Source: Thermotoga profunda AZM34c06 (GTDB lineage: Bacteria; Thermotogota; Thermotogae; Thermotogales; DSM-5069). Taken from it: DNA of 64,000 nucleotides. The translations under genes and the position numbers were made by a program. The notes beneath the pieces are model-generated. The model did not search any database. It had not been told where the DNA came from and saw nothing but the letters and a program-made list of their open reading frames with translations. Below are positions 1 through 64,000 of the stretch, one piece after another (within the stretch, counting starts at the first letter, position 1; each line of letters begins with the position of its first letter). The stretch lies in the NCBI RefSeq assembly GCF_000828675.1, contig NZ_AP014510.1, forward strand, positions 2,003,413 through 2,067,412. Direction: 5' to 3'.

Positions 1-643
1 ATCTGTACAGACTTTCTGCCATTTTTAGGGATTTATTCAGTGCAACTGCTTGCTCTCTTTCTTGGGTCGATAGGTAAACATTTCTTGAACTCATTGCAAG
101 ACCATCTGGTTCACGCACAATAGGACATTCGATAACTTCGACATCCATGTTGAGATCTCTAACCATTCTCCTTATTATGCGAAATTGCTGTGCATCTTTC
201 TGACCAAAATACGCGCGATGGGGTTTTACTATGTTGAACAACTTGGTCACAACCGTACAAACCCCTCTGAAATGCCCTGGTCTTGATTTGCCACACAGAT
301 ATTTTGAAAGGCTCTCTTCATTGACATAAGTCGAATAGCCCTTTGGGTACATTTCCTCAACCTCGGGCACAAAAACAAAATCGACACCCTCTTTTTCAAT
401 CATCGAAAGATCTCTTTTTAAATCCCTTGGATAACTCGTGTAATCTTCATTGGGACCAAATTGTGTAGGATTTACAAATATACTCACCACGGTGATATCA
501 TTTTCCGCTTTCGAGCGCTTCACCAGGGAAAGATGACCTTGGTGGAGATAACCCATCGTTGGCACAAAACCTATGGTCTTTTCTTTTCTCAGTTTTTCAG
601 CGAGATTTTTCATATCAGACACAGTTCTTATGATCTGCACCAT
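1..643 (-). CDS. panC: Pantoate--beta-alanine ligase, 3' end cut by window edge
   Basis: Pantothenate synthetase joins D-pantoate and beta-alanine with ATP in the cytoplasm, giving vitamin B5 for coenzyme A. The first 214 residues are visible. They carry the family's adenylate-forming signatures: the N-terminal [10 protein letters not shown] block with its HxGH motif, the [16 protein letters not shown] block, and the YFGQKDAQQ block further on. Family proteins are about 280 residues, so roughly a quarter of the gene lies beyond position 1. The ATG at 643 follows a GGGGTGGT ribosome binding site. It lies just downstream of the tRNA-Ser gene on the same strand. coaE, another CoA-pathway gene, lies nearby but in a separate group. 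Confidence 0.95.
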
Positions 644-659
644 GACCACCCCACAAAAA

Positions 660-749
660 TGGCGGAGGCGGTGGGACTCGAACCCACAAGGGCTTTAAAA
701 GCCCACCGATTTTCGAGACCGGCTCCTTAGCCAATTCGGACACGCCTCC
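660..749 (-). tRNA. tRNA-Ser(CGA)
   Basis: On the minus strand this folds as a class II tRNA of 90 nt with encoded CCA. The acceptor stem GGAGGCG pairs with CGCCTCC, and the discriminator base is G. The anticodon stem CCGGU/AUCGG holds the loop CUCGAAA, so the anticodon is CGA and reads UCG. A long variable arm (GGGCTT..AAGCCC) and a GGTTCGAGTCC T-arm are present. The long variable arm and G discriminator are serine features. Confidence 0.95.
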
Positions 750-782
750 ACTACAGATGATTATAACAGAAGGTGTTCATAT

Positions 783-1319
783 TCAACTCAGAAAATCCGC
801 GAATGGTTCCTGAACCTTAACTGTGTACTCATATTGGTCATCGGTACCAAAATGTGACGTCAAGTATTCCTTTACAATCATCTGTGCCAACTTCTCTTGA
901 TTTATCTGACTGACATAGCTGAACTTAGTTATACAAATAACATCGTCTATTCCTTTATCGATGATTGCAAATTCTGACTCGATAACATTTAGATCCACCA
1001 AGCTTGTGTATATCTGTGAAAAATCCTTGACAAAGTCAAGATTTCCCAATTTTTCTGTCTGCGCAAAATCTGCACCGGTTTTTCCAAGAAGATCGATCAC
1101 ATCTTCACCGTGTAAAACAAACAGTACAGATAGCGAAGGAAATTCTTCTTGATCTTTTAAGGCATAAACAGTAGCGTGTATTTTGCCAAAATACTCACTA
1201 TTTGCAAATTTCAGAGGTTTATTCATCTGTTTTTCTATCTTCTGCAAGGTATCATATAAATTTCGTGCCTGTTCAGTGTTTTGAAAATACTCGATCGTCA
1301 TTTCATCAAGATAGTTCAT
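783..1319 (-). CDS. Uncharacterised protein encoded just after kdd
   Basis: I do not recognise this 178-residue protein. It is acidic and soluble, with no signal peptide or membrane segment. It has alternating hydrophobic strands (for example SLSVLFVLHG and EFAIIDKGIDDVICITKFSYV) typical of a small alpha/beta domain. The ATG at 1319 is preceded by GAGG at good spacing; an in-frame ATG at 1331 overlaps the kdd stop. It follows kdd with no gap, so the two are almost certainly co-transcribed, and a role connected with amino-acid fermentation is possible but unsupported. No catalytic motif is obvious. Confidence 0.75.
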   Translation of the reverse strand: MNYLDEMTIEYFQNTEQARNLYDTLQKIEKQMNKPLKFANSEYFGKIHATVYALKDQEEFPSLSVLFVLHGEDVIDLLGKTGADFAQTEKLGNLDFVKDFSQIYTSLVDLNVIESEFAIIDKGIDDVICITKFSYVSQINQEKLAQMIVKEYLTSHFGTDDQYEYTVKVQEPFADFLS

Positions 1320-1327
1320 TCTCCACC

Positions 1328-2359
1328 TCATCCATATTTTTTCATGAACAGATTATAGAGTTTTTCATTCTCTCTAACTATTTCTAACGCGAATTCTGCA
1401 TGATCTGTCGCATAACCATTTCCTATTATCATGTCAACATCTTTTCCTATTCCTTCTGCGCCAAGGGCTGCTTTTGTGAAACTCGTTGCCATTGAAAAGA
1501 AATACACTTTACCACGTTCTCTCGTGCACATAACCGAAGTCATCTCTGTGTCTGGTACATTCACGACATTTATCACAACATCGGCGAGTTTTCCATCATT
1601 CACTTTTAAAAATTTCTCATAAGTACCAACGGCATCTTGTGCATCAGCAACGATTATCTTATCTACGACACCGAGTTCTGTTAATTCCTGTATAGAACGT
1701 TCTGAATGTACGAGGCCAATCACCGTACCAGTTGGTCCAGCATACTTCTTTGCAACATAACAACAAAGCACACCAGATTTTCCGCCAGCTCCTATAATCA
1801 ACACAGTATCACCTGGTGAAACCAATCTCGCCGTTTGTATAGGTGCACCAGCTACATCTAAAATCGCAAGGGCAACAGATTCAGGCATATCATCAGGTAA
1901 TTTTGCAAACACACCCGTTTCAAACAATATGGCTTCAGCCTCGACATCAACCTGTTCTTTATCAATGTGAACTTTTGCAATTTTTTTCAGATTCAAAGGT
2001 GTCAAACTCAATGAAACAAGCGTTGCAATCTTATCACCTTCATTTGCATCTATTTTTAGATCCTTTCCAATTTTTTTGATCTTTCCTATCAACATTCCTC
2101 CAGACCCAGTGACTGGATTGTGCATCTTACCCCTTTCTTTAACTATTTGCATGATCTTTTCTGCTATTTTTTTCTCATCTTTACCCACTTCGTTCTTAAT
2201 TTGTGTAAATGATGCTGCATCGATATTCAACTTAATTACATCGATCAAGATTTCGTTATCGTATACTTTTGAGGTATCGTTGTCGACCTTCCAAGCCGGT
2301 TGGGGCAATTTACCCTTAGGCTCTATGACTCTGTGAAGTCCAAAAGGATCACCGCGCAC
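1328..2359 (-). CDS. kdd: L-erythro-3,5-diaminohexanoate dehydrogenase
   Basis: Kdd oxidatively deaminates 3,5-diaminohexanoate to 3-keto-5-aminohexanoate with NAD(P) in lysine fermentation. The 343-residue protein has the family N-terminus (RGDPFGLHRVIEPKG) and a medium-chain-dehydrogenase-like Rossmann motif (IIGAGGKSG, about residues 190-198). Length matches the family. The GTG at 2359 sits 7 nt after GGAGG. Its usual partners (lysine 2,3-aminomutase, beta-lysine 5,6-aminomutase, Kce, Kal) are not in this window, so the gene is separated from the rest of its pathway here. A hairpin terminator separates it from the upstream sugar-binding gene. Confidence 0.85.
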   Translation of the reverse strand: MRGDPFGLHRVIEPKGKLPQPAWKVDNDTSKVYDNEILIDVIKLNIDAASFTQIKNEVGKDEKKIAEKIMQIVKERGKMHNPVTGSGGMLIGKIKKIGKDLKIDANEGDKIATLVSLSLTPLNLKKIAKVHIDKEQVDVEAEAILFETGVFAKLPDDMPESVALAILDVAGAPIQTARLVSPGDTVLIIGAGGKSGVLCCYVAKKYAGPTGTVIGLVHSERSIQELTELGVVDKIIVADAQDAVGTYEKFLKVNDGKLADVVINVVNVPDTEMTSVMCTRERGKVYFFSMATSFTKAALGAEGIGKDVDMIIGNGYATDHAEFALEIVRENEKLYNLFMKKYG

Positions 2360-2376
2360 AAAGCCACCTCCAGATG

Positions 2377-2401
2377 AAAAAGGGGCTGAAAGCCCCTTTT
2401 T
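2377..2401 (-). terminator. Intrinsic terminator after the sugar-binding protein gene
   Basis: An 11-bp perfect stem AAAAAGGGGCT/AGCCCCTTTTT with a 3-nt loop begins directly after the stop of the substrate-binding gene. The T-run lies at its minus-strand 3' side. It is symmetrical enough to act on either strand, but only the minus strand has an upstream gene. Confidence 0.85.
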
Positions 2402-2402
2402 A

Positions 2403-3659
2403 TCATAAGCCTTCTCTCTGAAGTTCCCTTGTGATTTCTTGTTCTGCCCATTTAAGTCCTTCGTCTATTGTCTTCTTGCCGAATAAAACGTCGTTAACCA
2501 TGTTCCCGACAATCGTTCTAATTTCTGCCCAGACACCAAGTTGTGGATCAAAAACACCATTTGGTAACTGTTGAAGTGGGACTTCGGCAGCAGGATCTTC
2601 TGCTACGAATTTTTTCCACAGTTGAGTCTCAGTTGCGCTCTTTCTGACTGGTAAATAACCGGTTTTCGTTGCCCAATAGGCTGTTATATCTGGAGAGATT
2701 AAAAATTTCATGAATTCCCAAGCTGCTTTCTTTTCCTCATCCTTGGCACTGCTGAACATAATCACATCAGTACCTGCAAAAAGTGCATTCTGCGTTTTCC
2801 AAACTGGGAGTGGAGCCCAACTCCAACCATGTTTACCAGCCGAACCACTTGCCACATATGGTTTGCTCGCCACGGTTTCTATAAACATTGCAATCTTACC
2901 CTCGCCAAATGGACCGTCCAAATATCCTCCTTGCACCAATGCGTACTTATCTTTCAGATCGAGCATGAATTGCAAAACCTCTCTTGATTCTTCACTATTG
3001 ATTGTAACCTTCCATTTTCCATCTGAATCTTTTTTGAGAACAGACCCGCCATTCAAAGCAAGGAATACTTGGAAATGATCAACTGTAGAGCGAAAACCAA
3101 AACCATATTGATCAATCGTTCCGTCTCCGTTGAAATCCTCTGTCATAAGAATTGCGGCTTTTTTCAGCTCGCCCATCGTTTCAGGAATCTTTAAACCCGC
3201 TAAGGTCAAAGCATCTGTGTTCACATAAAGAACATAGATACTCTTATTGAATGGTAGTGCATACACAGTTTTGTCCCAAGTGCAGTTGAGCCTCATCGGC
3301 TCCCATATATCGAGCCATTCAGCAGATGTAAAACCAATCTTTGGGTCTGTGATGTATTTATTCAAGGGTTCAACAATGCCAGAGTATATCAACTTCGCTG
3401 TCCAGTTCGAATAGGCTTGCGAAATCGTTGGAAGTCCTCCAGCTTGAGCTGCTGCAAGCAGTTTCTGTTGAAGTGTGCTGTAGTTTCCAATGTAGATTGC
3501 TTCAACTTCGATATCAGGATGCTGCTGATTGAAGAAATTGACTATCTCTTGTAGTGTTTGTCCATGTCCACCACCCATAGCATGCCAGAAGGTAACCTTG
3601 ACTTTGGCAAAACTCAAAATAGCTACACTAAGCAATACAACCAAAAGAAATTTCTTCAT
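2403..3659 (-). CDS. ABC transporter extracellular solute-binding protein (family 1, sugar type)
   Basis: This 418-residue protein captures a sugar or glycerol-phosphate-like solute outside the membrane. It has an N-terminal signal peptide (MKKFLLVVLLSVAILSFA), then the KVTFWHAMGGG start and ALPFNKSIYVLYVNTDAL block typical of UgpB/MalE-like family 1 binding proteins. GTDVIMFSS and KKAAWEFMKFLISPD mark the C-lobe. No cysteine lipobox is present, so it is secreted or anchored by its signal. No permease or ATPase gene is adjacent, so it is an orphan whose transporter must be encoded elsewhere. The substrate cannot be told from sequence. Confidence 0.9.
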   Translation of the reverse strand: MKKFLLVVLLSVAILSFAKVKVTFWHAMGGGHGQTLQEIVNFFNQQHPDIEVEAIYIGNYSTLQQKLLAAAQAGGLPTISQAYSNWTAKLIYSGIVEPLNKYITDPKIGFTSAEWLDIWEPMRLNCTWDKTVYALPFNKSIYVLYVNTDALTLAGLKIPETMGELKKAAILMTEDFNGDGTIDQYGFGFRSTVDHFQVFLALNGGSVLKKDSDGKWKVTINSEESREVLQFMLDLKDKYALVQGGYLDGPFGEGKIAMFIETVASKPYVASGSAGKHGWSWAPLPVWKTQNALFAGTDVIMFSSAKDEEKKAAWEFMKFLISPDITAYWATKTGYLPVRKSATETQLWKKFVAEDPAAEVPLQQLPNGVFDPQLGVWAEIRTIVGNMVNDVLFGKKTIDEGLKWAEQEITRELQREGL

Positions 3660-3682
3660 ACCTACACCTCCCCTGATAGCTG

Positions 3683-4255
3683 TTACATCTTTGATTTTAT
3701 CACCCGATTGTAAAAGCTTTTTATTTTCTCACGCAAAGATGAAAGATCTGAGTCATTGACGATCACATATTCTGTATCTGTTATATCTTCTTGGCAAGCC
3801 AATCTACGGTAAATTTCATCTTCGTTCATGCCTTTTTGTTTGAGCCTTTCAACGGTTTTGTCCATAGGTGCTACAACTGTTATGACAAAATCACACAACT
3901 TTTCTAATTTGAGTCTGTGCAAAATAGCGGCATCTATTACTATTAAGCCAGTGAGCGAGTTGAGCTCTTCAGTGATCTTTTCCCTCATTTTTGGGTGGGT
4001 AATTCGCTCCAAAATGGAGAGTTTCTTGGGATCTGAGAAAACTATTGAAGCTAATTTCTTGCGATCGACATTCACACCATCAAAAATCACTTCACCAAAA
4101 ATCTCTCTCAATGAATTTTTGACTTCTTGATTTTGCAATACTTCATGCCCAATCTTATCGACATCTATTATATGGGCACCAAGTTCCCTAAAGATCTGAG
4201 CAACGGTACTTTTTCCAGATCCAATTTTACCGGTCAAACCGATTATTAACTTCAA
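3683..4255 (-). CDS. coaE: Dephospho-CoA kinase
   Basis: CoaE phosphorylates the 3'-hydroxyl of dephospho-CoA, the last step of CoA synthesis. The 190-residue protein begins with the P-loop GLTGKIGSGKST and has the DVDKIGHEVL block and the CQEDITDTEYVIVND C-terminal block of the family. It starts at TTG 4255, overlapping the preceding stop as TTGA, with GGAG 10 nt upstream. It is the last gene of an apt-pgi-hypothetical-coaE run on the minus strand. Confidence 0.93.
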   Translation of the reverse strand: MKLIIGLTGKIGSGKSTVAQIFRELGAHIIDVDKIGHEVLQNQEVKNSLREIFGEVIFDGVNVDRKKLASIVFSDPKKLSILERITHPKMREKITEELNSLTGLIVIDAAILHRLKLEKLCDFVITVVAPMDKTVERLKQKGMNEDEIYRRLACQEDITDTEYVIVNDSDLSSLREKIKSFYNRVIKSKM

Positions 4256-4470
4256 TACAGTCTTTCTCCTTTTTCCTGCAAGAGAGTTTCAAAACTCTTG
4301 TATTCCTCTCCTGTTAAAACAACCACCGCTATATCTCCGTTGGCTTTTTTATATAACTCAGACATCTTCTTGTTTATATCTTTCGTATCATTCATAACCA
4401 CTACGTATACATCATCCCCAAATGGACTTTCTTTAAGAAAATAAACCATTAGTGGCTGAAATAATTTCAC
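4252..4470 (-). CDS. Small conserved-position protein between pgi and coaE
   Basis: A 72-residue soluble protein of unknown role. GTG 4470 is best placed after a GGAG site (6-nt spacing); a TTG at 4485 overlapping the pgi stop is the alternative. It contains DDVYVVVMND and DIAVVVLTGEEYK strands and may be a minimal alpha/beta fold, but no catalytic motif is visible. It overlaps coaE by 4 nt and follows pgi closely, so translation is coupled. As I recall, Thermotoga maritima has a small protein at the same place between its pgi and coaE genes. Confidence 0.7.
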   Translation of the reverse strand: MKLFQPLMVYFLKESPFGDDVYVVVMNDTKDINKKMSELYKKANGDIAVVVLTGEEYKSFETLLQEKGERLY

Positions 4471-4481
4471 GATATGCTCCG

Positions 4482-5837
4482 TCAATCTATCACAACCTTC
4501 TTAACAGGTTCGGGAAATTTCAGCACTTCAAAACCCTTTCTGCCCATTAGAGAATATGTAATCCTCTTACCAAGTTCTACACCCGGTTGATCGTAAGGAT
4601 TGATCATTAAGAGATCCCCCATCAAAGCAGTTGCAAATTCATAATACATGAAGAATTGACCTATATCATATGCATTTATCGTTGGAAAGATAATTCTCAT
4701 ACTAGGTCTTCCATTTGAAGCCAATGCCCTTTCTGTTCCTGTGAGCTCACTCTTTAGAAGATCTGCGAGTTTCTTTCCACCGAGATAAGATATTTCATCA
4801 TTTTCATGAATGGTTGGAATGAGTATATCTCTATCAAATCTTTCAACTTCAAGGAATGTTATAGTTTTATCGTCTGGTCCCTCATTATAAAGTTGAATCT
4901 GAGAATGTTGATCGACCACACCAAGCGCCTTTATGGGTGTCAAACCCTCATTTACTATTTGCCCATCTAAGGAATATTTCTTTCCCAGACTCTCTGCCCA
5001 AAGTTGTCTAAACCAATCGGCGAGCGAAAAGAGTCTGTTGGAATAAGGCATCATCACACTGATATTTCTACCTTTTTTCTTATGCAAATAATGACACGCT
5101 GCCATCATAGCCGCTGGATTTTTTTCTATATTCAAATCTGCACATTTGAGATACGCATCTTTTGCACCATCGATCAATGCCTTTATATCTACACCACACG
5201 CCATCGCCGGCAGAAGACCCACAGGTGAAAGGACGCTGAACCTTCCTCCAAGATCTTGGGGGATATCCAAAGCCTGTATTTTTTCATTTTTAGCTATTTG
5301 ACGCAACAACCCTTTTCTTGGATCTGTCGTGAATATTATATGTTCAGCCGGGTTCAAGCCTCTGATTTGCAAAAGCCCACGAATTACCTGATAATGTGCA
5401 AGACATTCCGCTGTAGAACCAGACTTTGATATCACATCAAAAAGAGTTTCACGTGGATCGATCTCATCAAGTACTGCAGCTGCTTGATCGGGGTCGACAT
5501 TTTCAAGGAAGAATATTCTCAGATACCCACTTCTCTCCTGCTTGGTCAAATAATTCCAATCTGGTGGTGTCAAAGCATTTGCAAGCGCTACAGCCCCCAG
5601 GCTCGATCCACCTATACCTATAACGACTAAATTGTTGAAAGACAATACCCATTGCCTTATATCTTCAACTGAATCCATATAACTCCTGTCAAAAATGACG
5701 TTGACAAATCCAGGTCTGCTTTTTACAACTCTCTCAACAGATTTTGTAACTTGATCTCTCACAGAAGCGAATTCTTCTTCACTTATACCACCCTTTGTAT
5801 TCGGTTCAAACATGAAACTGAGATCGAATCGAAGCAC
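4482..5837 (-). CDS. pgi: Glucose-6-phosphate isomerase
   Basis: Interconverts glucose 6-phosphate and fructose 6-phosphate in glycolysis. The 451-residue length fits the short bacterial form. Visible family blocks are VVIGIGGSSLGA, DVISKSGSTAE (phosphate-binding SIS loop), PQDLGGRFSVLSPVGLLPA (the GGR signature), and QLWAESLGKKYS with the catalytic Glu region. The gene starts at GTG 5837, 5 nt after a G-rich site. It is preceded by apt with a 12-nt gap and appears to be read from the apt promoter. Confidence 0.96.
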   Translation of the reverse strand: MLRFDLSFMFEPNTKGGISEEEFASVRDQVTKSVERVVKSRPGFVNVIFDRSYMDSVEDIRQWVLSFNNLVVIGIGGSSLGAVALANALTPPDWNYLTKQERSGYLRIFFLENVDPDQAAAVLDEIDPRETLFDVISKSGSTAECLAHYQVIRGLLQIRGLNPAEHIIFTTDPRKGLLRQIAKNEKIQALDIPQDLGGRFSVLSPVGLLPAMACGVDIKALIDGAKDAYLKCADLNIEKNPAAMMAACHYLHKKKGRNISVMMPYSNRLFSLADWFRQLWAESLGKKYSLDGQIVNEGLTPIKALGVVDQHSQIQLYNEGPDDKTITFLEVERFDRDILIPTIHENDEISYLGGKKLADLLKSELTGTERALASNGRPSMRIIFPTINAYDIGQFFMYYEFATALMGDLLMINPYDQPGVELGKRITYSLMGRKGFEVLKFPEPVKKVVID

Positions 5838-5849
5838 GATATCCCCCCC

Positions 5850-6362
5850 TCAATAGGAGATGACTGTCTTAACTGGATACTCGGTGAGCTTTTTTCTTGG
5901 CTCAAGATATGTCAATTCTATCAGAAAACACATACCTACAACATCTCCACCAGATCGCTGAACAAGTCTTGCAATCGCACTGGCTGTGCCACCTGTTGCC
6001 AAAACATCATCCACAACAATGACTCTCTGTCCACTTTGAATAGCATCTGAATGCATTTGAAGCTGTGCTGTACCGTATTCAAGATCATATTCTATAGAGG
6101 TTGTTTCATAAGGCAATTTTCCTGGTTTTCTGATTGGTACAAAACCTTTCTGAAGTTTATATGCAAGCGCTGCACCAAAGATAAACCCTCTTGCTTCAGG
6201 AGAAACTATCAGATCAAAGTCCCAATCGAGAATAGTTTTTGCCATCTCATCAACTGCCGTGTGAAATGCCTTTGGGTTTTTGAGTAAAGGCGTGACATCC
6301 CTGAAAATGATACCTTCAATGGGAAAATCTGGGATATCTCTTATGAAATTCCTCAGATCCAT
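5850..6362 (-). CDS. apt: Adenine phosphoribosyltransferase
   Basis: Salvages adenine to AMP with PRPP. The 170-residue protein has the type I PRTase PRPP motif [14 protein letters not shown] and the family's N-terminal [20 protein letters not shown] and [13 protein letters not shown] blocks. Length is normal. It is the first gene of the apt-pgi-hyp-coaE unit and has its own near-consensus promoter just upstream. Confidence 0.96.
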
Positions 6363-6401
6363 CTTTTCACCGTCCTTTTTAGAAAAAAATCACACAGGTA
6401 C

Positions 6402-6430
6402 ATTTTAACAAACAAGAGGGTGATTTTCAA
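6402..6430 (-). promoter_or_regulatory. Sigma-70-type promoter for apt-pgi-coaE
   Basis: On the minus strand, TTGAAA (6430-6425) and TAAAAT (6407-6402) are separated by exactly 17 bp. They lie 40 bp upstream of the apt start and downstream of the rpmB terminator, which is where an independent promoter is needed. Confidence 0.7.
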
Positions 6431-6445
6431 CAAAAGAGGAGAAAA

Positions 6446-6470
6446 TCAAAAAGCGCGGATGGCTCCGCGC
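6446..6470 (-). terminator. Intrinsic terminator after rpmB
   Basis: GCGCGGA/TCCGCGC, a 7-bp GC-rich stem with a 4-nt loop, starts just after the rpmB stop. On the minus strand it is followed by TTTTTGATTTT. Confidence 0.85.
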
Positions 6471-6471
6471 G

Positions 6472-6672
6472 TTATACTGCTGCTACTTTTTTAACCTTAC
6501 CTGCCTTTAAGCACTTTGTGCAAACTTTCATCGTTTTAATACTTCCATCATCCATCACAACCCGAACTTTTTGAAGATTGGGCCTGAACATCCTTGGAGT
6601 ATGTCTGTTTGAATGACTCACATTCTTACCAGCTACGGGCTCTTTACCACATATTTCACATCTCTTTGCCAT
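6472..6672 (-). CDS. rpmB: 50S ribosomal protein L28
   Basis: L28 is a small protein of the large ribosomal subunit. The 66 residues begin [21 protein letters not shown], the standard start, and run through RPNLQKVRV. Two CxxC pairs (CEIC near residue 5, CTKC near residue 52) indicate the zinc-binding form. It is transcribed alone, from its own promoter to its own terminator. Confidence 0.97.
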
Positions 6673-6704
6673 CTTGCATACCCCTTTCCAAATCTATCCA
6701 AATA

Positions 6705-6733
6705 ATATTATCAGAACTCTCAAAGAATTTCAA
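6705..6733 (-). promoter_or_regulatory. Sigma-70-type promoter for rpmB
   Basis: On the minus strand TTGAAA (6733-6728, overlapping the rnhB stop) and TAATAT (6710-6705) have 17-bp spacing. The -10 box lies about 32 bp upstream of the rpmB start codon. Confidence 0.65.
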
Positions 6734-7413
6734 GTTTTCACACTCGATGAAACAATCTTTTCAAGTACAATCCTAAATCTTCGAGAATCAGGATATGCCA
6801 AAAGAAACTCTTTAACGCGTTCAAAGTTTAGCAATGACAAAACAGGTGAAAAAGTGAGCCGATGAAAAACTGTTGGTCCAAGTAGTTTTAAACTATCGAT
6901 ATGACACTTCGTTGCGTAACCTTTGTGTTTTGAAAATCCATAACCTGGATAGATTTTGTCGTAAGCGTTCATAATCCTGTCACGTACTACCTTCGCAACA
7001 ATTGATGCGGCAGCTATAGACGCACTTTTTGTGTCACCCTTAACAATACAAGTACCTTGCATGGAAAGTTTCAAAGATTTTCCATCAATCAACACAAAAC
7101 CATCCTCGTTGAGCATCTTCAGTGCTCTGTTCATTGCTAATCTTGTGGCATTCAAAATATTGTACAAATCGATCTCTTCGACTGAGGCAAGTCCTATTCC
7201 AACTTGCGAAGTCTTCATTATTTGTTCAAAAAGTTCTTCTCTCTTTTTTGGTGTGAGTTGTTTGGAATCAAAGACATTCAACTTGTCGTGCAACACAACT
7301 GCAGCAGCTACAACAGGACCCGCAAGACAACCTCTTCCTGCCTCATCAACACCTATGATGTTTTTAAAAGTCTTTTTATAGAAATCATCGAATTCAAAAA
7401 GTTCATCTCTCAT
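6730..7413 (-). CDS. rnhB: Ribonuclease HII
   Basis: RNase HII cuts RNA in RNA/DNA hybrids and removes single ribonucleotides. The 227-residue protein has the GVDEAGRGCLAGPVVAAAVVL block with the catalytic D and E, DSKQLTPKKR, and the ASIVAKVVRDRIM block with the catalytic D. The GYGFSKHKGY motif is also present. It overlaps the upstream ATP-grasp gene by 11 nt, so it appears to be the last member of the opine dehydrogenase-like operon, probably by position rather than function. Confidence 0.96.
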   Translation of the reverse strand: MRDELFEFDDFYKKTFKNIIGVDEAGRGCLAGPVVAAAVVLHDKLNVFDSKQLTPKKREELFEQIMKTSQVGIGLASVEEIDLYNILNATRLAMNRALKMLNEDGFVLIDGKSLKLSMQGTCIVKGDTKSASIAAASIVAKVVRDRIMNAYDKIYPGYGFSKHKGYATKCHIDSLKLLGPTVFHRLTFSPVLSLLNFERVKEFLLAYPDSRRFRIVLEKIVSSSVKT

Positions 7414-8326
7414 GATACCTCAAAGCGTCCTCAAATATTTTTAAGATCAAATCATCATAAGAATATCCCGCTGCCTGCGCCATCTTGATGATATCAGAAT
7501 AATTCGGTGTTAACATGGGAAGTGAATTAACTTCAAGAAAATATATATCGTTTTCCTTCACTCTCAGATCCATTCTCGCATAATTTCTAAGACCTAAAAC
7601 CTCAAATGCCTTTAAAGCATAATCTTTGATCTTTCTCTCTAAATCTTCATCGATTTGTGCAGGACATACATATCTTGTATGATCACCATATTCGTGCTTG
7701 ACTCTATAGGAATAGAACCTTTCCAACCCATCTGGCAACGTGGAGAAATCTATTTCTAAAATCGGCAGAACCTCACCTGCCAGTATACCCACGCTGAACT
7801 CTCTTCCATCTATGAATTGCTCCACAAGTGCCGGTTGTTTGAATCGTGTGTGTATATCTCTGACCTTTCTCACCAATGAATCATAATCTCGAACAACGGA
7901 ATCCGCATCTAACCCTTTCGCACTCCCTTCACACGATGGTTTTACAATAGCTGGATAAAATTGAATCTCTGGCACTTGTTCTTTGATATCTACACTTATA
8001 AACGATGCTGTTGGTATACCATAGTATGAAAGAATTATCTTTGTTTTGACCTTGTCTATACAGATGGCATGCGCTTGTGAAGTAGAACCAGTGTACGGTA
8101 TCTTCAGAAGTTCGAGTATTACTGGAACGTGAATTTGTTTTGAAGCAGTTGACAAATTAAAAACCGCATCGAACATAACTATTTTTTCAAAAAGATTATC
8201 CTCAAATGCAATCAGTTGCACTTGATATCTCTTCGAGAGTACATTATAAACCGATTGAATCATCAGTTCTCTTGCTTCATCGAGATTTGATTTGTCATAC
8301 ACCACAGCGACTTTCAATCGATTCAA
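7403..8326 (-). CDS. Ddl-like ATP-grasp ligase of unknown substrate
   Basis: The 307-residue ATP-grasp protein resembles D-alanine--D-alanine ligase: KPSCEGSAKGL and EQFIDGREFSVGIL in the ATP-grasp core, and MDLRVKENDIYFLEVN at the Mg-binding end. It lacks the Ddl N-terminal GGxSxEhxVS motif. The loop that in Ddl reads NTSPGMTxHS reads NSLPMLTPNYS here, so the acceptor site differs. I infer a ligase that activates some amino acid, not the cell-wall Ddl. It overlaps the B12-protein gene by 4 nt and sits in an operon with an opine-dehydrogenase-like protein. Confidence 0.8.
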   Translation of the reverse strand: MNRLKVAVVYDKSNLDEARELMIQSVYNVLSKRYQVQLIAFEDNLFEKIVMFDAVFNLSTASKQIHVPVILELLKIPYTGSTSQAHAICIDKVKTKIILSYYGIPTASFISVDIKEQVPEIQFYPAIVKPSCEGSAKGLDADSVVRDYDSLVRKVRDIHTRFKQPALVEQFIDGREFSVGILAGEVLPILEIDFSTLPDGLERFYSYRVKHEYGDHTRYVCPAQIDEDLERKIKDYALKAFEVLGLRNYARMDLRVKENDIYFLEVNSLPMLTPNYSDIIKMAQAAGYSYDDLILKIFEDALRYHER

Positions 8327-9948
8327 CCTCCTAAGATATGCTTCAATCTGTTTTTCTCTGAAATGATATTTCCATAATCGTCAACACATCTGCAAAGACC
8401 ATCTATGATCTGAGTCTTCACCTGTCCTTTTGCTACAGAGAATCCTTTTAATGCCGGTGCATCGAGTATACCAATCTGCACAGACTTATACAAAACTTCG
8501 GGATCGAGTAAATCTTCATCTTTACCATCTTTTAAATCTTTTATCGCCTTTATAATCATCATCGCTTCATCCTTGATTCTGTCTTTTTCATCTCTGACCC
8601 ATTTATCTTTTAATGGATCCGGCATACCTCTAATAGCGATATTTATAGACCGTTTTGACATCTTCACGCTTTCTATGATTTCTTTTGATGTAGCCCTTCT
8701 CATCGATTCACAATAAGCAACAACATGAATGATATGCGGTTCAATGTACCAGCCATAGAACATCGAAACACTGAGTTGTCCCATGGCTGCATAGGGATCG
8801 GCAGGCACCGACATTAAACCCGTTCTGATCATTCTGTAGACTCTAAAGCTGTCATCTTGAAGTGACTCAACTATCTCTTTTTTTGCAATCATCTTTGCAA
8901 TATCACCCTTTGGAGAAAGTCCATTTGGAGTTTCGAGCATGAACTGTTGAACATAATCGCTCACTCCAAGCTTTTTTGCTGCGAAGGCTGCCAAATAAGC
9001 CGTAGCTACTTCCACTGCATCATGACACACCCTCAAAGCCCATTGATGTGAATCTGTGACTTCAACTGGTACACTGTTTTGCGCATTCCATTTGATTCCT
9101 TCGATATTTTCCTTGATCGCCTCCAGCAATGGTCTATTCGATCTCCTGTCCAAATCGCTGTACCACATGAGCGGTATGGCTGCCCAGGCATTGTTGATAG
9201 TCTCTTTCAAGAGTTTTGAGAATTCTACCATGTGGGTTGTGCCCGCATAACACCTGACTAAGGGATAATTGCCACGCCTTGTTGCTTGATACAATCTGAC
9301 AAAGTCTTCACGAGTTCTTATTGGAACCCCACCAGCACCATCTTGTGAACGATCCATTTTCTCTGGTTCAAAAAAATACTGCTGACAATTTTGATCTGGT
9401 GCAATAGAAATAATGTCCAGGAGTTCTGATTCAGCGAGTTTTTCAATTTCTCTAATAGTTTCTTCAAGCGTCTGTAACCCTATGTGATGTCTGACCAGAG
9501 GAAATGGTGCTTTGAACTCTATTCTTTCTCTGAGAGTCTGTGGAAATCTTTGAAGATGTTTCTCTTCTCTTACCTTGCCCCTTAGAAACATAACTATCTC
9601 ATCGAGTTCTTCTGTTCCATCGAAAGCTCTTTTGATAAAAGAAAATTGCCTTGCTTGTTGAGCTGTTTCAACAGTTCCACCAAACACATAAGTTTTCTCA
9701 GTGAGTTTGTGCTTGTTGATCAGATCTTCAAATTGGTTCAAGAGATTTTTCAGAGACTCCGCACCCAATCTGTAACTCATCGCTATTAGATCTGGATCAT
9801 TTAGTTCTATCTGTTCAACGAGTCTTTCAACTGGTATTGCTGCACCAATATAAACCACTTCATAACCATTTTCTTTGGCGATCTTCAAAAAATTCAACAG
9901 ACCAACGTTGTGAACACAGCTTCCTATGGAGGCACCTAAGATTTTCAT
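8323..9948 (-). CDS. B12-dependent mutase-like protein: B12-binding domain fused to a glutamate-mutase E-like barrel
   Basis: The 541-residue protein starts with a B12-binding fold (about residues 1-120) that aligns with the glutamate mutase S subunit: LGASIGSCVHNVG, SYRLGAE and VFGGT. The axial-ligand His is kept, but the Asp of DxHxxG is Cys here. The remaining 400 residues resemble a mutase TIM barrel (SIAPDQNCQQYFFEP, GGVPIRTRED, RCYAGTTHM, ADPYAAMGQLSVSMF), distantly like the MutE/GlmE subunit. A carbon-skeleton or amino-group rearrangement is therefore likely, but the substrate is unknown. It overlaps both neighbours by 4 nt. Confidence 0.8.
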   Translation of the reverse strand: MKILGASIGSCVHNVGLLNFLKIAKENGYEVVYIGAAIPVERLVEQIELNDPDLIAMSYRLGAESLKNLLNQFEDLINKHKLTEKTYVFGGTVETAQQARQFSFIKRAFDGTEELDEIVMFLRGKVREEKHLQRFPQTLRERIEFKAPFPLVRHHIGLQTLEETIREIEKLAESELLDIISIAPDQNCQQYFFEPEKMDRSQDGAGGVPIRTREDFVRLYQATRRGNYPLVRCYAGTTHMVEFSKLLKETINNAWAAIPLMWYSDLDRRSNRPLLEAIKENIEGIKWNAQNSVPVEVTDSHQWALRVCHDAVEVATAYLAAFAAKKLGVSDYVQQFMLETPNGLSPKGDIAKMIAKKEIVESLQDDSFRVYRMIRTGLMSVPADPYAAMGQLSVSMFYGWYIEPHIIHVVAYCESMRRATSKEIIESVKMSKRSINIAIRGMPDPLKDKWVRDEKDRIKDEAMMIIKAIKDLKDGKDEDLLDPEVLYKSVQIGILDAPALKGFSVAKGQVKTQIIDGLCRCVDDYGNIISEKNRLKHILGG

Positions 9949-11024
9949 TCACCCACCTCCATTATGCGTTTTATCTGTTCAACCGATTTTCCTTCAAGGT
10001 GGAGTCTTTCAAAATTTCTACCTTCTTTGAAAAAATCAGTTCCCATCATCAAAGAAGCAAGCTGAATTATTGAATCGATGATAGGAGTTTTCACATTCAC
10101 AACTTTTGCAAAAGCAGAGATTGGGACAAGACTTGTAGGAACGTCTTCGAGAATATACCTGTTTTCTAAACTCGTGGGCGCTTGAATTCCTCTGTATCCT
10201 TCGTTGTTGTGTATCGCATCGTATAGATTTGAACCTCTCACATCGTACGCATAACTAAGCCACTGAACGGCCGTCATCGGTTCTATACCAAATTTTCTTG
10301 CAACTTGACAGCGCTCATCGTCGATTGCTTCGAGTACTTTTGCCACAGACTGACTGATACCCTCGAAATAGAATTCAAATTTTCCAAAAGTCGACTCTAC
10401 CCATCCTGTGTTCAATATGATTGTTGCCGGATGAAAAACCGCACCGATGTTGTTAAAACTCGTGTATAGAGTATTTGGTGCGATCTCAAATTCTGTCATC
10501 ACTTTTAAAAGAGTTTTTTCAAGATCACTATTTTTTCTGGACGGTAACGCGGCTACTGGTACGGCGTTCTTTATTCTGAATATTCGTACAACTCCTGGGT
10601 TTGATGCGCGTGATGCAAATACAAAAGTTTGTGCCTCTGCTATAACGATATCCTTTTTGACATTCTCTTCCTTTAATGTGTTGTAGAATTCAAGTGCACC
10701 CGCTGTTCTACCAGGATTTAAAACCACAATCTGTCCGTCTTCAAGATAGGGTGCCATTTTTTTGGCAATCTCTCTATGTGCAAAGGCAGGCAATACTACC
10801 ATCAACAATTGACGATCTTTCATCGCTTCTTGAAGTTGTGTAGTTGCAAAGGAAATCTGTGCAACCGCATTGATCTCTCCTTCAACCTTGATTTTATTGG
10901 TCTTCATGATAGGTGCTATTCTCCACGCGCTACGATTGTACAAAGAAACATCAAAACCCTTTAAAGCGAGATATGCGGCCAATGCTTGTCCACCATTTCC
11001 AGCACCAATTACGCATATTTTCAT
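9945..11024 (-). CDS. Octopine/nopaline dehydrogenase-family oxidoreductase
   Basis: Opine dehydrogenases condense an amino acid with an alpha-keto acid using NAD(P)H, or act in reverse. The 359-residue protein begins MKICVIGAGNGGQALAAYLA, a Rossmann GxGxxG motif, and has HPATIILNTGWVES with the putative catalytic His of the family and the helical C-terminal domain. ATG 11024 is preceded by AGGAGG at 8-nt spacing; a longer frame to 11057 has no good site. It is the first gene of a four-gene overlapping run (with B12 protein, ATP-grasp and rnhB). Confidence 0.82.
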   Translation of the reverse strand: MKICVIGAGNGGQALAAYLALKGFDVSLYNRSAWRIAPIMKTNKIKVEGEINAVAQISFATTQLQEAMKDRQLLMVVLPAFAHREIAKKMAPYLEDGQIVVLNPGRTAGALEFYNTLKEENVKKDIVIAEAQTFVFASRASNPGVVRIFRIKNAVPVAALPSRKNSDLEKTLLKVMTEFEIAPNTLYTSFNNIGAVFHPATIILNTGWVESTFGKFEFYFEGISQSVAKVLEAIDDERCQVARKFGIEPMTAVQWLSYAYDVRGSNLYDAIHNNEGYRGIQAPTSLENRYILEDVPTSLVPISAFAKVVNVKTPIIDSIIQLASLMMGTDFFKEGRNFERLHLEGKSVEQIKRIMEVGE

Positions 11025-11231
11025 TACAATACCTCCTATCCGTTGATCAAAATTCACGCGAATTTTAGAGCTTGAGAATACATCTTTTCTTTTATTTTAT
11101 CATCATATTTCAAAAATGTCAAATCACGATTCTTCATTACACTGACCGTTTTGTATTAATATAACTTAATTATAGTTATCTTTATAAGGCATCATCTACC
11201 CTTAATATGTATAATTCAAATTGAGGTGAAG

Positions 11232-11732
11232 GTGATACACAAATCGGCTGTTTGCGTGCCAATCTTTTTCATTGATAATGAACCTTACCTGATTCTCATA
11301 AGAAGATCTCGAAAACTCAGGCGCCATCCGGGACAAATAAGCTTTCCCGGAGGTTTCATCGAAAAAGGCGAAAGTGCACTCCAAGCAGCAGTTAGAGAGA
11401 TGCAAGAAGAAATAGGTGTAAAAGACAATTGCTTTGTTGTCCTTGGTAAATTGTCCTGTACAGTAACGGTAACCTCTTCTGTGGAGATAACACCATTTTT
11501 GGTTGTTATCAATTGTGGAGAATTTCATCTAAACAAAGATGAAGTTGAAGAGATATACTTTGTATCGCTCGAGTTGTTTAAAAACACAAAATGTGTCAAG
11601 ATTGTAATGCCGAATGGTAATGTGACCTGTCGTTACTCTCTGCGTGAATTAGTCGTTTGGGGTGCTACAGCGAGAATCATAAATAAATCACTCTCACAAA
11701 TAGAACAAATGTTAAAAGAGGTGAAAAAATGA
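11232..11732 (+). CDS. Nudix hydrolase, CoA-pyrophosphatase-like
   Basis: Nudix enzymes hydrolyse nucleoside-diphosphate derivatives. The 166-residue protein carries a full Nudix box (GGFIEKGE through REMQEEIGV) preceded by RKLRRHPGQISFPGG, the signature of the CoA/NudL-type subgroup. A CoA pyrophosphatase role is therefore likely but not proven. GTG 11232 is favoured because GAGGTGA lies just upstream; GTG 11226 falls within that site. It overlaps folP by ATGA and is probably co-transcribed with it. Confidence 0.88.
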   Translation: MIHKSAVCVPIFFIDNEPYLILIRRSRKLRRHPGQISFPGGFIEKGESALQAAVREMQEEIGVKDNCFVVLGKLSCTVTVTSSVEITPFLVVINCGEFHLNKDEVEEIYFVSLELFKNTKCVKIVMPNGNVTCRYSLRELVVWGATARIINKSLSQIEQMLKEVKK

Positions 11733-12916
11733 ATGATTTCATTGTCTGTAAAATCGAGAATCCTTTGAATTTTCTGCAAAAAGTTGGAGTTGATCCTGCA
11801 TCGATACCGATCTTTGCAAGGAAAGGTTCCTTTGTGAGTCTTTTGATATACGATGTACCTGTCATTGCGGCAAATGTCATCAAGCAGGAAATGCTTGCGG
11901 CAGGAGCGGATGCAGCAGTTCACAAACACACCATTACGCACAAGGTTGAAAAAACAGATGTATTAACAATGGGCACATTGGGTCAACATCAAAAATTGAT
12001 AGATAAACTCTCAAAAATGAATTACTGGGGCTTAAATGAGATTGCGAGACAGATCGAAGAATGTTTGTTCAAAGAACATATCAAACAAATTGAATTACCT
12101 TCAGGCAAAAAACTCGTTTTTGATAAGACACTTATCATGGGTATAGTGAATTTGACACCAGACTCATTCTATGAAAAAAGTAGGGTTGATAAAGACAAAG
12201 TCATCGATTCAGTTTCAAAGATGATCAATGAAAAAGTTGACATCATCGATGTAGGTGGAGAATCGACAAGACCTGGTTCTGAAAGAGTAACTGAACAAGA
12301 AGAGCTCGACAGAGTTATTCCAGCGATAGAACTCATCAAGAAAAACTTTGATGTAATAATCTCGGTGGACACCTACAAAGCCAACGTGGCAGAAGAAGCG
12401 TTGAAGATTGGGGCAGATATAGTCAATGACATAAGTGCACTCAAATTCGACGAAAGAATGGCACAAGTTGTGTCAAAATACAAACCTGCCGTGGTCTTGA
12501 TGCACATGAAAGGTGAACCAAAGACGATGCAACAAAACCCATATTACGAAGATGTAGTAAAAGAACTGCTCCTATTTTTTCAAGAAAGGCTCCAATTCAT
12601 GAAAAAACTGAATCTCGACGATAGAGTGATCATAGACCCAGGTATTGGTTTTGGAAAAAGACTACAGGACAATCTTGAAATCTTAAGAAGAATCGAGGAA
12701 TTCAAAACTTTTAAAGTACCTATTTTGATTGGTGCATCGAGAAAATCCTTCATTGGAAGCCTCTTAGACGGCATTCCACCTGAAGAAAGGTTATATGGTA
12801 CCTTGGCTGTCAGTGCGTATTGTGCAATGAAGGGTGTACATATCATAAGAGTACACGATATCTCGCCAAACCTTCATGTAACAAAGGTCATTTCACAGCT
12901 TTGTTGTCCCAAGTGA
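11729..12916 (+). CDS. folP: Dihydropteroate synthase with N-terminal extension
   Basis: DHPS joins p-aminobenzoate and 6-hydroxymethyl-pterin pyrophosphate in folate synthesis. The catalytic part begins near residue 135 (IMGIVNLTPDSFYEKS) and includes DVGGESTRPGS, SVDTYKANVAEEAL, NDISAL, VLMHMKGEP, DPGIGFGKR and GASRKSFIG. The first ~130 residues form an extra alpha/beta domain not found in E. coli FolP; long DHPS forms of this size occur in other anaerobes. No other folate gene is adjacent. The start ATG overlaps the Nudix stop. Confidence 0.95.
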   Translation: MNDFIVCKIENPLNFLQKVGVDPASIPIFARKGSFVSLLIYDVPVIAANVIKQEMLAAGADAAVHKHTITHKVEKTDVLTMGTLGQHQKLIDKLSKMNYWGLNEIARQIEECLFKEHIKQIELPSGKKLVFDKTLIMGIVNLTPDSFYEKSRVDKDKVIDSVSKMINEKVDIIDVGGESTRPGSERVTEQEELDRVIPAIELIKKNFDVIISVDTYKANVAEEALKIGADIVNDISALKFDERMAQVVSKYKPAVVLMHMKGEPKTMQQNPYYEDVVKELLLFFQERLQFMKKLNLDDRVIIDPGIGFGKRLQDNLEILRRIEEFKTFKVPILIGASRKSFIGSLLDGIPPEERLYGTLAVSAYCAMKGVHIIRVHDISPNLHVTKVISQLCCPK

Positions 12917-13174
12917 GTGATCAACATTTTGATTTTTTGACTGATACATAATCAAAAATATGCATTAATTCCCCTTATCAAAAGAATAATGTCATTTTGT
13001 TTACTGTTGTATATAAAATAACAATATTCAATATTACAATACCAACTTACTATTTTCTTCAACATATTAAGAAAATATAAATTAAATTGAATGTAATACA
13101 AAACCGTTCTAATATAAGTAAGAAATTTTTTCAAAGGCTGTGGAAAAAGTTATATTTTATCAGGAGATCATTCT

Positions 13175-14128
13175 ATGGACAACAAAATCCTGTTCATAAC
13201 TGCTAATCCAAATAAATACTGTGATTGTAATGATCTAAATGCCGAGAAATATCAGAACTTAGATATCGCCTTAGATAAAGACACCGCAATGAGGTTATTA
13301 CTCAGAAATAGCACCTGTTATGAATCTATCTTGATAGATTGCGCGAGTTTTTCCTGCGAAGATCTTTCCGATTTTGTACGAACGGTTCGAGATAGAATTT
13401 CCCCGATTCACCCAAAGATTGTAACTATCAAAGCAAAACTACCCGAGAGAGAATTGATTTTACTTGGAGTAGATGAGATCATACAAAATTTCGATGCGAA
13501 CCTTGCTGACCTGAAAAGCTATCCACGATTATTTGAAATTCCAACACTTGCATTCATAGAATTCTTGATGGATATCGTAAAAACAAAAGACAATTCTTTG
13601 TTTGATCATATGAGAAGAGTCAAGACATTCACAGCATTGATCGCAAGACTTTGCTACGAGAAAAATCTCATAGACCACGATACTTATGAAAATACGGTTC
13701 TTGCTTCTTTCTTCCATGATCTTGGAAAGATGTTCATCCCCGAAAGTATTTTGCACAAACCATCGAGATTGACACAAGAAGAATTTCAAGTGATGATGCG
13801 GCATACAACCCTTGGTGCAAATCTGTTTGAGAAGGCACTCCGATCAAATCCCAAAAATAATCTTTTGATCACGCTATTTCAGGTTTCGAAATATCACCAC
13901 GAAAGATACGATGGCAAAGGTTATCCTTGTGGTTTGAGTGGCGAGCAGATACCCCTTCCTGCACGAATAGTTGCTATTGCCGACGTTTTCGAAGCTCTAA
14001 TTGCCACCAGACCTTATCGCGATGCGCTCAGTCCTCAGCAAGCTGTTCAAATAATCAAAGAAGACGAAGGACATTTTGATCCAAATGTTCTTGAAATCTT
14101 TCTAAAAAATACCGATCTATTTGTGTAG
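13175..14128 (+). CDS. HD-GYP phosphodiesterase with degenerate receiver-like N-terminus
   Basis: HD-GYP proteins degrade cyclic di-GMP. Residues about 140-317 contain the whole signature: the first His helix HMRRVK, FFHDLGK, RHTTLGA, YHHERYDGKGYP and IADVFEALIATRPYRDAL. The metal ligands and GYP triad are intact, so activity is expected. Residues 1-125 look like a receiver (LFITANP, SILIDCAS) but lack the acidic cluster and conserved Lys of a phosphorylatable REC domain. AGGAG lies 8 nt before the ATG. A diguanylate cyclase at 51 kb could supply its substrate. Confidence 0.9.
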   Translation: MDNKILFITANPNKYCDCNDLNAEKYQNLDIALDKDTAMRLLLRNSTCYESILIDCASFSCEDLSDFVRTVRDRISPIHPKIVTIKAKLPERELILLGVDEIIQNFDANLADLKSYPRLFEIPTLAFIEFLMDIVKTKDNSLFDHMRRVKTFTALIARLCYEKNLIDHDTYENTVLASFFHDLGKMFIPESILHKPSRLTQEEFQVMMRHTTLGANLFEKALRSNPKNNLLITLFQVSKYHHERYDGKGYPCGLSGEQIPLPARIVAIADVFEALIATRPYRDALSPQQAVQIIKEDEGHFDPNVLEIFLKNTDLFV

Positions 14129-14132
14129 TCTT

Positions 14133-15875
14133 TCAAAGATCTTTGTGCTCCAATTCTGTCAATTTTTGATTTAGTTGTTCGATTTCTTCGAGTATCTGCA
14201 GTATTTTCTGTTCCAAATTTTCTTTCTGTTCATTCAATTTGATGACCTTGTTATAGTCGCTGGTTGTGAAGAGTTTTTCTTCAATCTCAGACAACTCACA
14301 GCTGAGCGACCTCTCAAGAGCCTCCAATTCCTGCAATCTCGTCCTCATACCCTTGATCTGATTTCTCAACCTTTTTTTCTCGTCAAACCCGCTGTTGACT
14401 TTTTTGATCATCGTTTGACTTTTCTGTACTTTGAAAAACAAAGGTTCATCAACTTCTATTAATGAGCCATCTTTTATCGTCAAAAATCTATTACAAACAT
14501 TTTTGATCAATTCAATATCATGAGAGACAATCAGCACATTTCCCTCATATTCCTTAAGGGCTTGTTCAAGTGCCTCAACGGCTGAAAGATCCATGTGGTT
14601 AGTTGGCTCATCCAGTATCAATAAATTCGGTCTTCTAAGGAGTATTTTTGCGATCGCGAGCATTTGCCTTTCACCACCACTTAAATCAGAAACATTTTTA
14701 AAAACATCCTCGCCCTTAAAACCAAATCTACCAAGATATGCCCTTATCACATAATCTGGTTGTTCAGATAATTCTTCAAATATTTCATCAAAAACACTGT
14801 TTTCTCGATCAAGTTGTTCAATAAACTGATCAACATATACAACTTTCACATTATGACCAATCTTGACCGTCCCTTGATAATCAATCTGCCCAGTTATGAT
14901 CTTCAACAATGTCGTTTTCCCAGAACCGTTGGGTCCAATCAGAGCTATTTTGTCCTTTGCATACATCGTGAAGGTAACATCTTTGAGTAAAGAATTCCAA
15001 GAAATATTCTTGCATTCAAGCACAACATGTCCCGTGCTTTCTGGCAAAGGTATATGTATCGTTTTTTCCTGCTCTTCTAAATATTGTGTTGGCATATTTT
15101 CGAGTTCTTCAAGCATTCTATCAAGCATCTTTTGCCTACTTTTTGCTTGCTTAACTGCCTTATCTCTGCCCCATTTTTTGTACTGGTCGATTATCTTTTT
15201 CAATCTCTCTATTTCTTTCTGCATATTCGAGAGCTGCTTTTTTTGTGTCTCAATGATCAATTTTCTTTGCACGCGATAATTATCAAAGCTCATATCAAAT
15301 ACCCATATACGTTCATTGTTGATTTCCCAGAATTTATCACAGACATTGCGTAAGAAGTCCCTATCATGCGCTATAACGATATATCCTCCTCTAAAATTTT
15401 TCAAAAGATTCTTTAAATGTTCTATGCCTTCTATATCAAGGAAATTGGTTGGTTCATCCAACAAAAGAAAATCTGGCTCCTCGATGAAAAGTCTTCCCAA
15501 CTGAAGTTTTGTCCTCTCTCCTCCACTGAAAGTAGAGATCGATCTGTGCCAATCCTCTTCTGAAAAACCAAAGCCTTTCAATATACTGCGAACATTTTTC
15601 TGCTTTTCTGGTGTGTCGGCTGCTTGTGAATAATATTCAAAAGGTGTTTGTGCATCAAAGGATCTGTATTGATCAAGGTAGGTGATTTTCCCATTCGTAG
15701 ATATCTGCCCATCATAATCTTTAAACAACCCAGCTATGGCTCTCAAAAGCGTGGTCTTACCACTACCATTTTTCCCAATAAGACCTATCCGATCATTATC
15801 AAGCACAGATGCGTTGAAACCACAGAACAACGTTCTATCAGCAAAAGATACACAGAGATCTTTTATCGTTATCAT
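14133..15875 (-). CDS. ABC-F family ATPase (ribosome-associated type)
   Basis: The 580-residue protein has two nucleotide-binding domains and no membrane segments. There are two Walker A sequences (GLIGKNGSGKTTLL and ALIGPNGSGKTTLL), two signatures (TFSGGERTKL and DLSGGERQML) and two Walker B sequences ending LLLDEPTNFLD and LILDEPTNHMD. The interdomain linker is Lys/Gln-rich and there is a C-terminal coiled coil (from about residue 510), as in Uup-like ABC-F proteins. ABC-F proteins act on the ribosome; this subtype is not assignable. It is convergent with the HD-GYP gene, with a 4-nt gap. Confidence 0.93.
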   Translation of the reverse strand: MITIKDLCVSFADRTLFCGFNASVLDNDRIGLIGKNGSGKTTLLRAIAGLFKDYDGQISTNGKITYLDQYRSFDAQTPFEYYSQAADTPEKQKNVRSILKGFGFSEEDWHRSISTFSGGERTKLQLGRLFIEEPDFLLLDEPTNFLDIEGIEHLKNLLKNFRGGYIVIAHDRDFLRNVCDKFWEINNERIWVFDMSFDNYRVQRKLIIETQKKQLSNMQKEIERLKKIIDQYKKWGRDKAVKQAKSRQKMLDRMLEELENMPTQYLEEQEKTIHIPLPESTGHVVLECKNISWNSLLKDVTFTMYAKDKIALIGPNGSGKTTLLKIITGQIDYQGTVKIGHNVKVVYVDQFIEQLDRENSVFDEIFEELSEQPDYVIRAYLGRFGFKGEDVFKNVSDLSGGERQMLAIAKILLRRPNLLILDEPTNHMDLSAVEALEQALKEYEGNVLIVSHDIELIKNVCNRFLTIKDGSLIEVDEPLFFKVQKSQTMIKKVNSGFDEKKRLRNQIKGMRTRLQELEALERSLSCELSEIEEKLFTTSDYNKVIKLNEQKENLEQKILQILEEIEQLNQKLTELEHKDL

Positions 15876-15946
15876 CTACAGCGCTCCTTGATATGGCAAA
15901 ATCATTTAGAATTATAGCATCTGATAGTCCAATGAACCCTCATGCT

Positions 15947-15994
15947 CGACATCGTCGACAAGCTCGACAAAATTTGGACAGCCTCAACAGTTGG
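15947..15994. repeat. 48-bp direct repeat, copy 1, flanking the AAA+ ATPase gene
   Basis: This matches 17181-17228 at 44 of 48 positions in the same orientation. It contains TCGACA-like hexamers at 9-bp steps followed by TTTGGACAGCCTC. It starts 5 nt after the AAA+ gene stop. No third copy was seen in the window. Confidence 0.9.
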
Positions 15995-15998
15995 AATA

Positions 15999-17153
15999 TC
16001 AAGCATTTTTGATATACCTGAACTTTCCAGACATCATAATCAAGCTGTTTCTCTTGATCAAGATCTTCTTATTCAGTAATTGTTCAATAATGGAATACGC
16101 CGTTGTTCTTTTCATACCAGAGTCTCTAAGAACTTCAACTGCTTTGTCCCTGGGTCCCTCAAAATTTCTGAGTCTATCCAGAGCCAACTTCTGGTTGTCA
16201 GTTAGAAATAATTGATCAGCATAGTATTCTTTGATAATCTTATCTATCGTACTGAGTATGTGCTTTCTCTCCAGTTTTGTTTCATTTACATTTTCAAAAA
16301 CCGTTTTGTTCATTATCCATATTGCGTCCCTCGGGTTTCCATCGGAAAAATCTGCGGCAATATCAAAGACATCGTTCTGAATGATCTCTATATAGTTAGA
16401 GAGTCTTTTTACAAGAAGTTCTTTTATATCACTTTTGTTCAAAGGACTGAGAAAAACAATGTCCTTGAAGATATTTTCAAGATTCCCAGATTCATTCCAC
16501 CTGAGTCTATCAAGACCATATTCTCTATAGATACTATACGGCAGTGAAAGAATGACTACAAAATTATCAAAGATCAATTCCTTTTTAAGGCTGTCAAGAA
16601 TTCTCAAAACATCCTCTTTTTTCTCCTTATCAAGTTCATCAACAATTAGTGCAAACTTTCCCTTTACATTAGTCACTAACTGGATCAACTCTCTTAGGCT
16701 CTCTTTCGCAGCATAGAAATTGAATCTTGGAATCTGATTTTTTTGAATGTTAAAATTTGCTGAAGCGACCATAGAAAATCCCAAGGAAAAACCTTTGATG
16801 ATCGAGACCTCCTCACTTAAACGATTTGCTATCTCTTTCGCTTTTTGAGATATCTTGGGTTCATCTTCTAAAGATTTTGAAAGATTATAGACCAGGTCGT
16901 ACAGAATACTCTCCATGGATTCTCTGAGCGAAATATTAATCATCCTTATAAAAACATCTTTTGCTCTAACAAAATTCAACACCGTCGATTTTCCAATTCC
17001 TGTTTCTCCTGCAACACCATATATGCCAAAAGGCTGGTATAAAGCGATCTTGTTCAAAGACTCGATTTCTCTCTCCCTGTTGACAAGATACCTTTGATCA
17101 TGAAAATCAATTGGTTTGTCCATCAAATAGTTCAAAAGCTCACTCAATGGCAT
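15999..17153 (-). CDS. Archaeal-type AAA+ ATPase with C-terminal winged helix
   Basis: The protein of about 384 residues has a YLVNREREIESL start, Walker A GVAGETGIGKST, Walker B FALIVDELDKE, a sensor region VVILSLPYS and a winged-helix-like C-terminus (GMKRTTAYSIIEQLL). It resembles the ATPase_2/Orc-like group common in Archaea. ATG 17153 follows GGAG by 8 nt; longer starts up to TTG 17204 run into the flanking repeat. The role is unknown. Because near-identical repeats sit 4 nt after the stop and 27 nt before the start, the gene and its flanks look like one cassette. Confidence 0.8.
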   Translation of the reverse strand: MPLSELLNYLMDKPIDFHDQRYLVNREREIESLNKIALYQPFGIYGVAGETGIGKSTVLNFVRAKDVFIRMINISLRESMESILYDLVYNLSKSLEDEPKISQKAKEIANRLSEEVSIIKGFSLGFSMVASANFNIQKNQIPRFNFYAAKESLRELIQLVTNVKGKFALIVDELDKEKKEDVLRILDSLKKELIFDNFVVILSLPYSIYREYGLDRLRWNESGNLENIFKDIVFLSPLNKSDIKELLVKRLSNYIEIIQNDVFDIAADFSDGNPRDAIWIMNKTVFENVNETKLERKHILSTIDKIIKEYYADQLFLTDNQKLALDRLRNFEGPRDKAVEVLRDSGMKRTTAYSIIEQLLNKKILIKRNSLIMMSGKFRYIKNA

Positions 17154-17180
17154 ATCATTCACTCCATTCAGATAATTCAT

Positions 17181-17228
17181 CGACATTGTCGACAAGCCCG
17201 ACAAAATTTGGACAGCCTCGACAGTTGA
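17181..17228. repeat. 48-bp direct repeat, copy 2
   Basis: Same orientation as 15947-15994, with four differences. It includes the perfect 10-bp palindrome TTGTCGACAA. It lies just upstream of the AAA+ gene start on the minus strand and about 120 bp from the divergent glycosyltransferase gene, so it could also be a binding site for regulation of either gene. Confidence 0.9.
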
Positions 17229-17350
17229 TCAATACTGAAAAAATTATATCACTTTCCATGGTATAGACCCGATGACCAACTCAAAAAGGATTTTCATAAT
17301 AAATGTAGAAATCTTATATAAAGACGATAATAATCTTAGGAGTGTTGACA

Positions 17351-19942
17351 GTGGAAATATTTGAAAAAATTTTTCAATTGATTCAACTAAGCGAATTTTC
17401 AAAAGCAAGAGAATTAGCTCAGAATATATCAACTGATGTCGATAAAAAAAATACACTTGGAATAATATCTTTCTATGAAAGAAATATCGATGATGCTATA
17501 AAGTTTTTTGAAGAAGCATTGAAAATAGACCCAACACATTCAGATGTGCTCTTTAATTATTCAAAAGCGCTTTTCGAGAAGGAAGAATATTTTGAATCCT
17601 GGAGATATCTGACAAGGATATCAAAGAAAACATGGGAAGTTTACGATATGCTTGGTGATACTCAGCTAAAGCAAAATAACCCTGCCATGGCATTACACTA
17701 TTATAAAAAAGCCTATGAAATGTCCAATATCAAAGAACTCAAAGAAAAATACGAGTCCATCAAAAAACAGAGCCTTAGAAATGAAAAACTCGCCATATTT
17801 TGTCTTCCTGGCTTGGACAATTTCATAAGAGATATCCCAGAGATCCTATCAAATATCTATGAAGTAAGACTTGTTGTAACAACAGACAGTAAGCAGATCG
17901 TTGAAGCTTATAACTGGGCAGATATCATTTGGTTAGAATGGGCAAATGAAATGGCGGTGGAGATAACGAATAAATTACAAAAGACAAACAAGTACATTGT
18001 TTGTCGACTTCATGGTTACGAATCTCTCAGAGAGGACTTATTAAAGTCTATAAATTGGCGTGTGATCGATGTGATGATTTTCGTTGCGGACAATGTACAA
18101 AAGAGTGCGTATGAAAACATGCCAAAATTGAGAGAAATACCCTATCAAATCATATACAACGGTATTGATCTAACCAAATTCAAATTTAAAAGGTATAACA
18201 AAGGAACGAATCTGGTCTTCGTCGGACATTTCAATTACAAAAAGAATCCAGTTTTAGCAGTTCAGATATTGAAAAAATTATGTGATCTGGACAAAAATTA
18301 TAAATTGTTTTGGGCTGGTCAAATGCAAGATCAGAGAACCTTCAATTACGTGAATTACGTAATAGAGAAAATGGGAATAAAATCGAATTTTCAATTTGAC
18401 GGTTTTCGGAAAGATATAGATCTTTATTTAGAAGACAAAAACATTTTTCTTTCAACAAGTATACACGAAGGTTATGGCGTCGCTATTCTTGAATCAATGG
18501 CAAAAGGTATCAAGCCAGTTATACATAATTTCTACGTTGCAGAAGAGTTCTATCCCAAAGAATATATCTTCAACACTATAGACGAAGCTATTCAGATGAT
18601 AACAGGCGAGGACTACGATTCTGAGAAATATCGCTCATTCACCGAGAAAAACAGTTCGCTTGAGAGACAAATAAAGAAAATCGCAGAGATTTTGGAAGAG
18701 AAGAGAATTCATCTTGAATACAAATTTTCACCACATGCTTCATGTAACATCTTGAGAACTGATAATCTTTCACTTAAAGTTGTGGATCCAATTGAAACTG
18801 ATATAATCGTGAGGTTGCAAACTTATGAAACGGATCTTGAATCTGGTTTGAAACGTATTAAAGCACCCATTAATCAAGTTGATCCAAATCTCTTAATTTC
18901 AGATGAAAACATCGAATATATGGTCGATTTTCTGGAAAAATTCATAAAACATGGTTTTGCATATCAGAGAACACTTTACTATGCATTTCTGAAAGATATG
19001 TATGAAAAATCCTTGTACAAAAAACCTCCAGAACAAATAATTGATGGATTTCTAAAACTCTATCAATCTATTAAAAATTCAAAGCAAATCTACAATCCAG
19101 TTGTCGCTTTTATTAATGAAGGACTAAAGGGGGTAAGTTTTCATACTGGTCAGAAAACAACTGTGGAAATACCTGAGGATGTATCTTTATTGGTAGTCAG
19201 TGGCAGGTATAGAGTAGCCATAGCAGTTTTTTTAGGTTTTGAAGTAGTACCCACTTACATTGCAAAAAATAGATTCAAGAGCAGTCCAAGTGAGATCTTT
19301 TCAATTCTTCCAATTTACTGGAAATACTATCTCCAGGAAAAAGAAAAAGAATATAAAAAATTGATAGAATCAACTTATGTTGGCTCATTTAAATCTGATT
19401 ATCAATTACACATGGATCCAATGAAAAAGAAAATTGTAGCCGATTTCATTTTGAAAGTTAAGCCAAGAAAAATTATAGATATTGGATGTAATAAGGGCGA
19501 ACTATCTTATGACTTTATGAAATACGGTATCGAAGTACTTGGAATAGACATATCATCAAGAGAATCATTGAATCTACCCGGTGACTATCCATTCGTTCAA
19601 ATGAACATTGCCGAACAAGATTTTCCTTTCAATGCAGATGTGATACTTTTTTTAAGTGTTTATCATCACTTGGTATACAATTATGGATTAAAAAGAGCCG
19701 ATGAAATCTTTTTCAGGCTATTGTCAAAAACAAAATACTTGATCTTTGATTCGGGACATTCTCAAGAAAGAGGTATCTACAGACAAAACTGGATAAACGA
19801 ACTACGAAAATATTTTTCATCCGAAAAAGAACTGTTGGATCATTTTTCTATTCCATACGAAACTCTTGGTAAATGGAAAACACCTCAGGGTGATGAACGA
19901 ACAATAGTCGTTTTCACAAATACTTCGTATGTTCGTCAATAA
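17351..19942 (+). CDS. Multidomain TPR / GT4 glycosyltransferase / ParB-like / methyltransferase protein
   Basis: The ~863-residue soluble protein contains, in order, TPR-like repeats (1-140), a GT-B glycosyltransferase (about 145-445) with LVFVGHFNYKKNP and the HEGYGVAILESMAKG EX7E motif, a helical region, a short segment VVSGRYRVAIAVFLGFEVVP resembling ParB/sulfiredoxin-like folds (about 615-640), and a class I SAM methyltransferase (about 695-860, KIIDIGCNKGELS). GTG 17351 is 8 nt after AGGAG. It ends 170 bp before the flagellin gene on the same strand, so a flagellin-modifying role is inferred. Confidence 0.85.
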   Translation: MEIFEKIFQLIQLSEFSKARELAQNISTDVDKKNTLGIISFYERNIDDAIKFFEEALKIDPTHSDVLFNYSKALFEKEEYFESWRYLTRISKKTWEVYDMLGDTQLKQNNPAMALHYYKKAYEMSNIKELKEKYESIKKQSLRNEKLAIFCLPGLDNFIRDIPEILSNIYEVRLVVTTDSKQIVEAYNWADIIWLEWANEMAVEITNKLQKTNKYIVCRLHGYESLREDLLKSINWRVIDVMIFVADNVQKSAYENMPKLREIPYQIIYNGIDLTKFKFKRYNKGTNLVFVGHFNYKKNPVLAVQILKKLCDLDKNYKLFWAGQMQDQRTFNYVNYVIEKMGIKSNFQFDGFRKDIDLYLEDKNIFLSTSIHEGYGVAILESMAKGIKPVIHNFYVAEEFYPKEYIFNTIDEAIQMITGEDYDSEKYRSFTEKNSSLERQIKKIAEILEEKRIHLEYKFSPHASCNILRTDNLSLKVVDPIETDIIVRLQTYETDLESGLKRIKAPINQVDPNLLISDENIEYMVDFLEKFIKHGFAYQRTLYYAFLKDMYEKSLYKKPPEQIIDGFLKLYQSIKNSKQIYNPVVAFINEGLKGVSFHTGQKTTVEIPEDVSLLVVSGRYRVAIAVFLGFEVVPTYIAKNRFKSSPSEIFSILPIYWKYYLQEKEKEYKKLIESTYVGSFKSDYQLHMDPMKKKIVADFILKVKPRKIIDIGCNKGELSYDFMKYGIEVLGIDISSRESLNLPGDYPFVQMNIAEQDFPFNADVILFLSVYHHLVYNYGLKRADEIFFRLLSKTKYLIFDSGHSQERGIYRQNWINELRKYFSSEKELLDHFSIPYETLGKWKTPQGDERTIVVFTNTSYVRQ

Positions 19943-20004
19943 AATATTCTCCGATAAAAACTTTTCCTTTGCGGAGGTTTGAGTCACCAGTCTATTTTAT
20001 TCCC

Positions 20005-20031
20005 TAAAGCCTTTTAATAATCCGTCGATAT
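20005..20031 (+). promoter_or_regulatory. Sigma-28 (FliA-type) promoter for flagellin
   Basis: TAAAGCCT, 11 bp, GTCGATAT closely matches the flagellar sigma-28 consensus TAAAGTTT-N11-GCCGATAA. It is placed 81 bp before the flagellin start codon. Confidence 0.8.
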
Positions 20032-20043
20032 AAATAATGAACT

Positions 20044-20105
20044 CCCATAGGCGCCTGTGGGTTAAAGGTAACTGCCAGGAAGGCAGTACAAAAAACAAGG
20101 AGGTG
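20044..20105 (+). promoter_or_regulatory. Structured flagellin leader with CsrA-like sites
   Basis: The leader holds two hairpins: CCCATAGG/CCTGTGGG (20044-20061) and ACTGCC-AGGAA-GGCAGT (20071-20087). The second presents GGA in a 5-nt loop. The ribosome binding site that follows reads ACAAGGAGG (20096-20103). Hairpin-loop GGA plus an ACA-GGA site over the ribosome binding site is the arrangement used by CsrA on hag in Bacillus subtilis. No csrA or fliW gene is in this window. Confidence 0.5.
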
Positions 20106-20112
20106 TGGTTTA

Positions 20113-21663
20113 ATGAGGATCAATCACAATATCAGTGCGTTGAATGCTTGGAGAAGCATGAGTGAAACTCAGTACACAATGAGCAAAACACTTGAGAAAC
20201 TCTCTTCAGGTCTGAGAATCAACAGAGCAGGAGACGACGCAGCGGGTTTGGCAATCAGTGAAAAGATGCGCGGCCAGATCAAAGGTTTGGACATGGCTGT
20301 TAAGAACGCACAAGATGCAATATCACTGATCCAGACTGCAGAAGGTGCATTGACAGAAGTTCATTCAATACTCCAAAGAATGAGAGAACTCGCAGTTCAA
20401 GCAGCATCTGACACAAATACCAACGTCGATAGAAACCAAATACAGGCAGAGCTCGACCAACTCAGACAAGAAATCGATAGAATCGCAAGAACAACAGAAT
20501 TCAACACCATGAAGCTGCTTGATGGAAAAATTGAAGGTTTCAGGCCGCAAGCAGATGTAAAAGTAGTTACAGGTGGAAATTTCAATCTTCAAGCAGTACA
20601 GTCTGGAGATTTGAGTGGAATTCAGTTAGCACAGACTGGAGCTATTACCAATGCTGCTGTGAATTTATCAATAAATGGAGTAAACCTTGGTAGTGTTTCG
20701 ATTGATGTGAGCGGCCCGACAGTATCAATATTGGCTGGTGGAGAAACAATAGCCTCATTCACAGTAAGTGATGATGCCGCCAACATTAGTTTTTCAACCA
20801 TAATAAGCGGCTTGAGATTTGATTTTGTAGTTTCTGATGCCAGCACTGGAGTTACAGTAGTTAATGCCTTAGTTAATTCTTTAAGGATATCGGTGGCAAC
20901 CTCTGTAGCAATAAATTTTGCCGATGCAAACGAGGGCTCTTACGTTGTCGAGGTTGGTCAGTTCGCCGGAGCGGGTACAAGCGCCCTGGACGTCAGAATC
21001 AACTATTTCAATGAAACAGGGCTTGCATCTGCACCAATTGTCGATTTTGCACAAGGAAAAGCTGTATATGGAACAATATCTGGATCCATTACTTTCAATA
21101 CTACCGATGATACTTTCGTATTCAATATAACTGCCGGTGAAAAAGGTACGATCTTCACATGGTCCACAAATGTGTATGACATCAACAGCTTTGGTGGAGC
21201 ATTACCAGAAGAAGAGGTCGTCGATACAGGAGCCGTGAGAGCTGAAGAAAGGTGGTATCAAGACACCTCGCTGATCTTCCAAATCGGTGCTAACGAAGGT
21301 CACAACATGATCGCTGGTCTTGATGATATGAGAGCAGCTGCACTTGGTATCACACCAGAGTCACTCGTAGTCACAGATCAGAACAAGGCAGAAAGAACTA
21401 TCATGGTGATCGATGCAGCAATTCACAAAGTCAGCAGCGCAAGAGCACAACTCGGTGCTGTACAAAACAGGTTGGAGCACACAATAAGCAACCTTGGAGT
21501 AGCAGAAGAAAACTTGACGGCAGCAGAATCTCGTATCAGAGACGCAGACATGGCAAAGGAAATGATGGCATTCACCAAACAACAGATACTGATCCAGTCG
21601 AGCATGGCGATGTTGGCTCAAGCGAACACTCAACCACAAACTGTATTACAGTTGATGAGATAA
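20113..21663 (+). CDS. fliC: Flagellin
   Basis: The main filament protein. The 516 residues have a classic conserved D0/D1 N-terminus (MRINHNISALNAWRSM, then LEKLSSGLRINRAGDDAAGLAISEKMR) and C-terminus (ADMAKEMMAFTKQQILIQSS, ending in a QLMR tail). The middle (about 170-385) is a beta-rich, Ser/Thr/Ala-rich variable region that is surface exposed and a plausible site for glycans. GGAGG lies 9 nt before the ATG. It is a single-gene unit with a sigma-28 promoter and strong terminator. Confidence 0.98.
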   Translation: MRINHNISALNAWRSMSETQYTMSKTLEKLSSGLRINRAGDDAAGLAISEKMRGQIKGLDMAVKNAQDAISLIQTAEGALTEVHSILQRMRELAVQAASDTNTNVDRNQIQAELDQLRQEIDRIARTTEFNTMKLLDGKIEGFRPQADVKVVTGGNFNLQAVQSGDLSGIQLAQTGAITNAAVNLSINGVNLGSVSIDVSGPTVSILAGGETIASFTVSDDAANISFSTIISGLRFDFVVSDASTGVTVVNALVNSLRISVATSVAINFADANEGSYVVEVGQFAGAGTSALDVRINYFNETGLASAPIVDFAQGKAVYGTISGSITFNTTDDTFVFNITAGEKGTIFTWSTNVYDINSFGGALPEEEVVDTGAVRAEERWYQDTSLIFQIGANEGHNMIAGLDDMRAAALGITPESLVVTDQNKAERTIMVIDAAIHKVSSARAQLGAVQNRLEHTISNLGVAEENLTAAESRIRDADMAKEMMAFTKQQILIQSSMAMLAQANTQPQTVLQLMR

Positions 21664-21682
21664 TCTACCTGGTTCAATATTT

Positions 21683-21709
21683 AAAGGCGGGCAAGAGCCC
21701 GCCTTTTTT
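21683..21709 (+). terminator. Intrinsic terminator after flagellin
   Basis: GGCGGGC/GCCCGCC, a 7-bp perfect stem with an AAGA loop, is flanked by AAA and followed by TTTTTT. Confidence 0.95.
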
Positions 21710-21729
21710 GTAGGTTCAAATCGATTTTC

Positions 21730-23001
21730 TTATATTGGTAAATACATGGTAAAACTGTTTAATGTATTGTACGAATACTCAATCTTTGCATGGTGTAGAT
21801 CGGCAATTGCCTTGACCACGGCAAGACCAAGTCCAAGGCCATCGGCTTTCGCGTTTTTGGATCTGTAAAATCTCTCAAAGATCCTTTCTTTGTCTTCTTC
21901 ACAAATTGGCTCTCCATAGTTTGAGACACTAAAAACTACAAAATCATTGTCCTTTGACAGACTCACCTTAACAGGTTTGTTTTCTTCAGAGTATTTACAT
22001 GCATTTTCTATCAAATTGATAAAGGCATGGGAAAGAAGTCCCGGAACACACCTTGCCTTGATTTGAGCCGGCACATCCAAGATGAAGTCGGTCTTTGGAA
22101 ATCTTTGCATGACCTGTTCCACGCTCTCTAAAACAACAACTGAAATATCTTCTTCCTGAAAACTATCTTCGCGCTGGTGCTGAGCTCGAGCTATGAGTAA
22201 CAAAGATGATGTAATCTGAACCATAGTGTTGATGTTCTTCAACATCAGTACCAATTCATTTTTTATCTCCTGATTATTGACTTCTTTTAACATAACTTCT
22301 ATCTGCGCCTTGACACTTGCGAGTGGATTTCTCAACTGGTGAGATAAGCTCGATGCGAATTCTCTGAGTTCTTCCATTGTGTTGTGAAGTCTTCTGAGCG
22401 CATCGTTTATCTGAAGTTGCAATACATGAGCTTCCTGACTCGTTGGTTGAATCTGTATTTGTCTTGCAAAACCTTTTGAAATATCGTCCATTTGTTTTCC
22501 TATCTCTTCGATTGGTTTAATCATTCTCTCTGTGAGATTCAAGCCAAACCGGTGTACAAGAAAACTCAACGATACAATCGCACTCGCCAACACTACCGCG
22601 AGTATTACAACCACCACAAAATGATCTTTTATATCTTTTGCAACTATCACTTTGTACGTTCCAGCTTGTGTTGCGTAAACTCTTTTGTACTTAATAGATG
22701 CAAAACCTTTGTGATCTACTGGAATCTCTTCTGAGACATTAAAACTCGCATAGGTTTTATCTTTCTCAAGAACCTGGAAAGAATAGTCTTTTTTTCCAAA
22801 GACCGCGACCAATTCACCAGAAGGGTTCTCCAAAAAATGTACAAGATCACTTGTGAACGCCAAAATTTCCTGGTCTATCTGCTTCATAGTGAGCCTTTCA
22901 ACTGTGATCAAAAATGTCACTGCCATGGTGCACATCGAAATAACAAAGATGGAAAGATAATATCTTTCAATTACCTTCCTTAAAGACCGCATTTCAATCA
23001 T
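21730..23001 (-). CDS. Membrane sensor histidine kinase
   Basis: The 423-residue kinase has a transmembrane helix near residues 15-35, an extracytoplasmic sensor region of about 100 residues, a second helix (VVVVILAVVLASAIVSLSFLV, about 130-150), a HAMP-like linker, the H-box SSLSHQLRNPLASVKAQ, the N-box FINLIENACKYS, and G-box GLGLGLAVVKA. All catalytic motifs are intact. The start overlaps the response-regulator stop by ATGA. The signal is unknown; the co-encoded exported protein upstream may take part in sensing. Confidence 0.93.
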   Translation of the reverse strand: MIEMRSLRKVIERYYLSIFVISMCTMAVTFLITVERLTMKQIDQEILAFTSDLVHFLENPSGELVAVFGKKDYSFQVLEKDKTYASFNVSEEIPVDHKGFASIKYKRVYATQAGTYKVIVAKDIKDHFVVVVILAVVLASAIVSLSFLVHRFGLNLTERMIKPIEEIGKQMDDISKGFARQIQIQPTSQEAHVLQLQINDALRRLHNTMEELREFASSLSHQLRNPLASVKAQIEVMLKEVNNQEIKNELVLMLKNINTMVQITSSLLLIARAQHQREDSFQEEDISVVVLESVEQVMQRFPKTDFILDVPAQIKARCVPGLLSHAFINLIENACKYSEENKPVKVSLSKDNDFVVFSVSNYGEPICEEDKERIFERFYRSKNAKADGLGLGLAVVKAIADLHHAKIEYSYNTLNSFTMYLPI

Positions 23002-23669
23002 TCCCTGTGAAATCTGTAACCAAGTCCCGCAACCGTTTCTATGTGCTTGTCATAGCCATAGGGTTTTAATTTGTTCCTCAAATAGAGCACATAGACATCT
23101 ACCACATTACTTCTTATCTCTTTTTCATTTTCCCAGACTCTTTCTATTAATTCATCTCTTGAAAAAGTCAAATCAGGATTTCTCAAGAAAAGTTCAAGTA
23201 GATCAAATTCTCTCTTACTCAGTTTGACAATTTCGTCTTTGATTTTTACCTGCCTTGTTCTACTGTTCAATCTAAGGTCTTTAAAAACTACTTCTTCACC
23301 TTTTGTTAAATTGCTTCTTCTTATAAGGCTTTTGATCCTTGCAAGTAATTCGCGAAAATCAAAGGGTTTTGTTAGATAATCATCGGCACCGCTTGAGAGT
23401 CCTTTGACTTTATCATCCACGGCATCCAAGGCAGTTAACATCAAAACAGGGGTTTCAATCTGATTTTCTCTAAGTGTTTGAACAAATTCAAAACCATCAA
23501 CACCTGGAAGCATCACATCCAAGACTATGCAATCATAACGATTTTCAAGAGCCATATCAAGACCTTCATCACCATCGGTTGATTCATCGACACTGTAACC
23601 TTCTTTTGTTAGAAATCTCACAACAGATCTGAGTAAATCTTGATTATCCTCAACAACAAGTATCTTCAT
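22998..23669 (-). CDS. OmpR-family response regulator
   Basis: The 223-residue DNA-binding regulator has a receiver domain (residues 1-120) with acidic pair VVEDN, phospho-acceptor Asp in VLDVMLPGVDG, MLTALDA and conserved Lys in YLTKPFDF. It then has an OmpR-type winged helix (about 130-223) with LSKREFDLLELFLRNPD and VDVYVLYLRNKL. It overlaps the exported protein gene upstream and the kinase downstream by 4 nt each, so all three are translated together. Confidence 0.95.
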   Translation of the reverse strand: MKILVVEDNQDLLRSVVRFLTKEGYSVDESTDGDEGLDMALENRYDCIVLDVMLPGVDGFEFVQTLRENQIETPVLMLTALDAVDDKVKGLSSGADDYLTKPFDFRELLARIKSLIRRSNLTKGEEVVFKDLRLNSRTRQVKIKDEIVKLSKREFDLLELFLRNPDLTFSRDELIERVWENEKEIRSNVVDVYVLYLRNKLKPYGYDKHIETVAGLGYRFHRE

Positions 23670-24184
23670 CTTTTCTTATCACCACCCGACATCTTCAATT
23701 GCCCTTCTCTCTTTTGTGTCGAGAGTACTGCGGGCGTCTTTGTGCTGACATATGCAAGTTGTTCCTTTGATCCGACAAGCCATGTGCCCTCATCGTACAA
23801 AAAGGCAAAATAAATACCTTTACCTATTGAAACAAAAGCAAGTGAGATGGCATCTTTCAACGGTACAGTGTATGTGGGTGCCTGGTAAGTAACCTGCTGA
23901 GAAGAAAAGATCTTTCCAGTGTATGGATCAATTCTGATCTGGTTTTTCGTAGTCAAGACAACCCATATTGGTGAATTATTCACAAAATCAAGATAAGTGG
24001 CTATCACGTCTTTTTCTTTGGAGTTGTTTATGGCATCAAGAATAGATATCTTCAACGTATTCAAATCGAAGGTATTGTATAAATTATTGAGTTCGTTCAC
24101 TCTTTTAATAACATTGGTGAGATCATTTTGCGCAATAAGGATGCTAACTACAATTAGTAACAACAAAACTACGGTCTTTCTCAT
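23666..24184 (-). CDS. Exported protein encoded with the two-component system
   Basis: About 172 residues with an N-terminal signal sequence (RKTVVLLLLIVVSILIA) and no other membrane segment. The mature part has NSPIWVVLTTKNQIRIDPYTGKI, similar in feel to PepSY-like or periplasmic sensor domains, where a peptidyl product or ligand could be bound; this is only a resemblance. ATG 24184 follows a GGTGG site; ATG 24199 is an alternative. Being the first gene of the three-gene unit, it is a candidate accessory sensor for the kinase. Confidence 0.7.
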   Translation of the reverse strand: MRKTVVLLLLIVVSILIAQNDLTNVIKRVNELNNLYNTFDLNTLKISILDAINNSKEKDVIATYLDFVNNSPIWVVLTTKNQIRIDPYTGKIFSSQQVTYQAPTYTVPLKDAISLAFVSIGKGIYFAFLYDEGTWLVGSKEQLAYVSTKTPAVLSTQKREGQLKMSGGDKKR

Positions 24185-24442
24185 TCGACCACCATCCATA
24201 TAACTTTATCCAAGCAAGGTTAAAAAGTTATTAGATTTCTCTTATCTGAGTTAGTCCAAAAAGAGTATATCATTAAAGATCAAGTACGATATCTAACTTC
24301 TATACAAGTTAAAATATTTAAAAAATCATCTAATGGGTTATCTACTTATATGAAATTGTCTTCTTAAAATGGCTTTTCGTAGCTTATATTTCTAATCTTT
24401 TTTTAATAAATAGATAGTAGAGCACATCTTGGAGGTGAAATG

Positions 24443-25300
24443 ATGAAGCAGTTATTCTTAGTGGTTATTGTATTATCTGTGCTTTTGATAACTGGCTGTA
24501 TGAATCTTTCATCTTCAAAAGGTATGTTGACAGTCTATCTAACAGATGCTGTTCTACCAATAAGCGACGTACAGAGAATCGATGTGACAATCAACAAAAT
24601 CTTGCTTATGAGTGATGCTGCATCGGTTGTAGTGACAGATGAAGCTACGACCGTCAACCTACTCGATTTGGTGGGTTCAGAAATAAGTTTTCCAACTCTT
24701 CAAACTTCGGGAACTTACACACAATTGAGATTAGAGATCGGCCAAGCAACGATAACTGTTAATAATTCGGAATATGAACTCAAGGTATCTTCCAATAGTT
24801 TGAAGTACCCATTCACAGAATCATTAGAGATTAACCAAGATACGATCCTGGTTCTGGATTTTGATCTCTCAAGACCTATAAAAGTCACAGGTAGCTGGGG
24901 CCAAGGACAAGGTACCCAACAAAGCAATAACACACAGTTTCACATGACTCCAGTGATTCATCTGAGACATGGTCAACTGTATGATATAACTGGTAAAGTA
25001 GTAGATAATAATTCTGGTGTAGCTCATGCACTTGTGGCTTTAACCAAAGATTCAACAGTGGTTGCTGCAACTTTCAGTCATGAAGATTCAAATAAATGGC
25101 AAAAAGGAGAATTCAAACTATCAAAAATCGAACCTGGAGAATATGAAATAAAGGTGTTCTTAAAAGAAACCTACGAATGTTGGGAAGATGAAGATATTGA
25201 TCAATATATTTTGCAACACACACCAGACGCCACAAAAACTGTAAACCTTGAGTATGAAAATCTCGATGTAGGTGATATTTCTATTTCAAATCGAGTTTAG
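24443..25300 (+). CDS. DUF4382-type lipoprotein
   Basis: The 285-residue lipoprotein has a signal peptide ending in lipobox LITGC (Cys near residue 20). It then has a DUF4382-like domain (about 28-175: GMLTVYLTDAVLPISDVQRI, VDPI-like strands, YTQLRLEIG, VLDFDLSRPI) and a C-terminal carboxypeptidase-regulatory-like beta domain (YDITGKVVDNNSG, FKLSKIEPGEYEIKVF). The function of this family is unknown. It is probably on the outer face of the cytoplasmic membrane or the outer sheath. GGAGG lies 7 nt before ATG 24443. Confidence 0.82.
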   Translation: MKQLFLVVIVLSVLLITGCMNLSSSKGMLTVYLTDAVLPISDVQRIDVTINKILLMSDAASVVVTDEATTVNLLDLVGSEISFPTLQTSGTYTQLRLEIGQATITVNNSEYELKVSSNSLKYPFTESLEINQDTILVLDFDLSRPIKVTGSWGQGQGTQQSNNTQFHMTPVIHLRHGQLYDITGKVVDNNSGVAHALVALTKDSTVVAATFSHEDSNKWQKGEFKLSKIEPGEYEIKVFLKETYECWEDEDIDQYILQHTPDATKTVNLEYENLDVGDISISNRV

Positions 25301-25331
25301 AAAATAAGATCAAATATTAAGGAGATTTGAA

Positions 25332-26183
25332 ATGAATCATTTAGAAAAAATCTGTGATTTTATTTCATCTTTTGTGAACAAATATAATTACAAAGGTGTT
25401 GTAATAGGTATAAGCGGGGGAATAGATTCCACAGTTGTCGCATATCTTTGCGTGAAAGCCATTGGAAAAGACAGAGTCTTTGGTCTGATCTTACCTGAAA
25501 GGGATTCTTCAAAAGATTCCATAAAAGACGGTGTACTTGTTTGCAAAAGCCTGGAAATACCTTACAAAATCAAATCTATTACGCCAATTCTTAGAAAAAT
25601 CGGTATTTACAAACTATTTCCTCCCGCTCTTATTTTTCCAAGATCGATCCAGGAAAAATACGTGCTTGGAAAATGGCAAAAATTGTCAAAAGACTCCTTC
25701 ATAGATGATTTACTAAATCAAGGGAACGAAGAATTTCTCAAGGGTCTTGCTTACTATAGAATAAAACACAGAGTTAGAATGTGCAATTTATATTTTGAAG
25801 CGGAAAAAAGAAATTACGCAGTCGCAGGAACGACTAACAAGACAGAGATCTTAACGGGATTGTATGTGAAATGGGGCGATGATGCATCGGATTTTGAACC
25901 AATTGCACATCTTTATAAAACAGAGATCTATGAACTGGCAAAAGAACTGAAGGTACCAGAAAAGATTATCAAGAAAAAACCATCTCCAGATCTGATACCA
26001 GGTCTAACAGATGAATTTGTCTTTGAAATGAGTTATGAAAAATTAGACAGAATTCTAAAGAAAATAGAAAATAACTCAAAACTCGATGATGAAGATCCAC
26101 AAAAGGTGCAGAGAGTCTTGAAGATAATCAAAGCAGCAGAAAAAAGAAAGATAAAAACAATTAAAATCACCGATGAATCCTGA
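25332..26183 (+). CDS. nadE: NAD+ synthetase, short (ammonia-type) form
   Basis: NadE amidates nicotinate adenine dinucleotide to NAD+. The 283-residue protein consists of the synthetase domain only: PP-loop GVVIGISGGIDSTVVAY, GTTNKTEILTGLYVKWGDDASDFEPIAHLYKTEI, and KKPSPDLIPGLTDE. It has no nitrilase-type glutaminase domain, so ammonia is the expected nitrogen donor. A stretch of ~50 residues (about 95-145, including PPALIFPRSIQEKYVLGKWQ) appears longer than usual. AAGGAG precedes the ATG. A glutamine-dependent NadE is also in the window at 44-46 kb. Confidence 0.8.
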   Translation: MNHLEKICDFISSFVNKYNYKGVVIGISGGIDSTVVAYLCVKAIGKDRVFGLILPERDSSKDSIKDGVLVCKSLEIPYKIKSITPILRKIGIYKLFPPALIFPRSIQEKYVLGKWQKLSKDSFIDDLLNQGNEEFLKGLAYYRIKHRVRMCNLYFEAEKRNYAVAGTTNKTEILTGLYVKWGDDASDFEPIAHLYKTEIYELAKELKVPEKIIKKKPSPDLIPGLTDEFVFEMSYEKLDRILKKIENNSKLDDEDPQKVQRVLKIIKAAEKRKIKTIKITDES

Positions 26184-26201
26184 GTTTGTGACGAATATAA
26201 A

Positions 26202-26235
26202 AGCAAAAAGCAAGCAAAAAAATCTGCTTTTTGCT
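26202..26235. terminator. Hairpin between convergent nadE and pyrE
   Basis: A perfect 11-bp inverted repeat AGCAAAAAGCA/TGCTTTTTGCT with a 12-nt loop. Placed between two converging units, it can serve as a bidirectional terminator, although its GC content is low. Confidence 0.6.
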
Positions 26236-26283
26236 CAAAGATTTTTTGATTTTTCAGCGATACCTAAGTGTAAAGTTCCCTGT

Positions 26284-26850
26284 TTAGTTTTTCTTTTCAG
26301 TTCTACTTCCTGGTTTTACAAGTTGTATCTTTTGTCTACACAATGGACAGTCATCTGGTTCGTAGATGGGTAATTCCAACTTCATCAGCGAATAAAACGG
26401 TACATCAAATGGCAATGGTTGTGTTGATCTGTCTATGATACTCGCTATACAGCAAATCTGTCCACCGTATTCTTTGACGACTTCTGCAACTTCAAGAACC
26501 GATTTCCCTGTGGTTGTAACATCTTCAACGATAGCCACTTTTTCATCTTTGTTGATGTGAAAATCTCTTCTCAATTTCATGATGCCATCTTCTCTCTCAG
26601 TGAACATTGCTCGTGCACCAAGATAGCGAGCAACAGCATAAGCAACAATAATTCCACCAAGTGCTGGTCCTATAACGACATCTGGTTTATGGTGTGATAT
26701 TTTTTGTGCAATCATCTCACCAACTTTATCACCATATTCGGGTCTCTCGAAAATCTTTGCGCACTGCACGTATTTCGAAGAATGCTTACCTGAAGAAAGA
26801 AGAAAATGCCCTTCAAGTAACGCACCAACTCTGTAAAGTATCTCAAGCAT
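26284..26850 (-). CDS. pyrE: Orotate phosphoribosyltransferase
   Basis: Transfers orotate onto PRPP to give OMP. The 188-residue protein has [43 protein letters not shown] and the PRPP motif [16 protein letters not shown]-terminal CxxC (DDCPLCRQ) is typical of this PyrE subgroup. It overlaps pyrF by 8 nt and is the last gene of the pyr operon. Confidence 0.96.
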
Positions 26851-27451
26851 GTAAAAACCTCCTTATCTGTTCCATTGTTGCTCTTGGATCTTCACTTTTA
26901 TAAACTTCTCTTCCTATTACCGCAAAATCAGCAACTGTTTTTATATCTTCTAAACTCACCACATCTTTTTGATCATCTGCCTCTCTTTTCATTCTTACAC
27001 CTGGAACCAGTATCTTTGTCGGTATCATCTCTCTTAAAGCTTTTGCCCACATACCAGGTAGGACAAAAGAACTTCCCAGATCTTTGAGAATCTTTATTTG
27101 ATCCAGATAATCTTCAAGTTCGCCTTTTATCGATGTGAGCTTGATAACAGAAAAAATGAACTTATCAGTGCTTTCAATTGCCGCTTTAACTGAATCTTTA
27201 CCTGCTACTGCATGAACTGTGAAACCTATGACACATGGATGATCCCACGATTTGATAGATCTCACCACCGTCGATGGAATATCGGTAAATTTGAGATCCA
27301 CAATGACCTTGAGATTTCTTTTCTCAAATTCACCAAACACACCTTTGCCAAAAATCGCCACATTATGACCTATTTTGACATGTTCAAAGCTTCCATATTT
27401 TTCGATAAACCCAAATGGGTCCTCCATGTCCAAACTCAGCACAGGTATCAT
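26843..27451 (-). CDS. pyrF: Orotidine 5'-phosphate decarboxylase
   Basis: Decarboxylates OMP to UMP, the final step of the pathway. The 202-residue protein has the catalytic [11 protein letters not shown] tetrad segment (D-x-K-x-x-D), [10 protein letters not shown] at the N-terminus, and [15 protein letters not shown] near the phosphate-binding C-end. It is short compared with E. coli PyrF (about 245) but normal for this subgroup. It overlaps pyrD by ATGA. Confidence 0.95.
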
Positions 27452-28275
27452 TCACAACACCTCCTGATGTACTTTGCGATTTTTTCAACTATCTGTGGAT
27501 TTTTATAAATAGCCGTTCCAAGACTTATCGCATTGGCACCGACTTTGAAAAAATCATCTACATCTTTCTCATTTGTTATCCCACCAGAACCAATCACGTA
27601 AAGTTCAGGAACTTTGTTCTTAACTTCATAAACGGCCCTGAGCGCAATGGGTTTTAAAACAGGTCCTGAAATACCACCTTTGATCAATTTACCTTCTACA
27701 ACTTCAAGTCCCCTGATCGTGTTGATGAGTACTATTCCATTCCAGCCATGATCTTTCACAATCTGAGCAACGTTTTCAACAAAATTACCTTCAACACCAA
27801 CCTTGGCTATTAAAAAACCCTTCAAAACCTTTCTCAGATAGATCAACACCTCCTTGAAAGAAAAAAGATCAGAAAGAATATTTAGTCCACCATTCTTCAC
27901 ATTTGGACAGGAAAAATTGACTTCGATCGCTTCAAAGTATTTTTCATATGTTGCAATTTTTTGAGCCACCAACTTGTATTCTTCCGGATTGTCCCCACCA
28001 AGACTGAAGATTACCTTTACTTTTTCAAAAAGCTCTTCGTACTGATTTGCATTTAGATTTTCTATAAATGCATCTATCCCGATGTTTTCAAGACCTATGT
28101 TGTTTATCAAATAACTTTCAGTTGCAAAAAGTCTCGGTGGTGGATTCCCCTGTTTGGGAAACAATGTAACAGTCTTCAACGTGTAAGCACCTATGTATTT
28201 TGGATCGATCAACTTCAAGTATTCACCCATTCCACCTACACCAGATGCTATTACCAAAGGAGGATTTAATTCCAT
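27448..28275 (-). CDS. pyrD: Dihydroorotate dehydrogenase, class 1B catalytic subunit
   Basis: Oxidises dihydroorotate to orotate, passing electrons through FMN to the PyrK subunit and on to NAD. The 275-residue barrel has IASGVGGMGEYLKL, VNFSCPNVKNGG, NTIRG, GGISGPVLKPIALRAVYE and GSGGITNEKDVDDFFKVGA with ISLGTAI for FMN phosphate. The neighbouring pyrK supports class 1B assignment. It is a little shorter than usual (about 300). It overlaps pyrK by 10 nt. Confidence 0.95.
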   Translation of the reverse strand: MELNPPLVIASGVGGMGEYLKLIDPKYIGAYTLKTVTLFPKQGNPPPRLFATESYLINNIGLENIGIDAFIENLNANQYEELFEKVKVIFSLGGDNPEEYKLVAQKIATYEKYFEAIEVNFSCPNVKNGGLNILSDLFSFKEVLIYLRKVLKGFLIAKVGVEGNFVENVAQIVKDHGWNGIVLINTIRGLEVVEGKLIKGGISGPVLKPIALRAVYEVKNKVPELYVIGSGGITNEKDVDDFFKVGANAISLGTAIYKNPQIVEKIAKYIRRCCE

Positions 28276-28919
28276 ACAAGATCACCCCTGAAAACAGGAC
28301 CATCGATACAAACATGCTTTATACCTTCCTTGGTTTGGATCGCGCATCCGCGACACGCACCTATTCCGCAAGCCATGTATTCATTGAAAGATAGATAAAC
28401 CGGGGCTTTTTCACGTAGCAGGTTAAATGCCACTTTCTCCATCTGATCTGATCCGACAACGTAAAACCAATCATAACCATTCAAAGATTTGAGCAAGTTC
28501 ACGAATTTTTCATTACCAAAGACAGTTTTGAATGGTATTTCCATCTGAAGTCTTTCGAGTGAACCTATGAAGACATCGCAACTATATCTTTGGTGAAGAT
28601 CAAAAGCCATGGCGAGACATGCCGGTGTTGTTATCATCGCACCTTTTCCAGAAGGTGGAACAAAACCTCTTCCCAAAGGACCATGAGCTAAGAGCACATC
28701 TTGTTTGACTATGTACTGTGTTCCTTTACCGATTACCTGAATTCCTATTGCAAGATCGTCAAACCATTTTCCCAAAGCAAAAGGTTTTCTCACAACTGAT
28801 GGTGTCTCGATCATGATGAATTGTGTTGGAGCAAAATCAATTTTTTCATTGAAAGTGATGATGAAACTATCTCGAGTTACTTCAAAGGTTTTTTTGACTG
28901 TCAAAGAGAAATTCTCCAT
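28266..28919 (-). CDS. pyrK: Dihydroorotate dehydrogenase electron transfer subunit
   Basis: The iron-sulfur flavoprotein that links PyrD to NAD. The 217-residue protein has RKPFALGKW, HGPLGRGFVPPSGKGAMI and the C-terminal [2Fe-2S] cluster segment ACGIGACRGCAI followed by HVCIDGPVF. ATG 28919 lies 38 nt inside pyrC; a TTG at 28904 placed after GGAG is a plausible alternative that reduces the overlap. Gene order pyrC-K-D-F-E shows the subunits are made together. Confidence 0.93.
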   Translation of the reverse strand: MENFSLTVKKTFEVTRDSFIITFNEKIDFAPTQFIMIETPSVVRKPFALGKWFDDLAIGIQVIGKGTQYIVKQDVLLAHGPLGRGFVPPSGKGAMITTPACLAMAFDLHQRYSCDVFIGSLERLQMEIPFKTVFGNEKFVNLLKSLNGYDWFYVVGSDQMEKVAFNLLREKAPVYLSFNEYMACGIGACRGCAIQTKEGIKHVCIDGPVFRGDLVWN

Positions 28920-30015
28920 CCCAGTACACCCACTTTCCCTTCAGTTTTACACCAATTACCTTCCCTTTCAATTTGATGCCGTCAAAGACACTGTTCTTGC
29001 CCTTGCTGTGAAAGATTTTTACATCAACTGTGTACTCAGCTTTTGGATCGATCACGGTGATGTCATCAGTATCAAAGACAGCTCCAAGTCCCAAAACCTT
29101 TTTTGGAGCGATAGTCATTTTCTCGATAGTTTTCTCAAGATCTCCAGTCGCCGTATAGAAAGCACTAAAAGCTGTCTCAATGCCACTTGTTCCATATGGT
29201 GCTTTTTCAAAATCAGATGACTTTTCATCATGAGGCGCATGATCAGTTGCAAAGACGTCTATAATATTCTTCCTGACGGCGTTCAGCAAAGCTTGTCTAT
29301 CTTTTTCTGTGCCAAATGGTGGGTTCACTTTGAAATTCGTGTTTCTGATGTCTTCCATGGTAAAGAAAAGATGATGCGGTGTTACTTCACAAGATATCTG
29401 CGCATAGCTTTTAAGATACTGAATCGTCTCGATAGAAGATTTTGTTGTGACATGTTGAATATGAAATTTCCTAAAGCCATACTCTAAACCAAACATCACA
29501 TTTCGAAAGATACTAATGGCTTCGCTGTTGACAGGACGTTTTTGTATATCCAAGGAAGTGCCTTCATAGAAAACACCACCGACTTCATAGAATTGACTGT
29601 GATCCAAGAGCAGATTTGGTTTTTTATATCTGAAAGCTTTTAAAATTTTTTGTGTATCGTATTCTATTCCATCGTTTGAATAACATAGGATTTTCTCGCC
29701 GTCTGGTTCTAACTCACCAAAAAAAGAGCAAGTCCAGTAATAGTCAATTATCTTGTCTTTTGCAAGGTCAAGGTGCATTTTAAAGACATCTTGAGTCTCA
29801 ATCGGTGGTTTTGTGTTTGGTTGAATCAAAACAGCTCCGAATCCCCCAGCGATCGCTGCCCTTTCAAGTGTGTCGTAATCTTCCTGCCCGCACAATCTCA
29901 CATGGGTGTGCATATCAAAAAAGGCAGGGCATGCTACAAGACCATCTTTGGATATAGGTGTATCGATCTCTATATCCCGCCATTTTTGAATCACAGGATC
30001 ATAGAACTTCAACAT
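28882..30015 (-). CDS. pyrC: Dihydroorotase
   Basis: Cyclises carbamoyl aspartate to dihydroorotate. The 377-residue amidohydrolase has the metal site PAFFDMHTHVRLCGQEDYDT, the VTPHHLFFT block and FATDHAPHDEKS. The ATG at 30015 (MLKFYDP) follows a GGGGGG ribosome binding site. A longer frame to TTG 30054 would begin inside the loop of a transcription terminator and is unlikely. It is the first gene of the pyr operon; pyrA and pyrB are not present here. Confidence 0.93.
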   Translation of the reverse strand: MLKFYDPVIQKWRDIEIDTPISKDGLVACPAFFDMHTHVRLCGQEDYDTLERAAIAGGFGAVLIQPNTKPPIETQDVFKMHLDLAKDKIIDYYWTCSFFGELEPDGEKILCYSNDGIEYDTQKILKAFRYKKPNLLLDHSQFYEVGGVFYEGTSLDIQKRPVNSEAISIFRNVMFGLEYGFRKFHIQHVTTKSSIETIQYLKSYAQISCEVTPHHLFFTMEDIRNTNFKVNPPFGTEKDRQALLNAVRKNIIDVFATDHAPHDEKSSDFEKAPYGTSGIETAFSAFYTATGDLEKTIEKMTIAPKKVLGLGAVFDTDDITVIDPKAEYTVDVKIFHSKGKNSVFDGIKLKGKVIGVKLKGKWVYWDGEFLFDSQKNL

Positions 30016-30130
30016 CCATCCCCCCAAAATCCAAAATAAAAGGGGCTTTTTCAAGCCCCTTTGAAAAACACCTATGGGTTAGAACTCTATTGAAGATCGT
30101 ATTATCTTTTTGCCATGATAATATAACCAT
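29999..30130 (-). CDS. Putative 43-residue pyr leader peptide
   Basis: A short frame on the minus strand starts at ATG 30130 with GGAG 8 nt upstream. It runs through the terminator hairpin and past the pyrC start, and stops with TGA at 30001-29999 (MVILSWQKDN...DVEVL). It is in a different frame from pyrC. A ribosome translating it would cover the hairpin and could let transcription continue, as in the UTP-controlled pyrBI attenuator of E. coli. It is inferred from arrangement only. Confidence 0.5.
   Translation of the reverse strand: MVILSWQKDNTIFNRVLTHRCFSKGLEKAPFILDFGGMDVEVL
30032..30062 (-). terminator. Attenuator-type terminator upstream of pyrC
   Basis: On the minus strand AAAGGGGCTT/AAGCCCCTTT forms a 10-bp stem with a 4-nt loop followed by TTTTATTTT. 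It lies only 17 bp before pyrC's start codon. An overlapping weaker stem TTTTTCAA/TTGAAAAA (loop AGGGGC) is mutually exclusive with it and could act as an alternative structure. The location in the leader, with no gene before it, points to transcription attenuation. Confidence 0.8.
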
Positions 30131-30422
30131 TCTCCTCACTCCTGGGGTTTTCAATTTAAGATTTTATCATTATCTTTTTTGCCTTTGTTTTTCTTTTAGG
30201 TAAATTTGGTTTCGCACTTGCTGCTTTAAAAAATCGCCATACGAATCTCTGAAAACAACTGACTATGATATAATGTAATTGCAAAATAATGTTTTTGATA
30301 TTTTCTATGGCTATTGTATGGTGAGGCAAATTTCATCACAAGAGATTGAGAGAAGATCAATTTGCTGATTTCATGTTCCAAAAATAATCTGATTTGATTT
30401 TATTGGCAAGGAGGGATTGGTA
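30131..30422. promoter_or_regulatory. Divergent intergenic region between the pyr and ggt operons
   Basis: This A+T-rich stretch holds the start signals of both divergent units. On the plus strand TGATATAAT at 30266-30274 is an extended -10 box without a clear -35, a weak candidate promoter for the ggt unit. I found no convincing pyr promoter on the minus strand, no PyrR-type binding loop and no recognisable riboswitch. Confidence 0.4.
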
Positions 30423-32144
30423 ATGAAGAAGTTTGTATCAATACTTTTCTTATTAGGAATCAGCATCTCAATTTTGGCAGTTTCAACAGGCCAGATCATG
30501 CTCTCAAAGAATGGTGTTGTTGCCGCCGCAAATCCTTACGCTGCTGCAGCAGGAGCAGAAATTTTGGAAAAGGGTGGTAATGCAGTAGATGCCGCAGTAG
30601 CAGTTGCTTTTGCATTAGGTGTTGTGGAACCATATGCAAGTGGTCTTGGTGGAGAAGGTGTTATGATCATTCATACATCTGATGGTCAAAATATAGCTAT
30701 TGATTACAAATCTGTCGCTCCAATGGATCTCTCCAAGTATACAAAATCTCCAAGCAATTATTCGTCAGGACCACTTTCAGTTTGTGTTCCAGGAGTAGTT
30801 GATGGTTTGATTAAGGCACTTTCAGAGTGGGGAACAATGAATCTCAGCGAAGTCATGGAACCCGCAATTCGTTTGGCAAGAGAAGGTTTTGTTTTGAACG
30901 AAACTTATGTTGGTGTCTTATCTGATAATTATGAAAAACTTCTAAATGATCCTGGCGAAGGCGCCTTGGTATACTTAAAAGACAATCTTCTTTACGATCC
31001 AGGAGATTTATTCAAAAATCCCGTCTTGGCAGATACACTCGAATTGATTGCAAAAGAGGGTAGAGATGTTTTCTACAAGGGAGAAATAGCCGATAAGATA
31101 GTCAAATTTATGCAAGAGAATGGCGGAGCAATAACCAAACAAGATCTCGAACAATACCATGCAATTGTTAAAGAACCTATTATTGGAACTTATAGAGGAT
31201 ACAAAATAATCACTGCACCACAACCCGTTGGTGGCACTACTCTTGTTGAAATACTCAACATACTTGAAAGATTCAACATCTCTGATCTTTCATGGGACGA
31301 TCCACTTTACATCCATTTACTCTCCGAGGCTTTATATCTGGCTACTATCGATATGAGGATTTACTGTGGTGACGATCCCAATGTTCCTGTCGAAGCTTTG
31401 ATCAGCAAAGAATATGCAAAAAGCAGATTTGAAATGATACCCCTTTCAAAGGCGATAGCAAGATCAAGTAGTGCCGCCGAACGTCAGAAACTGGCTGGAG
31501 ATCCTTTCAAATATCTTGACAACAAGAAGTTTTTTGACAAAATCTTGGAAGACCTTGGAGAGAAAGTAAAAATCGAGAGTCCATCGACAACTCACGCCAG
31601 TGTAGTCGATAAATGGGGAAATGCGGTCGCATTTACTCAAACACTCAGTTCTTTCTTTGGATCAGGTAACGTTGTACCTGGAACAGGTATAATTCTCAAC
31701 AACGAGATGGCGAATTTCTCAACATCTGGGCCTAATGCACTTGCTCCAGGTAGAAGACCCCGCACCACAATAGCTCCCACAATCGTCTTGAGACCAAATG
31801 GAGATCTTTTAATGGTCGTTGGCACCCCTGGCGCATCAAGAATTCTTTCGACATTATCTCAAATGATAGTCAACGTTATAGATTTCGGCTATTCAATTGA
31901 TCAGGCTATGAAGCTTCCGAAGTTCTGTTCATATGATACTTACACAGACTTAAAGATCGAAGGAGGATTCCCCGAAGAAACGATTAAAATTCTTGAAAAA
32001 TATTATGGTTATAAACTCGAATTGTATCCCGAACTTGATCTTTTCTTCGGTGGTCCAAATTGTGTTTATAAACAAGAAGATGGTATTTACATAGGTGTCG
32101 GATCATTTAGAAGACAAGGTGCTGCAGCGGTACCAGAAAAGTGA
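30423..32144 (+). CDS. Secreted gamma-glutamyltransferase-family hydrolase, possible poly-gamma-glutamate depolymerase
   Basis: The 573-residue GGT-fold precursor has a signal peptide (KKFVSILFLLGISISILA), EKGGNAVDAAVAVAFALGVVEP, LAREGF, and the autoprocessing site PSTTHASVVD with catalytic Thr near residue 389. GSGNVVPGTGIILNNEM and PGRRPRTTIAPTIV follow. Two residues that bind the free glutamyl end in E. coli GGT are changed: Arg114 aligns with Lys, and Asp433 with Asn (NNEMANFS). That suggests a substrate other than glutathione. Next to pgsBC, cleavage of poly-gamma-glutamate is inferred. AAGGAGGG precedes ATG 30423. Confidence 0.88.
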   Translation: MKKFVSILFLLGISISILAVSTGQIMLSKNGVVAAANPYAAAAGAEILEKGGNAVDAAVAVAFALGVVEPYASGLGGEGVMIIHTSDGQNIAIDYKSVAPMDLSKYTKSPSNYSSGPLSVCVPGVVDGLIKALSEWGTMNLSEVMEPAIRLAREGFVLNETYVGVLSDNYEKLLNDPGEGALVYLKDNLLYDPGDLFKNPVLADTLELIAKEGRDVFYKGEIADKIVKFMQENGGAITKQDLEQYHAIVKEPIIGTYRGYKIITAPQPVGGTTLVEILNILERFNISDLSWDDPLYIHLLSEALYLATIDMRIYCGDDPNVPVEALISKEYAKSRFEMIPLSKAIARSSSAAERQKLAGDPFKYLDNKKFFDKILEDLGEKVKIESPSTTHASVVDKWGNAVAFTQTLSSFFGSGNVVPGTGIILNNEMANFSTSGPNALAPGRRPRTTIAPTIVLRPNGDLLMVVGTPGASRILSTLSQMIVNVIDFGYSIDQAMKLPKFCSYDTYTDLKIEGGFPEETIKILEKYYGYKLELYPELDLFFGGPNCVYKQEDGIYIGVGSFRRQGAAAVPEK

Positions 32145-32153
32145 GGGATAATC

Positions 32154-32705
32154 GTGAGAAAATATCTTTTGGCATTGTTAATTTTGCTGACCTTATCCAT
32201 TACCTTTGCTCAAGAATTGGTCTTCCAACAACCAGTACTTATAACTTCTGCTGGTCAGAGCGCAGGTGTCACAATGATGAAGGTCTTGGCAACCAGAGCT
32301 AAACTCCAATTCAATTTCGATGCACTTGCTAAGCCAGAGGCATTGACTGGTAATTTTAAATCACTCATCATAGTTGTTGGAGCAAGTTCTAAAGGACTTG
32401 GTGCGGCGGGAATAGATATAGAGCAAGAAATTCAAAGAGTGACAGAACTTTTGAACAAAGCCAAAGAAATCGGCTTAAAGGTTATAGTAGCTCATATTGA
32501 AGGTCAATCAAGACGTGGAAAAACAAGCGACCAATTGAGTGAACTTGTTATACCGTTTGCCGATCTTGTGATTGTCACAAAAGCCGGAAACGAAGACAAC
32601 TTCTTCACAAATCTTTGCGAAAAACAGCAAAAGAAATTAATCGTTGTCGAAACAACAAGTGCTGTCCAAAGTATCTTGGAGCAATATTTCAAGGCTGGTG
32701 AGTGA
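32154..32705 (+). CDS. Exported protein resembling the DUF6305 family
   Basis: The 183-residue protein has an N-terminal signal sequence (LLALLILLTLSITFA) and a Rossmann-like alpha/beta domain: LITSAGQSAGVTMMKVL, FKSLIIVVGASSKGLG, VIVAHIEGQSRRGKTSDQL and FADLVIVTK. I believe it corresponds to DUF6305, whose function is unknown. GTG 32154 follows GAGGGAT. It lies between the GGT-family gene and the first M14 deacylase gene with gaps of less than 10 nt, so it belongs to the same unit. A role in handling glutamate polymers outside the cell is inference. Confidence 0.65.
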   Translation: MRKYLLALLILLTLSITFAQELVFQQPVLITSAGQSAGVTMMKVLATRAKLQFNFDALAKPEALTGNFKSLIIVVGASSKGLGAAGIDIEQEIQRVTELLNKAKEIGLKVIVAHIEGQSRRGKTSDQLSELVIPFADLVIVTKAGNEDNFFTNLCEKQQKKLIVVETTSAVQSILEQYFKAGE

Positions 32706-32707
32706 TC

Positions 32708-33745
32708 GTGCTAAAAACAAATCTGACTGTTGTTCTCTTAGTAAGTGTTGCGATGCTCTGCATCGCAGCACCTCTTTTCCATGATGTGAGACCAGGCTAT
32801 GGTGTAACCCAAATAAAGTGGTTGAGTGACTATCATCCTTCTTTGAGAGGTACTTGGGGCGATACAAGAATTTATATTCTTGAAGGTGAGGAACCTGGTG
32901 CGAATGTACTGTTGCTTTCAGGTACACACACAAATGAAATCGCTGGAATATTCACTTCCTTAGTTTTCATCGAAAAATCTCTGGTAAAAAAAGGCAGACT
33001 GTTTGTTGTGCCTTGGGCAAACAACAGCGCAGCCACCTGGGGAAGTGTTTCATATGATAAACCAGAAGAAACTATGACCTCTCCTGCTTACATAAACTTT
33101 GTAACACTCAGTGGCCCAAGAAACGTTGTTGTTGGCTCAAGAAGAACAAATCCATTTCATCAAGAGACTGATCCAGCTACTTACACTCACCTTTCTGGAT
33201 TGGAATTCCCTGGATATGAAGCACGAAATCTGGACAGAGTTCATCCAGGCAGAGCCGATGGAACCTTAACAGAACAGATCAGTTTTGCTCTATTCGAGCT
33301 TGTTCGAAAGGAAAAAATAGACATGGTTGTCGATCTTCATGAAGCTGGAACTTCTTCAAGGCTTGCAAACATGTTGATATGTAACCCAAAGAACCTGGAT
33401 ATGGGTGCCATGGTTGTATTAGATCTTGAATTCGAAGGTTTTCAGATAAAACTTGAGCAATCAAGTGAGGAATTCAGAGGACTGAGCCACAGGGAATTTG
33501 GAGATCATACAGATGCACTTGCCTTCTTAATAGAAACGCCCAATCCTTCTCAGGACACAAATGCAAAATCTGCTTATACTTTGGACCACCCTGAATTCCC
33601 ACTCTGGAAAAGAGTATATACGCACTTTAGGACTTTTCTGATGTTATGTGAATACTTGGACGACTTTATAGGACGTAGTATCATCTTTGAAGGACTCCCT
33701 GAGCGAGATACATTTGAAAACAATTTTTTCATGATCTATAACTGA
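32708..33745 (+). CDS. Exported M14-type zinc deacylase/carboxypeptidase, copy 1
   Basis: The 345-residue protein has an N-terminal signal segment and a succinylglutamate desuccinylase/aspartoacylase-like catalytic fold. Zinc-ligand motifs are SGTHTNEIAG (H and E) and VVDLHEAG (H); AFLIETPNPSQ carries the putative catalytic Glu. Family members cut N-acyl amino acids or amide bonds with a terminal carboxylate, which fits gamma-linked glutamate products. Start is GTG 32708 or the overlapping GTG 32702. A related protein is encoded at 35.3 kb in the same unit. Confidence 0.8.
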   Translation: MLKTNLTVVLLVSVAMLCIAAPLFHDVRPGYGVTQIKWLSDYHPSLRGTWGDTRIYILEGEEPGANVLLLSGTHTNEIAGIFTSLVFIEKSLVKKGRLFVVPWANNSAATWGSVSYDKPEETMTSPAYINFVTLSGPRNVVVGSRRTNPFHQETDPATYTHLSGLEFPGYEARNLDRVHPGRADGTLTEQISFALFELVRKEKIDMVVDLHEAGTSSRLANMLICNPKNLDMGAMVVLDLEFEGFQIKLEQSSEEFRGLSHREFGDHTDALAFLIETPNPSQDTNAKSAYTLDHPEFPLWKRVYTHFRTFLMLCEYLDDFIGRSIIFEGLPERDTFENNFFMIYN

Positions 33746-33765
33746 ATAAAGGAGAGGGCTCAACA

Positions 33766-35088
33766 TTGGAAATTGTACTCTTTTTGATTATTATAACTGC
33801 CTTCTTGATCCTGACATTTTTGAAATTTCCAAAGGGAGTTTCTTTTTTACTGATTTCAACGATAGTACTACTGTTGAGTGAGAAAAAATTTGACATTCAT
33901 GTTTTAATAGAAGGTGCCTTTGGCTATTTTGATGCCGTAATAACAGTACTATCAGCCATGATATTCGTTGTCGCAATAGAAAGGTCAGGATTGCTAAGTC
34001 ATTTTGCGAATATTTTGACAAAAAAATTCTCTTCAAAGCCAAAGTTGCTCTTACTGTTCACTACACTTCTTGCCATGAGTGGAGGAATGATAACGGGTTC
34101 ATCATCGGCTTGTATACTTACTACCGGTGCTGTGGCCTTCCCAATCCTCAAATCCATAGGTTTAAACAATAAAAAATCAGGAACTATCATAGCAATATCG
34201 TCAGTACTTGGTATGATCGCACCACCGGTGAATATCCAAGCTATGGTGATTTGTGAAGGAGTAGACATGCCTTATGTTGGATTCACCTATCCCCTACTTT
34301 GGCTCACAGTTCCAACGGCACTTTTGGTGTCTCTTACGATCGCAGGAAAAGACATCCAAAAACCAAAAATCAAAGAGAATATGCAATTCAAAACTAAAGA
34401 TGTCATTCTATATCTTCCTTTAATGGTTCTTGTAGCTCTTTTGATCTTGGACAGTTTCGAAATTTTTCAGTTAGGTCTTGTATTGATTTTCTTTGTGAGT
34501 GCAATCATAGCTATTTTATGTGGAAAAAGAAAATCCAGTTTTGTTGAAGTTTCGTTGAATGCTATGGAACAATCTCTACCGATCTTGGCAATACTTGTTG
34601 GTGTTGGCATGTTGATTCAAGTAATGACCCTCAGTGGTGTTAGAGGATTAATAGTCGCAAGTATGCTTTTCTTCCCTTATAGCATATTGTTCTTGACATT
34701 AGGACTTGGGGTACCAATGTTTGGTGCAGTTTCATCCTATGGTGCTGCTTCTGTACTTGGAATACCATTTCTTCTGGCATTTCGTGGAGGTAATGACATT
34801 TTGATAACCTCTGCGATATCCTTGCTTGCAGGACTCGGTGACATGTTACCTCCGACGGCATTGGCAAGTACTGTGAGTGCTCAGATCGTGGGTTTAGATT
34901 CCTATGTCCAGATCCTTAAAAAATCAATTCCATTTATTATAGTAATTGGTGTGGTGTCTGTCATAGTAACAATGTATTCTTTCAAACTTGTTAAAGTGCT
35001 CAGTAATCCATGGTGGTTTTTGGGAATTGTTGGTGCAATATTTGTCGCTTGCATTTTTGACGATGTGATATTCAAAAGGAGGAAGTGA
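33766..35088 (+). CDS. DctM-like (TRAP large subunit type) membrane transporter
   Basis: The 440-residue protein has about 11-12 hydrophobic helices and family-like segments ITGSSSACILTTGAVAFPIL, VLGMIAPPVNIQAMVICEG and GLGDMLPPTALASTV, with the two-repeat pattern of TRAP/IT-superfamily permeases. No DctP binding protein or DctQ small subunit is encoded nearby. Import of glutamate or small gamma-glutamyl products released by the neighbouring exoenzymes is inferred. TTG 33766 follows GGAGAGG. A tiny membrane-protein gene follows directly. Confidence 0.8.
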   Translation: MEIVLFLIIITAFLILTFLKFPKGVSFLLISTIVLLLSEKKFDIHVLIEGAFGYFDAVITVLSAMIFVVAIERSGLLSHFANILTKKFSSKPKLLLLFTTLLAMSGGMITGSSSACILTTGAVAFPILKSIGLNNKKSGTIIAISSVLGMIAPPVNIQAMVICEGVDMPYVGFTYPLLWLTVPTALLVSLTIAGKDIQKPKIKENMQFKTKDVILYLPLMVLVALLILDSFEIFQLGLVLIFFVSAIIAILCGKRKSSFVEVSLNAMEQSLPILAILVGVGMLIQVMTLSGVRGLIVASMLFFPYSILFLTLGLGVPMFGAVSSYGAASVLGIPFLLAFRGGNDILITSAISLLAGLGDMLPPTALASTVSAQIVGLDSYVQILKKSIPFIIVIGVVSVIVTMYSFKLVKVLSNPWWFLGIVGAIFVACIFDDVIFKRRK

Positions 35089-35092
35089 TGCC

Positions 35093-35239
35093 TTGATTAC
35101 CTATATCTACATAGCAATACTTATTTATTTTTCAATGATTTTGGTGAAATTGGTTTTGAAAAAACCAGACAACTGGAATTGGTTAATGGCCGCAATGGTC
35201 TTGACACCCTGGGCATTGAGAATATTCTTGATCAAGTGA
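35093..35239 (+). CDS. 48-residue membrane protein after the DctM-like gene
   Basis: TTG 35093 has GGAGG 10 nt upstream. The protein has one N-terminal hydrophobic helix (YIYIAILIYFSMILVKLVL), a short KKPDNWNW link, and a second hydrophobic run (LMAAMVLTPWALRIFL). It sits 4 nt after the permease gene and 11 nt before the second M14 gene. The tight packing suggests a real gene and possibly a small subunit of the permease. I do not recognise the sequence. Confidence 0.6.
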   Translation: MITYIYIAILIYFSMILVKLVLKKPDNWNWLMAAMVLTPWALRIFLIK

Positions 35240-35250
35240 GAGGTAGTTAG

Positions 35251-36327
35251 ATGAGAATTACAAAGATTGTTCTGTTTTGTGCAATTACTGTATTCATGGT
35301 GCTTGGCTCTCTTGGTCCTTTCAAGTCTCATGACGACCTTGAGACCATAAGTCCTGGACCAGGTGTTACGCAGGTAAAGAAATTGAGCGATTACTTTCCT
35401 GAACTTCGTGGAACACCTGGTGATACAGATATCTACGTACTTGAGGGTAAGGAATCAGGTGGTTGTGTTTTAATCGTTGGCGGGACTCATCCGAATGAAC
35501 CTGCAGGTTACTGCACAGCCAGGATTATTGTAGAGAATTTTTACGTAGAGAAAGGAAAAGTCATAGTCATACCAAGAGCAAATATCAGTGCTTTTTCACA
35601 CACACAACCTCTGGAAGCCACACCTGGAAAGATACACTTCTCATGGAATAATAAAGAAATGATAATAACTATAGGTTCGAGATTAACAAATCCAATTCAT
35701 CAATGGCCAGATCCAAGATTATACAAAACAACTGGTGGGCAGATTCTCAGTGGTTCTGAACGCCGCAATCTAAATAGGGCATATCCTGGAAATCCAAGAG
35801 GAACAATGACCGAAAAAATAGCATACGCAATTATGCAAGTTATACGTATAGAAAAACCTCAAATATCAATTGATCTGCACGAAGCAGCACCTGAATATAC
35901 TACAGTAAATGCAATAGTAGCTCACGATCGTGCACTCGATATCGCTGTAGAAGCTGCCATGATGCTTGAGATGGATGGAATTGATATAAGTGTCGAAAGA
36001 TCTCCCAGAGAATTTCACGGGTTATCCCATAGAGAATGGGGAGATAATTCAGAGACACTTGCCTTTTTGCTCGAAGTTGCTAACCCATCACAGGGAAGAC
36101 TCAGGGGAAAAACCAACGAAAGACTGGTTATAACAGGATTCGATGAGTATTATTTGAAGGCGGCGAAAGCAGGTAGACTCAACGTTCCATACGATGAGAA
36201 AGGTCTTCCTCTTAACTTAAGAATAAAGAGACATTTGAAAACAATTTTGATGATCATTGACACCTTCAACACATATAACCACGAAAATTCAATAGTACTG
36301 ACCGACCCTTCAGGAGCCTCATTTTGA
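35251..36327 (+). CDS. Exported M14-type zinc deacylase/carboxypeptidase, copy 2
   Basis: The 358-residue protein has an N-terminal signal-anchor (VLFCAITVFMVLGSLGPF) and the same active-site blocks as the copy at 32.7 kb: VGGTHPNEPAG, SIDLHEAAP and FLLEVANPSQ. Shared segments such as GVTQ-K-LSDY and SHRE(F/W)GD show the two are paralogues, clearly diverged. Both ends of the reading frame look intact. It is the last gene of the plus-strand unit; its stop is one base from the stop of the convergent PgsW-like gene. Confidence 0.8.
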   Translation: MRITKIVLFCAITVFMVLGSLGPFKSHDDLETISPGPGVTQVKKLSDYFPELRGTPGDTDIYVLEGKESGGCVLIVGGTHPNEPAGYCTARIIVENFYVEKGKVIVIPRANISAFSHTQPLEATPGKIHFSWNNKEMIITIGSRLTNPIHQWPDPRLYKTTGGQILSGSERRNLNRAYPGNPRGTMTEKIAYAIMQVIRIEKPQISIDLHEAAPEYTTVNAIVAHDRALDIAVEAAMMLEMDGIDISVERSPREFHGLSHREWGDNSETLAFLLEVANPSQGRLRGKTNERLVITGFDEYYLKAAKAGRLNVPYDEKGLPLNLRIKRHLKTILMIIDTFNTYNHENSIVLTDPSGASF

Positions 36328-36328
36328 C

Positions 36329-37288
36329 TTAGCGCGCTTTGACAAATTGCTTTATCAGGTTTTTGCATCTTTTTTCTGAAGCCTTTGGCAAAGGTATAGG
36401 ATCCCATAACAAACCATATTTTGTGGTCAATTTTTTCATATTGAGCAAACTCAAAACAGGTACATTATTGTTAATCATCAATCCTATCATTGATTCATTG
36501 TCCAGAGTTCCCTTATCAGTTATCAAACCAACTTGCATTGCCGCAGTGGCGGATCTACCGAGATTGATCAAACTTCCACCGATATTCACAAATGCAGCTA
36601 TCCGTTCATCGCAATTGCTTATGTAGACTTGGTAAAACCACCAAAGATCGTGCTCGAAAGATTCTCCTTCGCGAAATACAAAATCGTATTCACTTGCTTT
36701 GCGTTTCAATTTATCCCGAATTTCCTCGGAAAATTCACTTCCTTTGTTGTCCGAACCACCGTAGGAGAATAACAGTGGCCTTTCGAATCCAATTTCCACC
36801 AGCCAATTGAAAAGATCAAGAACGGTAAAATCAATTTGATTTGCTCCCCATTGTGATGCTCCTATTGAGCAGATCACCAATGGTCTGGCTCCTATTGCTT
36901 TGCATGCACTCAGTGTAGCAACTATAAGACCGGGAAAAGAACCAGATGCACCAACTGCTACGCAATCTCCTTTTTTAACACCGATTTTGATCAACAAATA
37001 AGAGATCAAAACAGCCATATCGGGATTTGTCGTAGTCCTCTTTGATTCAAGGTCACCTGCTGTCGTTGTAAGTTCTGTAAGTTCTTCACCTATCAAACCT
37101 GTCCTGTTCGGATCAATCAAAGGATCAATCTGGTTTGATCTTCTTTGACTTATTGCATCTATTGCTTCCTCCATGATCAATGATGCTCTGTAAAGTTCAT
37201 CAAAATGAGAATATAAATCAAAAGGTATGAACAACCAGAGCAAGTATAATATCACAGCAGTAATGAACCAAATAAGAACCTTTTTCAT
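36329..37288 (-). CDS. Poly-gamma-glutamate system protein (PgsW-like)
   Basis: The 319-residue protein has one N-terminal membrane anchor (VLIWFITAVILYLLWLFIPF). The rest is an extracytoplasmic or membrane-facing alpha/beta domain: DPNRTGLIGEELTELTTTAG, VAVGASGSFPGLIVATLSA, SIGASQWGANQ, FVNIGGSLINLG. This pattern matches a family found beside pgsB/pgsC in fusobacteria and others; its biochemical role is not established. ATG 37288 overlaps the pgsC stop as ATGA; a frame reaching 37402 would overlap pgsC heavily and is rejected. Confidence 0.75.
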   Translation of the reverse strand: MKKVLIWFITAVILYLLWLFIPFDLYSHFDELYRASLIMEEAIDAISQRRSNQIDPLIDPNRTGLIGEELTELTTTAGDLESKRTTTNPDMAVLISYLLIKIGVKKGDCVAVGASGSFPGLIVATLSACKAIGARPLVICSIGASQWGANQIDFTVLDLFNWLVEIGFERPLLFSYGGSDNKGSEFSEEIRDKLKRKASEYDFVFREGESFEHDLWWFYQVYISNCDERIAAFVNIGGSLINLGRSATAAMQVGLITDKGTLDNESMIGLMINNNVPVLSLLNMKKLTTKYGLLWDPIPLPKASEKRCKNLIKQFVKAR

Positions 37289-37710
37289 AATACCAGCATG
37301 ACCACCAATCTTATAGTTACAGAGACCGCACACACAGAAATGAGAGTTATGAAAATGCCTTGACGTTCCATAGTATTTGCTAACAATCCTGGTATAACCC
37401 AACCAATAGTTTGTAGTTCAATCGGTTGTAGACCAGCTAAAGGAACAAATTTTCTAAAAAGCAATGTAAAGAAGGTAGACAAAAGTATCATCAATATGAA
37501 ACGCCTTCTTGTGTACAAAAATAAATGCCTACGTAGTACTTTGTAAACTAAAAGGCAAGCAAATGAAATCAATGTTGTACACAGTATTCTATATGGCTGA
37601 TCTACGTAAAAAGAGAGCCAGACCGGCACAATAATTCCACCAGGATAAAGACCTGTTAATTCCACAAAAAAAGTTGAAATGAGAATACCTATAGCTGCGA
37701 TTTCAAACAT
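37285..37710 (-). CDS. pgsC: Poly-gamma-glutamate synthase subunit PgsC
   Basis: PgsC is the small membrane subunit that forms the polymerase with PgsB. The 141-residue protein is almost entirely hydrophobic with about four to five helices and carries the family's N-terminal pattern (ELTGLYPGGIIVPVWLSFYVDQP) and GLQPIELQTIGWVIPGLLANTM near residue 105. Length agrees with B. subtilis PgsC (149). It overlaps the pgsB gene by 22 nt and the PgsW-like gene by 4 nt. Confidence 0.9.
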   Translation of the reverse strand: MFEIAAIGILISTFFVELTGLYPGGIIVPVWLSFYVDQPYRILCTTLISFACLLVYKVLRRHLFLYTRRRFILMILLSTFFTLLFRKFVPLAGLQPIELQTIGWVIPGLLANTMERQGIFITLISVCAVSVTIRLVVMLVL

Positions 37711-38840
37711 CTTTCACTCTCCTGCCATTGATCAATTAGCTTCAATCCCGTATCTGCAATATTGCCAAATCCAAAAACAATTGTTCCTGATTCAAGTTTG
37801 TTGATTTCGGTCAAGACACTTTCTATTTTCATAGGCAGGCACTTTGAGTTTCCAAGCCTTCTTACAAATAATACATTGTCCGGTCCTGTCACGTAAAGCC
37901 TCTCAAAGGGGAACCATGTTTTAAGCTGCCTTAGCCACTGTGCTGTTCTATCGACTCTATCAGGTCTAAGATTCAAAACACCAACGAATTTTGGATCTAC
38001 CAATCCATTTTGTATTAAAAATTGCTTTGCTTTTTCAAAAACCTTGATGGTAGAATCAGGATCATTTGCAGCAAAACCATTTATAGCGATTACACCATTA
38101 TTAATTCTCCAACATCTAAGTGCTCCTATATCACCTGGTACATCTGTAAAAATCTTTGTGATCTTTTCCTTCTGTAATCCTATAAATTCACAAACAGCAG
38201 AAGCTAATATGAGGTTCTCGTCAAACTCAAGATAATCACCTGGCTTGATTATTTGTTCATGTGGTTCAATTTCAATTACGGTACATTCCTTCTTTCTCAG
38301 TATTTCTAATGATGATCTATCGAGATTTCCCTTCGTGGTTATCACTGTTGAACCATAATTACATGCTGAAACAATGTTTTTCCTAACTTCTTTAATACTA
38401 TTACCAAGTTCTTCTACATGATCAACTGTAATGCGGGCTATAACTACAATATGTGGTTTCAAAATATTTTGTATCTCACACCGAAGAATCTCTGGATTCA
38501 CACTCATCGTTTCACAGACAAAACCCTCAACAGCTAAACGATTTGCAGTCTTCAAGAACACTCTGATTTGCTCAGTAACTAAAGGTTTTCTTTTTCTTTC
38601 GATGATTTTTTCTTCGCCATCAGGATAAATAAGTACAGGTTTTGATCCAGTAACTTTCCCCAAAACCTTCATTCCATTTTGTCTAAGAGCAAATGTTATA
38701 AGCCTTGTGACACTTGATTTACCACGTACACCCGTCACGGCGATTCTTAATCTTATTGAATTTCGCTTTAAATGAGCGTATATTGCTTCAAACATAAGAA
38801 AAGTCACGAATATCAGAAGACAGGCTAAGACAACCATCAT
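37689..38840 (-). CDS. pgsB: Poly-gamma-glutamate synthase catalytic subunit PgsB
   Basis: PgsB is an amide ligase related to Mur ligases that joins glutamates through the gamma-carboxyl using ATP. The 383-residue protein has an N-terminal membrane helix, P-loop VTGVRGKSSVTRLI, VCETMSVNPE, RITVDHVEELG and FGFGNIADTGLKLI; length fits B. subtilis PgsB (393). ATG 38840 is 8 nt after AGGAG, whereas a GTG at 38888 overlapping the ABC gene has no good site. No pgsA/capA or pgsE gene is present in the window. Confidence 0.9.
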   Translation of the reverse strand: MMVVLACLLIFVTFLMFEAIYAHLKRNSIRLRIAVTGVRGKSSVTRLITFALRQNGMKVLGKVTGSKPVLIYPDGEEKIIERKRKPLVTEQIRVFLKTANRLAVEGFVCETMSVNPEILRCEIQNILKPHIVVIARITVDHVEELGNSIKEVRKNIVSACNYGSTVITTKGNLDRSSLEILRKKECTVIEIEPHEQIIKPGDYLEFDENLILASAVCEFIGLQKEKITKIFTDVPGDIGALRCWRINNGVIAINGFAANDPDSTIKVFEKAKQFLIQNGLVDPKFVGVLNLRPDRVDRTAQWLRQLKTWFPFERLYVTGPDNVLFVRRLGNSKCLPMKIESVLTEINKLESGTIVFGFGNIADTGLKLIDQWQESERCLKSQL

Positions 38841-38884
38841 ATTCGATCTCCTCACAAATAAAAGCACCTTTACAAACCCGGATC

Positions 38885-40765
38885 TCACGCATCGACCAAT
38901 GCTCCTAAGAATTGGCTCTTGTACAATTGTGCATAGAATCCGTTTTTCTCGAGCAATTCTTTGTGCGTGCCTTTCTCTATGATTTTACCTTCATTCATTA
39001 CCAGAATCAAATCGGCATTCCTTATCGTTGAAAGTCTATGTGCTATGATGAAGCTCGTTCGACCTTTCATGAGATCGTCCATCGCTTTTTGAATGTAAAT
39101 CTCTGTTAGGGTGTCTACATTACTGGTTGCTTCGTCCAAGATAAGGATATCGGGATCTGATAAAAATGCCCTTGCTATTGTTATCAGTTGCTTTTCGCCG
39201 TAAGATATATTGGTTGCCTCCTCATTTATCATCGTCTCATACCCATCAGGTAAAGCCATTATGAAATGATGTGCTTGTGCCATCTTTGCTGCCTTTATTA
39301 TTTCGTCTTCTGTGGCATTTTCTTTTCCATAGGCGATATTTTCTCTTATCGTGCCATTGAACAACCAAGTGTCTTGAAGTACCATTCCAAAAGATTTTCT
39401 CAAATTATTCTTGTGAATATCTCTTATATCTATTCCATCGAGTTTTATACTACCGTTTTGTATCTCGTAGAATCTCATCAATAGATTCACCAGTGTAGTC
39501 TTTCCGGCACCCGTTGGACCGACGATCGCTATTCTCTGCCCACTTTTGACTTCTATGTTTAAATCTTCTATCAAAGGTTTTTCTGGAACATAACTGAAAT
39601 AGACTTTTTCAAAATTGATTTCTCCTTTTACTCTTTCCAATTTAACTGCTTCTGGTTTCTCGGGTCTTTCTTCTGGCTCGTCTAATACCTCAAAAACTCT
39701 CTCGGCAGCGGCAATGGTAGATTGAATAAGATTGGCTATATTTGATATCTGCACGATGGGTTGTGTGAATTGCTGTGAATATTGGATAAATGCCTGGACA
39801 TCACCTATCGTTATGGCTCTTTTTGTGACAAGGATTCCACCAACCACAGAGACTATTACATATCCAAGGTTACCTATGAATCTCATCAATGGCATGATCA
39901 TACCAGACAAAAACTGTGCCTTATAACTTGCGTCATACAATTGCTTGTTGATGTCTTCAAATTTTTCGATCGAATCTTTTTCTCTAAGATAAGCCTTGAC
40001 AACTACATGCCCTCCGTAGGTCTCTTCGGTATGTCCACTGATTTCACCAAGGCGTTTTTGCTGTCTGATGAAATACCTCTGGGAATATTTTGCGATGAAA
40101 GCTGTTGCAGCTATACTCAATGGCAGAGTGAGTGCGGTCACACCAGTTAAAAGTGGGCTTATCGTTAACATCATGATCAAAACACCAACGATCGAGATGA
40201 TACCTGATACAAACTGAACTAAACTCTGCTGCAAGGTATTACTTATGAGATCAACATCGTTTATCACGCGGCTGAGAATCTCTCCATGAGTCTTTGAGTC
40301 GTAGAATTTCAATGGTAATCTGGATAGTTTTTCAGATATATCTTTTCTCATCTTCATGACAATCTTTTGTGAAACACCTGCCATTACATATTGTTGAATA
40401 TAATTGAGCAATGCACTGATAATGTACAAAATACTAACCTGAATCAAGATCCTTGCAACGTAAGAGAAATTTATACCTGCATTTGGCAAACGAAGCATCT
40501 TTGCCATAATTCCACGAAAGATCTCTGTAGTCGCCTTACCCAATATCTTTGGAGCTATTATCGTCAGAACAGTTGCCGTAATAGTTATAGCCAAAACAAT
40601 AACTATCGGAACAAAGTATGGCTTTAGATAGGTGATCAATCTTCTCAAAGTTCCTTTGAAATCCTTTGCCTTTTCTGCTGGTCTTGCGAACATCGGTCCG
40701 CCTGGTCTTGGTCCTCTGTCTGGCATTGGTCTGAATTGAGGGGTAGTTCTTTTTTCATCTGCCAT
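38885..40765 (-). CDS. Heterodimeric ABC exporter subunit, catalytically competent half (TM288-like)
   Basis: The ~626-residue membrane-ATPase half-transporter has a Pro-rich N-tail (FRPMPDRGPRPGGPMF), six helices to about residue 350, Walker A GPTGAGKTTLVNLLMRFY, Walker B DILILDEATSN with catalytic Glu, and His in FIIAHRLST. Its signature loop is degenerate (ISYGEKQ in place of LSGGQ). This is complementary to the partner's defects, as in T. maritima TM287/288. ATG 40765 follows GGAGGTGAG. It precedes pgsB with a 44-nt gap. Confidence 0.9.
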   Translation of the reverse strand: MADEKRTTPQFRPMPDRGPRPGGPMFARPAEKAKDFKGTLRRLITYLKPYFVPIVIVLAITITATVLTIIAPKILGKATTEIFRGIMAKMLRLPNAGINFSYVARILIQVSILYIISALLNYIQQYVMAGVSQKIVMKMRKDISEKLSRLPLKFYDSKTHGEILSRVINDVDLISNTLQQSLVQFVSGIISIVGVLIMMLTISPLLTGVTALTLPLSIAATAFIAKYSQRYFIRQQKRLGEISGHTEETYGGHVVVKAYLREKDSIEKFEDINKQLYDASYKAQFLSGMIMPLMRFIGNLGYVIVSVVGGILVTKRAITIGDVQAFIQYSQQFTQPIVQISNIANLIQSTIAAAERVFEVLDEPEERPEKPEAVKLERVKGEINFEKVYFSYVPEKPLIEDLNIEVKSGQRIAIVGPTGAGKTTLVNLLMRFYEIQNGSIKLDGIDIRDIHKNNLRKSFGMVLQDTWLFNGTIRENIAYGKENATEDEIIKAAKMAQAHHFIMALPDGYETMINEEATNISYGEKQLITIARAFLSDPDILILDEATSNVDTLTEIYIQKAMDDLMKGRTSFIIAHRLSTIRNADLILVMNEGKIIEKGTHKELLEKNGFYAQLYKSQFLGALVDA

Positions 40766-42500
40766 TGAGCTCACCTCCAACCGCTTCTTCTTCTGAGATC
40801 TGTGAGAGTACTATTTCTCTGTATACCTCATTTGTCTGCATGAGTTCTTTATGAGTTCCTATTCCTCTTATTTTTCCATCCTTCAGGACTATGATCTGGT
40901 CGGCATGCATGATCGTTGCAACCCTCTGGGCAACTATGATCACAGTGGCATCTTTCGTCTCTTTGAATAATCTTGTTCTTACACGTGCATCCGTCTTGAA
41001 GTCAAGAGCAGAAAAGGTATCATCAAAAAGATAAATCTTTGGCTTTGCTGCAATTGCACGAGCTATAGATATTCTTTGTTTTTGTCCACCAGAGAGATTA
41101 GTTCCACCTTGTGCGATAGTTGTATTTAAACCATCTGGCATCTTTTGAGCAAATTCATTTACCTGTGCTATTTCGGCGGCATTGAATATATCTTCGTTTG
41201 TCAATTGATTTCTACCAAACCTTATATTGTCTGCTATAGTCCCAGAAAAAATTATCGCCTTTTGTGGAGCATAACCTATCATATTTCGCAATTTTTCCAG
41301 TGGAATTCGACGCACATCAACACCATCTATCTTTACACTGCCTTCTGTAACATCGTAGAATCTCAAAATCAAATTCAACATCGTTGTCTTTCCAGAGCCA
41401 GTGCTACCAATGATCGCGGTCACTTTCCCAGGTTCAGCCTTAAAAGAAATGTCCTGCAGGGCTGTTTCCTTGGCCCCTGGATAATGAAATGTCACATTTT
41501 CAAACTCAATTACACCTTTGCCTTCTGGTATAACAGGGTTCTCTGGTTCTTTGACAGTTGGTTCTGTTTGCAATACTTCAACAGCTCTCTGTGCAGAAAC
41601 AGAAGCACGTGGTAAAAACACAAAGATCATGGAAATCATGACAAAGGAAAAGAGAATTTGCATCACATATTGCATAACTGCCATCATCGAACCAACTTGA
41701 AGTTTTCCAAGATCTATTTGTTTAGCACCAAACCAGATCAATGCAATAACTGTGAAATTCATTACGATCATCATTATTGGAAAAATGATGGCTCCTATCC
41801 TGTTGACCTTCAAAGCAGTTTGTGTCAAATCTTCATTTGCTTGTTCAAATCTGTTTTTCTCATATTCTTCTTTGTTAAAAGCTCTGATAACTCTAATACC
41901 TGTGACTCTCTCTCTGAGCACGAGATTTAATCTGTCTATCTTTTTTTGCATACTCTTAAACAATGGCATAGTTTTACTGAATATGAAGTACATCGCAACC
42001 AGAGCTATGGGTACAGTTATGAGCAAAATCATTGTGAGTTTTGCATCTTTTGATATTGCCATGATTATACTGCCAATGGCAACTATTGGCGCTCTTATGA
42101 CCATTCTCTGTATCATAACTAATGCTTGCTGTATTTGAGTTATGTCATTTGTCGTTCTTGTGATCAGAGATGCTGTGCTGAATCTATCAATCTCGGCAAG
42201 TGAAAAACTTTGAATCTTCCTGTAAAGATCATTCCGCAGATCTCTACCCGCTGCCATAGCAGCCTTAGCTGATGTCAAACTCATCAAGATTATTGCTAAT
42301 ACCTGAACTAATGATACGAGTAACATCTTTCCACCGACTTGCCATATATAATCGATATTACCTTTTGTGATCCCTTTGTCTACAATTTGGGACATGAGAT
42401 CTGGCAGATACAAAGTCACATAAGAATCAACAATCACGAGCGCAACAGTTATAATTACCAACCAAAAATAAGGCTTGAGATACCTGAAAACCTTAAACAC
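40755..42500 (-). CDS. Heterodimeric ABC exporter subunit, degenerate-site half (TM287-like)
   Basis: The ~581-residue half-transporter has six helices, Walker A GSTGSGKTTMLN, intact signature LSGGQKQRISIARA, but Walker B IYLFDDTFSALD with Asp in place of the catalytic Glu, and Gln for the switch His (IIVAQRVAT). Its site is therefore the non-hydrolysing one of the pair. GTG 42500 follows GGGGTGAT. It overlaps the marR end by 8 nt and the partner gene by 11 nt. Substrate is unknown: multidrug type in homologues, possibly linked to the capsule-like locus here. Confidence 0.9.
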   Translation of the reverse strand: MFKVFRYLKPYFWLVIITVALVIVDSYVTLYLPDLMSQIVDKGITKGNIDYIWQVGGKMLLVSLVQVLAIILMSLTSAKAAMAAGRDLRNDLYRKIQSFSLAEIDRFSTASLITRTTNDITQIQQALVMIQRMVIRAPIVAIGSIIMAISKDAKLTMILLITVPIALVAMYFIFSKTMPLFKSMQKKIDRLNLVLRERVTGIRVIRAFNKEEYEKNRFEQANEDLTQTALKVNRIGAIIFPIMMIVMNFTVIALIWFGAKQIDLGKLQVGSMMAVMQYVMQILFSFVMISMIFVFLPRASVSAQRAVEVLQTEPTVKEPENPVIPEGKGVIEFENVTFHYPGAKETALQDISFKAEPGKVTAIIGSTGSGKTTMLNLILRFYDVTEGSVKIDGVDVRRIPLEKLRNMIGYAPQKAIIFSGTIADNIRFGRNQLTNEDIFNAAEIAQVNEFAQKMPDGLNTTIAQGGTNLSGGQKQRISIARAIAAKPKIYLFDDTFSALDFKTDARVRTRLFKETKDATVIIVAQRVATIMHADQIIVLKDGKIRGIGTHKELMQTNEVYREIVLSQISEEEAVGGELNGR

Positions 42501-42936
42501 TGCGATCACCCCTTAGATGTTTTTTTAAATTGACTATCATCCTGTCCAAAAATTGTTTGAGTTGATTTTTTTCATCTTCGGAGAATCCTTGCATAGCTAT
42601 CTTTTCTATCTCCTGCATTTGCTCTTGTAAAAATTTATGGGAGCCCTTACCTTTTTTCGTCAAAAAAACTCGCTGAAGTCTTCTATCGTTCGCATCTTGT
42701 TGCCTTTCTATAAGGCCTGCTTTTTCCATTCTTCTTAACATGATGGCAACTGTCGCTGGTCTTAAATTGAGCTTCTCCGCAATTTGGTTTTGCGTAATAC
42801 CTTCGTTTTTTCCTATGATCATGAGCATGGGCGGTTGACCTGGATGTATACCAAGATCTTCCAATTGTTCATGAACAAGGTGAAAATGCAACCTTTGTAC
42901 AATGAGAAACCGCTTAAAAACGTAATCTTCGTTCAT
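42493..42936 (-). CDS. MarR-family transcriptional regulator
   Basis: The 147-residue winged-helix protein has the MarR core: QPPMLMIIGKNEGITQNQIAEKLNLRPATVAIMLRRMEKAGLIERQQDANDRRLQRVFLTKKG, shown here only to name its blocks (recognition helix RPATVAIMLRRM, wing DANDRRLQRVFLT). It is the first gene of the unit with the ABC exporter and pgs genes, and likely represses its own promoter through a palindrome 19 bp upstream. AAGGAG lies 7 nt before ATG. Confidence 0.92.
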   Translation of the reverse strand: MNEDYVFKRFLIVQRLHFHLVHEQLEDLGIHPGQPPMLMIIGKNEGITQNQIAEKLNLRPATVAIMLRRMEKAGLIERQQDANDRRLQRVFLTKKGKGSHKFLQEQMQEIEKIAMQGFSEDEKNQLKQFLDRMIVNLKKHLRGDRSV

Positions 42937-42954
42937 ACTATCACTCCTTAATTT

Positions 42955-42975
42955 GACGTCTAATAATTAGATGTC
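42955..42975. promoter_or_regulatory. Palindromic MarR operator candidate
   Basis: A 21-bp near-perfect palindrome (GACGTCTAAT A ATTAGATGTC) lies between the divergent marR and G1PDH genes. A second pair of arms, TTAATTTGACGT at 42949-42960 and ACGTCAATTAAG at 43001-43012, surrounds it. MarR proteins bind such palindromes beside their own gene, so autoregulation is likely, perhaps with effects on the divergent gene. Confidence 0.6.
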
Positions 42976-43054
42976 TATATATTATCACTGACAAAATCAA
43001 ACGTCAATTAAGAAATTTCTACATCATGGTTGTATAATGATTTCAGGTGATCAG

Positions 43055-44308
43055 ATGATAGATTTTCTTGGCAAAACCATCGAGTGTAGTTGTGGTAAAT
43101 TACATGAAGTTCCAAATATAGAGATAATTTGTGAGGACTCAGTCTCTCAAAGACTATCCGAGTTCTTTGAAGATGCTTTTTTTCTTGCCGATGAAAATAC
43201 AATTTCTCTTGTCAGGAGTCTTGAAGGAAAAACCATCAAGTTGAGAGATCCACAAAGAGTTACCGCTACAATGGAAAACGTTCAAAAGATTCGAAGCTTT
43301 TTAAAAAACAAAGATTGCCGAGAAATTGTATCGGTGGGTTCAGGAAGCCTGACGGACATAGCAAAATACACAGCTTACTTGACAGACAGAGAGTTCTCGG
43401 CTTTTCCCACTGCTCCATCGGTAGATGGTTATACTTCATCTGTGGCTCCACTGATCGTTAGAGGCGTGAAAAAAACTCTGACAGCAAAGGTCCCGAGAAA
43501 GATTATTATCGATCCGGAAGTGATTGTAAATTCTCCAATTGATCTTATCAGAGCTGGTATAGGAGATATTTCATCAAAAATCATTGCAAGATTGGATTGG
43601 ATTTTGTCTAATCTTCTCACAAATGAGTACATCTGCGATTTTGTCTGGGATGACATGAAAGGACTCTTAAAGGTTGTCTTGACGGACACAAGAAAGATTC
43701 TCCAAAGAGATAGATCGAGCATATTGAACTTGATGAAGATTCAGCTGATATCTGGTTTAAACATAACAATCATTGGTAATTCACGACCGGCTTCAGGAGC
43801 AGAACATTTAATCTCTCATGTGATTGAAATGTATCAAGAACATAGAGGACAATTACCATTATTCCATGGGCTTCAGGTTGCTATGGGGACCTACATAACC
43901 ATGAAGGCGTACGAAGCGTTTTTTCAAGATATTCATTTTGCAAAAAGTCACATTTCACTCGAAGACAAAGAAAAATTGTTAATAGATTTCTTTGGAGAGA
44001 AAGTCACCAGCGAACTTCAGAAAATCTATTTACACAAAAGAAAAATTGAAAAGGTAGATATAAAAAGTATTCAAAAAATTCTGGAGCCAATTTACTTGCA
44101 GTATCATTCCATCTTGGAAGCATCTTTGTTTGATATGGGGGTTGGAGAACTTTTTTCAAAATATGATAAAAATTTCATCAAGAATGTGATTATCATCTCG
44201 ACCACAATAAGAGATCGTTATACAATTCTTGATTTGTTCGATCAACTCGGAATCCTTAAAGACTTCTGCGATTGGTTCATGGAACATATGACGGAGGTGA
44301 AAGAGTGA
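43055..44308 (+). CDS. Glycerol-1-phosphate dehydrogenase (EgsA/AraM type)
   Basis: Reduces dihydroxyacetone phosphate to sn-glycerol 1-phosphate, the backbone used by archaeal lipids. The 417-residue iron-ADH-fold protein has GSGSLTDIAKYTAYL, PTAPSVDGYTSSVAPLI, metal-site GDISSK (Asp), ASGAEHLISH (His) and FHGLQVAMG (His). This set is typical of AraM/EgsA rather than GldA. ATG 43055 follows AGGTGAT; ATG 43037 is an alternative. It overlaps the downstream NAD synthetase gene by GTGA. Confidence 0.85.
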   Translation: MIDFLGKTIECSCGKLHEVPNIEIICEDSVSQRLSEFFEDAFFLADENTISLVRSLEGKTIKLRDPQRVTATMENVQKIRSFLKNKDCREIVSVGSGSLTDIAKYTAYLTDREFSAFPTAPSVDGYTSSVAPLIVRGVKKTLTAKVPRKIIIDPEVIVNSPIDLIRAGIGDISSKIIARLDWILSNLLTNEYICDFVWDDMKGLLKVVLTDTRKILQRDRSSILNLMKIQLISGLNITIIGNSRPASGAEHLISHVIEMYQEHRGQLPLFHGLQVAMGTYITMKAYEAFFQDIHFAKSHISLEDKEKLLIDFFGEKVTSELQKIYLHKRKIEKVDIKSIQKILEPIYLQYHSILEASLFDMGVGELFSKYDKNFIKNVIIISTTIRDRYTILDLFDQLGILKDFCDWFMEHMTEVKE

Positions 44309-46059
44309 ATACTTTGAGAATAGCACTTGCACAGATCAACACTATTGTGGGTGATATAGAGGGTAATACAAAAAAAATCATCGAGAAAATCGAACTGGCA
44401 AAACAAATGGGTGTAGATATAGTTGCATTTCCTGAATTGTCATTGACAGGTTATCCACCTGAGGACTTACTTTTTAAACCTCACTTTGTTGCAAAAAATA
44501 AAGAAGCAGTGAATGAACTTGCCAAATATGTGACAAAGTCATTGATAGCAGTTGTCGGTTTTGTCGATGAAGATAGCGATATATACAACGCAGCTGCGGT
44601 AATCAACGACGGGAAGATCGTTGCCATATATCATAAAAATTACCTACCAAATTACGGAGTCTTTGATGAATTTCGTTATTTTCAACGAGGAGATAAAGCA
44701 CTGGTAGTCGTCTCAAATGATGTTCGTGTCGGTATCACAATCTGTGAAGACATCTGGTATCCTGGTGGTCCTGCTCGCCTTGAAACTCTGATAGGTGATG
44801 CACAAGTTCTTATAAATATATCTTCTTCACCATACCATTCTGGCAAACTGACTTGGAGAGAAAGAATGCTTTCTGTCCGTGCAAACGACAACCTTGCCGT
44901 CGTTGCATATGTGAACCTCGTTGGTGGACAAGATGAACTTGTCTTTGATGGAGCGAGTTTAATCGTGAATGAACAAGGTGAAGTGATCGCCAGGGCTAAA
45001 CAGTTTGAAGAAGATTTTTTAGTTGCAGATCTCGATTTGAATAATATCGAAAGATCAAGATTGCGCGATCCTCGCCGAAGACAGGATAAGAAAGCACTCG
45101 GGCAAGAAATTTTTGAGAAAGTACAGATTGTGAATATCACCTGCGAAAGGACAAGATCAAAACCTTATATTGAAAAACGTGTGGAGAAACACCTTGATTC
45201 TGTGGCTGAAGTTTACCAAGCTTTGGTCGTTGGAACACGTGATTACTTGCGAAAGAACAAAATGACAGATGCTGTGATTGGACTCAGTGGTGGTATGGAT
45301 AGCTCACTTGTCTGTTGCATAGCAGTGGACGCACTTGGATCAGAACATGTAACGGGCGTTCTAATGCCAGGTCCTTATTCTTCAGATCACAGCCTTGAAG
45401 ATGCGCGAATATTGGCAGAGAATCTTGGAATAAAATACCTGATCATTCCCATAAATGATGTTTTTCAAAGCTTTTTAAGTTGTTTGAAGCCTGTGTTCAA
45501 AGACCTTCCCTTTGATATCACCGAAGAAAATCTGCAAGCGCGTATTCGTGGAATGATATTGATGGCTCTTTCAAACAAATTCGGCTGGCTTGTACTCACA
45601 ACGGGAAACAAGAGTGAAAGTAGTACTGGTTATTGCACTCTGTACGGCGATACTGCAGGGGGATTCGCGGTTATAAAAGATGTCTACAAGACCTTTGTTT
45701 ATGAATTAGGCGAATATGTCAACAAAAAATATGGAAGAGAAATTATACCACGCAGAGTATTTGAAAAAGCGCCAAGTGCTGAACTCAAACCAAATCAAAC
45801 CGACCAAGATAAATTACCACCATATCCCCTTCTGGACTGTATACTCAAAGCCTACGTTGAAGAAGATCGCAGTGTGGCAGATATTATTTCAATGGGATAC
45901 GATGAATTAACCGTTCGAAAAGTCGCTTGGATGGTCGATAGCAGTGAATATAAACGCCGCCAGCTCGCTCCGGGGCCGAAGATAACTCATCGAGCCTTTG
46001 GCAAAGACAGACGCCTCCCGATAACAAATTATTTCAGAGAATGGGAAAACAAAAAATAA
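44305..46059 (+). CDS. nadE: Glutamine-dependent NAD+ synthetase
   Basis: The 584-residue two-domain enzyme has an N-terminal nitrilase-type glutaminase with catalytic Glu (FPELSLTGYPPEDL), Lys (HKNYLPNYGVFDE) and Cys (ICEDIWYPGG). The C-terminal synthetase has PP-loop IGLSGGMDSSLVCC and TTGNKSESSTGYCTLYGDTAGGF. It makes NAD+ from NaAD using glutamine-derived ammonia. GTG 44305 follows GGAGGTGA; an upstream in-frame ATG lies in the previous gene. It is the second nadE in the window. Confidence 0.95.
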   Translation: MNTLRIALAQINTIVGDIEGNTKKIIEKIELAKQMGVDIVAFPELSLTGYPPEDLLFKPHFVAKNKEAVNELAKYVTKSLIAVVGFVDEDSDIYNAAAVINDGKIVAIYHKNYLPNYGVFDEFRYFQRGDKALVVVSNDVRVGITICEDIWYPGGPARLETLIGDAQVLINISSSPYHSGKLTWRERMLSVRANDNLAVVAYVNLVGGQDELVFDGASLIVNEQGEVIARAKQFEEDFLVADLDLNNIERSRLRDPRRRQDKKALGQEIFEKVQIVNITCERTRSKPYIEKRVEKHLDSVAEVYQALVVGTRDYLRKNKMTDAVIGLSGGMDSSLVCCIAVDALGSEHVTGVLMPGPYSSDHSLEDARILAENLGIKYLIIPINDVFQSFLSCLKPVFKDLPFDITEENLQARIRGMILMALSNKFGWLVLTTGNKSESSTGYCTLYGDTAGGFAVIKDVYKTFVYELGEYVNKKYGREIIPRRVFEKAPSAELKPNQTDQDKLPPYPLLDCILKAYVEEDRSVADIISMGYDELTVRKVAWMVDSSEYKRRQLAPGPKITHRAFGKDRRLPITNYFREWENKK

Positions 46060-46060
46060 A

Positions 46061-46086
46061 AATTGGGCGACCTCTGTCGCCCAATT
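46061..46086. terminator. Bidirectional terminator between nadE and tldE
   Basis: AATTGGGCGAC/GTCGCCCAATT, an 11-bp perfect stem with CTCT loop, lies between two convergent genes. The minus-strand side ends in TTTTTATTTTTT and the plus-strand side in a shorter AATTT. Confidence 0.85.
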
Positions 46087-46089
46087 TAC

Positions 46090-47421
46090 TCAAGCAGTCT
46101 TAGATGTGAAATTGAAATTTTTGACCTTGATAAACGGAGCTACCGTTGGAAAATATTCACCACTGGTTGATTCGGTTTCTTTTGAAATTGCTTCGATATT
46201 TTTGGTGAATTCAAAGAATTTCACATTGAACCTCATATTCTTGATAGCTCTTGTGAGTTGTCCATTTTCAATCAGAAAAGTGCCATCTCGTGTCATACCT
46301 GTGAACATCGCTTCGTAAGGATCTACGACGTTCATATAATGAAATCTGTTAATGTAGATACCACTTTTGGTCTCTGAGATGATTTTATCAACGGGTGTAT
46401 TTCCACCTTCAATGACAAGATTGGCTGGTATTGCAAAGTCAAGATCTTCAAGTGAAATTGTGTGACCTGTTGGCTTTTTACCGAATCTCAAAGCGGCACC
46501 ATGTGAATAGAAAATATTTTTGAAGACACCATTTTCTATTATCGGTGTTTTTTCACGTTTTTTTCCGCAAACATCATATGTCAGTGGTATCTGCATTTGG
46601 TGATTTGGATCATCGTATACATTGAGATTGTCAGGACCAATCCTTTGCCCAAGAAATCTCACCGATGGACTCATCTTCAGTTCATGCATATATCCATTAG
46701 TGCATACATAAGAAAAGTAAAAGAACAACTCACTGACTGCCTCTGGTCCTAATATCACTGTATACAAACCTGGATCGATTTCTAATAGATTGTTAGACTT
46801 CTTTGCGAACTCAATAGCTCTATGGATTTTCTTATCAACATCCAGATCTTTGTAACCCTTTGCTGTTGAAGAAACATAACCACTACCAGAATCACTCAGT
46901 GCCACGAAATTGAAACTCGCGCTGGAATATGCTTGATATACAAACATACCATTTGAAGATATAACTGCATTTTCAGAAATATTGTCACTCACATAACCAA
47001 AAGCCTGAACATCCTTACCAGATGCCTTGAGAATCTTATCAAAAATCTGAGCTCTATCTTCGGCTGACGCATTTTTCACAGAATCGCAGATATTTTCAAC
47101 GGGATATCCGACAGAAACATCTGGGAGTTTGAATTCGTAATCCAAAGGAGTTGAATTTTCAAGCATCTGCTCGAGTTTTTTCCTGGTTTCTTTTAATCCA
47201 TTTATAGACAGATCATTTGTCGTGGCAACCGCTATTTTGTTATCTCTTGTAGCCAGGACGCTAATAAGACTCTTTTTCTCAAAGACGTTCTGGTGGATTT
47301 CGCTGTTGGCAAACCTGGTCAACGCGCCTTCACTATTCGAGACCACACTTAAGAATTTCATACCCATGAAATGTTCATTCATCAATCTAAAGAGATTTCT
47401 ATAAAAATTTTCACCTTTCAC
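46090..47421 (-). CDS. TldE/PmbA-family metalloprotease subunit
   Basis: TldD and TldE form a heteromeric protease that degrades unfolded peptides and matures some ribosomal peptides. This 443-residue half lacks the HExxxH zinc motif, as expected for the TldE/PmbA partner, and has GPEAVSELFFYFS, SVRFLGQRIG, GAALRFGKKPTGH and the GNTPVDKIISETKSGIYI block. It overlaps its partner gene upstream by ATGA. Confidence 0.9.
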   Translation of the reverse strand: MKGENFYRNLFRLMNEHFMGMKFLSVVSNSEGALTRFANSEIHQNVFEKKSLISVLATRDNKIAVATTNDLSINGLKETRKKLEQMLENSTPLDYEFKLPDVSVGYPVENICDSVKNASAEDRAQIFDKILKASGKDVQAFGYVSDNISENAVISSNGMFVYQAYSSASFNFVALSDSGSGYVSSTAKGYKDLDVDKKIHRAIEFAKKSNNLLEIDPGLYTVILGPEAVSELFFYFSYVCTNGYMHELKMSPSVRFLGQRIGPDNLNVYDDPNHQMQIPLTYDVCGKKREKTPIIENGVFKNIFYSHGAALRFGKKPTGHTISLEDLDFAIPANLVIEGGNTPVDKIISETKSGIYINRFHYMNVVDPYEAMFTGMTRDGTFLIENGQLTRAIKNMRFNVKFFEFTKNIEAISKETESTSGEYFPTVAPFIKVKNFNFTSKTA

Positions 47422-48863
47422 TTTCGAACACCTACCTTTATGCCTCTGAATCTTGCTGGAGCTGTACCATGCCCCACATACATCACCTGCATTGGTTGAC
47501 CTTTACCACAGTTTGGAACACCCCACACATGCCAGTAATTTTCATTTGCTATGCCATCACATTTGTTCCAGAATTTTGGTGTTATGTCAAAATATACCGG
47601 ATTTTTGAACACCTTTCCCGTTAATTTCCCATTCTTTATTTCATATGCAATCTCTGTGGCAAACTGGAAATTCAATCTCAGATCGTCTATTGACCAACTC
47701 TTGTTTGTATCGAGTAAGAAACCATAATCTATACCGGATATCAGTTCATCCAAAGTGAACTTACCAGGTAAAAGATTTATATTCGTCATCCTTATTATTG
47801 GAAGGTGAGACCAACTGTCTGCCCTTGCTGCACCATTTGATCTCAGACCCAATTCCGCTGCAGTTTGTCTGTTCATTAAATAACCAACAAACAAACCATT
47901 TTTGACTATAAAGGTCCTCTGTGCTTGTACTCCTTCATCATCATAACCAAAACTTCCAAGTCCTCCAGGAATTGTGGCATCTGCTGTGATAGTAACATGC
48001 TCACTACCGTACTTGAGATTGTTGAGTTTGTCCAAGCTCAGAAAACTTCCACCTGCGAAACTCAACTCAGATCCCATCACCCTGTCAAGCTCTATTGGAT
48101 GACCACAAGATTCATGAACTTGCAACGCAAGCTGATTTCCACTGATGATTATGTCGTATTCTCCCGGCTCGATCTCTGGTGCCTTCACAAGCTCTACAAC
48201 TTCCTGCGCAATCTTTGGTGCATGTTCAATTAAGTTCATTTGTTCTATGAATTCCCAACCTTTTGTTGAATGATCTCCTCCAAAACTCGATGGGTAAGAT
48301 CTCGTTTGAAATCCACCTTCTCCGACTGCCTGAGCTGTGATACCAGCTCCAGAGACAACAATCTGCTGTTCGATCACAGAACCATCGGTACTGACAAACA
48401 CTTTGTTAATCTTTCTAAAAAGCATTGAACCAGTCGATCGAGCGACTCCTTCAACTTTTTTTGCCTTCAACGTAGCATCTTTCAAGATTTCTATCTTTTC
48501 TCTCTCTGAGATTTCAAATGGATCTTTTTGATACGGCGACTTAAAGCTATCTTGATGTATTGGTTCTGGTGCCAGTTTTACCTGTTTTTTTGCCCTCTTG
48601 TTTGAAGCCTGAGCGATTTCAAGTGCGCGATCCGCAATCTTTTCAAGAGCAGATTCCCCACGCTCATCGGTCGCAGCAAATCCCCAACCATTTTCAGTTA
48701 AAACCCTGATCCCTGTGCCTGAGTTGAAGTTATTTGTCAATGTTTTGAGAGTACCATCCTCAACGGAAATTTCCTGCTGAAGATGTTCCTCATACCTTGC
48801 ATCTGCATACCTTACACCTTTTGAACTCAGATAATGCAAAATCTTTTGTAATTTTTCCTGCAC
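47418..48863 (-). CDS. tldD: TldD-family zinc metalloprotease
   Basis: The catalytic half of the TldD/TldE protease. The 481-residue protein has the zinc site VHESCGHPIELDR (HExxxH), FGYDDEGVQAQRTFIVKNG, GAARADSWSHLPIIRMTN and a C-terminal NCGKGQPM with Cys near CDGIANENYW. Length matches the family (about 480). No precursor-peptide gene was seen nearby, so a general proteolytic role is the default reading. Confidence 0.93.
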   Translation of the reverse strand: MQEKLQKILHYLSSKGVRYADARYEEHLQQEISVEDGTLKTLTNNFNSGTGIRVLTENGWGFAATDERGESALEKIADRALEIAQASNKRAKKQVKLAPEPIHQDSFKSPYQKDPFEISEREKIEILKDATLKAKKVEGVARSTGSMLFRKINKVFVSTDGSVIEQQIVVSGAGITAQAVGEGGFQTRSYPSSFGGDHSTKGWEFIEQMNLIEHAPKIAQEVVELVKAPEIEPGEYDIIISGNQLALQVHESCGHPIELDRVMGSELSFAGGSFLSLDKLNNLKYGSEHVTITADATIPGGLGSFGYDDEGVQAQRTFIVKNGLFVGYLMNRQTAAELGLRSNGAARADSWSHLPIIRMTNINLLPGKFTLDELISGIDYGFLLDTNKSWSIDDLRLNFQFATEIAYEIKNGKLTGKVFKNPVYFDITPKFWNKCDGIANENYWHVWGVPNCGKGQPMQVMYVGHGTAPARFRGIKVGVRK

Positions 48864-48889
48864 AATCTGACCTCCCTTCGATAATCAGA

Positions 48890-48912
48890 AAGCAGGGAGT
48901 CAATCCCTGCTT
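48890..48912 (-). terminator. Hairpin overlapping the end of the small gene upstream of tldD
   Basis: AAGCAGGGA/TCCCTGCTT, a 9-bp stem with a 5-nt loop, spans the stop codon of the 53-aa gene. No real T-run follows on the minus strand, so it may be a weak terminator or a processing or stability element. Confidence 0.4.
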
Positions 48913-49061
48913 TCATCATCTGTTTCCATTATATCGTTTATTGCTTTTTCTATGTTTTCTGCACTGACTTTCTGACCTGTGCTGAGAACAATGAGAGCGG
49001 CCTTTATCACTAAGATTCTCGGGTATCTCTTGAGCAACTTCTTAATCGGGTCGAGCTTCAT
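48900..49061 (-). CDS. Small conserved-looking protein of unknown function
   Basis: A 53-residue protein (MKLDPIKKLLKRYPR, a hydrophobic segment ILVIKAALIVLSTGQ, then an acidic tail EKAINDIMETDDESRD). The frame is open upstream to 49112, and its true start is uncertain: ATG 49061 follows GGAAG weakly. It is 36 nt before tldD and probably shares its transcript. The amphipathic pattern suggests a small helical protein. I do not recognise it. Confidence 0.5.
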   Translation of the reverse strand: MKLDPIKKLLKRYPRILVIKAALIVLSTGQKVSAENIEKAINDIMETDDESRD

Positions 49062-49140
49062 CACATCGACTTCCAAGGTGATCACCATCCTAAAAGTCCT
49101 TGACACTATCAAGGACAGGATGTATAATCTTTTCTGCTGT

Positions 49141-49216
49141 GGGCTCGTAGCTCAACTGGTAGAGCGCCCGGCTCATAACCGGGCGGTCGGTGGTTCGAGT
49201 CCACCCGAGCCCACCA
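49141..49216 (+). tRNA. tRNA with CAT anticodon (elongator Met or lysidine-type Ile)
   Basis: A 76-nt cloverleaf with CCA encoded. The acceptor stem GGGCTCG/CGAGCCC has a paired first base, and the discriminator is A. The anticodon stem CCCGG/CCGGG holds loop CTCATAA (anticodon CAT). The G1-C72 pair and the lack of the three consecutive G-C pairs (GGG/CCC) next to the loop exclude initiator tRNA. Met-elongator is most likely, with Ile2 possible. Confidence 0.93.
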
Positions 49217-49218
49217 CA

Positions 49219-49241
49219 GGGAGCTTATGCTCCCTTTTATT
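49219..49241 (+). terminator. Intrinsic terminator after tRNA-Met
   Basis: GGGAGC/GCTCCC with a TTAT loop is followed by TTTTATTTT, 2 nt after the encoded CCA. Confidence 0.85.
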
Positions 49242-49449
49242 TTAACATTGAATTTGAATTTTGTAAAGTTAAGTAACCTTGCAATATCGTAACCCTGATG
49301 AACATGTTTTTCTTCATAGACTACACTTACCTTTTTGATTAATCTATCTTACTTCTATGCTTAACTCCTTTCATTCTCATAATTGAAATGAATTCATTTG
49401 ATAACATTTTGCCGCAGATGAATGTATAATTTTCTAAGGAGGTGTCTTT

Positions 49450-50211
49450 GTGATTCAAAACACTTTGTTGTTTGACAACGGGGTACACAAATACTACTTT
49501 CTTGGCTGGGAAGAAAAACAAGAAGAGATAATCCAGACAAACCAATACTTGATAGTCGATGGTAATGAAGCCATTTTACTCGATCCCGGTGGAGCACATG
49601 TTTTTCCAAGGGTTTTGGCAAATGTATCTGAGATAATCGAGCCCTCTAAAATAACCCACATTTTTTACACTCACCAAGATCCAGATGTGACAAGTGGTAT
49701 TATCCTTTGGCTTTCAATAGCTGAAAACAGCAAAGTGTACATCTCAAATCTGTGGACACGTTTCTTGCCACATTTTGGTGTTTATGATAAAAGAAGAGTT
49801 GTTGGCATTCCTGATCACGGTGATACGATAAAGTTCAAAAGTGGGAATACACTTGAACTGATACCTGCACACTATCTTCACTCAACGGGAAATTTCACGC
49901 TTTATGATCCCGTAGCGAAGATACTTTTTTCTGGTGATATAGGCGCTTGTGTTTTCCCGGAAGGAAAGAAATATCGAGATACTGAAAACTTTGATTCGCA
50001 CGTGAAAAATTTAGAACTATTCCACAAAAGATATATGACTTCAAACATCGCTTGCAGAAAATGGGTAGATATCGTTGGCAAAAAACAAATTGAAATGATA
50101 ACACCTCAACACGGAGCAGTCATGAAAAAAGAATGTGCCAAAAGATTTCTCGAGTGGCTTAAAGATTTGAAATGCGGAGTAGACCTGATAGACCAATTCT
50201 ATGGGAAGTGA
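49450..50211 (+). CDS. Metallo-beta-lactamase-fold diiron protein, ODP (oxygen-sensor) type
   Basis: The 253-residue protein is the diiron domain of flavodiiron proteins without the flavodoxin part. Ligand blocks are [31 protein letters not shown] and TPQHGAV. The usual HxExDH reads HQDPDV, as I would expect for the ODP group, which in Treponema binds oxygen for chemotaxis. GTG 49450 follows AAGGAGGTG. The next gene is a soluble chemoreceptor only 4 nt away, so an oxygen-sensing chemotaxis pair is inferred. Confidence 0.85.
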
Positions 50212-50215
50212 GAAA

Positions 50216-51049
50216 ATGGACGAAAAGACATTTGAAAAAATTTCATCTGCCTTTTTTGCAGAAAACTTGATGACCAGTTTCATGAATCAATTAGATGAAG
50301 CATTGGTATCACGTGTTCTGAACCTGCAAGAACAGATCAACTCGACTTCTCAAAGATTTCTACAGATGGAAGAACAATTGATAAAGATGCAGGAAAAATT
50401 TTCAAAAGACAGTGAAGAATTAAAAGAAACATTTTCTTCCGTAGAAAAAGTGAGCCAAAAAATGCATTCTGAGTTATCTGAATCTGGATCGAGCTTAGAC
50501 CAAGTAAACGAAAAATTCAACAGCGCACTCGAGAGAACATCACACACACTGGAAAGTTTCAAAGAAACAGAATTAATGGTGGAGAGAATAACAAAAATAG
50601 CGAAGCAAACAAATCTATTAGCCTTGAATGCCTCTATAGAAGCTGCCAGGGCAGGTGAACATGGTAGGGGATTTGCGGTAGTCGCCTCTGAAATACAGAA
50701 ATTAGCTGGTGAATCTAACAAAGCTGCCTCAGAGATAACCACAAAAGTACAACAGTTGAGTGATATGGTTCACAGTGCAATAGAAGATCTCAGAATTGTG
50801 ACAAATCTTTTCACGGTCTTCCAGAAATCCACGCAAGAGATGCTCGAATTCTTGAAAAAGAATGCCGAATTAATAAACAAAACCAGCCAAACTTTTGAAG
50901 AAACCAAGGCAAATATCTCTCAACAAAGAGAATACATAAGTCAGACACATACAGTTTTGAAACAGGCAGAAGAAAAATTCAATTCAATGCTCAGGGTAAT
51001 CAAATCAATTGTGAAGGCTCAACAAAAGTTGAATGATATAACAATTTAA
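50216..51049 (+). CDS. Soluble methyl-accepting chemotaxis protein-like receptor
   Basis: The 277-residue protein has no membrane helix or periplasmic domain. It is a coiled coil with the conserved chemoreceptor tip [32 protein letters not shown] and flanking heptads. The short N-terminus (about 40 residues) lacks a PAS or globin sensor. It can dock CheA/CheW; the input is presumably the diiron protein encoded immediately upstream. ATG 50216 is preferred over 50201, which lies inside the ODP frame. Confidence 0.88.
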
Positions 51050-51170
51050 AAACAACAATCGCAGAAAAAAGCTAAACAATTGACAACCTCTTTTAGTGAA
51101 AAAACATTGAATAATGTTATAATACTAAATAAACCAAGTCGTGGGACTTAAAAAATCGGGAGGCAATCCA

Positions 51171-52427
51171 TTGGAAAACCCAAAAAGTAAGAAAGTTTTA
51201 CTCTATTCCTTACCCTTAATGATTGCGCTTACTCTACTTTTCTTTTTATCAAAACACAATTATCTTCTATACCACACAATTATCGAGTTTTTTGCTATAT
51301 TCACCGGTCTTTCAATCATGCTTATCGCTTTCACAACAAAAGAACTCGCTGAGAATCCGATCTTTACAAAACTTGGCATACTCTATCTTTTTGTTTCAAT
51401 CGTCGATTTTTTGCACACGATATCTTATAAAGGTATTAAGATCTTCCCAAATTGGAGCGCAAATCAACCAACGCAGTTTTGGATCATTGGAAGATCACTT
51501 GAAACCTTAGGTTTTATACTCTTATTCTTTTCTCCAAACATGAAGAAAAGATATTTCTCATTGATCTTAGTAGTGACTACAATCTTATCTATTACTTGTG
51601 TATTTTTCGGGGCATTCCCAGATTGTTTTGTCGAGACGAAAGGCTTGACTCCATTTAAAGTGATCACGGAATACATTCTTGTCATTCTCTTGGCAGTAAC
51701 TATTTTCAAGGTTTTGAAGATCAAAGATTCATCAGTAAAGATCTTTCAAAAAACTTTTGTACTGAGTATTCTTTTAACTATAGCTGGAGAACTCTCATTT
51801 ACACTGTATTCTGATGTATATGGTTTTTTCAATTTTCTTGGACATATTTTCAGATTTTTATCTTACTTGGCTATATTGATTGGGTTAGTCATCGAAGGTC
51901 TCAAAAATCCGGTAAACGCTATCATCTCACAGCTTGAAGATGAAAGAAGACACCTAAGGCAATTGGCTTATTATGACCAACTGACGGGTTTGTACAGTAG
52001 AAACTTTTTTGAAGAGGTACTGAAAAAACAACTTGCGATCACAGAAAGAGAAGAGCTGTTTTCTGAAATAATCATCATCGACATCGATAACTTCAAACAG
52101 ATTAACGATCGCTATGGGCATCTTGTTGGTGATGAAGTTCTCAAATTCGTTGCCGAATGTATCAACCAAAGTATTCGCTCTTCAGATATTGCTGCTCGCT
52201 ATGGTGGCGATGAATTTGTGATTGTGCTCTCGGGAAAATCTGAGGGAGCAATGAATGTCTTGGAAAGAATAAGAAGCAAACTAAAGCAGCATAGGTTTGA
52301 TTTTCCTGTAGACATAAGTTATGGTTTTGCAAGATTTTCTTCAACAAACGAATACAGAACTGCTTTTGAAAAAGCCGATGAACTTTTGTACAAAATGAAG
52401 AATAGCAAGAAACAGATATATCAATAG
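51171..52427 (+). CDS. MASE3-GGDEF diguanylate cyclase
   Basis: The 418-residue protein has seven to eight N-terminal helices (residues 8-250) matching the MASE3 sensor type (DFLHTISYKGI, FWIIGRSLETLGF). It then has a GGDEF domain (260-418) with YDQLTGLYSRNFFEE, DIDNFKQINDRYGHLVGDEVL and the intact active site RYGGDEF. It makes cyclic di-GMP from GTP at the membrane. No RxxD inhibitory site is seen at the usual spot. TTG 51171 is placed 7 nt after GGGAGG, and the frame's earlier GTG has no site. Confidence 0.92.
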   Translation: MENPKSKKVLLYSLPLMIALTLLFFLSKHNYLLYHTIIEFFAIFTGLSIMLIAFTTKELAENPIFTKLGILYLFVSIVDFLHTISYKGIKIFPNWSANQPTQFWIIGRSLETLGFILLFFSPNMKKRYFSLILVVTTILSITCVFFGAFPDCFVETKGLTPFKVITEYILVILLAVTIFKVLKIKDSSVKIFQKTFVLSILLTIAGELSFTLYSDVYGFFNFLGHIFRFLSYLAILIGLVIEGLKNPVNAIISQLEDERRHLRQLAYYDQLTGLYSRNFFEEVLKKQLAITEREELFSEIIIIDIDNFKQINDRYGHLVGDEVLKFVAECINQSIRSSDIAARYGGDEFVIVLSGKSEGAMNVLERIRSKLKQHRFDFPVDISYGFARFSSTNEYRTAFEKADELLYKMKNSKKQIYQ

Positions 52428-52551
52428 AATTTTGAAAATTTCTAATAAATATGCACAGTGGAATATTAAGTAAAAATTATCAGCCGTCTACATTTCCTCT
52501 CTATATTAATTTTTGTTATTACATATTTTTTTGGAATAGGTTTCATTATAC

Positions 52552-52594
52552 TTGACAGAGATAATCTCCATATATATAATATTTTTTGGAGATT
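52552..52594 (+). promoter_or_regulatory. Consensus sigma-70 promoter with overlapping inverted repeat before nanE
   Basis: TTGACA (52552-52557), 17 bp, TATAAT (52575-52580) is a perfect match. AATCTCCA (52563-52570) and TGGAGATT (52587-52594) form an 8-bp inverted repeat whose left arm lies in the spacer and whose right arm follows the -10 box. That position suits a repressor, probably the RpiR-family protein encoded last in the operon. Confidence 0.8.
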
Positions 52595-52614
52595 ATTTCA
52601 CAAGGGGTGTCTTC

Positions 52615-53298
52615 ATGAAAAGATTACCAAGAGGAATAATTATAAGTTGTCAACTTGAACCAGGGGATCCGGTACAAGATGTGTCGTTCATTGTTAACAT
52701 GGCAAAATCAGCACGTTATGGGGGTTCAATAGCTATAAGGACAAATAATGCAGAGCACGTGGGAGCCGTTAAACAGGCTGTTGATATCCCTGTAATTGGT
52801 CTGGTAAAAGATAGAAGTTATGAAACCTTCATCACTCCAACCTTTGATCATGCAAAAAGTGTAATTGAAGCTGGGGCAGATTTTGTTGCGGTGGATTCTA
52901 CCAGAGGAGAAAGACCCATCCCGTTAAGCCGACTCTTCGATCAAATAAGGTCTAATTTTCCCGATGTTGGGATTATCGCCGACATAGCTGACGAAACAGA
53001 CGCAGAATTAATCATTCCTTTGAAACCTGATTATATAGCAACAACTCTATGTGGTTACACATCATATACAGAAAAGGTTATTTTACCAAATATTACTCTT
53101 GTTGGAAAGCTTTGCGCAAAGTTCGATATACCCATAATAGCAGAAGGAGGTTATTCTACACCAGAACAAGTACAACTTGCTTTTCAGATGGGTGCTCATG
53201 CAGTTGTAATTGGCACTGCAATAACAAGACCGTGGTTAGTGATTAAGAAATTCGTAGAGAGTTCAACTGCTTTTATAAAGGGGAGGGATGAAGGATGA
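52615..53298 (+). CDS. nanE: N-acetylmannosamine-6-phosphate 2-epimerase
   Basis: Converts ManNAc-6-P to GlcNAc-6-P. The 227-residue TIM barrel has IISCQLEPGDP, RTNNAEHVGAVK, PVIGLVKDR, FVAVDSTRGERP, ATTLCGYTSYT, IIAEGGYSTPEQVQLAFQMGAHAVVIGTAITRPW (recognisable in pieces). ATG 52615 follows a GGGGTG site; an earlier TTG lies inside the promoter. It is the first gene of a six-gene operon with a sugar transporter, kinase and regulator. Confidence 0.95.
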   Translation: MKRLPRGIIISCQLEPGDPVQDVSFIVNMAKSARYGGSIAIRTNNAEHVGAVKQAVDIPVIGLVKDRSYETFITPTFDHAKSVIEAGADFVAVDSTRGERPIPLSRLFDQIRSNFPDVGIIADIADETDAELIIPLKPDYIATTLCGYTSYTEKVILPNITLVGKLCAKFDIPIIAEGGYSTPEQVQLAFQMGAHAVVIGTAITRPWLVIKKFVESSTAFIKGRDEG

Positions 53299-54587
53299 GA
53301 AAGTTACTGGTTCTGTTTATGTTAGTGGTCATAGTCTTAGCTTTCTCCGCAACTAAGGTATCCATGGTTTATTGGCCAGGACCGGAAAGCGAAGCAATGC
53401 AGAAGGTAGTGGACTATTGGAATTCCACAGATGGTAAGAAACTTGGTATTGAAGTAGAGATCATCAACTTTTCAAGAGAAGGTTTCTGGGAGAAGCAAGA
53501 AACATTGCTCAATGCGAGATCTTCGTCTGTAGACATAGTTTTTATAGCAACGTATATAATTGGAAGACTTGCACCACATTTGGTCCCACTGGAGGGTTTT
53601 GAACTCAATCCAGAAGTATTTATAGCATCTGCACTCGAAAGTATGTCATATGAAGGATTTCTCTATGGTTTGCCATTAGATGTTAGCAATCACTTTTTGT
53701 ATTATCGCAAGGATTTAATGGAAAGATTACTAAGCGATTCATCGTGGAAAACCAAATATGAGGAACTGAGTCAGAAATATTTAGGTCAAAAACTATCACC
53801 AAAGAAGCCCGAAGAATGGGATTGGGATGATTACAAGGCAATGGCGATCTTTTTCACAAGAAAATATAATCCTGAGTCACCCGTGGAATATGGAAATGTC
53901 TTGCAAATGAAAAATTTAGTCTACAACATGATGATATGGAACAATACACTTTGGTCGATGGGTGGTTCATGGTTTAGCGAAGACGGAAAATTCAATATCA
54001 AAACAGAAGCCGCGAGAAAAGCAGCATCTTTATTTAAGGAACTTTACGACATGGGAACAGTACCGCCAGGAGTAACGACATATGAGTTTGGCGAAGCTAA
54101 CGAAGCCTTTAAGACTAACAAAGCTTTTATGATGATTCAATGGTCGGCAGCTTATAACATACTCACCGACAAAGAACAATCACCTTTGATCTACGATAAA
54201 GTGGCGCTCGCTCCTATACCAGGGCCTAAACCTTCTACTCATGTTCATTCGCTTGGTGTCGCGCTTAGTAAGTATAGCAAGAAAAAAGATGCAGCTTTAA
54301 AATTTCTATCTTTTCTGGCGACCGAACAGGCTATGAAAATGTATGCCACAAATGGAGGAATTCCTCCGGTCGAAACAATCCTCAAAGCTATGGGAGACAA
54401 ACGTCCTGAATTTCCAATAATAGCAGATCATGTAAAAAAGTATGGTTATGTTGAAAGTACAAGCGCTCAAACTATGACGATCCTCGAAATCATATCAAAC
54501 AAATTAACAGGATATTGGACTGGCCAAATTAGTCTGGATGATGCTTTAAACCAGATACAAAAAGAATGTGAAACTGTTCTAAAATGA
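53295..54587 (+). CDS. ABC sugar-binding protein of the nanE operon
   Basis: The 430-residue family 1 binding protein has an N-terminal signal peptide (KLLVLFMLVVIVLAFSA), the ALYVGP-like lobe WEKQETLLNA, DIVFIATYI, LDVSNHFLYYRKDLM and the C-lobe FKTNKAFMMIQWSAAY, PGPKPSTHVHSLGVALSK. It captures the substrate for the two permeases that follow. Context suggests an amino sugar such as ManNAc or a sialoside. It overlaps nanE by ATGA. A hairpin after it may raise its level relative to the permeases. Confidence 0.9.
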   Translation: MRKLLVLFMLVVIVLAFSATKVSMVYWPGPESEAMQKVVDYWNSTDGKKLGIEVEIINFSREGFWEKQETLLNARSSSVDIVFIATYIIGRLAPHLVPLEGFELNPEVFIASALESMSYEGFLYGLPLDVSNHFLYYRKDLMERLLSDSSWKTKYEELSQKYLGQKLSPKKPEEWDWDDYKAMAIFFTRKYNPESPVEYGNVLQMKNLVYNMMIWNNTLWSMGGSWFSEDGKFNIKTEAARKAASLFKELYDMGTVPPGVTTYEFGEANEAFKTNKAFMMIQWSAAYNILTDKEQSPLIYDKVALAPIPGPKPSTHVHSLGVALSKYSKKKDAALKFLSFLATEQAMKMYATNGGIPPVETILKAMGDKRPEFPIIADHVKKYGYVESTSAQTMTILEIISNKLTGYWTGQISLDDALNQIQKECETVLK

Positions 54588-54602
54588 TAAAGATTTAAGA
54601 CC

Positions 54603-54624
54603 GCCCCGCATTAACTTGCGGGGC
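54603..54624 (+). terminator. Intercistronic hairpin after the binding-protein gene
   Basis: GCCCCGC/GCGGGGC, a 7-bp stem with an 8-nt loop, is followed only by TTATTAT. In ABC operons such a hairpin stabilises the upstream message or gives partial termination, so binding protein exceeds permease. Confidence 0.6.
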
Positions 54625-54650
54625 TTATTATAAAGAAGGAGTGAATAACA

Positions 54651-55517
54651 ATAAAACAAGAACTGAAAAGACGAGTCATTGGCTTATTATTTTTACTTCC
54701 TTTAATCTCAGTAGTCATTTTTTTCGCATATCTTCTCATATTATCGGTTAATATAAGTTTTAGAGACGTGTATTTCGGCTTTATAGAAGATTCAACATTC
54801 ACTGGTTTAGGAAATTACTCAAGATTGTTGCACTCCAAGAATTTTTGGAACTCCATGAAGTTCAGTTTGATTTTTGGCTTGACAACCACATTTTTCGAGC
54901 TGTTTTTAGGTTTTCTCTTAGCATATTTTTTCTATTTGAAATTCCGCGGCATGAGATTTCTATTCACACTTCTCATAACTCCTATGTTCATGGCACCTTC
55001 TCTATTTGGACTGATGAACAGAATATTATTCAATAACTTTATCGGGCTCATACCGGGATATATAAAGTTCTTTTTCGGTATTGATTTAGATTTCTTTAGC
55101 CCCAAAAATATCATATGGACTTTAGTTGGAATTGACGCATTACAGTGGACTCCCTTCGTTTTTCTAATCATTTATGCGGCTTTGTTAGGAATACCGATTC
55201 AATTGATCGAAGCCTCCAGTATTGATGGTGCAGGAACCTTTCACAAAATCCGATATATAATTTTACCTTACATAATTCCAGCATTGGCGACTGGTGGATT
55301 TTTGAGATTTCTTGAATCTTTCAGAGTTTTCGATACAATTTATGTACTTACCGGTGGTGGTCCAGGCGATTTAACGACAAGTATCAGCATATTTATATAT
55401 AGAACAGGTTTCACAATGGGTGATCAAGGATTAGCAAGTGCTGCTGGAATAATACTCTTTTTATTAATGATGATACCTGTTTTGTTGACAATAAAATTAG
55501 CAAAAAGGAGATGGTAA
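54651..55517 (+). CDS. ABC sugar permease, MalF/UgpA type
   Basis: The 288-residue permease has six helices and the EAA loop LIEASSIDGAGTFHKIRYIILP. The frame is open from just after an in-frame TGA at 54642. The only ATG/GTG/TTG upstream of the EAA core is GTG 54768, which would delete the cytoplasmic tail and first helix (GLLFLLPLISVVIFF). A good AAGGAG site sits 9 nt before ATA 54651, the likely start, with CTG 54663 also possible. Downstream the gene meets its partner at 55511. Confidence 0.85.
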   Translation: MKQELKRRVIGLLFLLPLISVVIFFAYLLILSVNISFRDVYFGFIEDSTFTGLGNYSRLLHSKNFWNSMKFSLIFGLTTTFFELFLGFLLAYFFYLKFRGMRFLFTLLITPMFMAPSLFGLMNRILFNNFIGLIPGYIKFFFGIDLDFFSPKNIIWTLVGIDALQWTPFVFLIIYAALLGIPIQLIEASSIDGAGTFHKIRYIILPYIIPALATGGFLRFLESFRVFDTIYVLTGGGPGDLTTSISIFIYRTGFTMGDQGLASAAGIILFLLMMIPVLLTIKLAKRRW

Positions 55518-56338
55518 TAATCAAATCCAAAAGGAGATTTTTAGATTGGGCAGTCTTGTTGATAGTTATTCTTATTTTCAATTTACCCTTGATAAATGTA
55601 GTAATGACATCTTTTAAAAACAACGCTACCATTTCTCAGTCACCACCTCCGTTACTTTTTGTACCCACTTTGAGACATTATTATGATATCTTGACAAGTC
55701 CAACATTTCTCTTTTCGCGATTTCTAACAAACAGTATTTTAATAGCCCTGTTTTCTTCAATGATAACCATCACAATTTGTCTTCTGGCTGCATATGCTAT
55801 CGTCAGGCTTGGGGTTGGTTCTCCGCTTCTTCTTGCTTTCGTAACTAACTTGAGAGCGATACCATTGATAATATTTGCTCCATCAATTTATGTTTTGTTC
55901 AAGCAGTTTGATTTGATAGATACAAGGACAGGTATAATAATGGTCCACATACTTGTTAATATTCCCATTGCATTGTCCTTACTTGTCAGTTTTATGCAAG
56001 ACATACCAAAAGAGATAGAGGAGTCAGCTCACTTAGATGGTGCAAATAGAGTGCAAATCCTTCTTAGAATAATACTCCCAATGATCTCATCACCAATGGT
56101 AGCAACTTTTATTTTGAGTTTTATGTATTCCTGGAACGAATTTCTGTTTGCTCTCATACTGAGTATAAAGAAAGCCACAACTCTTACTATTGGTGCCAGT
56201 TTGTTCATAACTGCGTGGGGTGTTCAGTGGGGAAGAATTGCTGCAGCCACTACTTTGTCTGTTATACCACCCTTTGTATTTGCTTTCTATGTTCAAAAAT
56301 ATTTAGTAGAAGCTTTTACAGGAGGCTTAAAAGAATGA
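55511..56338 (+). CDS. ABC sugar permease, MalG/UgpE type
   Basis: The 275-residue partner permease has six helices and the EAA loop EIEESAHLDGANRVQILLRIILPM. ATG 55511 overlaps the end of the first permease gene, but AAAGGAG abuts it directly; ATA 55517 is 6 nt from that site, so either may be used. It is coupled to the upstream gene, and its stop overlaps the ROK kinase start as ATGA. No ATPase subunit is encoded here; a shared one is presumed. Confidence 0.9.
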   Translation: MVIIKSKRRFLDWAVLLIVILIFNLPLINVVMTSFKNNATISQSPPPLLFVPTLRHYYDILTSPTFLFSRFLTNSILIALFSSMITITICLLAAYAIVRLGVGSPLLLAFVTNLRAIPLIIFAPSIYVLFKQFDLIDTRTGIIMVHILVNIPIALSLLVSFMQDIPKEIEESAHLDGANRVQILLRIILPMISSPMVATFILSFMYSWNEFLFALILSIKKATTLTIGASLFITAWGVQWGRIAAATTLSVIPPFVFAFYVQKYLVEAFTGGLKE

Positions 56339-57216
56339 AAATAGCAATAGGGATTGATATCGGTGGAACGGCAATTAAAGGTGCTTTAGTCACAGAAAAT
56401 AATATCATTGAATATAGCATTCTTGAACTAATAAATAAAAAGAAACCGTTAGAAACACTCTGGAAGATACTTGACAAAATTCTCAATGAGAATCGAGAGA
56501 AAATAGAAGTCATAGGTATTGCATCAGCTGGGAGAATCGACTCAAATGAAGGAATTATTCTCTACGCTTCCCCCAATATTCCCGATTGGTCTGGTTTATA
56601 TCTCTCAAAAATGGTGAAAGATAGATATAAGATACCTTGTTTCGTTATTAACGACGCCCGCGCAGCAGCTTTGGCTGAGGCAAGAAAAAGAAACGTATCA
56701 AATCTAGTCCTTCTAACGATTGGTACAGGGTTGGGTGGGGGTATTATCCTGAATGATCAATTGATATTTGGTGAACACTGGGAAGCCGGCGAGATTGGAC
56801 ATACCATTCTCAAACCATATGGCAGAAAATGTAATTGTGGGAAAAAAGGATGTGCTGAAGCTTATATATCAATGAAAGTACTGCACAAGTATGCGAAAGA
56901 AAAAAACAGAAGTGTATTAATAGAGAGATTCAAGAAAAAAGATCAAAATGTTGTATTAGCCGTTGAAAAAATGTGTAAGGATCTATCTGTACTGATTGAT
57001 AAGATCTTTCTTACAATTGATCCACAGATTGTTGTAATTGGCGGTGGCTTCTGCGAATTGGGCACAGATGCACTTGAAATACTTAGAAAAAACATAAAAT
57101 TTTACTCTTATAGATCTCTGTATAATCTCTCTCAAATAGAACTATCAACACTTGGGAATACTGCTGGTATAATCGGAGCAGTAATACACGCGCGGGAAAA
57201 ATTAGTGAGGTGTTGA
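56335..57216 (+). CDS. nanK: ROK-family sugar kinase, likely N-acetylmannosamine kinase
   Basis: The 293-residue ROK kinase begins IAIGIDIGGTAIKGALV (ATP site), has SAGRIDSNEG, VINDARAAALAEA, TIGTGLGGGIIL, GEIGHTI with catalytic region, and the zinc motif CNCGKKGCAEAYIS. Sugar specificity is not readable; the nanE neighbour makes ManNAc the best guess. ATG 56335 overlaps the permease stop; a longer frame from 56215 lies within the permease gene. Confidence 0.85.
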   Translation: MKIAIGIDIGGTAIKGALVTENNIIEYSILELINKKKPLETLWKILDKILNENREKIEVIGIASAGRIDSNEGIILYASPNIPDWSGLYLSKMVKDRYKIPCFVINDARAAALAEARKRNVSNLVLLTIGTGLGGGIILNDQLIFGEHWEAGEIGHTILKPYGRKCNCGKKGCAEAYISMKVLHKYAKEKNRSVLIERFKKKDQNVVLAVEKMCKDLSVLIDKIFLTIDPQIVVIGGGFCELGTDALEILRKNIKFYSYRSLYNLSQIELSTLGNTAGIIGAVIHAREKLVRC

Positions 57217-57220
57217 ATCG

Positions 57221-58045
57221 TTGGAAGATGTCCAAGCCATTATGAAGATAAATTGGCTTCATTTTACCAAAAAAGAACAAGAACTTGCAAATTTTGTGAT
57301 GAATAACGCGCAAAAGCTGGTGTATATGACCATTACAGAATTAGCGGAAGAACTCCACGTAGGTCAAGGAACAATTGTTAGATTCTGCCAAAAGCTCGGT
57401 TTTTCTGGTTTTCATCCGTTTAAAATCGCACTTGCCAGAAGTGTAGGACAACGTGAACAGGAAAAAGAAACAAACAATTTGATATCACTAGTACGGCAAA
57501 ATCACATAGAAGTCATCGAGGAAACTTCAAAACTTTTGAGCTTAAATGAGCAAATTATCAAAGAGTGTTCTAAAAGAATAGCTACATGCAGAAAACTCTT
57601 TTTATTAGGAGTTGGTGCTTCTGGAATAACAGCAATGGATGCCTTTTATAAGTTCATGAGAATCGGTATAGATGTAAGATATTCTTTAGACACACACATA
57701 TTAGCAATGAGTCTTTCAGAAAGTAATGAACAAGATTGTGTGCTCGCTTTTTCGCAGACTGGTTCAACGGCGCTCGTAGTGGATATGGCTGAAATGGCAA
57801 AGAAAAATAATTCCTGTGTAATTGCTATCACAGCTTACAGCAGATCGCCACTCACAAAGTACGCAGACTATGTCATCTTGACTGCCATTAGAGAGAGTCC
57901 ATTTCAAAGTGGAGCGATAAGATCTAAAATTGCCCAGTTGCATGTACTCGAAGTTTTATTTGAGCAAACAAGGGTTTTGATCCTTAATAGAGCAGAAGAA
58001 GCTACTAAGAGAACAGCAACAGCAGTTGAAAAATGGATATACTGA
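57221..58045 (+). CDS. RpiR/MurR-family transcriptional regulator with SIS domain
   Basis: The 274-residue regulator has an N-terminal HTH (TITELAEELHVGQGTIVRFCQKLGFSGFHPFK, read in parts) and a C-terminal SIS sugar-phosphate domain (KLFLLGVGASGITAMDAF, CVLAFSQTGSTALVVDMAEM). It probably senses an amino-sugar phosphate and controls this operon through the palindrome at the nanE promoter. TTG 57221 follows GAGGTG by 8 nt. Confidence 0.9.
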   Translation: MEDVQAIMKINWLHFTKKEQELANFVMNNAQKLVYMTITELAEELHVGQGTIVRFCQKLGFSGFHPFKIALARSVGQREQEKETNNLISLVRQNHIEVIEETSKLLSLNEQIIKECSKRIATCRKLFLLGVGASGITAMDAFYKFMRIGIDVRYSLDTHILAMSLSESNEQDCVLAFSQTGSTALVVDMAEMAKKNNSCVIAITAYSRSPLTKYADYVILTAIRESPFQSGAIRSKIAQLHVLEVLFEQTRVLILNRAEEATKRTATAVEKWIY

Positions 58046-58231
58046 TCTCTATAATACAGAAACTGTCAATATGAATTTTTGTACCCTCTCTTAATTAGGT
58101 ACAATTCTTCTCTTTCATTGGCTCATGTGAAACTTGTATCATCTTCTATGTAATTCTTCCAAGGAATTTCTAATGTATTTCTAATAATTTGTGATATAAA
58201 ATTGAGTTACCCATCCTAAGGAGGGATGATT

Positions 58232-58756
58232 ATGGGCAAAATTTTACTGGTATCGATTGTTTTGTTCAGTACTTTGATCTTTGCTCAAGTGGGGCAGATT
58301 CAACCAGTCAAGCCAAGTATTCCTTTTGTACCACTTTTGTCTACCAAGGTTCAAGAAGTTGATGTTCTTGGTCCTTATGGCTCTGTCTGGAAGATATATT
58401 GGGATGGCTGGGAAGGAACATTAGTCTTTTTCAAAGGTGGAACTGGTTATATTGAAGATGCAAACAAAACCAGATACAATCTCACTTACGCGATACTGAA
58501 AAATCCCCAAGATAATATCTCAGGTATGACGGGTCCTGGATATACCGGTAAAGGTAGTACACTTGGACATCGCATAGTTTTCTTGGTTGATTTTGCAAAC
58601 ACGCCAAATAATACACAAGATGATCAAAGGTTCGACGGTTACATATTCACCCAGACACTCAAAGTTTCTAACAAAAGGGCAATCGCTGGTATTACATGGT
58701 GGGATAGCATTCCATTTGGTTTCTATGCAACGTTCTGGTATGATGTACCAGGTTAA
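58232..58756 (+). CDS. Small exported protein of unknown function
   Basis: The 174-residue protein has a signal peptide (KILLVSIVLFSTLIFA) and a short Gln/Pro-rich linker, then a beta-rich domain with many aromatics and glycines (YGSVWKIYWDGWEGTLVFF, GGTGYIED, WWDSIPFGFYATFWYDVPG). No cysteines are visible. It may bind carbohydrate or be a cell-surface protein, but I do not recognise the family. ATG 58232 is 6 nt after AAGGAGGG; the ATG at 58226 abuts that site. It is a single gene with its own terminator. Confidence 0.75.
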   Translation: MGKILLVSIVLFSTLIFAQVGQIQPVKPSIPFVPLLSTKVQEVDVLGPYGSVWKIYWDGWEGTLVFFKGGTGYIEDANKTRYNLTYAILKNPQDNISGMTGPGYTGKGSTLGHRIVFLVDFANTPNNTQDDQRFDGYIFTQTLKVSNKRAIAGITWWDSIPFGFYATFWYDVPG

Positions 58757-58777
58757 TGCCAAAAAGATTCATATTAC

Positions 58778-58807
58778 GGGCGGGTGATCCCCGCCTTTAT
58801 TTTTTAT
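58778..58807 (+). terminator. Intrinsic terminator after the exported protein gene
   Basis: GGCGGG/CCCGCC with a 5-nt loop is followed by TTTATTTTTTATTT. Confidence 0.9.
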
Positions 58808-58826
58808 TTATTGACTGTCGTGAGAA

Positions 58827-59855
58827 TTAGATATCCCTTGAAGCAGGTTGTAGATCAATTTGTTTGAACTCATTTTCGATCTTCAATGGTCTTTTCATCA
58901 ACTCGTAAATGGCTTCATGTGGCTTTTTGCCCAAAAAGAGTACCTCATAAACCTTTTGAGATATGGGCATGTCCACGTTTAATGATTTTGCGAGCTCTAA
59001 AAGTGGCCCGACAGTATGAACCCCCTCGGCAATCATCTTCATGTTTGAAAGTAAATCTTCCAGAACCATCCCTTTACCTATCATCTCACCAACATATCTA
59101 TTTCTACTGTAATTACTTGTGCAGGTAACTATTAGATCTCCCATGCCTGCGAGTCCCATGAAAGTAAGTGGGCTTTTGCAACCCATGGCTAATCCGAATC
59201 GTGTTATCTCATGTAGACCACGTGTTATCAAAGAAGCCTTCGCATTGTGCCAGTGACCAAGGCCATCCAAAACTCCTGCAGCTATAGCTATCACATTCTT
59301 TACAGCTCCACAGATTTCAACACCTAAAACATCTTCAGTGGTGTACACTCTGAAAAATTCATTGCTCAGAGCAGATTGAAATAAATTCGCCGTGTACTCA
59401 TCTTCAGATGCAATGACAACACTTGTAGGAAGCCTTCTTGCCACTTCAGGCGCATGGCATGGTCCAGAAAGTATCGCGTAAGTCACACGTTGCCACTTGG
59501 AAGCTACAATGGAACTTACCGTTCTCAATTTGCTGTCTATGCCTTTTGAAAGATTTATAACAGTTTTTGGTACTGTAGTTATTTTTTCCAAGGTTTCTTG
59601 CAGATACTTTACTGGGACGGCTATCACGAGATTGTCACTGAATTGCTCGATTTCGTATATTTTCGATGTTGCAATCAAAGTAGGTGGAAGTTCTATCGAA
59701 GGTAAGTATTCCAAATTCACGTGATCTTTGTTTATTTGTTCTGCTAATTCTTCTCTCCTTGCCCAAAGTAAAACCTCATGACCATTCTCAATGAGTAATT
59801 TTGCAAATGTAGTTCCCCAGCTTCCTGCACCAAGAACGGAAAATTTCAAAGACAA
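58827..59855 (-). CDS. gpsA: NAD(P)H-dependent glycerol-3-phosphate dehydrogenase
   Basis: Reduces dihydroxyacetone phosphate to sn-glycerol 3-phosphate for phospholipids. The 342-residue protein has LGAGSWGTTFAKLL, LSGPCHAPEVARRLPT, GAVKNVIAIAAGVLDGLG with the catalytic Lys, and GLAGMGDLIVTCTS. TTG 59855 overlaps the trmB end and follows GAGGTGAT; TTG 59849 is a near alternative. The window also encodes a glycerol-1-phosphate dehydrogenase, making the opposite enantiomer from the same substrate. Confidence 0.95.
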   Translation of the reverse strand: MSLKFSVLGAGSWGTTFAKLLIENGHEVLLWARREELAEQINKDHVNLEYLPSIELPPTLIATSKIYEIEQFSDNLVIAVPVKYLQETLEKITTVPKTVINLSKGIDSKLRTVSSIVASKWQRVTYAILSGPCHAPEVARRLPTSVVIASEDEYTANLFQSALSNEFFRVYTTEDVLGVEICGAVKNVIAIAAGVLDGLGHWHNAKASLITRGLHEITRFGLAMGCKSPLTFMGLAGMGDLIVTCTSNYSRNRYVGEMIGKGMVLEDLLSNMKMIAEGVHTVGPLLELAKSLNVDMPISQKVYEVLFLGKKPHEAIYELMKRPLKIENEFKQIDLQPASRDI

Positions 59856-60775
59856 ATCACCTCAGATATTTTTTTCACAGAAAATTTCACCACTGGTGTT
59901 CTATAAGCAGGAGCATCTGGATCGAGCTTTACAAGCCAGCCATCTTTCTCTTTTTCAATGCTTATAAAATACCTTTGCTGAAAGCCTTCTTCGTTTGAAA
60001 CTATTCTCAAAAGATACTCATTCTCACGAACATATACATTTTTGACCACAAACACACCTTTATGGTATCTAAAAACATTCCCTGATAATTGCAAAATTTT
60101 CTGTTCGTTCACATCATTCAGATGAATATGAGGCATCGAGCCTTCCTCCCAGGTCCATCTTTGAATATTCAAGTAACCTTTCTTTTTGGCGACTAAGATA
60201 TATGTCTTTCTGCCCTCCGATAGCCATTTTTTCTCATATCTGGTCCCAACGATCATCTTATCGTTCTCATTGAATTGAATCAAATCGAAGCATTCAGTTT
60301 TTAAGAGGATATCTTTCATATGCTCTGCATACCATTTAACATCTGTGACAAGCTGGAAGATACCCTCAAAGTTCAAAATAGCACTCAATGTCTCTGCAAA
60401 ACCCTGGTTTGTGAATCTCTTATCTTGGTGAGATTTCTTAGGCCACGGACATGGAAAATTAGTGTAGACCTCCTCAACGCTGTTGTCTTTGAAAAATTCT
60501 CTAAGGGCAAATCTACCATCCACAAGCGCTACTCTTATATTTTTCAGTGATTCAGCATGTATCTTTCTTTGAATTTTCACAAGAGATGTTATCGATGTTT
60601 CAAATCCTATGAAATTATATTCTGGTTTTTGCTTAGCCAGAGAAACAAGAAACTCGCCGTTGCCAAATCCTATTTCAACGGCGAGTTTTGCTTGTCTTTG
60701 GAAGATCTCGTCACAATCTAAGGGCAACGTATATTGCTGAGTTTTTATGAAGTACGAAAGAAACTCAGTTGACAT
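59846..60775 (-). CDS. trmB: tRNA (guanine-N7)-methyltransferase with C-terminal extension
   Basis: TrmB makes m7G46 in tRNA. The N-terminal ~200 residues hold the SAM motif AVEIGFGNGEFLVSLA and the family's FPCPWPKKSHQDKRF catalytic loop; TRYEKKWLSEGR follows. The last ~100 residues form an extra beta-rich domain absent from E. coli TrmB. I recall similar long TrmB forms in Thermotogales, so this is not unusual. It overlaps gpsA by 10 nt and follows the TPR-protein gene by 14 nt. Confidence 0.93.
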   Translation of the reverse strand: MSTEFLSYFIKTQQYTLPLDCDEIFQRQAKLAVEIGFGNGEFLVSLAKQKPEYNFIGFETSITSLVKIQRKIHAESLKNIRVALVDGRFALREFFKDNSVEEVYTNFPCPWPKKSHQDKRFTNQGFAETLSAILNFEGIFQLVTDVKWYAEHMKDILLKTECFDLIQFNENDKMIVGTRYEKKWLSEGRKTYILVAKKKGYLNIQRWTWEEGSMPHIHLNDVNEQKILQLSGNVFRYHKGVFVVKNVYVRENEYLLRIVSNEEGFQQRYFISIEKEKDGWLVKLDPDAPAYRTPVVKFSVKKISEVICL

Positions 60776-60789
60776 CTTTCATCTCCCAT

Positions 60790-61926
60790 TCATTTCTGCA
60801 AGAAATACTTTGCGTGTGGAACATATTCACTGTTTGGATAGTTTTTCGTGAACTCTTCAAATAACTTTTTAGCTGTAGTGACATCACCTGATTCATATAA
60901 ACTGAGTGTCATGTAATAAAACGCATCGTCCTTAAAATACAGATCCGTGTCTTTCAAGATACTCACAACATTGTTCAAAACGTTGTATGCATCTTGATAG
61001 TACTGTGCTTTGTATAGTCTATAACCAAACAACCACAGAGATTTCGTGAGTTCCAAATTCAGATTCTTCGACAAAGTCAGTGTTGATCTTGATGTACTCG
61101 TGTTAGTGAGTAATAATTTCGTGATCTCATCTTTCAATGCTCTCAGCTCTTGAGAATCACTGATCTTAACTGATTCTATCATCTGTAATACCTTTTCGAA
61201 GGAAGTGGAAAACTCTTGGCTGGTTTGATCTATTTTTTGCTCCACAATCGAGAGTTTCTCAAGATTCGACAAGACGTTCTTTACATCAGCAACAGAAGTG
61301 TCGAGATTTTGGATACGATCTTTGAGCTCTGCGATCTCGGTTTTCATTCCAGATATTCTGTTGGATTGAGAGAAATTCAGAAAAACACCAGTCAATGCCA
61401 CAACGAGTGTCGCGATAATTGCTATGAGTAGGATCATATCCAACCCGGCGAATTTTGGAGCTTCTTCTGGTTTTGATATCAACAATGGGTGAGACGCATC
61501 AATTTTTTTGAGAGCCTCTTCGTATATCTTTGCCCTCGCTTTGTCTCTCTTACGTCTTGCAAGTTCGAGTTTCAAAGCTATTGCCTCGGCAAGTTCTGGA
61601 TAAGCCTTTGAAACGCCTTCAAGGATCGCCATTCCACCTTCGAAATTGTTTTTCGAGATCTCTTCAAAAGCCTCCTTTACATCTTCGGTATAATCAGTTT
61701 TTACCCTCTCAGTTGCAGTTTTGTACAAGGTTTTGTACTCTTCCTTGCGTTGGTCGGTCAATTTCTCGTAGATTTTCGAGACCATCTTCCAGTTGCCACA
61801 AGATGCTTCCAACTCGAGCAAGAGATGTGGATATTCATCTTGAAAGAGACTCAAAACAGCTCTTGCTCTCGAAAGTTGGTTGTTCCTAATTAAATCCCTC
61901 ACCACCCTCTCAACTACGTCACTCAA
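60790..61926 (-). CDS. Membrane-anchored protein with coiled coil and TPR-like C-terminus
   Basis: The 378-residue protein has a helical N-terminal region (1-155) rich in charged residues with TPR-like pairs, one membrane helix (LIAIIATLVVALTGVFL, about 170-186), then a coiled coil (190-270) and a C-terminal TPR-like tail (AYNVLNNVVSILKDTDLYFKD onward, ending YVPHAKYFLQK), like the YbgF/CpoB tail. TTG 61926 follows GGAGGTGG and overlaps the nnrD stop as TTGA. The role is unknown; scaffold or envelope function is plausible. Confidence 0.7.
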   Translation of the reverse strand: MSDVVERVVRDLIRNNQLSRARAVLSLFQDEYPHLLLELEASCGNWKMVSKIYEKLTDQRKEEYKTLYKTATERVKTDYTEDVKEAFEEISKNNFEGGMAILEGVSKAYPELAEAIALKLELARRKRDKARAKIYEEALKKIDASHPLLISKPEEAPKFAGLDMILLIAIIATLVVALTGVFLNFSQSNRISGMKTEIAELKDRIQNLDTSVADVKNVLSNLEKLSIVEQKIDQTSQEFSTSFEKVLQMIESVKISDSQELRALKDEITKLLLTNTSTSRSTLTLSKNLNLELTKSLWLFGYRLYKAQYYQDAYNVLNNVVSILKDTDLYFKDDAFYYMTLSLYESGDVTTAKKLFEEFTKNYPNSEYVPHAKYFLQK

Positions 61927-63452
61927 CTTTCCACCTCCTTTATTGCATAAGGAATCAGATCTAATAACTCGCTTGTCAACATCGTACCCTCCGAAGAACT
62001 GTAATGCTCTGCGGATAATCCATGTAAATACACTGCGCAAACTGAAGCATTCTTAGCATCGACTCCTTGGGCTATCATACCAACTATCATACCAGCAAGC
62101 ACATCTCCTGTACCTGCTTTGGATAAAGATGTATTACCAGTCAAATTAAAAAACATTCCATCCACAGTTGAAATCAAAGTCGTTGCGCTTTTTAAAACCA
62201 CTGTGACATTGTATTTGTTTGCAAATTCCTCTGCTAATTTGTAATTGTACCTCACTTCATCGATATTTTTTCCAACTAACCTTGCGAATTCACCTGGATG
62301 TGGTGTTAGAACAATTGGTACAGAAACTTTTCGAAGGATTTGGAGATTCTGCGCAAGACAGTTGAGACCATCGGCATCTATGACAACTGGTTTTGTCAAG
62401 TTAGCCATGATTCGTTCGAAAAATTCCGATGTATCTGAGTTACAAGTCATGCCTGGTCCAATCACAATAGCATCGGCATTTTCCATCATCTTCAAAGCTA
62501 TCTGTGAATCCTCCTTGATAAAATGATCGTGATTCACTGCGTGTGCGACTATTCCCGGTTCTTTTGCAATCGCCATCACATCAACAGGAGAACAAGTCAA
62601 CAGTTGAAGATAACCACAACCAACTCTCAGTGCCGCTATACTCGTTAAAACTGCAGCTCCAGGATAATCTCTGGAACCAGCTATCACCAAAACTTTTCCA
62701 TAACTACCTTTGTGCGAATCTTTAACACGTCTTGGCAGAATTTTCTTGACCATTTGCTTTGTTATTATTTGTCTTGTGATCTGCTTTGATTCTCTAAGAA
62801 ATCTGGGGATTCCTATGCTTGCCACTTTGAGTTTTCCACACAATTCTCTGCCTGGATATAGAACATGACAGAGCTTGGGAAGGCCAAAAGTTACCGTCAT
62901 ATCGGCTTTAATGGCGATCCCAAGTATCGCACCTGTGTCGGTCTCAAGACCAGAAGGTACATCAACAGAGACAACATATCTGGAATATAAATTCACCAAT
63001 TTCATAACCTCTGCTATGGGATCACGAACTTCTCCTTTTATTCCTACTCCTAAAAGAGCATCAACAACTACATCAGCGGATTTTACAAGCTCAGCAAGCT
63101 CGTTCAATGTTACATCATTACCCAATTTTCTGACATCGGCACCTATAGCTCTCAATCTTGAGAGATTAGTCAATGATTCTTCTGAGAGTTTTGCCTCATC
63201 TCCCACCAAGACAGTAGTCACATAATCTGTGTATTCAAGCAGATCTCTTGCAACAACAAAACCATCGCCACCGTTGTTTCCTGGTCCACACAAGACGAGA
63301 AATGAAGAGTTAGTTATATCACCAAGCTCCTGTTCGATAGCCAACACCACAGAAAGCCCCGCGCGTTCCATAAGTATAGATGGTGGGATACCAAATTGTT
63401 CGGAACATGCCTTATCGATCTTTCGCATCTCTTGCTCTGTAACGATTTTCAA
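61923..63452 (-). CDS. nnrD: Bifunctional NAD(P)H-hydrate epimerase/dehydratase
   Basis: Repairs hydrated NADH and NADPH, which form readily at high temperature. The 509 residues contain an epimerase domain (1-215: GPGNNGGDGFVVARDL, VDALLGVGIKG, VDVPSGLETDTG). The ADP-dependent dehydratase follows (225-509: HKGSYGKVLVIAGSRDYPGA, VIGPGM, VIDADGLN, LTPHPGEFARL, KAGTGDVLAGMI). The T. maritima homologue is structurally known. Confidence 0.96.
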   Translation of the reverse strand: MKIVTEQEMRKIDKACSEQFGIPPSILMERAGLSVVLAIEQELGDITNSSFLVLCGPGNNGGDGFVVARDLLEYTDYVTTVLVGDEAKLSEESLTNLSRLRAIGADVRKLGNDVTLNELAELVKSADVVVDALLGVGIKGEVRDPIAEVMKLVNLYSRYVVSVDVPSGLETDTGAILGIAIKADMTVTFGLPKLCHVLYPGRELCGKLKVASIGIPRFLRESKQITRQIITKQMVKKILPRRVKDSHKGSYGKVLVIAGSRDYPGAAVLTSIAALRVGCGYLQLLTCSPVDVMAIAKEPGIVAHAVNHDHFIKEDSQIALKMMENADAIVIGPGMTCNSDTSEFFERIMANLTKPVVIDADGLNCLAQNLQILRKVSVPIVLTPHPGEFARLVGKNIDEVRYNYKLAEEFANKYNVTVVLKSATTLISTVDGMFFNLTGNTSLSKAGTGDVLAGMIVGMIAQGVDAKNASVCAVYLHGLSAEHYSSSEGTMLTSELLDLIPYAIKEVES

Positions 63453-63456
63453 GATC

Positions 63457-63924
63457 TCACCTCACCCAGAAATACAAAACTTTGTATATCACATAGTAAA
63501 GCTTGATCTTCGACAGATATTTCTTGGAAATATTGTTATCTGCAGCAACCCTTGCCGGACCGGCATTGTAAGCCCTCAATGCGAAGTCCAGATCGCCATC
63601 ATAAAGATCTATCAAATAATGTAGATATCTAATTCCGACGACAATATTATCTACCACAGAATTGATATCTACTACTAAATTCAATTTTTCTGAAATCCAC
63701 GCAGCAGTCTCAGGCATCAATTGCATAATACCAATTGCTCCAGCACGAGAGACTGCATGTTCTCTAAAATCACTTTCTACTTTTATCAATGCCATTATTA
63801 AAAGCGGGTCAACAGACCCACTGTTATCTTTCACGATAGAATAATATCTCAAAGGAAAATAAGAATAAAAGAAAGCCATTATCAAAAGAAAAAGAACAAC
63901 TAAAATGATCTTCATTTTGATCAT
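63457..63924 (-). CDS. Lytic transglycosylase, SLT type
   Basis: Cleaves the glycan strands of peptidoglycan without water. The 155-residue protein has one N-terminal membrane anchor (IILVVLFLLIMAFFYSYFPL) and a compact SLT domain: catalytic Glu in ALIKVESDF, SRAGAIGIMQLMPETAAW, GIRYLHYLI and ALRAYNAGPARV. ATG 63924 overlaps the stop of the gene upstream as ATGA, so it is translationally coupled; ATG 63936 is an alternative. Likely used in wall growth or in building envelope machines. Confidence 0.92.
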   Translation of the reverse strand: MIKMKIILVVLFLLIMAFFYSYFPLRYYSIVKDNSGSVDPLLIMALIKVESDFREHAVSRAGAIGIMQLMPETAAWISEKLNLVVDINSVVDNIVVGIRYLHYLIDLYDGDLDFALRAYNAGPARVAADNNISKKYLSKIKLYYVIYKVLYFWVR

Positions 63925-64000
63925 ATCTGTAAACATCTCTGAACAAGCAAAACGACATATCCTGCTGGAGCCAAAAAAGTTCCAAAGGGTATCCTTTGCT
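63921..64000 (-). CDS. C-terminal end of a prepilin peptidase (A24 family), partial
   Basis: The last 25 codons of a minus-strand frame read RIPFGTFLAPAGYVVLL and end in a TGA at 63923-63921. The IPFGxFLA pattern followed by a hydrophobic helix is the C-terminus of type IV prepilin peptidases (PilD). The rest lies outside the window. The call depends on this short motif only. Confidence 0.6.
   Translation of the reverse strand, partial: QRIPFGTFLAPAGYVVLLVQRCLQI

Follow-up and report, generated by a model that had tools for sequence, protein, structure and literature searches.

Three enzymes are encoded together in an operon of Thermotoga profunda AZM34c06: ODH, an opine-dehydrogenase-like NAD(P) enzyme; MUT, a B12 mutase in a single chain; and LIG, an ATP-grasp ligase of the Ddl-like kind. 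On balance we believe that their product is a compatible solute, opine-like and bearing an amide, that serves against osmotic or cation stress. The basis for this reading is the linkage of the genes in bacteria and archaea, the families and folds of their products, the catalytic residues these products have kept and lost, a third enzyme that is interchangeable between LIG and a relative of asparagine synthetase B (AsnB), and riboswitch control.

The window is the whole stretch of DNA analyzed, 64,000 nucleotides of contig NZ_AP014510.1, and the three genes lie on its minus strand. ODH occupies 9945..11024 and encodes 359 residues from an in-frame ATG (to 11024); this start, which has a good ribosome site, is more likely than the alternative GTG at 11057. 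MUT (8323..9948, 541 residues) was assigned from Pfam domain PF02310 and an AlphaFold2 model, and LIG (7403..8326, 307 residues from a TTG start) from PF07478. ODH overlaps MUT, and MUT overlaps LIG, by 4 nt each, which bears out the proposal of an earlier sequence-only reading of this DNA that the three overlapping genes form one operon. LIG in turn overlaps by 11 nt a downstream ribonuclease HII gene (6730..7413, minus strand; 3.1e-69 to the NCBIfam ribonuclease HII equivalogs). That gene adjoins LIG in one further locus (L033) and in no other mapped locus with a table inspected, and is probably a passenger. Elsewhere in the window, at 30417-38888, inspection of the list of open reading frames by eye found gamma-glutamyltransferase-, succinylglutamate-desuccinylase-, and PgsB/PgsC-like (poly-gamma-glutamate synthesis) genes.

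Of the 101 Thermotogota genomes searched, 61 have a full-length MUT. Among the best 30 Thermotogota loci, ODH adjoins MUT in every one, so the grouping is not due to chance, and LIG is also adjacent in 20. A wider genome scan found 308 relatives, from which 79 distinct bacterial and archaeal loci were kept; carriers include Thermoanaerobacter, Bacteroidales, Ignavibacteria, Thorarchaeota, Theionarchaea, Methanomicrobia, and Planctomycetota. ODH lies beside MUT in 76 of these 79 loci; as for the remainder, MUT sits at a contig end in two (L105, L114) and L076 is without ODH. The commonest spacing among 71 ODH-MUT pairs measured is the 4-nt overlap, and gene orders vary (ODH-MUT-LIG, LIG-ODH-MUT, ODH-LIG-MUT2). 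Genomes G006 and G097 carry, inside an ODH/LIG operon, a distant mutase paralogue of 633-634 residues in place of MUT (L049, 7925-9829; L050, 3640-5541). Locus L109 has two tandem ODH-MUT copies at 2432-9761, each with its own c-di-AMP riboswitch, and LIG in between. The grouping, which the sequence-only reading proposed to look for in other genomes, is thus conserved far beyond the window. That reading would be refuted if the trio were not conserved together; ODH and MUT stay side by side, but LIG is often replaced by an AsnB relative and MUT sometimes by a paralogue.

That the grouping is already in print was missed by the sequence-only reading. Zhang et al. 2009 (PMC2667541) predicted a B12-dependent family in 11 bacteria, always beside an octopine/nopaline dehydrogenase. 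Several of these bacteria have a gene for D-Ala-D-Ala ligase or for asparagine synthase close by, and Thermotogae are among the carriers; the passage that describes the family gives it no function. The present analysis goes beyond that description in the archaea and many more phyla, the riboswitch control, a signature for the AsnB subfamily, the missing PLP lysine and the fold of the mutase, and its replacement by a paralogue. As far as our literature search showed, three points are new here: the connection to osmotic stress, the subfamily of AsnB, and the occurrence in archaea, although the riboswitch link to the operon may already exist in print.

MUT begins with a B12 domain (residues 1 to about 127; PF02310, 9.7e-13), after which comes a TIM barrel (about 134-537) whose Pfam MutE match is sub-threshold. 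Its AlphaFold2 model, built with 48 sequences, has a pLDDT of 93.4, and the best fold match is the E chain of glutamate mutase (Foldseek 1cb7_B, 4.6e-17; VIA Z 33.4, rmsd 2.8, 373 aligned); second closest is lysine 5,6-aminomutase (VIA Z 32.1). The DxHxxG motif retains His and Gly in 48 of 48 sequences, the His being the cobalt ligand; its first position is mostly Cys (41 sequences) and otherwise Asp (7). MUT therefore shares with glutamate mutase (MutS + MutE) the barrel fold and a B12 domain with the cobalt-ligand His, but differs in that glutamate mutase has separate S (B12) and E chains whereas MUT is one chain with the B12 domain first, in the Cys that mostly replaces the motif Asp, and in a window sequence that falls under the MutE Pfam cut-off. 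The own genome has no MutE above that cut-off, and a mutase fusion that has no separate partner subunit, as first proposed, is what the single 541-residue chain amounts to. An hhalign alignment of MUT to E. coli MutE was too weak to place the arginine claw.

In OraE and KamE we take the PLP lysine to be the residue 8 positions after the DxHxxG glycine. At this site MUT has Ala in 45 of 48 sequences, Cys in 3, and Lys in none, which rules out a PLP-dependent aminomutase of the OraE or KamDE type. By its sequence, MUT fits a PLP-free adenosylcobalamin (AdoCbl) carbon-skeleton mutase rather than an aminomutase.

The near fold relatives of MUT, namely glutamate mutase and the ornithine and lysine aminomutases, would also suit an amino-acid fermentation or salvage route that runs in the breakdown direction, as would a lysine-fermentation gene 5 kb off in the window, that for L-erythro-3,5-diaminohexanoate dehydrogenase (KDD; 1328-2359, minus strand; NCBIfam 271 bits, cut-off 200). 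We consider such a route very improbable: MUT is without the PLP lysine, an ATP-consuming ligase or AsnB would be expensive for a catabolic path, and no catabolic partner recurs beside the trio in the loci viewed. The dehydrogenase gene is followed by a DUF3855-like gene at 783-1331, and no further lysine-fermentation gene was recognized among the neighboring genes read in locus L032.

ODH matches Pfam Octopine_DH (PF02317) at 1.7e-48 (164.9 bits, cut-off 30) and is homologous over its full length to N-(1-D-carboxylethyl)-L-norvaline dehydrogenase (PDB 1bg6, E 2.8e-76). H209, R300, and D305, which we take to be the active-site residues of opine dehydrogenases, are kept in all 91 aligned ODHs, and are common to this family, 1bg6, and octopine dehydrogenase. 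What sets the family apart is Arg117, present in 90 of 91; the printed alignment places an Ala there in 1bg6.

LIG matches Pfam Dala_Dala_lig_C (PF07478) at 6.9e-34 and the Ddl of PDB entry 5d8d at E 6.1e-34. K129, E169, E176, R251, D253, E265, and N267 are kept in at least 90% of 30 LIGs, and the conserved Lys, Glu, Arg/Asp, and Glu/Asn presumably form the ATP/Mg site of an ATP-grasp enzyme. It scores below every curated NCBIfam Ddl cut-off shown (best 175.8 against 243 bits), which rules out a true D-Ala-D-Ala ligase and agrees with the suggestion that LIG departs from an ordinary Ddl; the own genome has two further Ddl-family genes, both of which score strongly. Unlinked LIG orthologues occur in five Thermotogota genomes (G047, G091, G029, G085, G045). 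None was found in four of the five f9 Thermotogota genomes searched (G062, G074, G066, G068), and in G060 the nearest LIG relative stands at only 39%. The own genome also has, near 506 kb and away from the operon, a LIG paralogue of 349 residues and 40% identity (L209, 9605-10654, minus strand), which by eye adjoins a CoA-binding-like protein and a tripartite-tricarboxylate-like transporter.

LIG takes the third place in 20 of the 79 loci and an AsnB relative in 36; no locus has both, and 23 have neither. The AsnB relatives share the ATP-pyrophosphatase core of asparagine synthetase B, with SGGxDS kept in all, but 29 of the 35 clustered have lost the glutaminase cysteine. Thirty-four, one partial protein being left out, were aligned to E. 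coli AsnB (script numbering, Cys = 1). K449, Y357, R387, and the SGGxDS residues S234, G235, and D238 are kept in 34 of 34, and E348 in 33. In contrast, T322 is Leu and D384 is lost in every one, whereas five canonical AsnB controls, taken from searched genomes, all have D384 and have T322 in four cases and Ser in one. We take T322 and D384 to be aspartate-site residues of asparagine synthetase, and their absence from all 34 rules out a true asparagine synthetase. The operon AsnB relative is, as judged by these residues, a distinct subfamily whose substrate is probably a carboxylate that resembles aspartate without being aspartate; an N-substituted one would be in keeping with the loss of D384. 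Among 18 genomes without an adjacent third gene, operon-type AsnB lies elsewhere in three (G104, G106, G128, where the unlinked copies bear the operon signature), only canonical AsnB was found in five, and ten have none at E 1e-25. Because 23 of 79 loci have no adjacent third gene and only three of these 18 genomes carry operon-type AsnB elsewhere, the third step is common rather than universal.

Some loci hold additional genes near the third one. In two Theionarchaea loci (L056, L072) a NAD-synthetase-like (NadE-like) gene at about 9610-11339 lies between MUT and LIG and overlaps both; it may be an ordinary NAD synthetase. In an archaeal metagenome-assembled genome (L063), MUT and the AsnB relative are separated by a D-glutamate-cyclase-like gene (6989-8074; PF14336, 233 bits). 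In four differently titled groups (L094, L096, L112, L122), a MarC-family membrane protein, called by a Pfam run on L122 only, is encoded downstream of the AsnB relative and is possibly a transporter.

An Rfam scan covered 60 of the 79 loci. The c-di-AMP riboswitch RF00379 gave 11 matches, all directly upstream of the operon and on its strand, at ten loci (L057, L059, L062, L070, L075, L081, L106, L109 twice, L128, L130), with scores of 79-117 bits against a cut-off of 38. Of 17 Bacillota-titled loci scanned, 14 include ODH and extend 300 nt or more upstream (L076 was left out for having no ODH, L083 and L088 for being cut), and the riboswitch is found at ten of these; the scan of L060, L086, L098, and L107 gave no RF00379 aptamer upstream. 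It heads ODH-MUT-AsnB, ODH-MUT-LIG, and LIG-ODH-MUT operons alike. Genome-wide, RF00379 is sparse, with three copies in T. wiegelii, five in Thermoanaerobacterium, two in G124, and eight in G125 (two of them at its two operons), while the operon copy is the sole one in G123, G126, and G127. Of the remaining copies in this set of genomes, two stand ahead of TrkH-type cation transporter genes, and others precede genes for secreted proteins that are LysM- or SLH-like, as judged by eye from the N-termini. Locus L080 has nhaA-I riboswitches (44.2 and 45.7 bits, cut-off 37) upstream of an ODH-MUT-CBS-antiporter operon and of the AsnB gene. An MscS channel gene is a neighbor in L085, L101, and L125, and a Na+/H+ antiporter in L078 and L080; the osmotic neighbors in Bacteroidota are syntenic and therefore not independent evidence. 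Published work connects c-di-AMP riboswitches with the synthesis of osmoprotectants and with osmotic shock (PMC9337991, PMC7288161), and the nhaA-I motif is described as sensing Li+ (PMC9646797). The riboswitch context of the operon thus points to osmotic-stress metabolism. No copy of RF00379 was found in the genome of the window, and no cis-regulatory Rfam match in the window or in four Thermotogota loci scanned, so the carry-over of an osmotic role to Thermotogota rests on homology to the riboswitch-controlled Bacillota, whose purpose the Thermotogota operons would share.

In an osmotically evolved strain of Thermoanaerobacterium, the asparagine synthase Tsac_2392 was reported to rise 47-fold by RNA-seq and 122-fold by qPCR (PMC5577258). 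We do not equate it with the operon-type AsnB. Its neighbor Tsac_2391 is a penicillin-binding protein, and no such gene adjoins the operon-type AsnB in three genomes of Thermoanaerobacterium, nor the other AsnB in the single genome inspected for it.

Genes of the cell wall are also under c-di-AMP riboswitches, and other copies of RF00379 precede the LysM- and SLH-like proteins; since Ddl is moreover the closest relative of LIG, the product might instead enter the cell envelope as a modified cross-link or stem-peptide amino acid. This we think unlikely, because the operons occur in Thorarchaeota, Theionarchaea, and Methanomicrobia, archaea that lack bacterial peptidoglycan, because LIG is replaced by AsnB, because cation riboswitches stand at L080, and because no Mur genes recur beside the trio in the loci viewed.

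For the favored product, a compatible solute, we infer all the substrates, the order of steps, and the compound itself. MUT would rearrange an amino acid resembling glutamate to a branched form, the simplest such reaction being glutamate to 3-methylaspartate. ODH would couple the amino group with a 2-oxo acid in a reductive step that yields a secondary amine of the opine type, and LIG or the AsnB relative would activate a carboxylate with ATP to form an amide, a step that would lower the negative charge and yield a less acidic solute. The exact path from glutamate through 3-methylaspartate and N-alkylation with a 2-oxo acid to the amide is unlikely to be right in every particular. The order of rearranging, condensing, and ligating proposed from the sequence is compatible with the chemistry of the families, but rearrangement has to be narrowed to the carbon skeleton, not the amino group, because the PLP lysine is absent.

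The PylBCD enzymes of pyrrolysine biosynthesis likewise comprise a mutase, an ATP-grasp ligase, and a dehydrogenase, and so offer the same three kinds of reaction; opine dehydrogenases, in turn, make metallophores in other bacteria. The trio could accordingly act as PylB, PylC, and PylD do and produce an amino acid that carries a ring, or a chelator of the opine type. We regard this as distinctly improbable, since PylB is a radical SAM mutase and no radical SAM domain is among the Pfam matches of the trio, where the mutase is B12-dependent; the dehydrogenase family also differs, no exporter or metal-uptake gene recurs in the loci viewed, and regulation looks osmotic. In the osmolyte routes to N-epsilon-acetyl-beta-lysine and beta-glutamate, a mutase similarly makes an unusual amino acid for osmoprotection. 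The aminomutases of those routes are radical SAM enzymes, whereas here there would be an AdoCbl carbon-skeleton mutase, an opine step, and an amide step. An ablA gene is under a Na+/c-di-AMP tandem riboswitch (PMC9337991).

It is also possible, though less likely than not, that ODH and MUT with LIG or the AsnB relative constitute the first known compatible-solute pathway to need adenosylcobalamin, and that its products, amidated opines of a methyl-branched amino acid, are a new osmolyte class common to Thermotogota, Bacillota, Bacteroidota, and archaea, with the last step filled by two unrelated amide-forming enzymes. A B12-dependent family that has stood in print as an orphan since 2009 gains a testable role, and the riboswitch would name the inducing condition for the operon. 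If the proposal is true, many anaerobes would depend on vitamin B12 for osmoprotection, their tolerance of salt would be linked with B12 supply, and the chemistry of a new group of stress solutes would be there to work out.

Follow-up and report, generated by a model that had tools for sequence, protein, structure and literature searches.

Within the window, the whole stretch of 64,000 nucleotides of the Thermotoga profunda AZM34c06 genome that was analysed, a single gene for an AAA+ protein with an Orc1/Cdc6-like predicted fold lies between two direct repeats, each an array of five short sites. On balance, we favor reading this arrangement as a horizontally spreading, single-gene Orc-like cassette of Thermotogota, whose protein would bind the arrays and regulate its own gene, and which would be gained or lost by recombination between the arrays. 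These observations suggest a kind of element, tiny and either mobile or self-regulating, that was not previously described; the searchable literature held no earlier description of such a unit.

The window gene (15999-17153, minus strand, 384 aa) begins at an ATG at 17151-17153, and the repeats occupy 15946-15993 and 17180-17227. They are in direct orientation, as the earlier note had described, and identical at 45 of 48 positions rather than at 44, while the spacings, which had been given as 4 nt after the stop and 27 nt before the start, measured 5 nt from the stop codon to the downstream repeat and 26 nt from the upstream repeat to the ATG. Read in the sense of the gene, the repeat is TGTCGA-N3-TGTCC-N6-TGTCGA-N3-TGTCGA-N3-TGTCGA, i.e., five TGTC-type hexamers at 0, 9, 20, 29 and 38 bp; the hexamers at ~9-bp steps and the palindrome (TTGTCGACAA) that had been pointed out are thus both present. 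In 100 shuffles, 0.00 occurrences of the joint pattern of the pair were expected by chance. The features of the locus are the following:

15999-17153, minus strand: AAA+ ATPase with a C-terminal winged helix and an Orc1/Cdc6-like predicted fold, 384 aa
17180-17223, minus strand: upstream five-site array (sites at 0, 9, 20, 29 and 38 bp), within the 48-nt repeat 17180-17227
15946-15989, minus strand: downstream five-site array, within the 48-nt repeat 15946-15993, 5 nt past the stop codon
16983-17009, minus strand: Walker A, GETGIGKST, residues 49-57, in invariant alignment columns and forming the P-loop in the model
16623-16640, minus strand: Walker B region, DELDKE, residues 172-177, in invariant alignment columns
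16002-16214, minus strand: C-terminal winged-helix domain, approximately residues 314-384, with helices and wing strands in the predicted structure
16071-16109, minus strand: predicted recognition helix, RTTAYSIIEQLLN, residues 349-361, whose residues covary with the array motif
17243-17248, minus strand: possible -10 box, TATAAT, upstream of the window array, proposed from the sequence

An AlphaFold2 model of the protein (mean pLDDT 84.1, pTM 0.79, 11 sequences; residues 118-142 unreliable) presents a AAA+ domain and a C-terminal winged helix in the Orc arrangement. The nearest PDB structures are archaeal Orc1/Cdc6 proteins (2qby_A, Z 18.2; 1fnn_A, 18.0; 2v1u_A, 17.3), which cover residues 1-384 with a high rmsd, 7-10.6 A, that we ascribe to domain orientation; two of the best of these matches are DNA-bound structures. 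Next, at Z 13-15, come structures of TnsC, NLR and ATPase_2 proteins. For the Orc/ATPase_2-like protein with a winged helix proposed in the earlier note, this predicted structure bears out the AAA+ domain and the C-terminal winged helix; in Pfam, ATPase_2 and AAA_16 both matched below their cut-offs and a TrmB-type winged helix matched weakly. The Orc1/Cdc6 sequence model TIGR02928 (curated cut-off 181.3 bits) gave no match to the window protein at E<=0.1, 15.7 bits for clade B (one side of a deep split, A and B, in the protein tree) and nothing above cut-off in the window genome. Hence, the protein resembles Orc by its predicted fold, yet it is not classed as an Orc1/Cdc6 member. Among the PADLOC defence-protein models, the window protein had no match and clade B only weak winged-helix matches. 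The dN/dS values, 0.04-0.24, indicate that the gene is under purifying selection.

Homologues of the gene were found in 36 of 103 Thermotogota genomes and, in a scan of 84,980 species, in Thermotogota only; the phages, plasmids and viral contigs searched held no homologue, although thermophile plasmids may be under-sampled there. In relatives, where the earlier note had proposed a search for the 48-bp repeat, we found the array-gene-array layout at many loci across the phylum. When the five-site framework was applied, arrays were present on both sides of 33 of the 38 intact homologues, with near-identical site spacing, the exceptions being G054 (none), G006, G022 and G100 (upstream only or decayed) and G020 (downstream partial). 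A copy-by-copy direct-repeat comparison of both flanks also detected the pair in nearly all copies. Intact units hold one gene between the arrays and encode no recombinase or transposase. Conversely, most pattern matches lie beside this gene family (26 of 35 for class A and 12 of 13 for class B, with zero for reversed-pattern controls), and most genomes with an array have the gene as well (Fisher p=3e-7). With the layout kept phylum-wide and the arrays mostly flanking the gene, the two outcomes that the earlier note had set against its own proposal, a repeat present only here and a dispersed repeat unrelated to the gene, are excluded.

Control genes and the nearby DUF4143, DUF234 and PF09820-type ATPases lack a specific array pair, and in view of these neighboring families we rule out the pair as a general trait of island ATPases, the strong scores in L051, L055 and L044 stemming from dispersed repeats. 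Separately, we observed that the DUF4143-type ATPase has, in its promoter region, an array of its own, of TTCGATAAA-like units (L037, ~7750-7860; L041, ~5450-5560; L068, ~5750-5870), which in L039 and L042 persists beside the unit where this ATPase is deleted. G034 lacks the gene, and at L063:6736-9779 of that genome a pair of perfect arrays encloses two other ATPases in its place, one of DUF234 type and one of DUF4143 type, in what looks like an exchange of content between arrays.

Within a common framework, the arrays fall into three motif classes: most of clade A has GTCGA, the f11 genomes have GTCGG and clade B has GTCAC. Where the motif is GTCGA, the residues of the predicted recognition helix are R-T/S-T-A-Y-S/D; they are R-T-T-S-Y-S for GTCGG, which in f11 coincides with an A-to-S change in the helix, and R/K-Q-T-x-Y-T for GTCAC. 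Motif class matched helix residues in all 37 copies (24 GTCG, 13 GTCAC) with no exception. This covariation is strong in pattern but represents few independent events, given the single deep A/B split on the tree; from it we infer binding of the array by the protein. Where the two arrays of a unit differ, the core is largely spared, with 12 of 280 core versus 31 of 160 spacer positions affected (p=1e-6; core positions were defined from the consensus). In f11, whose proteins are nearly identical, arrays within one genome are more alike than they are to the arrays of sister genomes, pointing to concerted change such as array-by-array recombination or a one-array intermediate would give.

On the protein tree, families are mixed, with 14 changes of family label where 6 would suffice, and a copy from family f1 (G002a) is nested inside family f2; dS between G002a and G023, a cross-family pair, is 0.32, similar to the 0.29 between G000b and G002b of the same genus. 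In several pairs of copies the shared DNA is hardly larger than the unit: G072 and G079 have in common only a 1.32-kb block, 95.8% identical, which ends within ~20 nt outside the arrays between unrelated flanks; for G088 and G050 the common block measures 1.35 kb and is 96.7% identical; and in G026a and G030 homology runs almost exactly from array to array. L043 and L039, on the other hand, are 98% identical over 5.3 kb, a larger island block. No target-site duplication was detected in the junctions compared, the repeats are direct, with inverted scores at background for most copies, and no Tn7- or Mu-like ends in inverted orientation were found.

Empty sites with one copy of the repeat, a further search proposed in the earlier note, were found in G090 versus G087/G089 and in G012 versus G042. 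G090 lacks the gene; there, one array has on its left the left flank of the filled G089 and G087 sites and on its right the right flank of the filled G087 site (757 identities and 42 mismatches on the right side). The two flanks of the G042 unit meet in G012 at a single array, which is identical over its 44 nt to the G042 downstream array. G027 has a solo array whose left flank is common to a filled site in G002, a nearby stretch matching the right side of that site, and the window genome itself (G000) carries three further solo arrays. No gene remnants were detected at the solo arrays tested. At the window's own site in G001, by contrast, the genes that flank the unit stand side by side, separated by 200 nt that contain no array, and in G088 the left flank of the G050 site is present without an array, the right flank being rearranged and the G088 flank repetitive. 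One-array absence and whole-unit absence thus both occur at orthologous sites, and the cases without a leftover array, G001 and G088, imply that movement need not use a resident array. A search for empty sites with Mesotoga-type flanks was swamped by dispersed repeats. Taken together, the layout, the transfer, the differing flanks and the one-array sites give good support to the movable single-gene unit with iteron-like sites first envisaged.

One solo array of the window genome (L069:3323-3366; G000:C1:850323) lies 116 nt upstream of cmr4 in a type III-B CRISPR locus, and a solo array of clade B type occurs in G008, which lacks the gene (L191:5029-5073). At L031:4840-4910 (G000:C1:800840-800910), the clade B copy has a truncated left array joined to a start remnant of a PF09820-type ATPase gene, which also follows downstream. 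In G007, the gene is split, and its two halves, each beside an array, lie on opposite strands at a distance of 54 kb (L045:4799-6297 and L046:4355-5664), with IS200/IS605-like genes at the break. Copies broken by stops or frameshifts (L059:5319-6497, L061:1608-2353, L062:5238-5477 and L122:5480-6621, in G016, G051, G028 and G089) speak for turnover of the gene.

In the reading that we favor, the Orc1/Cdc6-fold AAA+ protein would recognize, through its predicted winged helix, the five-site array present in one copy at each gene end; with the upstream array in or next to the promoter, it would probably control its own expression, an oligomer perhaps holding both arrays together during autoregulation. 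Recombination between the direct arrays would remove the gene and one array, possibly as a circle, leaving a solo array behind; the unit would reach other places by the same reaction in reverse or by being transferred entire, with both arrays. The unit may be self-mobile, its movement being driven by the protein or only by host recombination, and solo arrays would also arise from plain homologous recombination between direct repeats of 45-80 bp. Searches of plasmids, phages and viral contigs yielded no free circle, plasmid or viral copy of the unit.

The position of the arrays relative to the promoter also bears on a possible, if rather doubtful, alternative, namely that the gene is a stationary autoregulator with an operator array on each side, which represses itself by looping and spreads by ordinary island transfer, solo arrays being RecA-type deletions or operators of other genes. 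Among homologous copies, the upstream array usually ends just 5' of a TATAAT-like box, and in most copies other than the window's the -10 box lies between array and gene, a position by the promoter that favors this alternative; in the window, where the candidate TATAAT lies beyond the array, the array would fall in the transcript leader. The lack of a mobility gene in the unit, the movement of several units inside larger island blocks such as L043/L039 and the solo array upstream of cmr4 in the window genome fit this alternative as well. However, the downstream array, which begins 2-19 nt past the stop codon across copies, lies close to it in a way that looping does not need, the homology of recent copies stops at the arrays, and for most solo arrays (G034b, G000:822, G012, G090) the position is not that of a promoter serving one common gene.

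We consider it improbable that the unit is a selfish micro-replicon of ~1.2-1.3 kb, in which an Orc/Cdc6-like initiator with its own arrays would excise as a one-array circle, replicate or persist, and reinsert at arrays or elsewhere, GTCG and GTCAC groups coexisting while two of one group do not. All seven genomes with two copies (G000, G002, G026, G035, G087, G089 and G091) carry one from clade A and one from clade B (p about 0.006 under random pairing; the clade B copy of G089 is broken), a pairing that would fit mutual exclusion of like units, or else the existence of two old orthologous groups.

Still less credit is due to an orc/cdc6-like initiator-origin module, a minute integrated replicon whose arrays would be origin recognition boxes and whose protein would load replication factors. 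The full-length structural matches to archaeal Orc1/Cdc6, two of them DNA-bound, agree with it, as does the likewise pairing of archaeal orc/cdc6 genes with adjacent recognition boxes (PMC3528665), and the A and B pairing resembles incompatibility, but two ancient orthologous groups would yield the same pairing. Against it stand the Orc1/Cdc6 sequence model, far below its cut-off, the absence of a GC skew switch at the unit (window, 16 kb) and the lack of a plasmid or circular form in the searches above; moreover, 67 of the 103 genomes lack the gene, which cannot, therefore, be the normal initiator. Lastly, a fortuitous or common dispersed repeat flanking the gene by accident, as solo copies away from the gene might suggest, is ruled out by the shuffles, the association with the gene, the reversed-pattern controls and the conservation of the layout across the phylum.

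If the favored reading of a spreading, array-binding cassette is right, the unit is among the smallest gene units that have recognition sites of their own at either end, and bacteria possess an Orc/Cdc6-shaped, array-recognizing protein whose inheritance is like that of a mobile element. Nature here supplies a series of proteins and arrays, with three motif classes and a helix code of one or two residues, in which specificity, autoregulation, excision and origin function are directly testable.

Compared with known systems, the unit recalls TnsC, TniB and MuB of Tn7/Mu-type transposons in its AAA+ fold (Z about 13) and in its repeated TGTC sites, which resemble transposon ends, but its ends are direct instead of inverted and it has no transposase gene. 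The analogy, and it is only that, with LTR-type elements lies in the promoter-bearing direct terminal repeats and in the solo repeats where the gene is missing, although reverse transcriptase and integrase are absent and the terminal repeat is a predicted protein-recognition array. As in iteron-Rep plasmid modules, direct-repeat sites stand beside the gene of a winged-helix DNA-binding protein, with probable autoregulation, yet here the protein is a AAA+ protein, the unit is chromosomal with arrays at both ends, and no plasmid form was found. Archaeal ATPase_2 proteins (2qen, 2fna) and the DUF234/DUF4143 ATPases have a related fold and are often found in the same islands, the DUF234/DUF4143 neighbors differing in their lack of a specific array pair. 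Of the systems described so far, the archaeal orc/cdc6 gene and its adjacent recognition boxes come nearest; there, origins occur in newly acquired regions and diversify with the initiator, as in the haloarchaeal oriC families (PMC3528665). The unit differs from archaeal orc1/cdc6 in its bacterial host, its direct arrays of 9-bp-spaced hexamers on both sides and its distinct sequence family, and origin activity is here only a possibility; it shares with them the AAA+ and winged-helix fold (predicted here), a gene beside repeated sites, initiator-specific motifs and a location in newly acquired regions.

What the first reader, a model, noticed from the sequence alone, without database searches (positions are those of the whole stretch)
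30423..38840. Poly-gamma-glutamate locus with synthesis and turnover modules facing each other, without PgsA
Seen: PgsB, PgsC and a PgsW-like protein on the minus strand end one base from a plus-strand unit of a GGT-fold hydrolase, DUF6305-like protein, two M14 zinc deacylases, a DctM-like permease and a 48-aa membrane protein. Known: PgsB/PgsC polymerise glutamate; PgsW-like proteins occur near pgsBC in fusobacteria; GGT-fold CapD and Ggt cut such polymers. No CapA/PgsA metallophosphatase-like gene, normally required, is present here. Inference: one system makes, exports, degrades and re-imports gamma-linked glutamate in a thermophile, with PgsW or the ABC pair replacing PgsA, or as an osmolyte or nitrogen store.
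Basis: partly seen in the sequence, partly recalled or inferred. Interest (0 to 1): 0.85.

Follow-up and report, generated by a model that had tools for sequence, protein, structure and literature searches.

The report
PgsA-less polyglutamate synthesis-and-recycling gene block
A heat-loving bacterium carries one compact gene block that appears both to make the nylon-like polymer poly-gamma-glutamate and to cut it up and take it back in; the same gene set recurs in three bacterial phyla and ties two protein families with no known function to this polymer.

Summary
PgsB, PgsC and PgsW (minus strand) end one base from a plus-strand unit in the order GGT, DUF6305, M14, DctM-like permease, 48-aa protein, M14; all named families pass curated cut-offs. 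No PgsA exists anywhere in the complete genome. The pairing is not chance: the same set is one co-directional operon in Cetobacterium (Fusobacteriota), in another Thermotogota family and in two Neomarinimicrobiota genomes. Across 103 Thermotogota genomes PgsBCW and DUF6305 occur in the same 7 of 38 genera (17 shared genomes, one with each alone, 84 with neither). The 48-aa two-helix protein, absent from the databases searched, lies after the permease gene in all 20 modules examined and occurs in exactly the 18 DUF6305 genomes. A close relative lacks precisely this 8.5-kb block between pyrC and the ABC pair, so the ABC exporter is flank, not part. Best reading: PgsBC polymerise, PgsW is the surface partner at the position of PgsA, and secreted GGT and M14 enzymes shorten the polymer for uptake through the permease, with DUF6305 and the 48-aa protein as partners. 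Linkage is shown; substrate, direction and physiological role are inferred.

The parts
30423..32144 (+). secreted gamma-glutamyltransferase (GGT, Ntn hydrolase), no E. coli-type lid loop
   Evidence: TIGR00066 and PF01019 over cut-off; TTH nucleophile motif kept; lid gap against E. coli 2e0w, as in B. licheniformis 4y23
32154..32705 (+). DUF6305 protein: signal peptide plus Rossmann-like domain
   Evidence: PF19823 183 bits; AlphaFold pLDDT 91.1; only weak PDB matches
32702..33745 (+). secreted M14 metallohydrolase a (AstE/AspA-like), GTGA overlap with DUF6305
   Evidence: PF24827 over cut-off; HxxE...H ligands and Glu invariant
33766..35088 (+). DctM-like permease of the ion-transporter superfamily
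   Evidence: PF06808 51.5 bits; profile hits only the TRAP protein DctMQ 9pym in PDB
35093..35239 (+). 48-aa two-helix membrane protein, universal neighbour of the permease
   Evidence: conserved in 20 of 20 modules; phylum-wide in exactly the DUF6305 genomes
35251..36327 (+). secreted M14 metallohydrolase b (AstE/AspA-like)
   Evidence: PF24827 39.4 bits; ligands invariant
36329..37288 (-). PgsW: one N-terminal membrane helix plus predicted extracytoplasmic domain of unmatched fold
   Evidence: TIGR04332 298.5 bits; pLDDT 90.7; no PDB fold match
37285..37710 (-). PgsC/CapC membrane protein
   Evidence: TIGR04011 and PF14102 over cut-off
37689..38840 (-). PgsB/CapB Mur-ligase-like gamma-glutamyl polymerase (ATG at 38840 preceded by GAGGAGAT; a GTG at 38888 is also possible)
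   Evidence: TIGR04012 236.7 bits over cut-off; P-loop GVRGKSS; junction sequence

Best explanation
The block is a self-contained, PgsA-less poly-gamma-glutamate (PGA) synthesis-and-recovery system. PgsB with PgsC joins glutamate through gamma-amide bonds and passes the chain out. PgsW, anchored by an N-terminal helix with its domain outside, stands where PgsA stands in Bacillus. Outside, the lid-less GGT removes gamma-glutamyl units and the two zinc hydrolases cut further gamma-glutamyl or N-acyl-glutamate bonds. The DctM-like permease, with the 48-aa protein as small membrane subunit and secreted DUF6305 as binding or delivery partner, takes the products back in. Shown: gene content, absence of PgsA, conserved physical linkage in three phyla, co-occurrence, purifying selection, movement as a unit, kept catalytic residues. 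Inferred: PGA as the product, re-import as the direction, the roles of PgsW, DUF6305 and the 48-aa protein.
For: Families over cut-off. One co-directional operon: Cetobacterium ggt-DUF6305-TRAP permease-47aa-M14-pgsB-pgsC-pgsW; G101 pgsBCW-GGT-DUF6305-M14-DctM-small protein; Neomarinimicrobiota DctM-small-M14-DUF6305-GGT-M14-GGT-Asp/Glu racemase-pgsBCW-N-formylglutamate-amidohydrolase-like. The last two extra genes point to glutamate: the PGA hydrolases PghP/PghL have N-formylglutamate amidohydrolases among their closest folds (PMC6506827). Co-occurrence 17/1/1/84, nominal p 2.8e-17; identical 7 of 38 genera. The 48-aa protein is in exactly the 18 DUF6305 genomes, seven of which gave no sequence to the search model. 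The empty site in G065 shows the block gained or lost as one. GGT nucleophile, M14 ligands and the lid-less state match B. subtilis GGT, a PGA hydrolase (PMC9073855).
Against: No polymer, activity or transport has been measured. In a Neomarinimicrobiota sample 28 of 30 PgsW genomes lack DUF6305, so PgsBCW can exist without the recovery genes. G024 has DUF6305 modules but no detected PgsBCW. Many modules lie away from pgs and carry C69 dipeptidases instead of GGT, so the module may serve other peptides. Lid-less GGTs are also common outside the module, so that trait is permissive, not specific. Related genomes are not independent observations and several are incomplete.
Confidence: 0.62

Rival explanations
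1. Capsule anchoring: the GGT is a CapD-type transpeptidase that attaches PGA to the cell wall, the M14 enzymes trim peptidoglycan stems to provide acceptors, and the permease does something unrelated to PGA recovery.
For: CapD is a GGT-family protein of the anthrax capsule operon that anchors PGA (PMC4497714); the GGT matches CapD 3g9k; the M14 profile also matches secreted proteins of the Helicobacter cell-shape peptidase group (that identity is from memory).
Against: The permease and 48-aa protein are the most constant neighbours of DUF6305 and M14, which anchoring does not need; GGT is replaced by a C69 dipeptidase in many modules; the GGT scores far higher against ordinary GGTs than against CapD.
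Confidence: 0.15
2. Two neighbours sharing an island: PgsBCW makes a PGA layer, while GGT-DUF6305-M14-DctM scavenges environmental gamma-glutamyl or N-acyl peptides and is linked to pgs by ecology, not by substrate.
For: Modules are often unlinked to pgs, multi-copy and of a C69 type; most Neomarinimicrobiota PgsW genomes lack the module.
Against: Fusion into one operon with pgsBCW in three phyla and matching presence within genera g1 and g38 are hard to explain by ecology alone.
Confidence: 0.18
3. Ordinary PgsBCA-type system whose PgsA lies elsewhere or whose part is taken by the adjacent ABC exporter.
For: The ABC pair runs on the same strand into pgsB.
Against: No PGA_cap protein over cut-off in the complete genome; strong PGA_cap is unrelated to PgsB in the phylum (4 of 18 against 12 of 85, p 0.47); the ABC pair is present without pgs.
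Confidence: 0.04

Closest known systems
Bacillus PgsBCA(E)/CapBCA(E) PGA synthase
   Same: PgsB and PgsC pass the equivalog cut-offs
   Different: no PgsA; PgsW, of a different predicted fold, in its place; recovery genes built into the locus
PgsW-type system (NCBIfam TIGR04332)
   Same: PgsW over cut-off next to pgsBC
   Different: the NCBI model only labels PgsW; no paper on it was found in the library, and the DUF6305/permease/48-aa/M14 module is described in no paper found
CapD and B. subtilis GGT
   Same: GGT family, Thr nucleophile, no lid loop, next to or acting on PGA
   Different: Lys at the Arg position of the substrate-binding region in this clade; hydrolysis against anchoring unknown
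PghP/PghL phage PGA hydrolases
   Same: zinc hydrolases of the carboxypeptidase fold group cutting gamma-Glu bonds (PMC6506827)
   Different: the M14 proteins here belong to AstE/AspA (PF24827) and are only distantly related
TRAP transporters
   Same: DctM-like permease over the Pfam cut-off with a small membrane protein and a secreted partner
   Different: no DctP or DctQ family protein; DUF6305 is a Rossmann-like domain and the small protein has 48 residues
PGA gene cluster reported as specific to Pseudothermotoga elfii subsp. lettingae (PMC10057702)
   Same: PGA synthesis cluster in a Thermotogota bacterium
   Different: that paper's text names it only as PGA synthesis genes; whether it is this locus could not be checked

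Membership tests
PgsBCA PGA synthase | PgsB equivalog | tested here: met
   TIGR04012 236.7 over 222.7
PgsBCA PGA synthase | PgsC equivalog | tested here: met
   TIGR04011 101.5 over 96.45; PF14102 116 bits
PgsBCA PGA synthase | PgsA/CapA (PGA_cap) in operon or genome | tested here: not met
   best 21.5 bits under cut-off 27, a 5'-nucleotidase
PgsBCA PGA synthase | makes poly-gamma-glutamate | not testable with these tools
   needs polymer chemistry
PgsW (TIGR04332) | model score over cut-off and adjacency to pgsBC | tested here: met
   298.5 over 100; adjacent in the loci read
Gamma-glutamyltransferase | equivalog score and autoprocessing Thr motif | tested here: met
   TIGR00066 434.6 over 357.85; TTHxSVVD
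Lid-less PGA-hydrolysing GGT | no lid loop | tested here: met
   short loop as in B. licheniformis GGT, but not unique to the module
CapD capsule-anchoring enzyme | anchors PGA to peptidoglycan | not testable with these tools
   no assay possible
M14 AstE/AspA deacylases | PF24827 score and HxxE...H zinc ligands | tested here: met
   34.1 and 39.4 over 25; ligands invariant in 18
TRAP transporter | DctM permease | tested here: met
   51.5 over 23.8; only 11 of 19 relatives match DctM, 7 match CitMHS
TRAP transporter | DctP binding protein and DctQ small subunit at the locus | tested here: not met
   no such Pfam match among the block's proteins

The most novel reading that the evidence does not exclude
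DUF6305, the DctM-like permease and the 48-aa two-helix protein form a previously undescribed three-part, TRAP-like importer for gamma-glutamyl compounds, coupled to secreted hydrolases so that a bacterium builds an extracellular glutamate polymer and later recovers it as a dedicated store.
Probability: 0.33. Interest if true: 0.82.

Novelty: new variant of a known kind. Interest (0 to 1): 0.64.

Why it matters
It gives a first functional context to DUF6305, for which no paper was found in the library, and to an unannotated 48-residue membrane protein, both tied to gamma-polyglutamate. It shows that PgsA-less PGA systems form a recurring type with PgsW in at least three phyla, and makes the old question of what PgsA does testable by comparison. 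If recovery is confirmed, PGA in these bacteria would be a reversible extracellular glutamate store rather than only a capsule. Thermostable PGA synthase and hydrolases would also be of practical use.

Tried and rejected
ABC exporter pair as part of the system: rejected by the empty site. Hidden PgsA elsewhere: rejected. PgsW as a PgsA-like metallophosphatase: no such fold among the PDB matches, no sequence relative in PDB. PgsW and DUF6305 as relatives of one another: probability 2.6%. DUF6305 as a TRAP-type binding protein by fold: only weak SGNH-hydrolase and ThiM-like matches, TM 0.5 or less. GGT presence alone as a marker: GGT occurs in 37 of 103 genomes, 21 without Pgs. Lid-less GGT as a special feature: common outside the module. 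Module GGTs as one clade across phyla: they group within Thermotogota, but the Cetobacterium and Neomarinimicrobiota GGTs fall elsewhere. Single-protein scan of genome contigs: only 2 loci. Fusobacteriota genomes could not be surveyed beyond one plasmid because no handle was available. A DUF6305 scan of viral contigs was not possible.
Full report
What is there. The window lies at 2003413-2067412 of a complete 2.19-Mb Thermotogota genome. Reading 30417-38888, the plus strand carries GGT, DUF6305, M14a, a DctM-like permease, a 48-aa membrane protein and M14b; the minus strand carries PgsB, PgsC and PgsW. All named families pass curated thresholds. The two units converge with one base between their stop codons; PgsC and PgsW overlap as ATGA, and the best-supported PgsB start is the ATG at 38840 behind GAGGAGAT. 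All genes are intact and under purifying selection against a congeneric genome. GGT, DUF6305 and both M14 proteins begin with signal-peptide-like sequences (seen directly in the sequence), so the hydrolases are expected outside the membrane.

No PgsA. The only genome-wide PGA_cap match is 21.5 bits, below the cut-off of 27, and belongs to a 5'-nucleotidase. Across 103 Thermotogota genomes strong PGA_cap proteins (over 100 bits) occur in 4 of 18 Pgs genomes and 12 of 85 others, with no association. PgsW, in contrast, was found in 17 of the 18 genomes with any Pgs protein and stands beside pgsB and pgsC in the loci read. Its alignment shows an N-terminal membrane helix in nearly all full-length members, and in many a second helix at the C terminus, which places the conserved domain outside by the positive-inside rule (inference). 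AlphaFold gives a confident model (pLDDT 90.7) without a convincing match in PDB, and no PDB sequence relative. PgsA is in any case not strictly needed: pgsBC alone produced 26 g/L L-rich PGA in B. subtilis (PMC6029982), although an earlier study cited there found it essential.

The block moves as a unit. In G065, a congeneric genome without PgsBCW, nadE-pyrEFDKC is followed directly by the ABC pair, MarR and the dehydrogenase gene, with 215 bases between pyrC and ABC2 and nothing of the block. G064 has the same convergent layout as the window. So the whole 8.5 kb, both strands together, was gained or lost as one piece, and the ABC pair with its MarR regulator is flank. The ABC pair resembles the T. 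maritima TM287/288 exporter operon (from memory, not tested).

The link between synthesis and turnover is conserved. In G101, another Thermotogota family, the genes are co-directional: pgsB-C-W-GGT-DUF6305-M14-DctM-small protein. In G018, pgsW-B-C faces M14, small protein, DctM, DUF6305 and a C69 dipeptidase. In Cetobacterium somerae (Fusobacteriota) one operon reads ggt-DUF6305-TRAP permease-47aa-succinylglutamate desuccinylase-pgsB-pgsC-pgsW. In two Neomarinimicrobiota genomes it reads PorV-DctM-small protein-M14-DUF6305-GGT-M14-GGT-Asp/Glu racemase family protein-pgsB-C-W-N-formylglutamate amidohydrolase-like protein with a type IX secretion tail (the Pfam scan was made on one of the two). 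The racemase-like and amidohydrolase-like genes point to glutamate polymer chemistry; PghL, a true PGA hydrolase, has N-formylglutamate amidohydrolases among its closest structural neighbours (PMC6506827).

Phylogenetic profile. PgsBCW and DUF6305 share 17 of 103 genomes, with one genome having each alone and 84 neither, and occupy the identical 7 of 38 genera. The nominal p of 2.8e-17 ignores relatedness, but presence and absence change together inside genera g1 (2 of 4) and g38 (1 of 2) and inside families f9 and f10. GGT alone is a poor marker (37 genomes). In a sample of 100 Neomarinimicrobiota, 30 have PgsW and 2 have DUF6305, both with PgsW about 7 kb away. So DUF6305 predicts PgsW, but PgsW does not predict DUF6305 there.

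The 48-aa protein. It has no database family. An iterated profile over 14,497 ORFs from the loci found it immediately after the permease gene in all 20 modules with a complete permease, including Cetobacterium (47 aa) and Neomarinimicrobiota, and nowhere else. Its signature is a Tyr in the first helix and a C-terminal LR...K. Across the phylum it gives 47 places at E 1.4e-14 or better, in exactly the 18 DUF6305 genomes; the next match is 2e-3. Seven of those 18 genomes contributed no sequence to the model.

The core module and its forms. Around most DUF6305 genes the constant set is DUF6305, permease, 48-aa protein and M14, with a secreted Ntn hydrolase that is either GGT or one or two C69 dipeptidases. 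The Thermotogota module GGTs group together, but those of Cetobacterium and Neomarinimicrobiota do not join them, so the hydrolase was recruited more than once. The permease is only distantly DctM: 11 of 19 relatives match DctM, 7 CitMHS and 3 DcuC, and the profile's only PDB match is the TRAP protein DctMQ. No DctP or DctQ family protein is in the block, so it is not a TRAP transporter as defined, though it may work like one. DUF6305 is a confident single-domain Rossmann-like model (pLDDT 91.1) with weak matches only.

Mechanism. Shown: gene content, absence of PgsA, conserved linkage, co-inheritance, selection, kept catalytic motifs. Inferred from the families: PgsBC polymerise glutamate through gamma bonds; lid-less GGTs such as that of B. 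subtilis hydrolyse PGA (PMC9073855); M14 enzymes of this group cut N-acyl-glutamate-type bonds; permeases of this superfamily import dicarboxylates. Putting these together, the block makes an extracellular polymer and recovers it. DUF6305 and the 48-aa protein are proposed as partners of the permease because they never part from it in the complete modules. Whether the polymer serves as glutamate store, protection or attachment cannot be told from sequence.

Novelty. PGA genes in this phylum have been mentioned once in the papers found, as a cluster of Pseudothermotoga elfii subsp. lettingae (PMC10057702), and NCBI already labels PgsW. No paper in the searched library mentions PgsW or DUF6305; subscription journals are mostly missing from it. 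What is new here is the integrated system, its recurrence in three phyla, the empty-site proof of its limits, and the assignment of DUF6305 and the 48-aa protein to it.

Limits. Fusobacteriota were seen through one plasmid only. Many comparison genomes are fragmentary. No biochemical evidence exists for any member of this set.

Noticed in passing
L109:2935-16326 and L110:4603-18064 (Neomarinimicrobiota): An extended operon adds an Asp/Glu racemase family protein, a second GGT, a second M14 protein and a T9SS-tailed N-formylglutamate amidohydrolase-like protein around pgsBCW.
   Followed up: partly
L020, L021, L112, L113, L116 (Neomarinimicrobiota): The common pgsBCW type without DUF6305 is followed by a different conserved set: about 293, 340 and 345 aa proteins with no family over a cut-off and a roughly 1000-aa protein (with a T9SS tail where scanned, L021).
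   Followed up: partly
L028:10903-12522 and like positions in L030-L033: In genus g27 an OPT-family oligopeptide transporter gene is directly upstream of pgsW, and the GGT or C69 recovery modules sit elsewhere in the genome.
   Followed up: partly
L071:7475-20000, L079, L082: C69-dipeptidase forms of the DUF6305 module, up to three DUF6305 genes in 12 kb; one copy in the same genome (G029:C21) has an internal TAG.
   Followed up: no
L095:1-3149 (Cetobacterium plasmid): Just upstream of the PGA operon are a second ggt, two chromate-transporter genes and a two-component system.
   Followed up: no
window 38885-42936: MarR plus heterodimeric ABC exporter operon reads straight into pgsB and also exists at this site without the PGA block in a relative; it may now drive pgs transcription.
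   Followed up: partly
L081:7438-8043 and L083:8204-8845: Divergent DUF6305 genes that stand alone without permease, M14 or the small protein.
   Followed up: no
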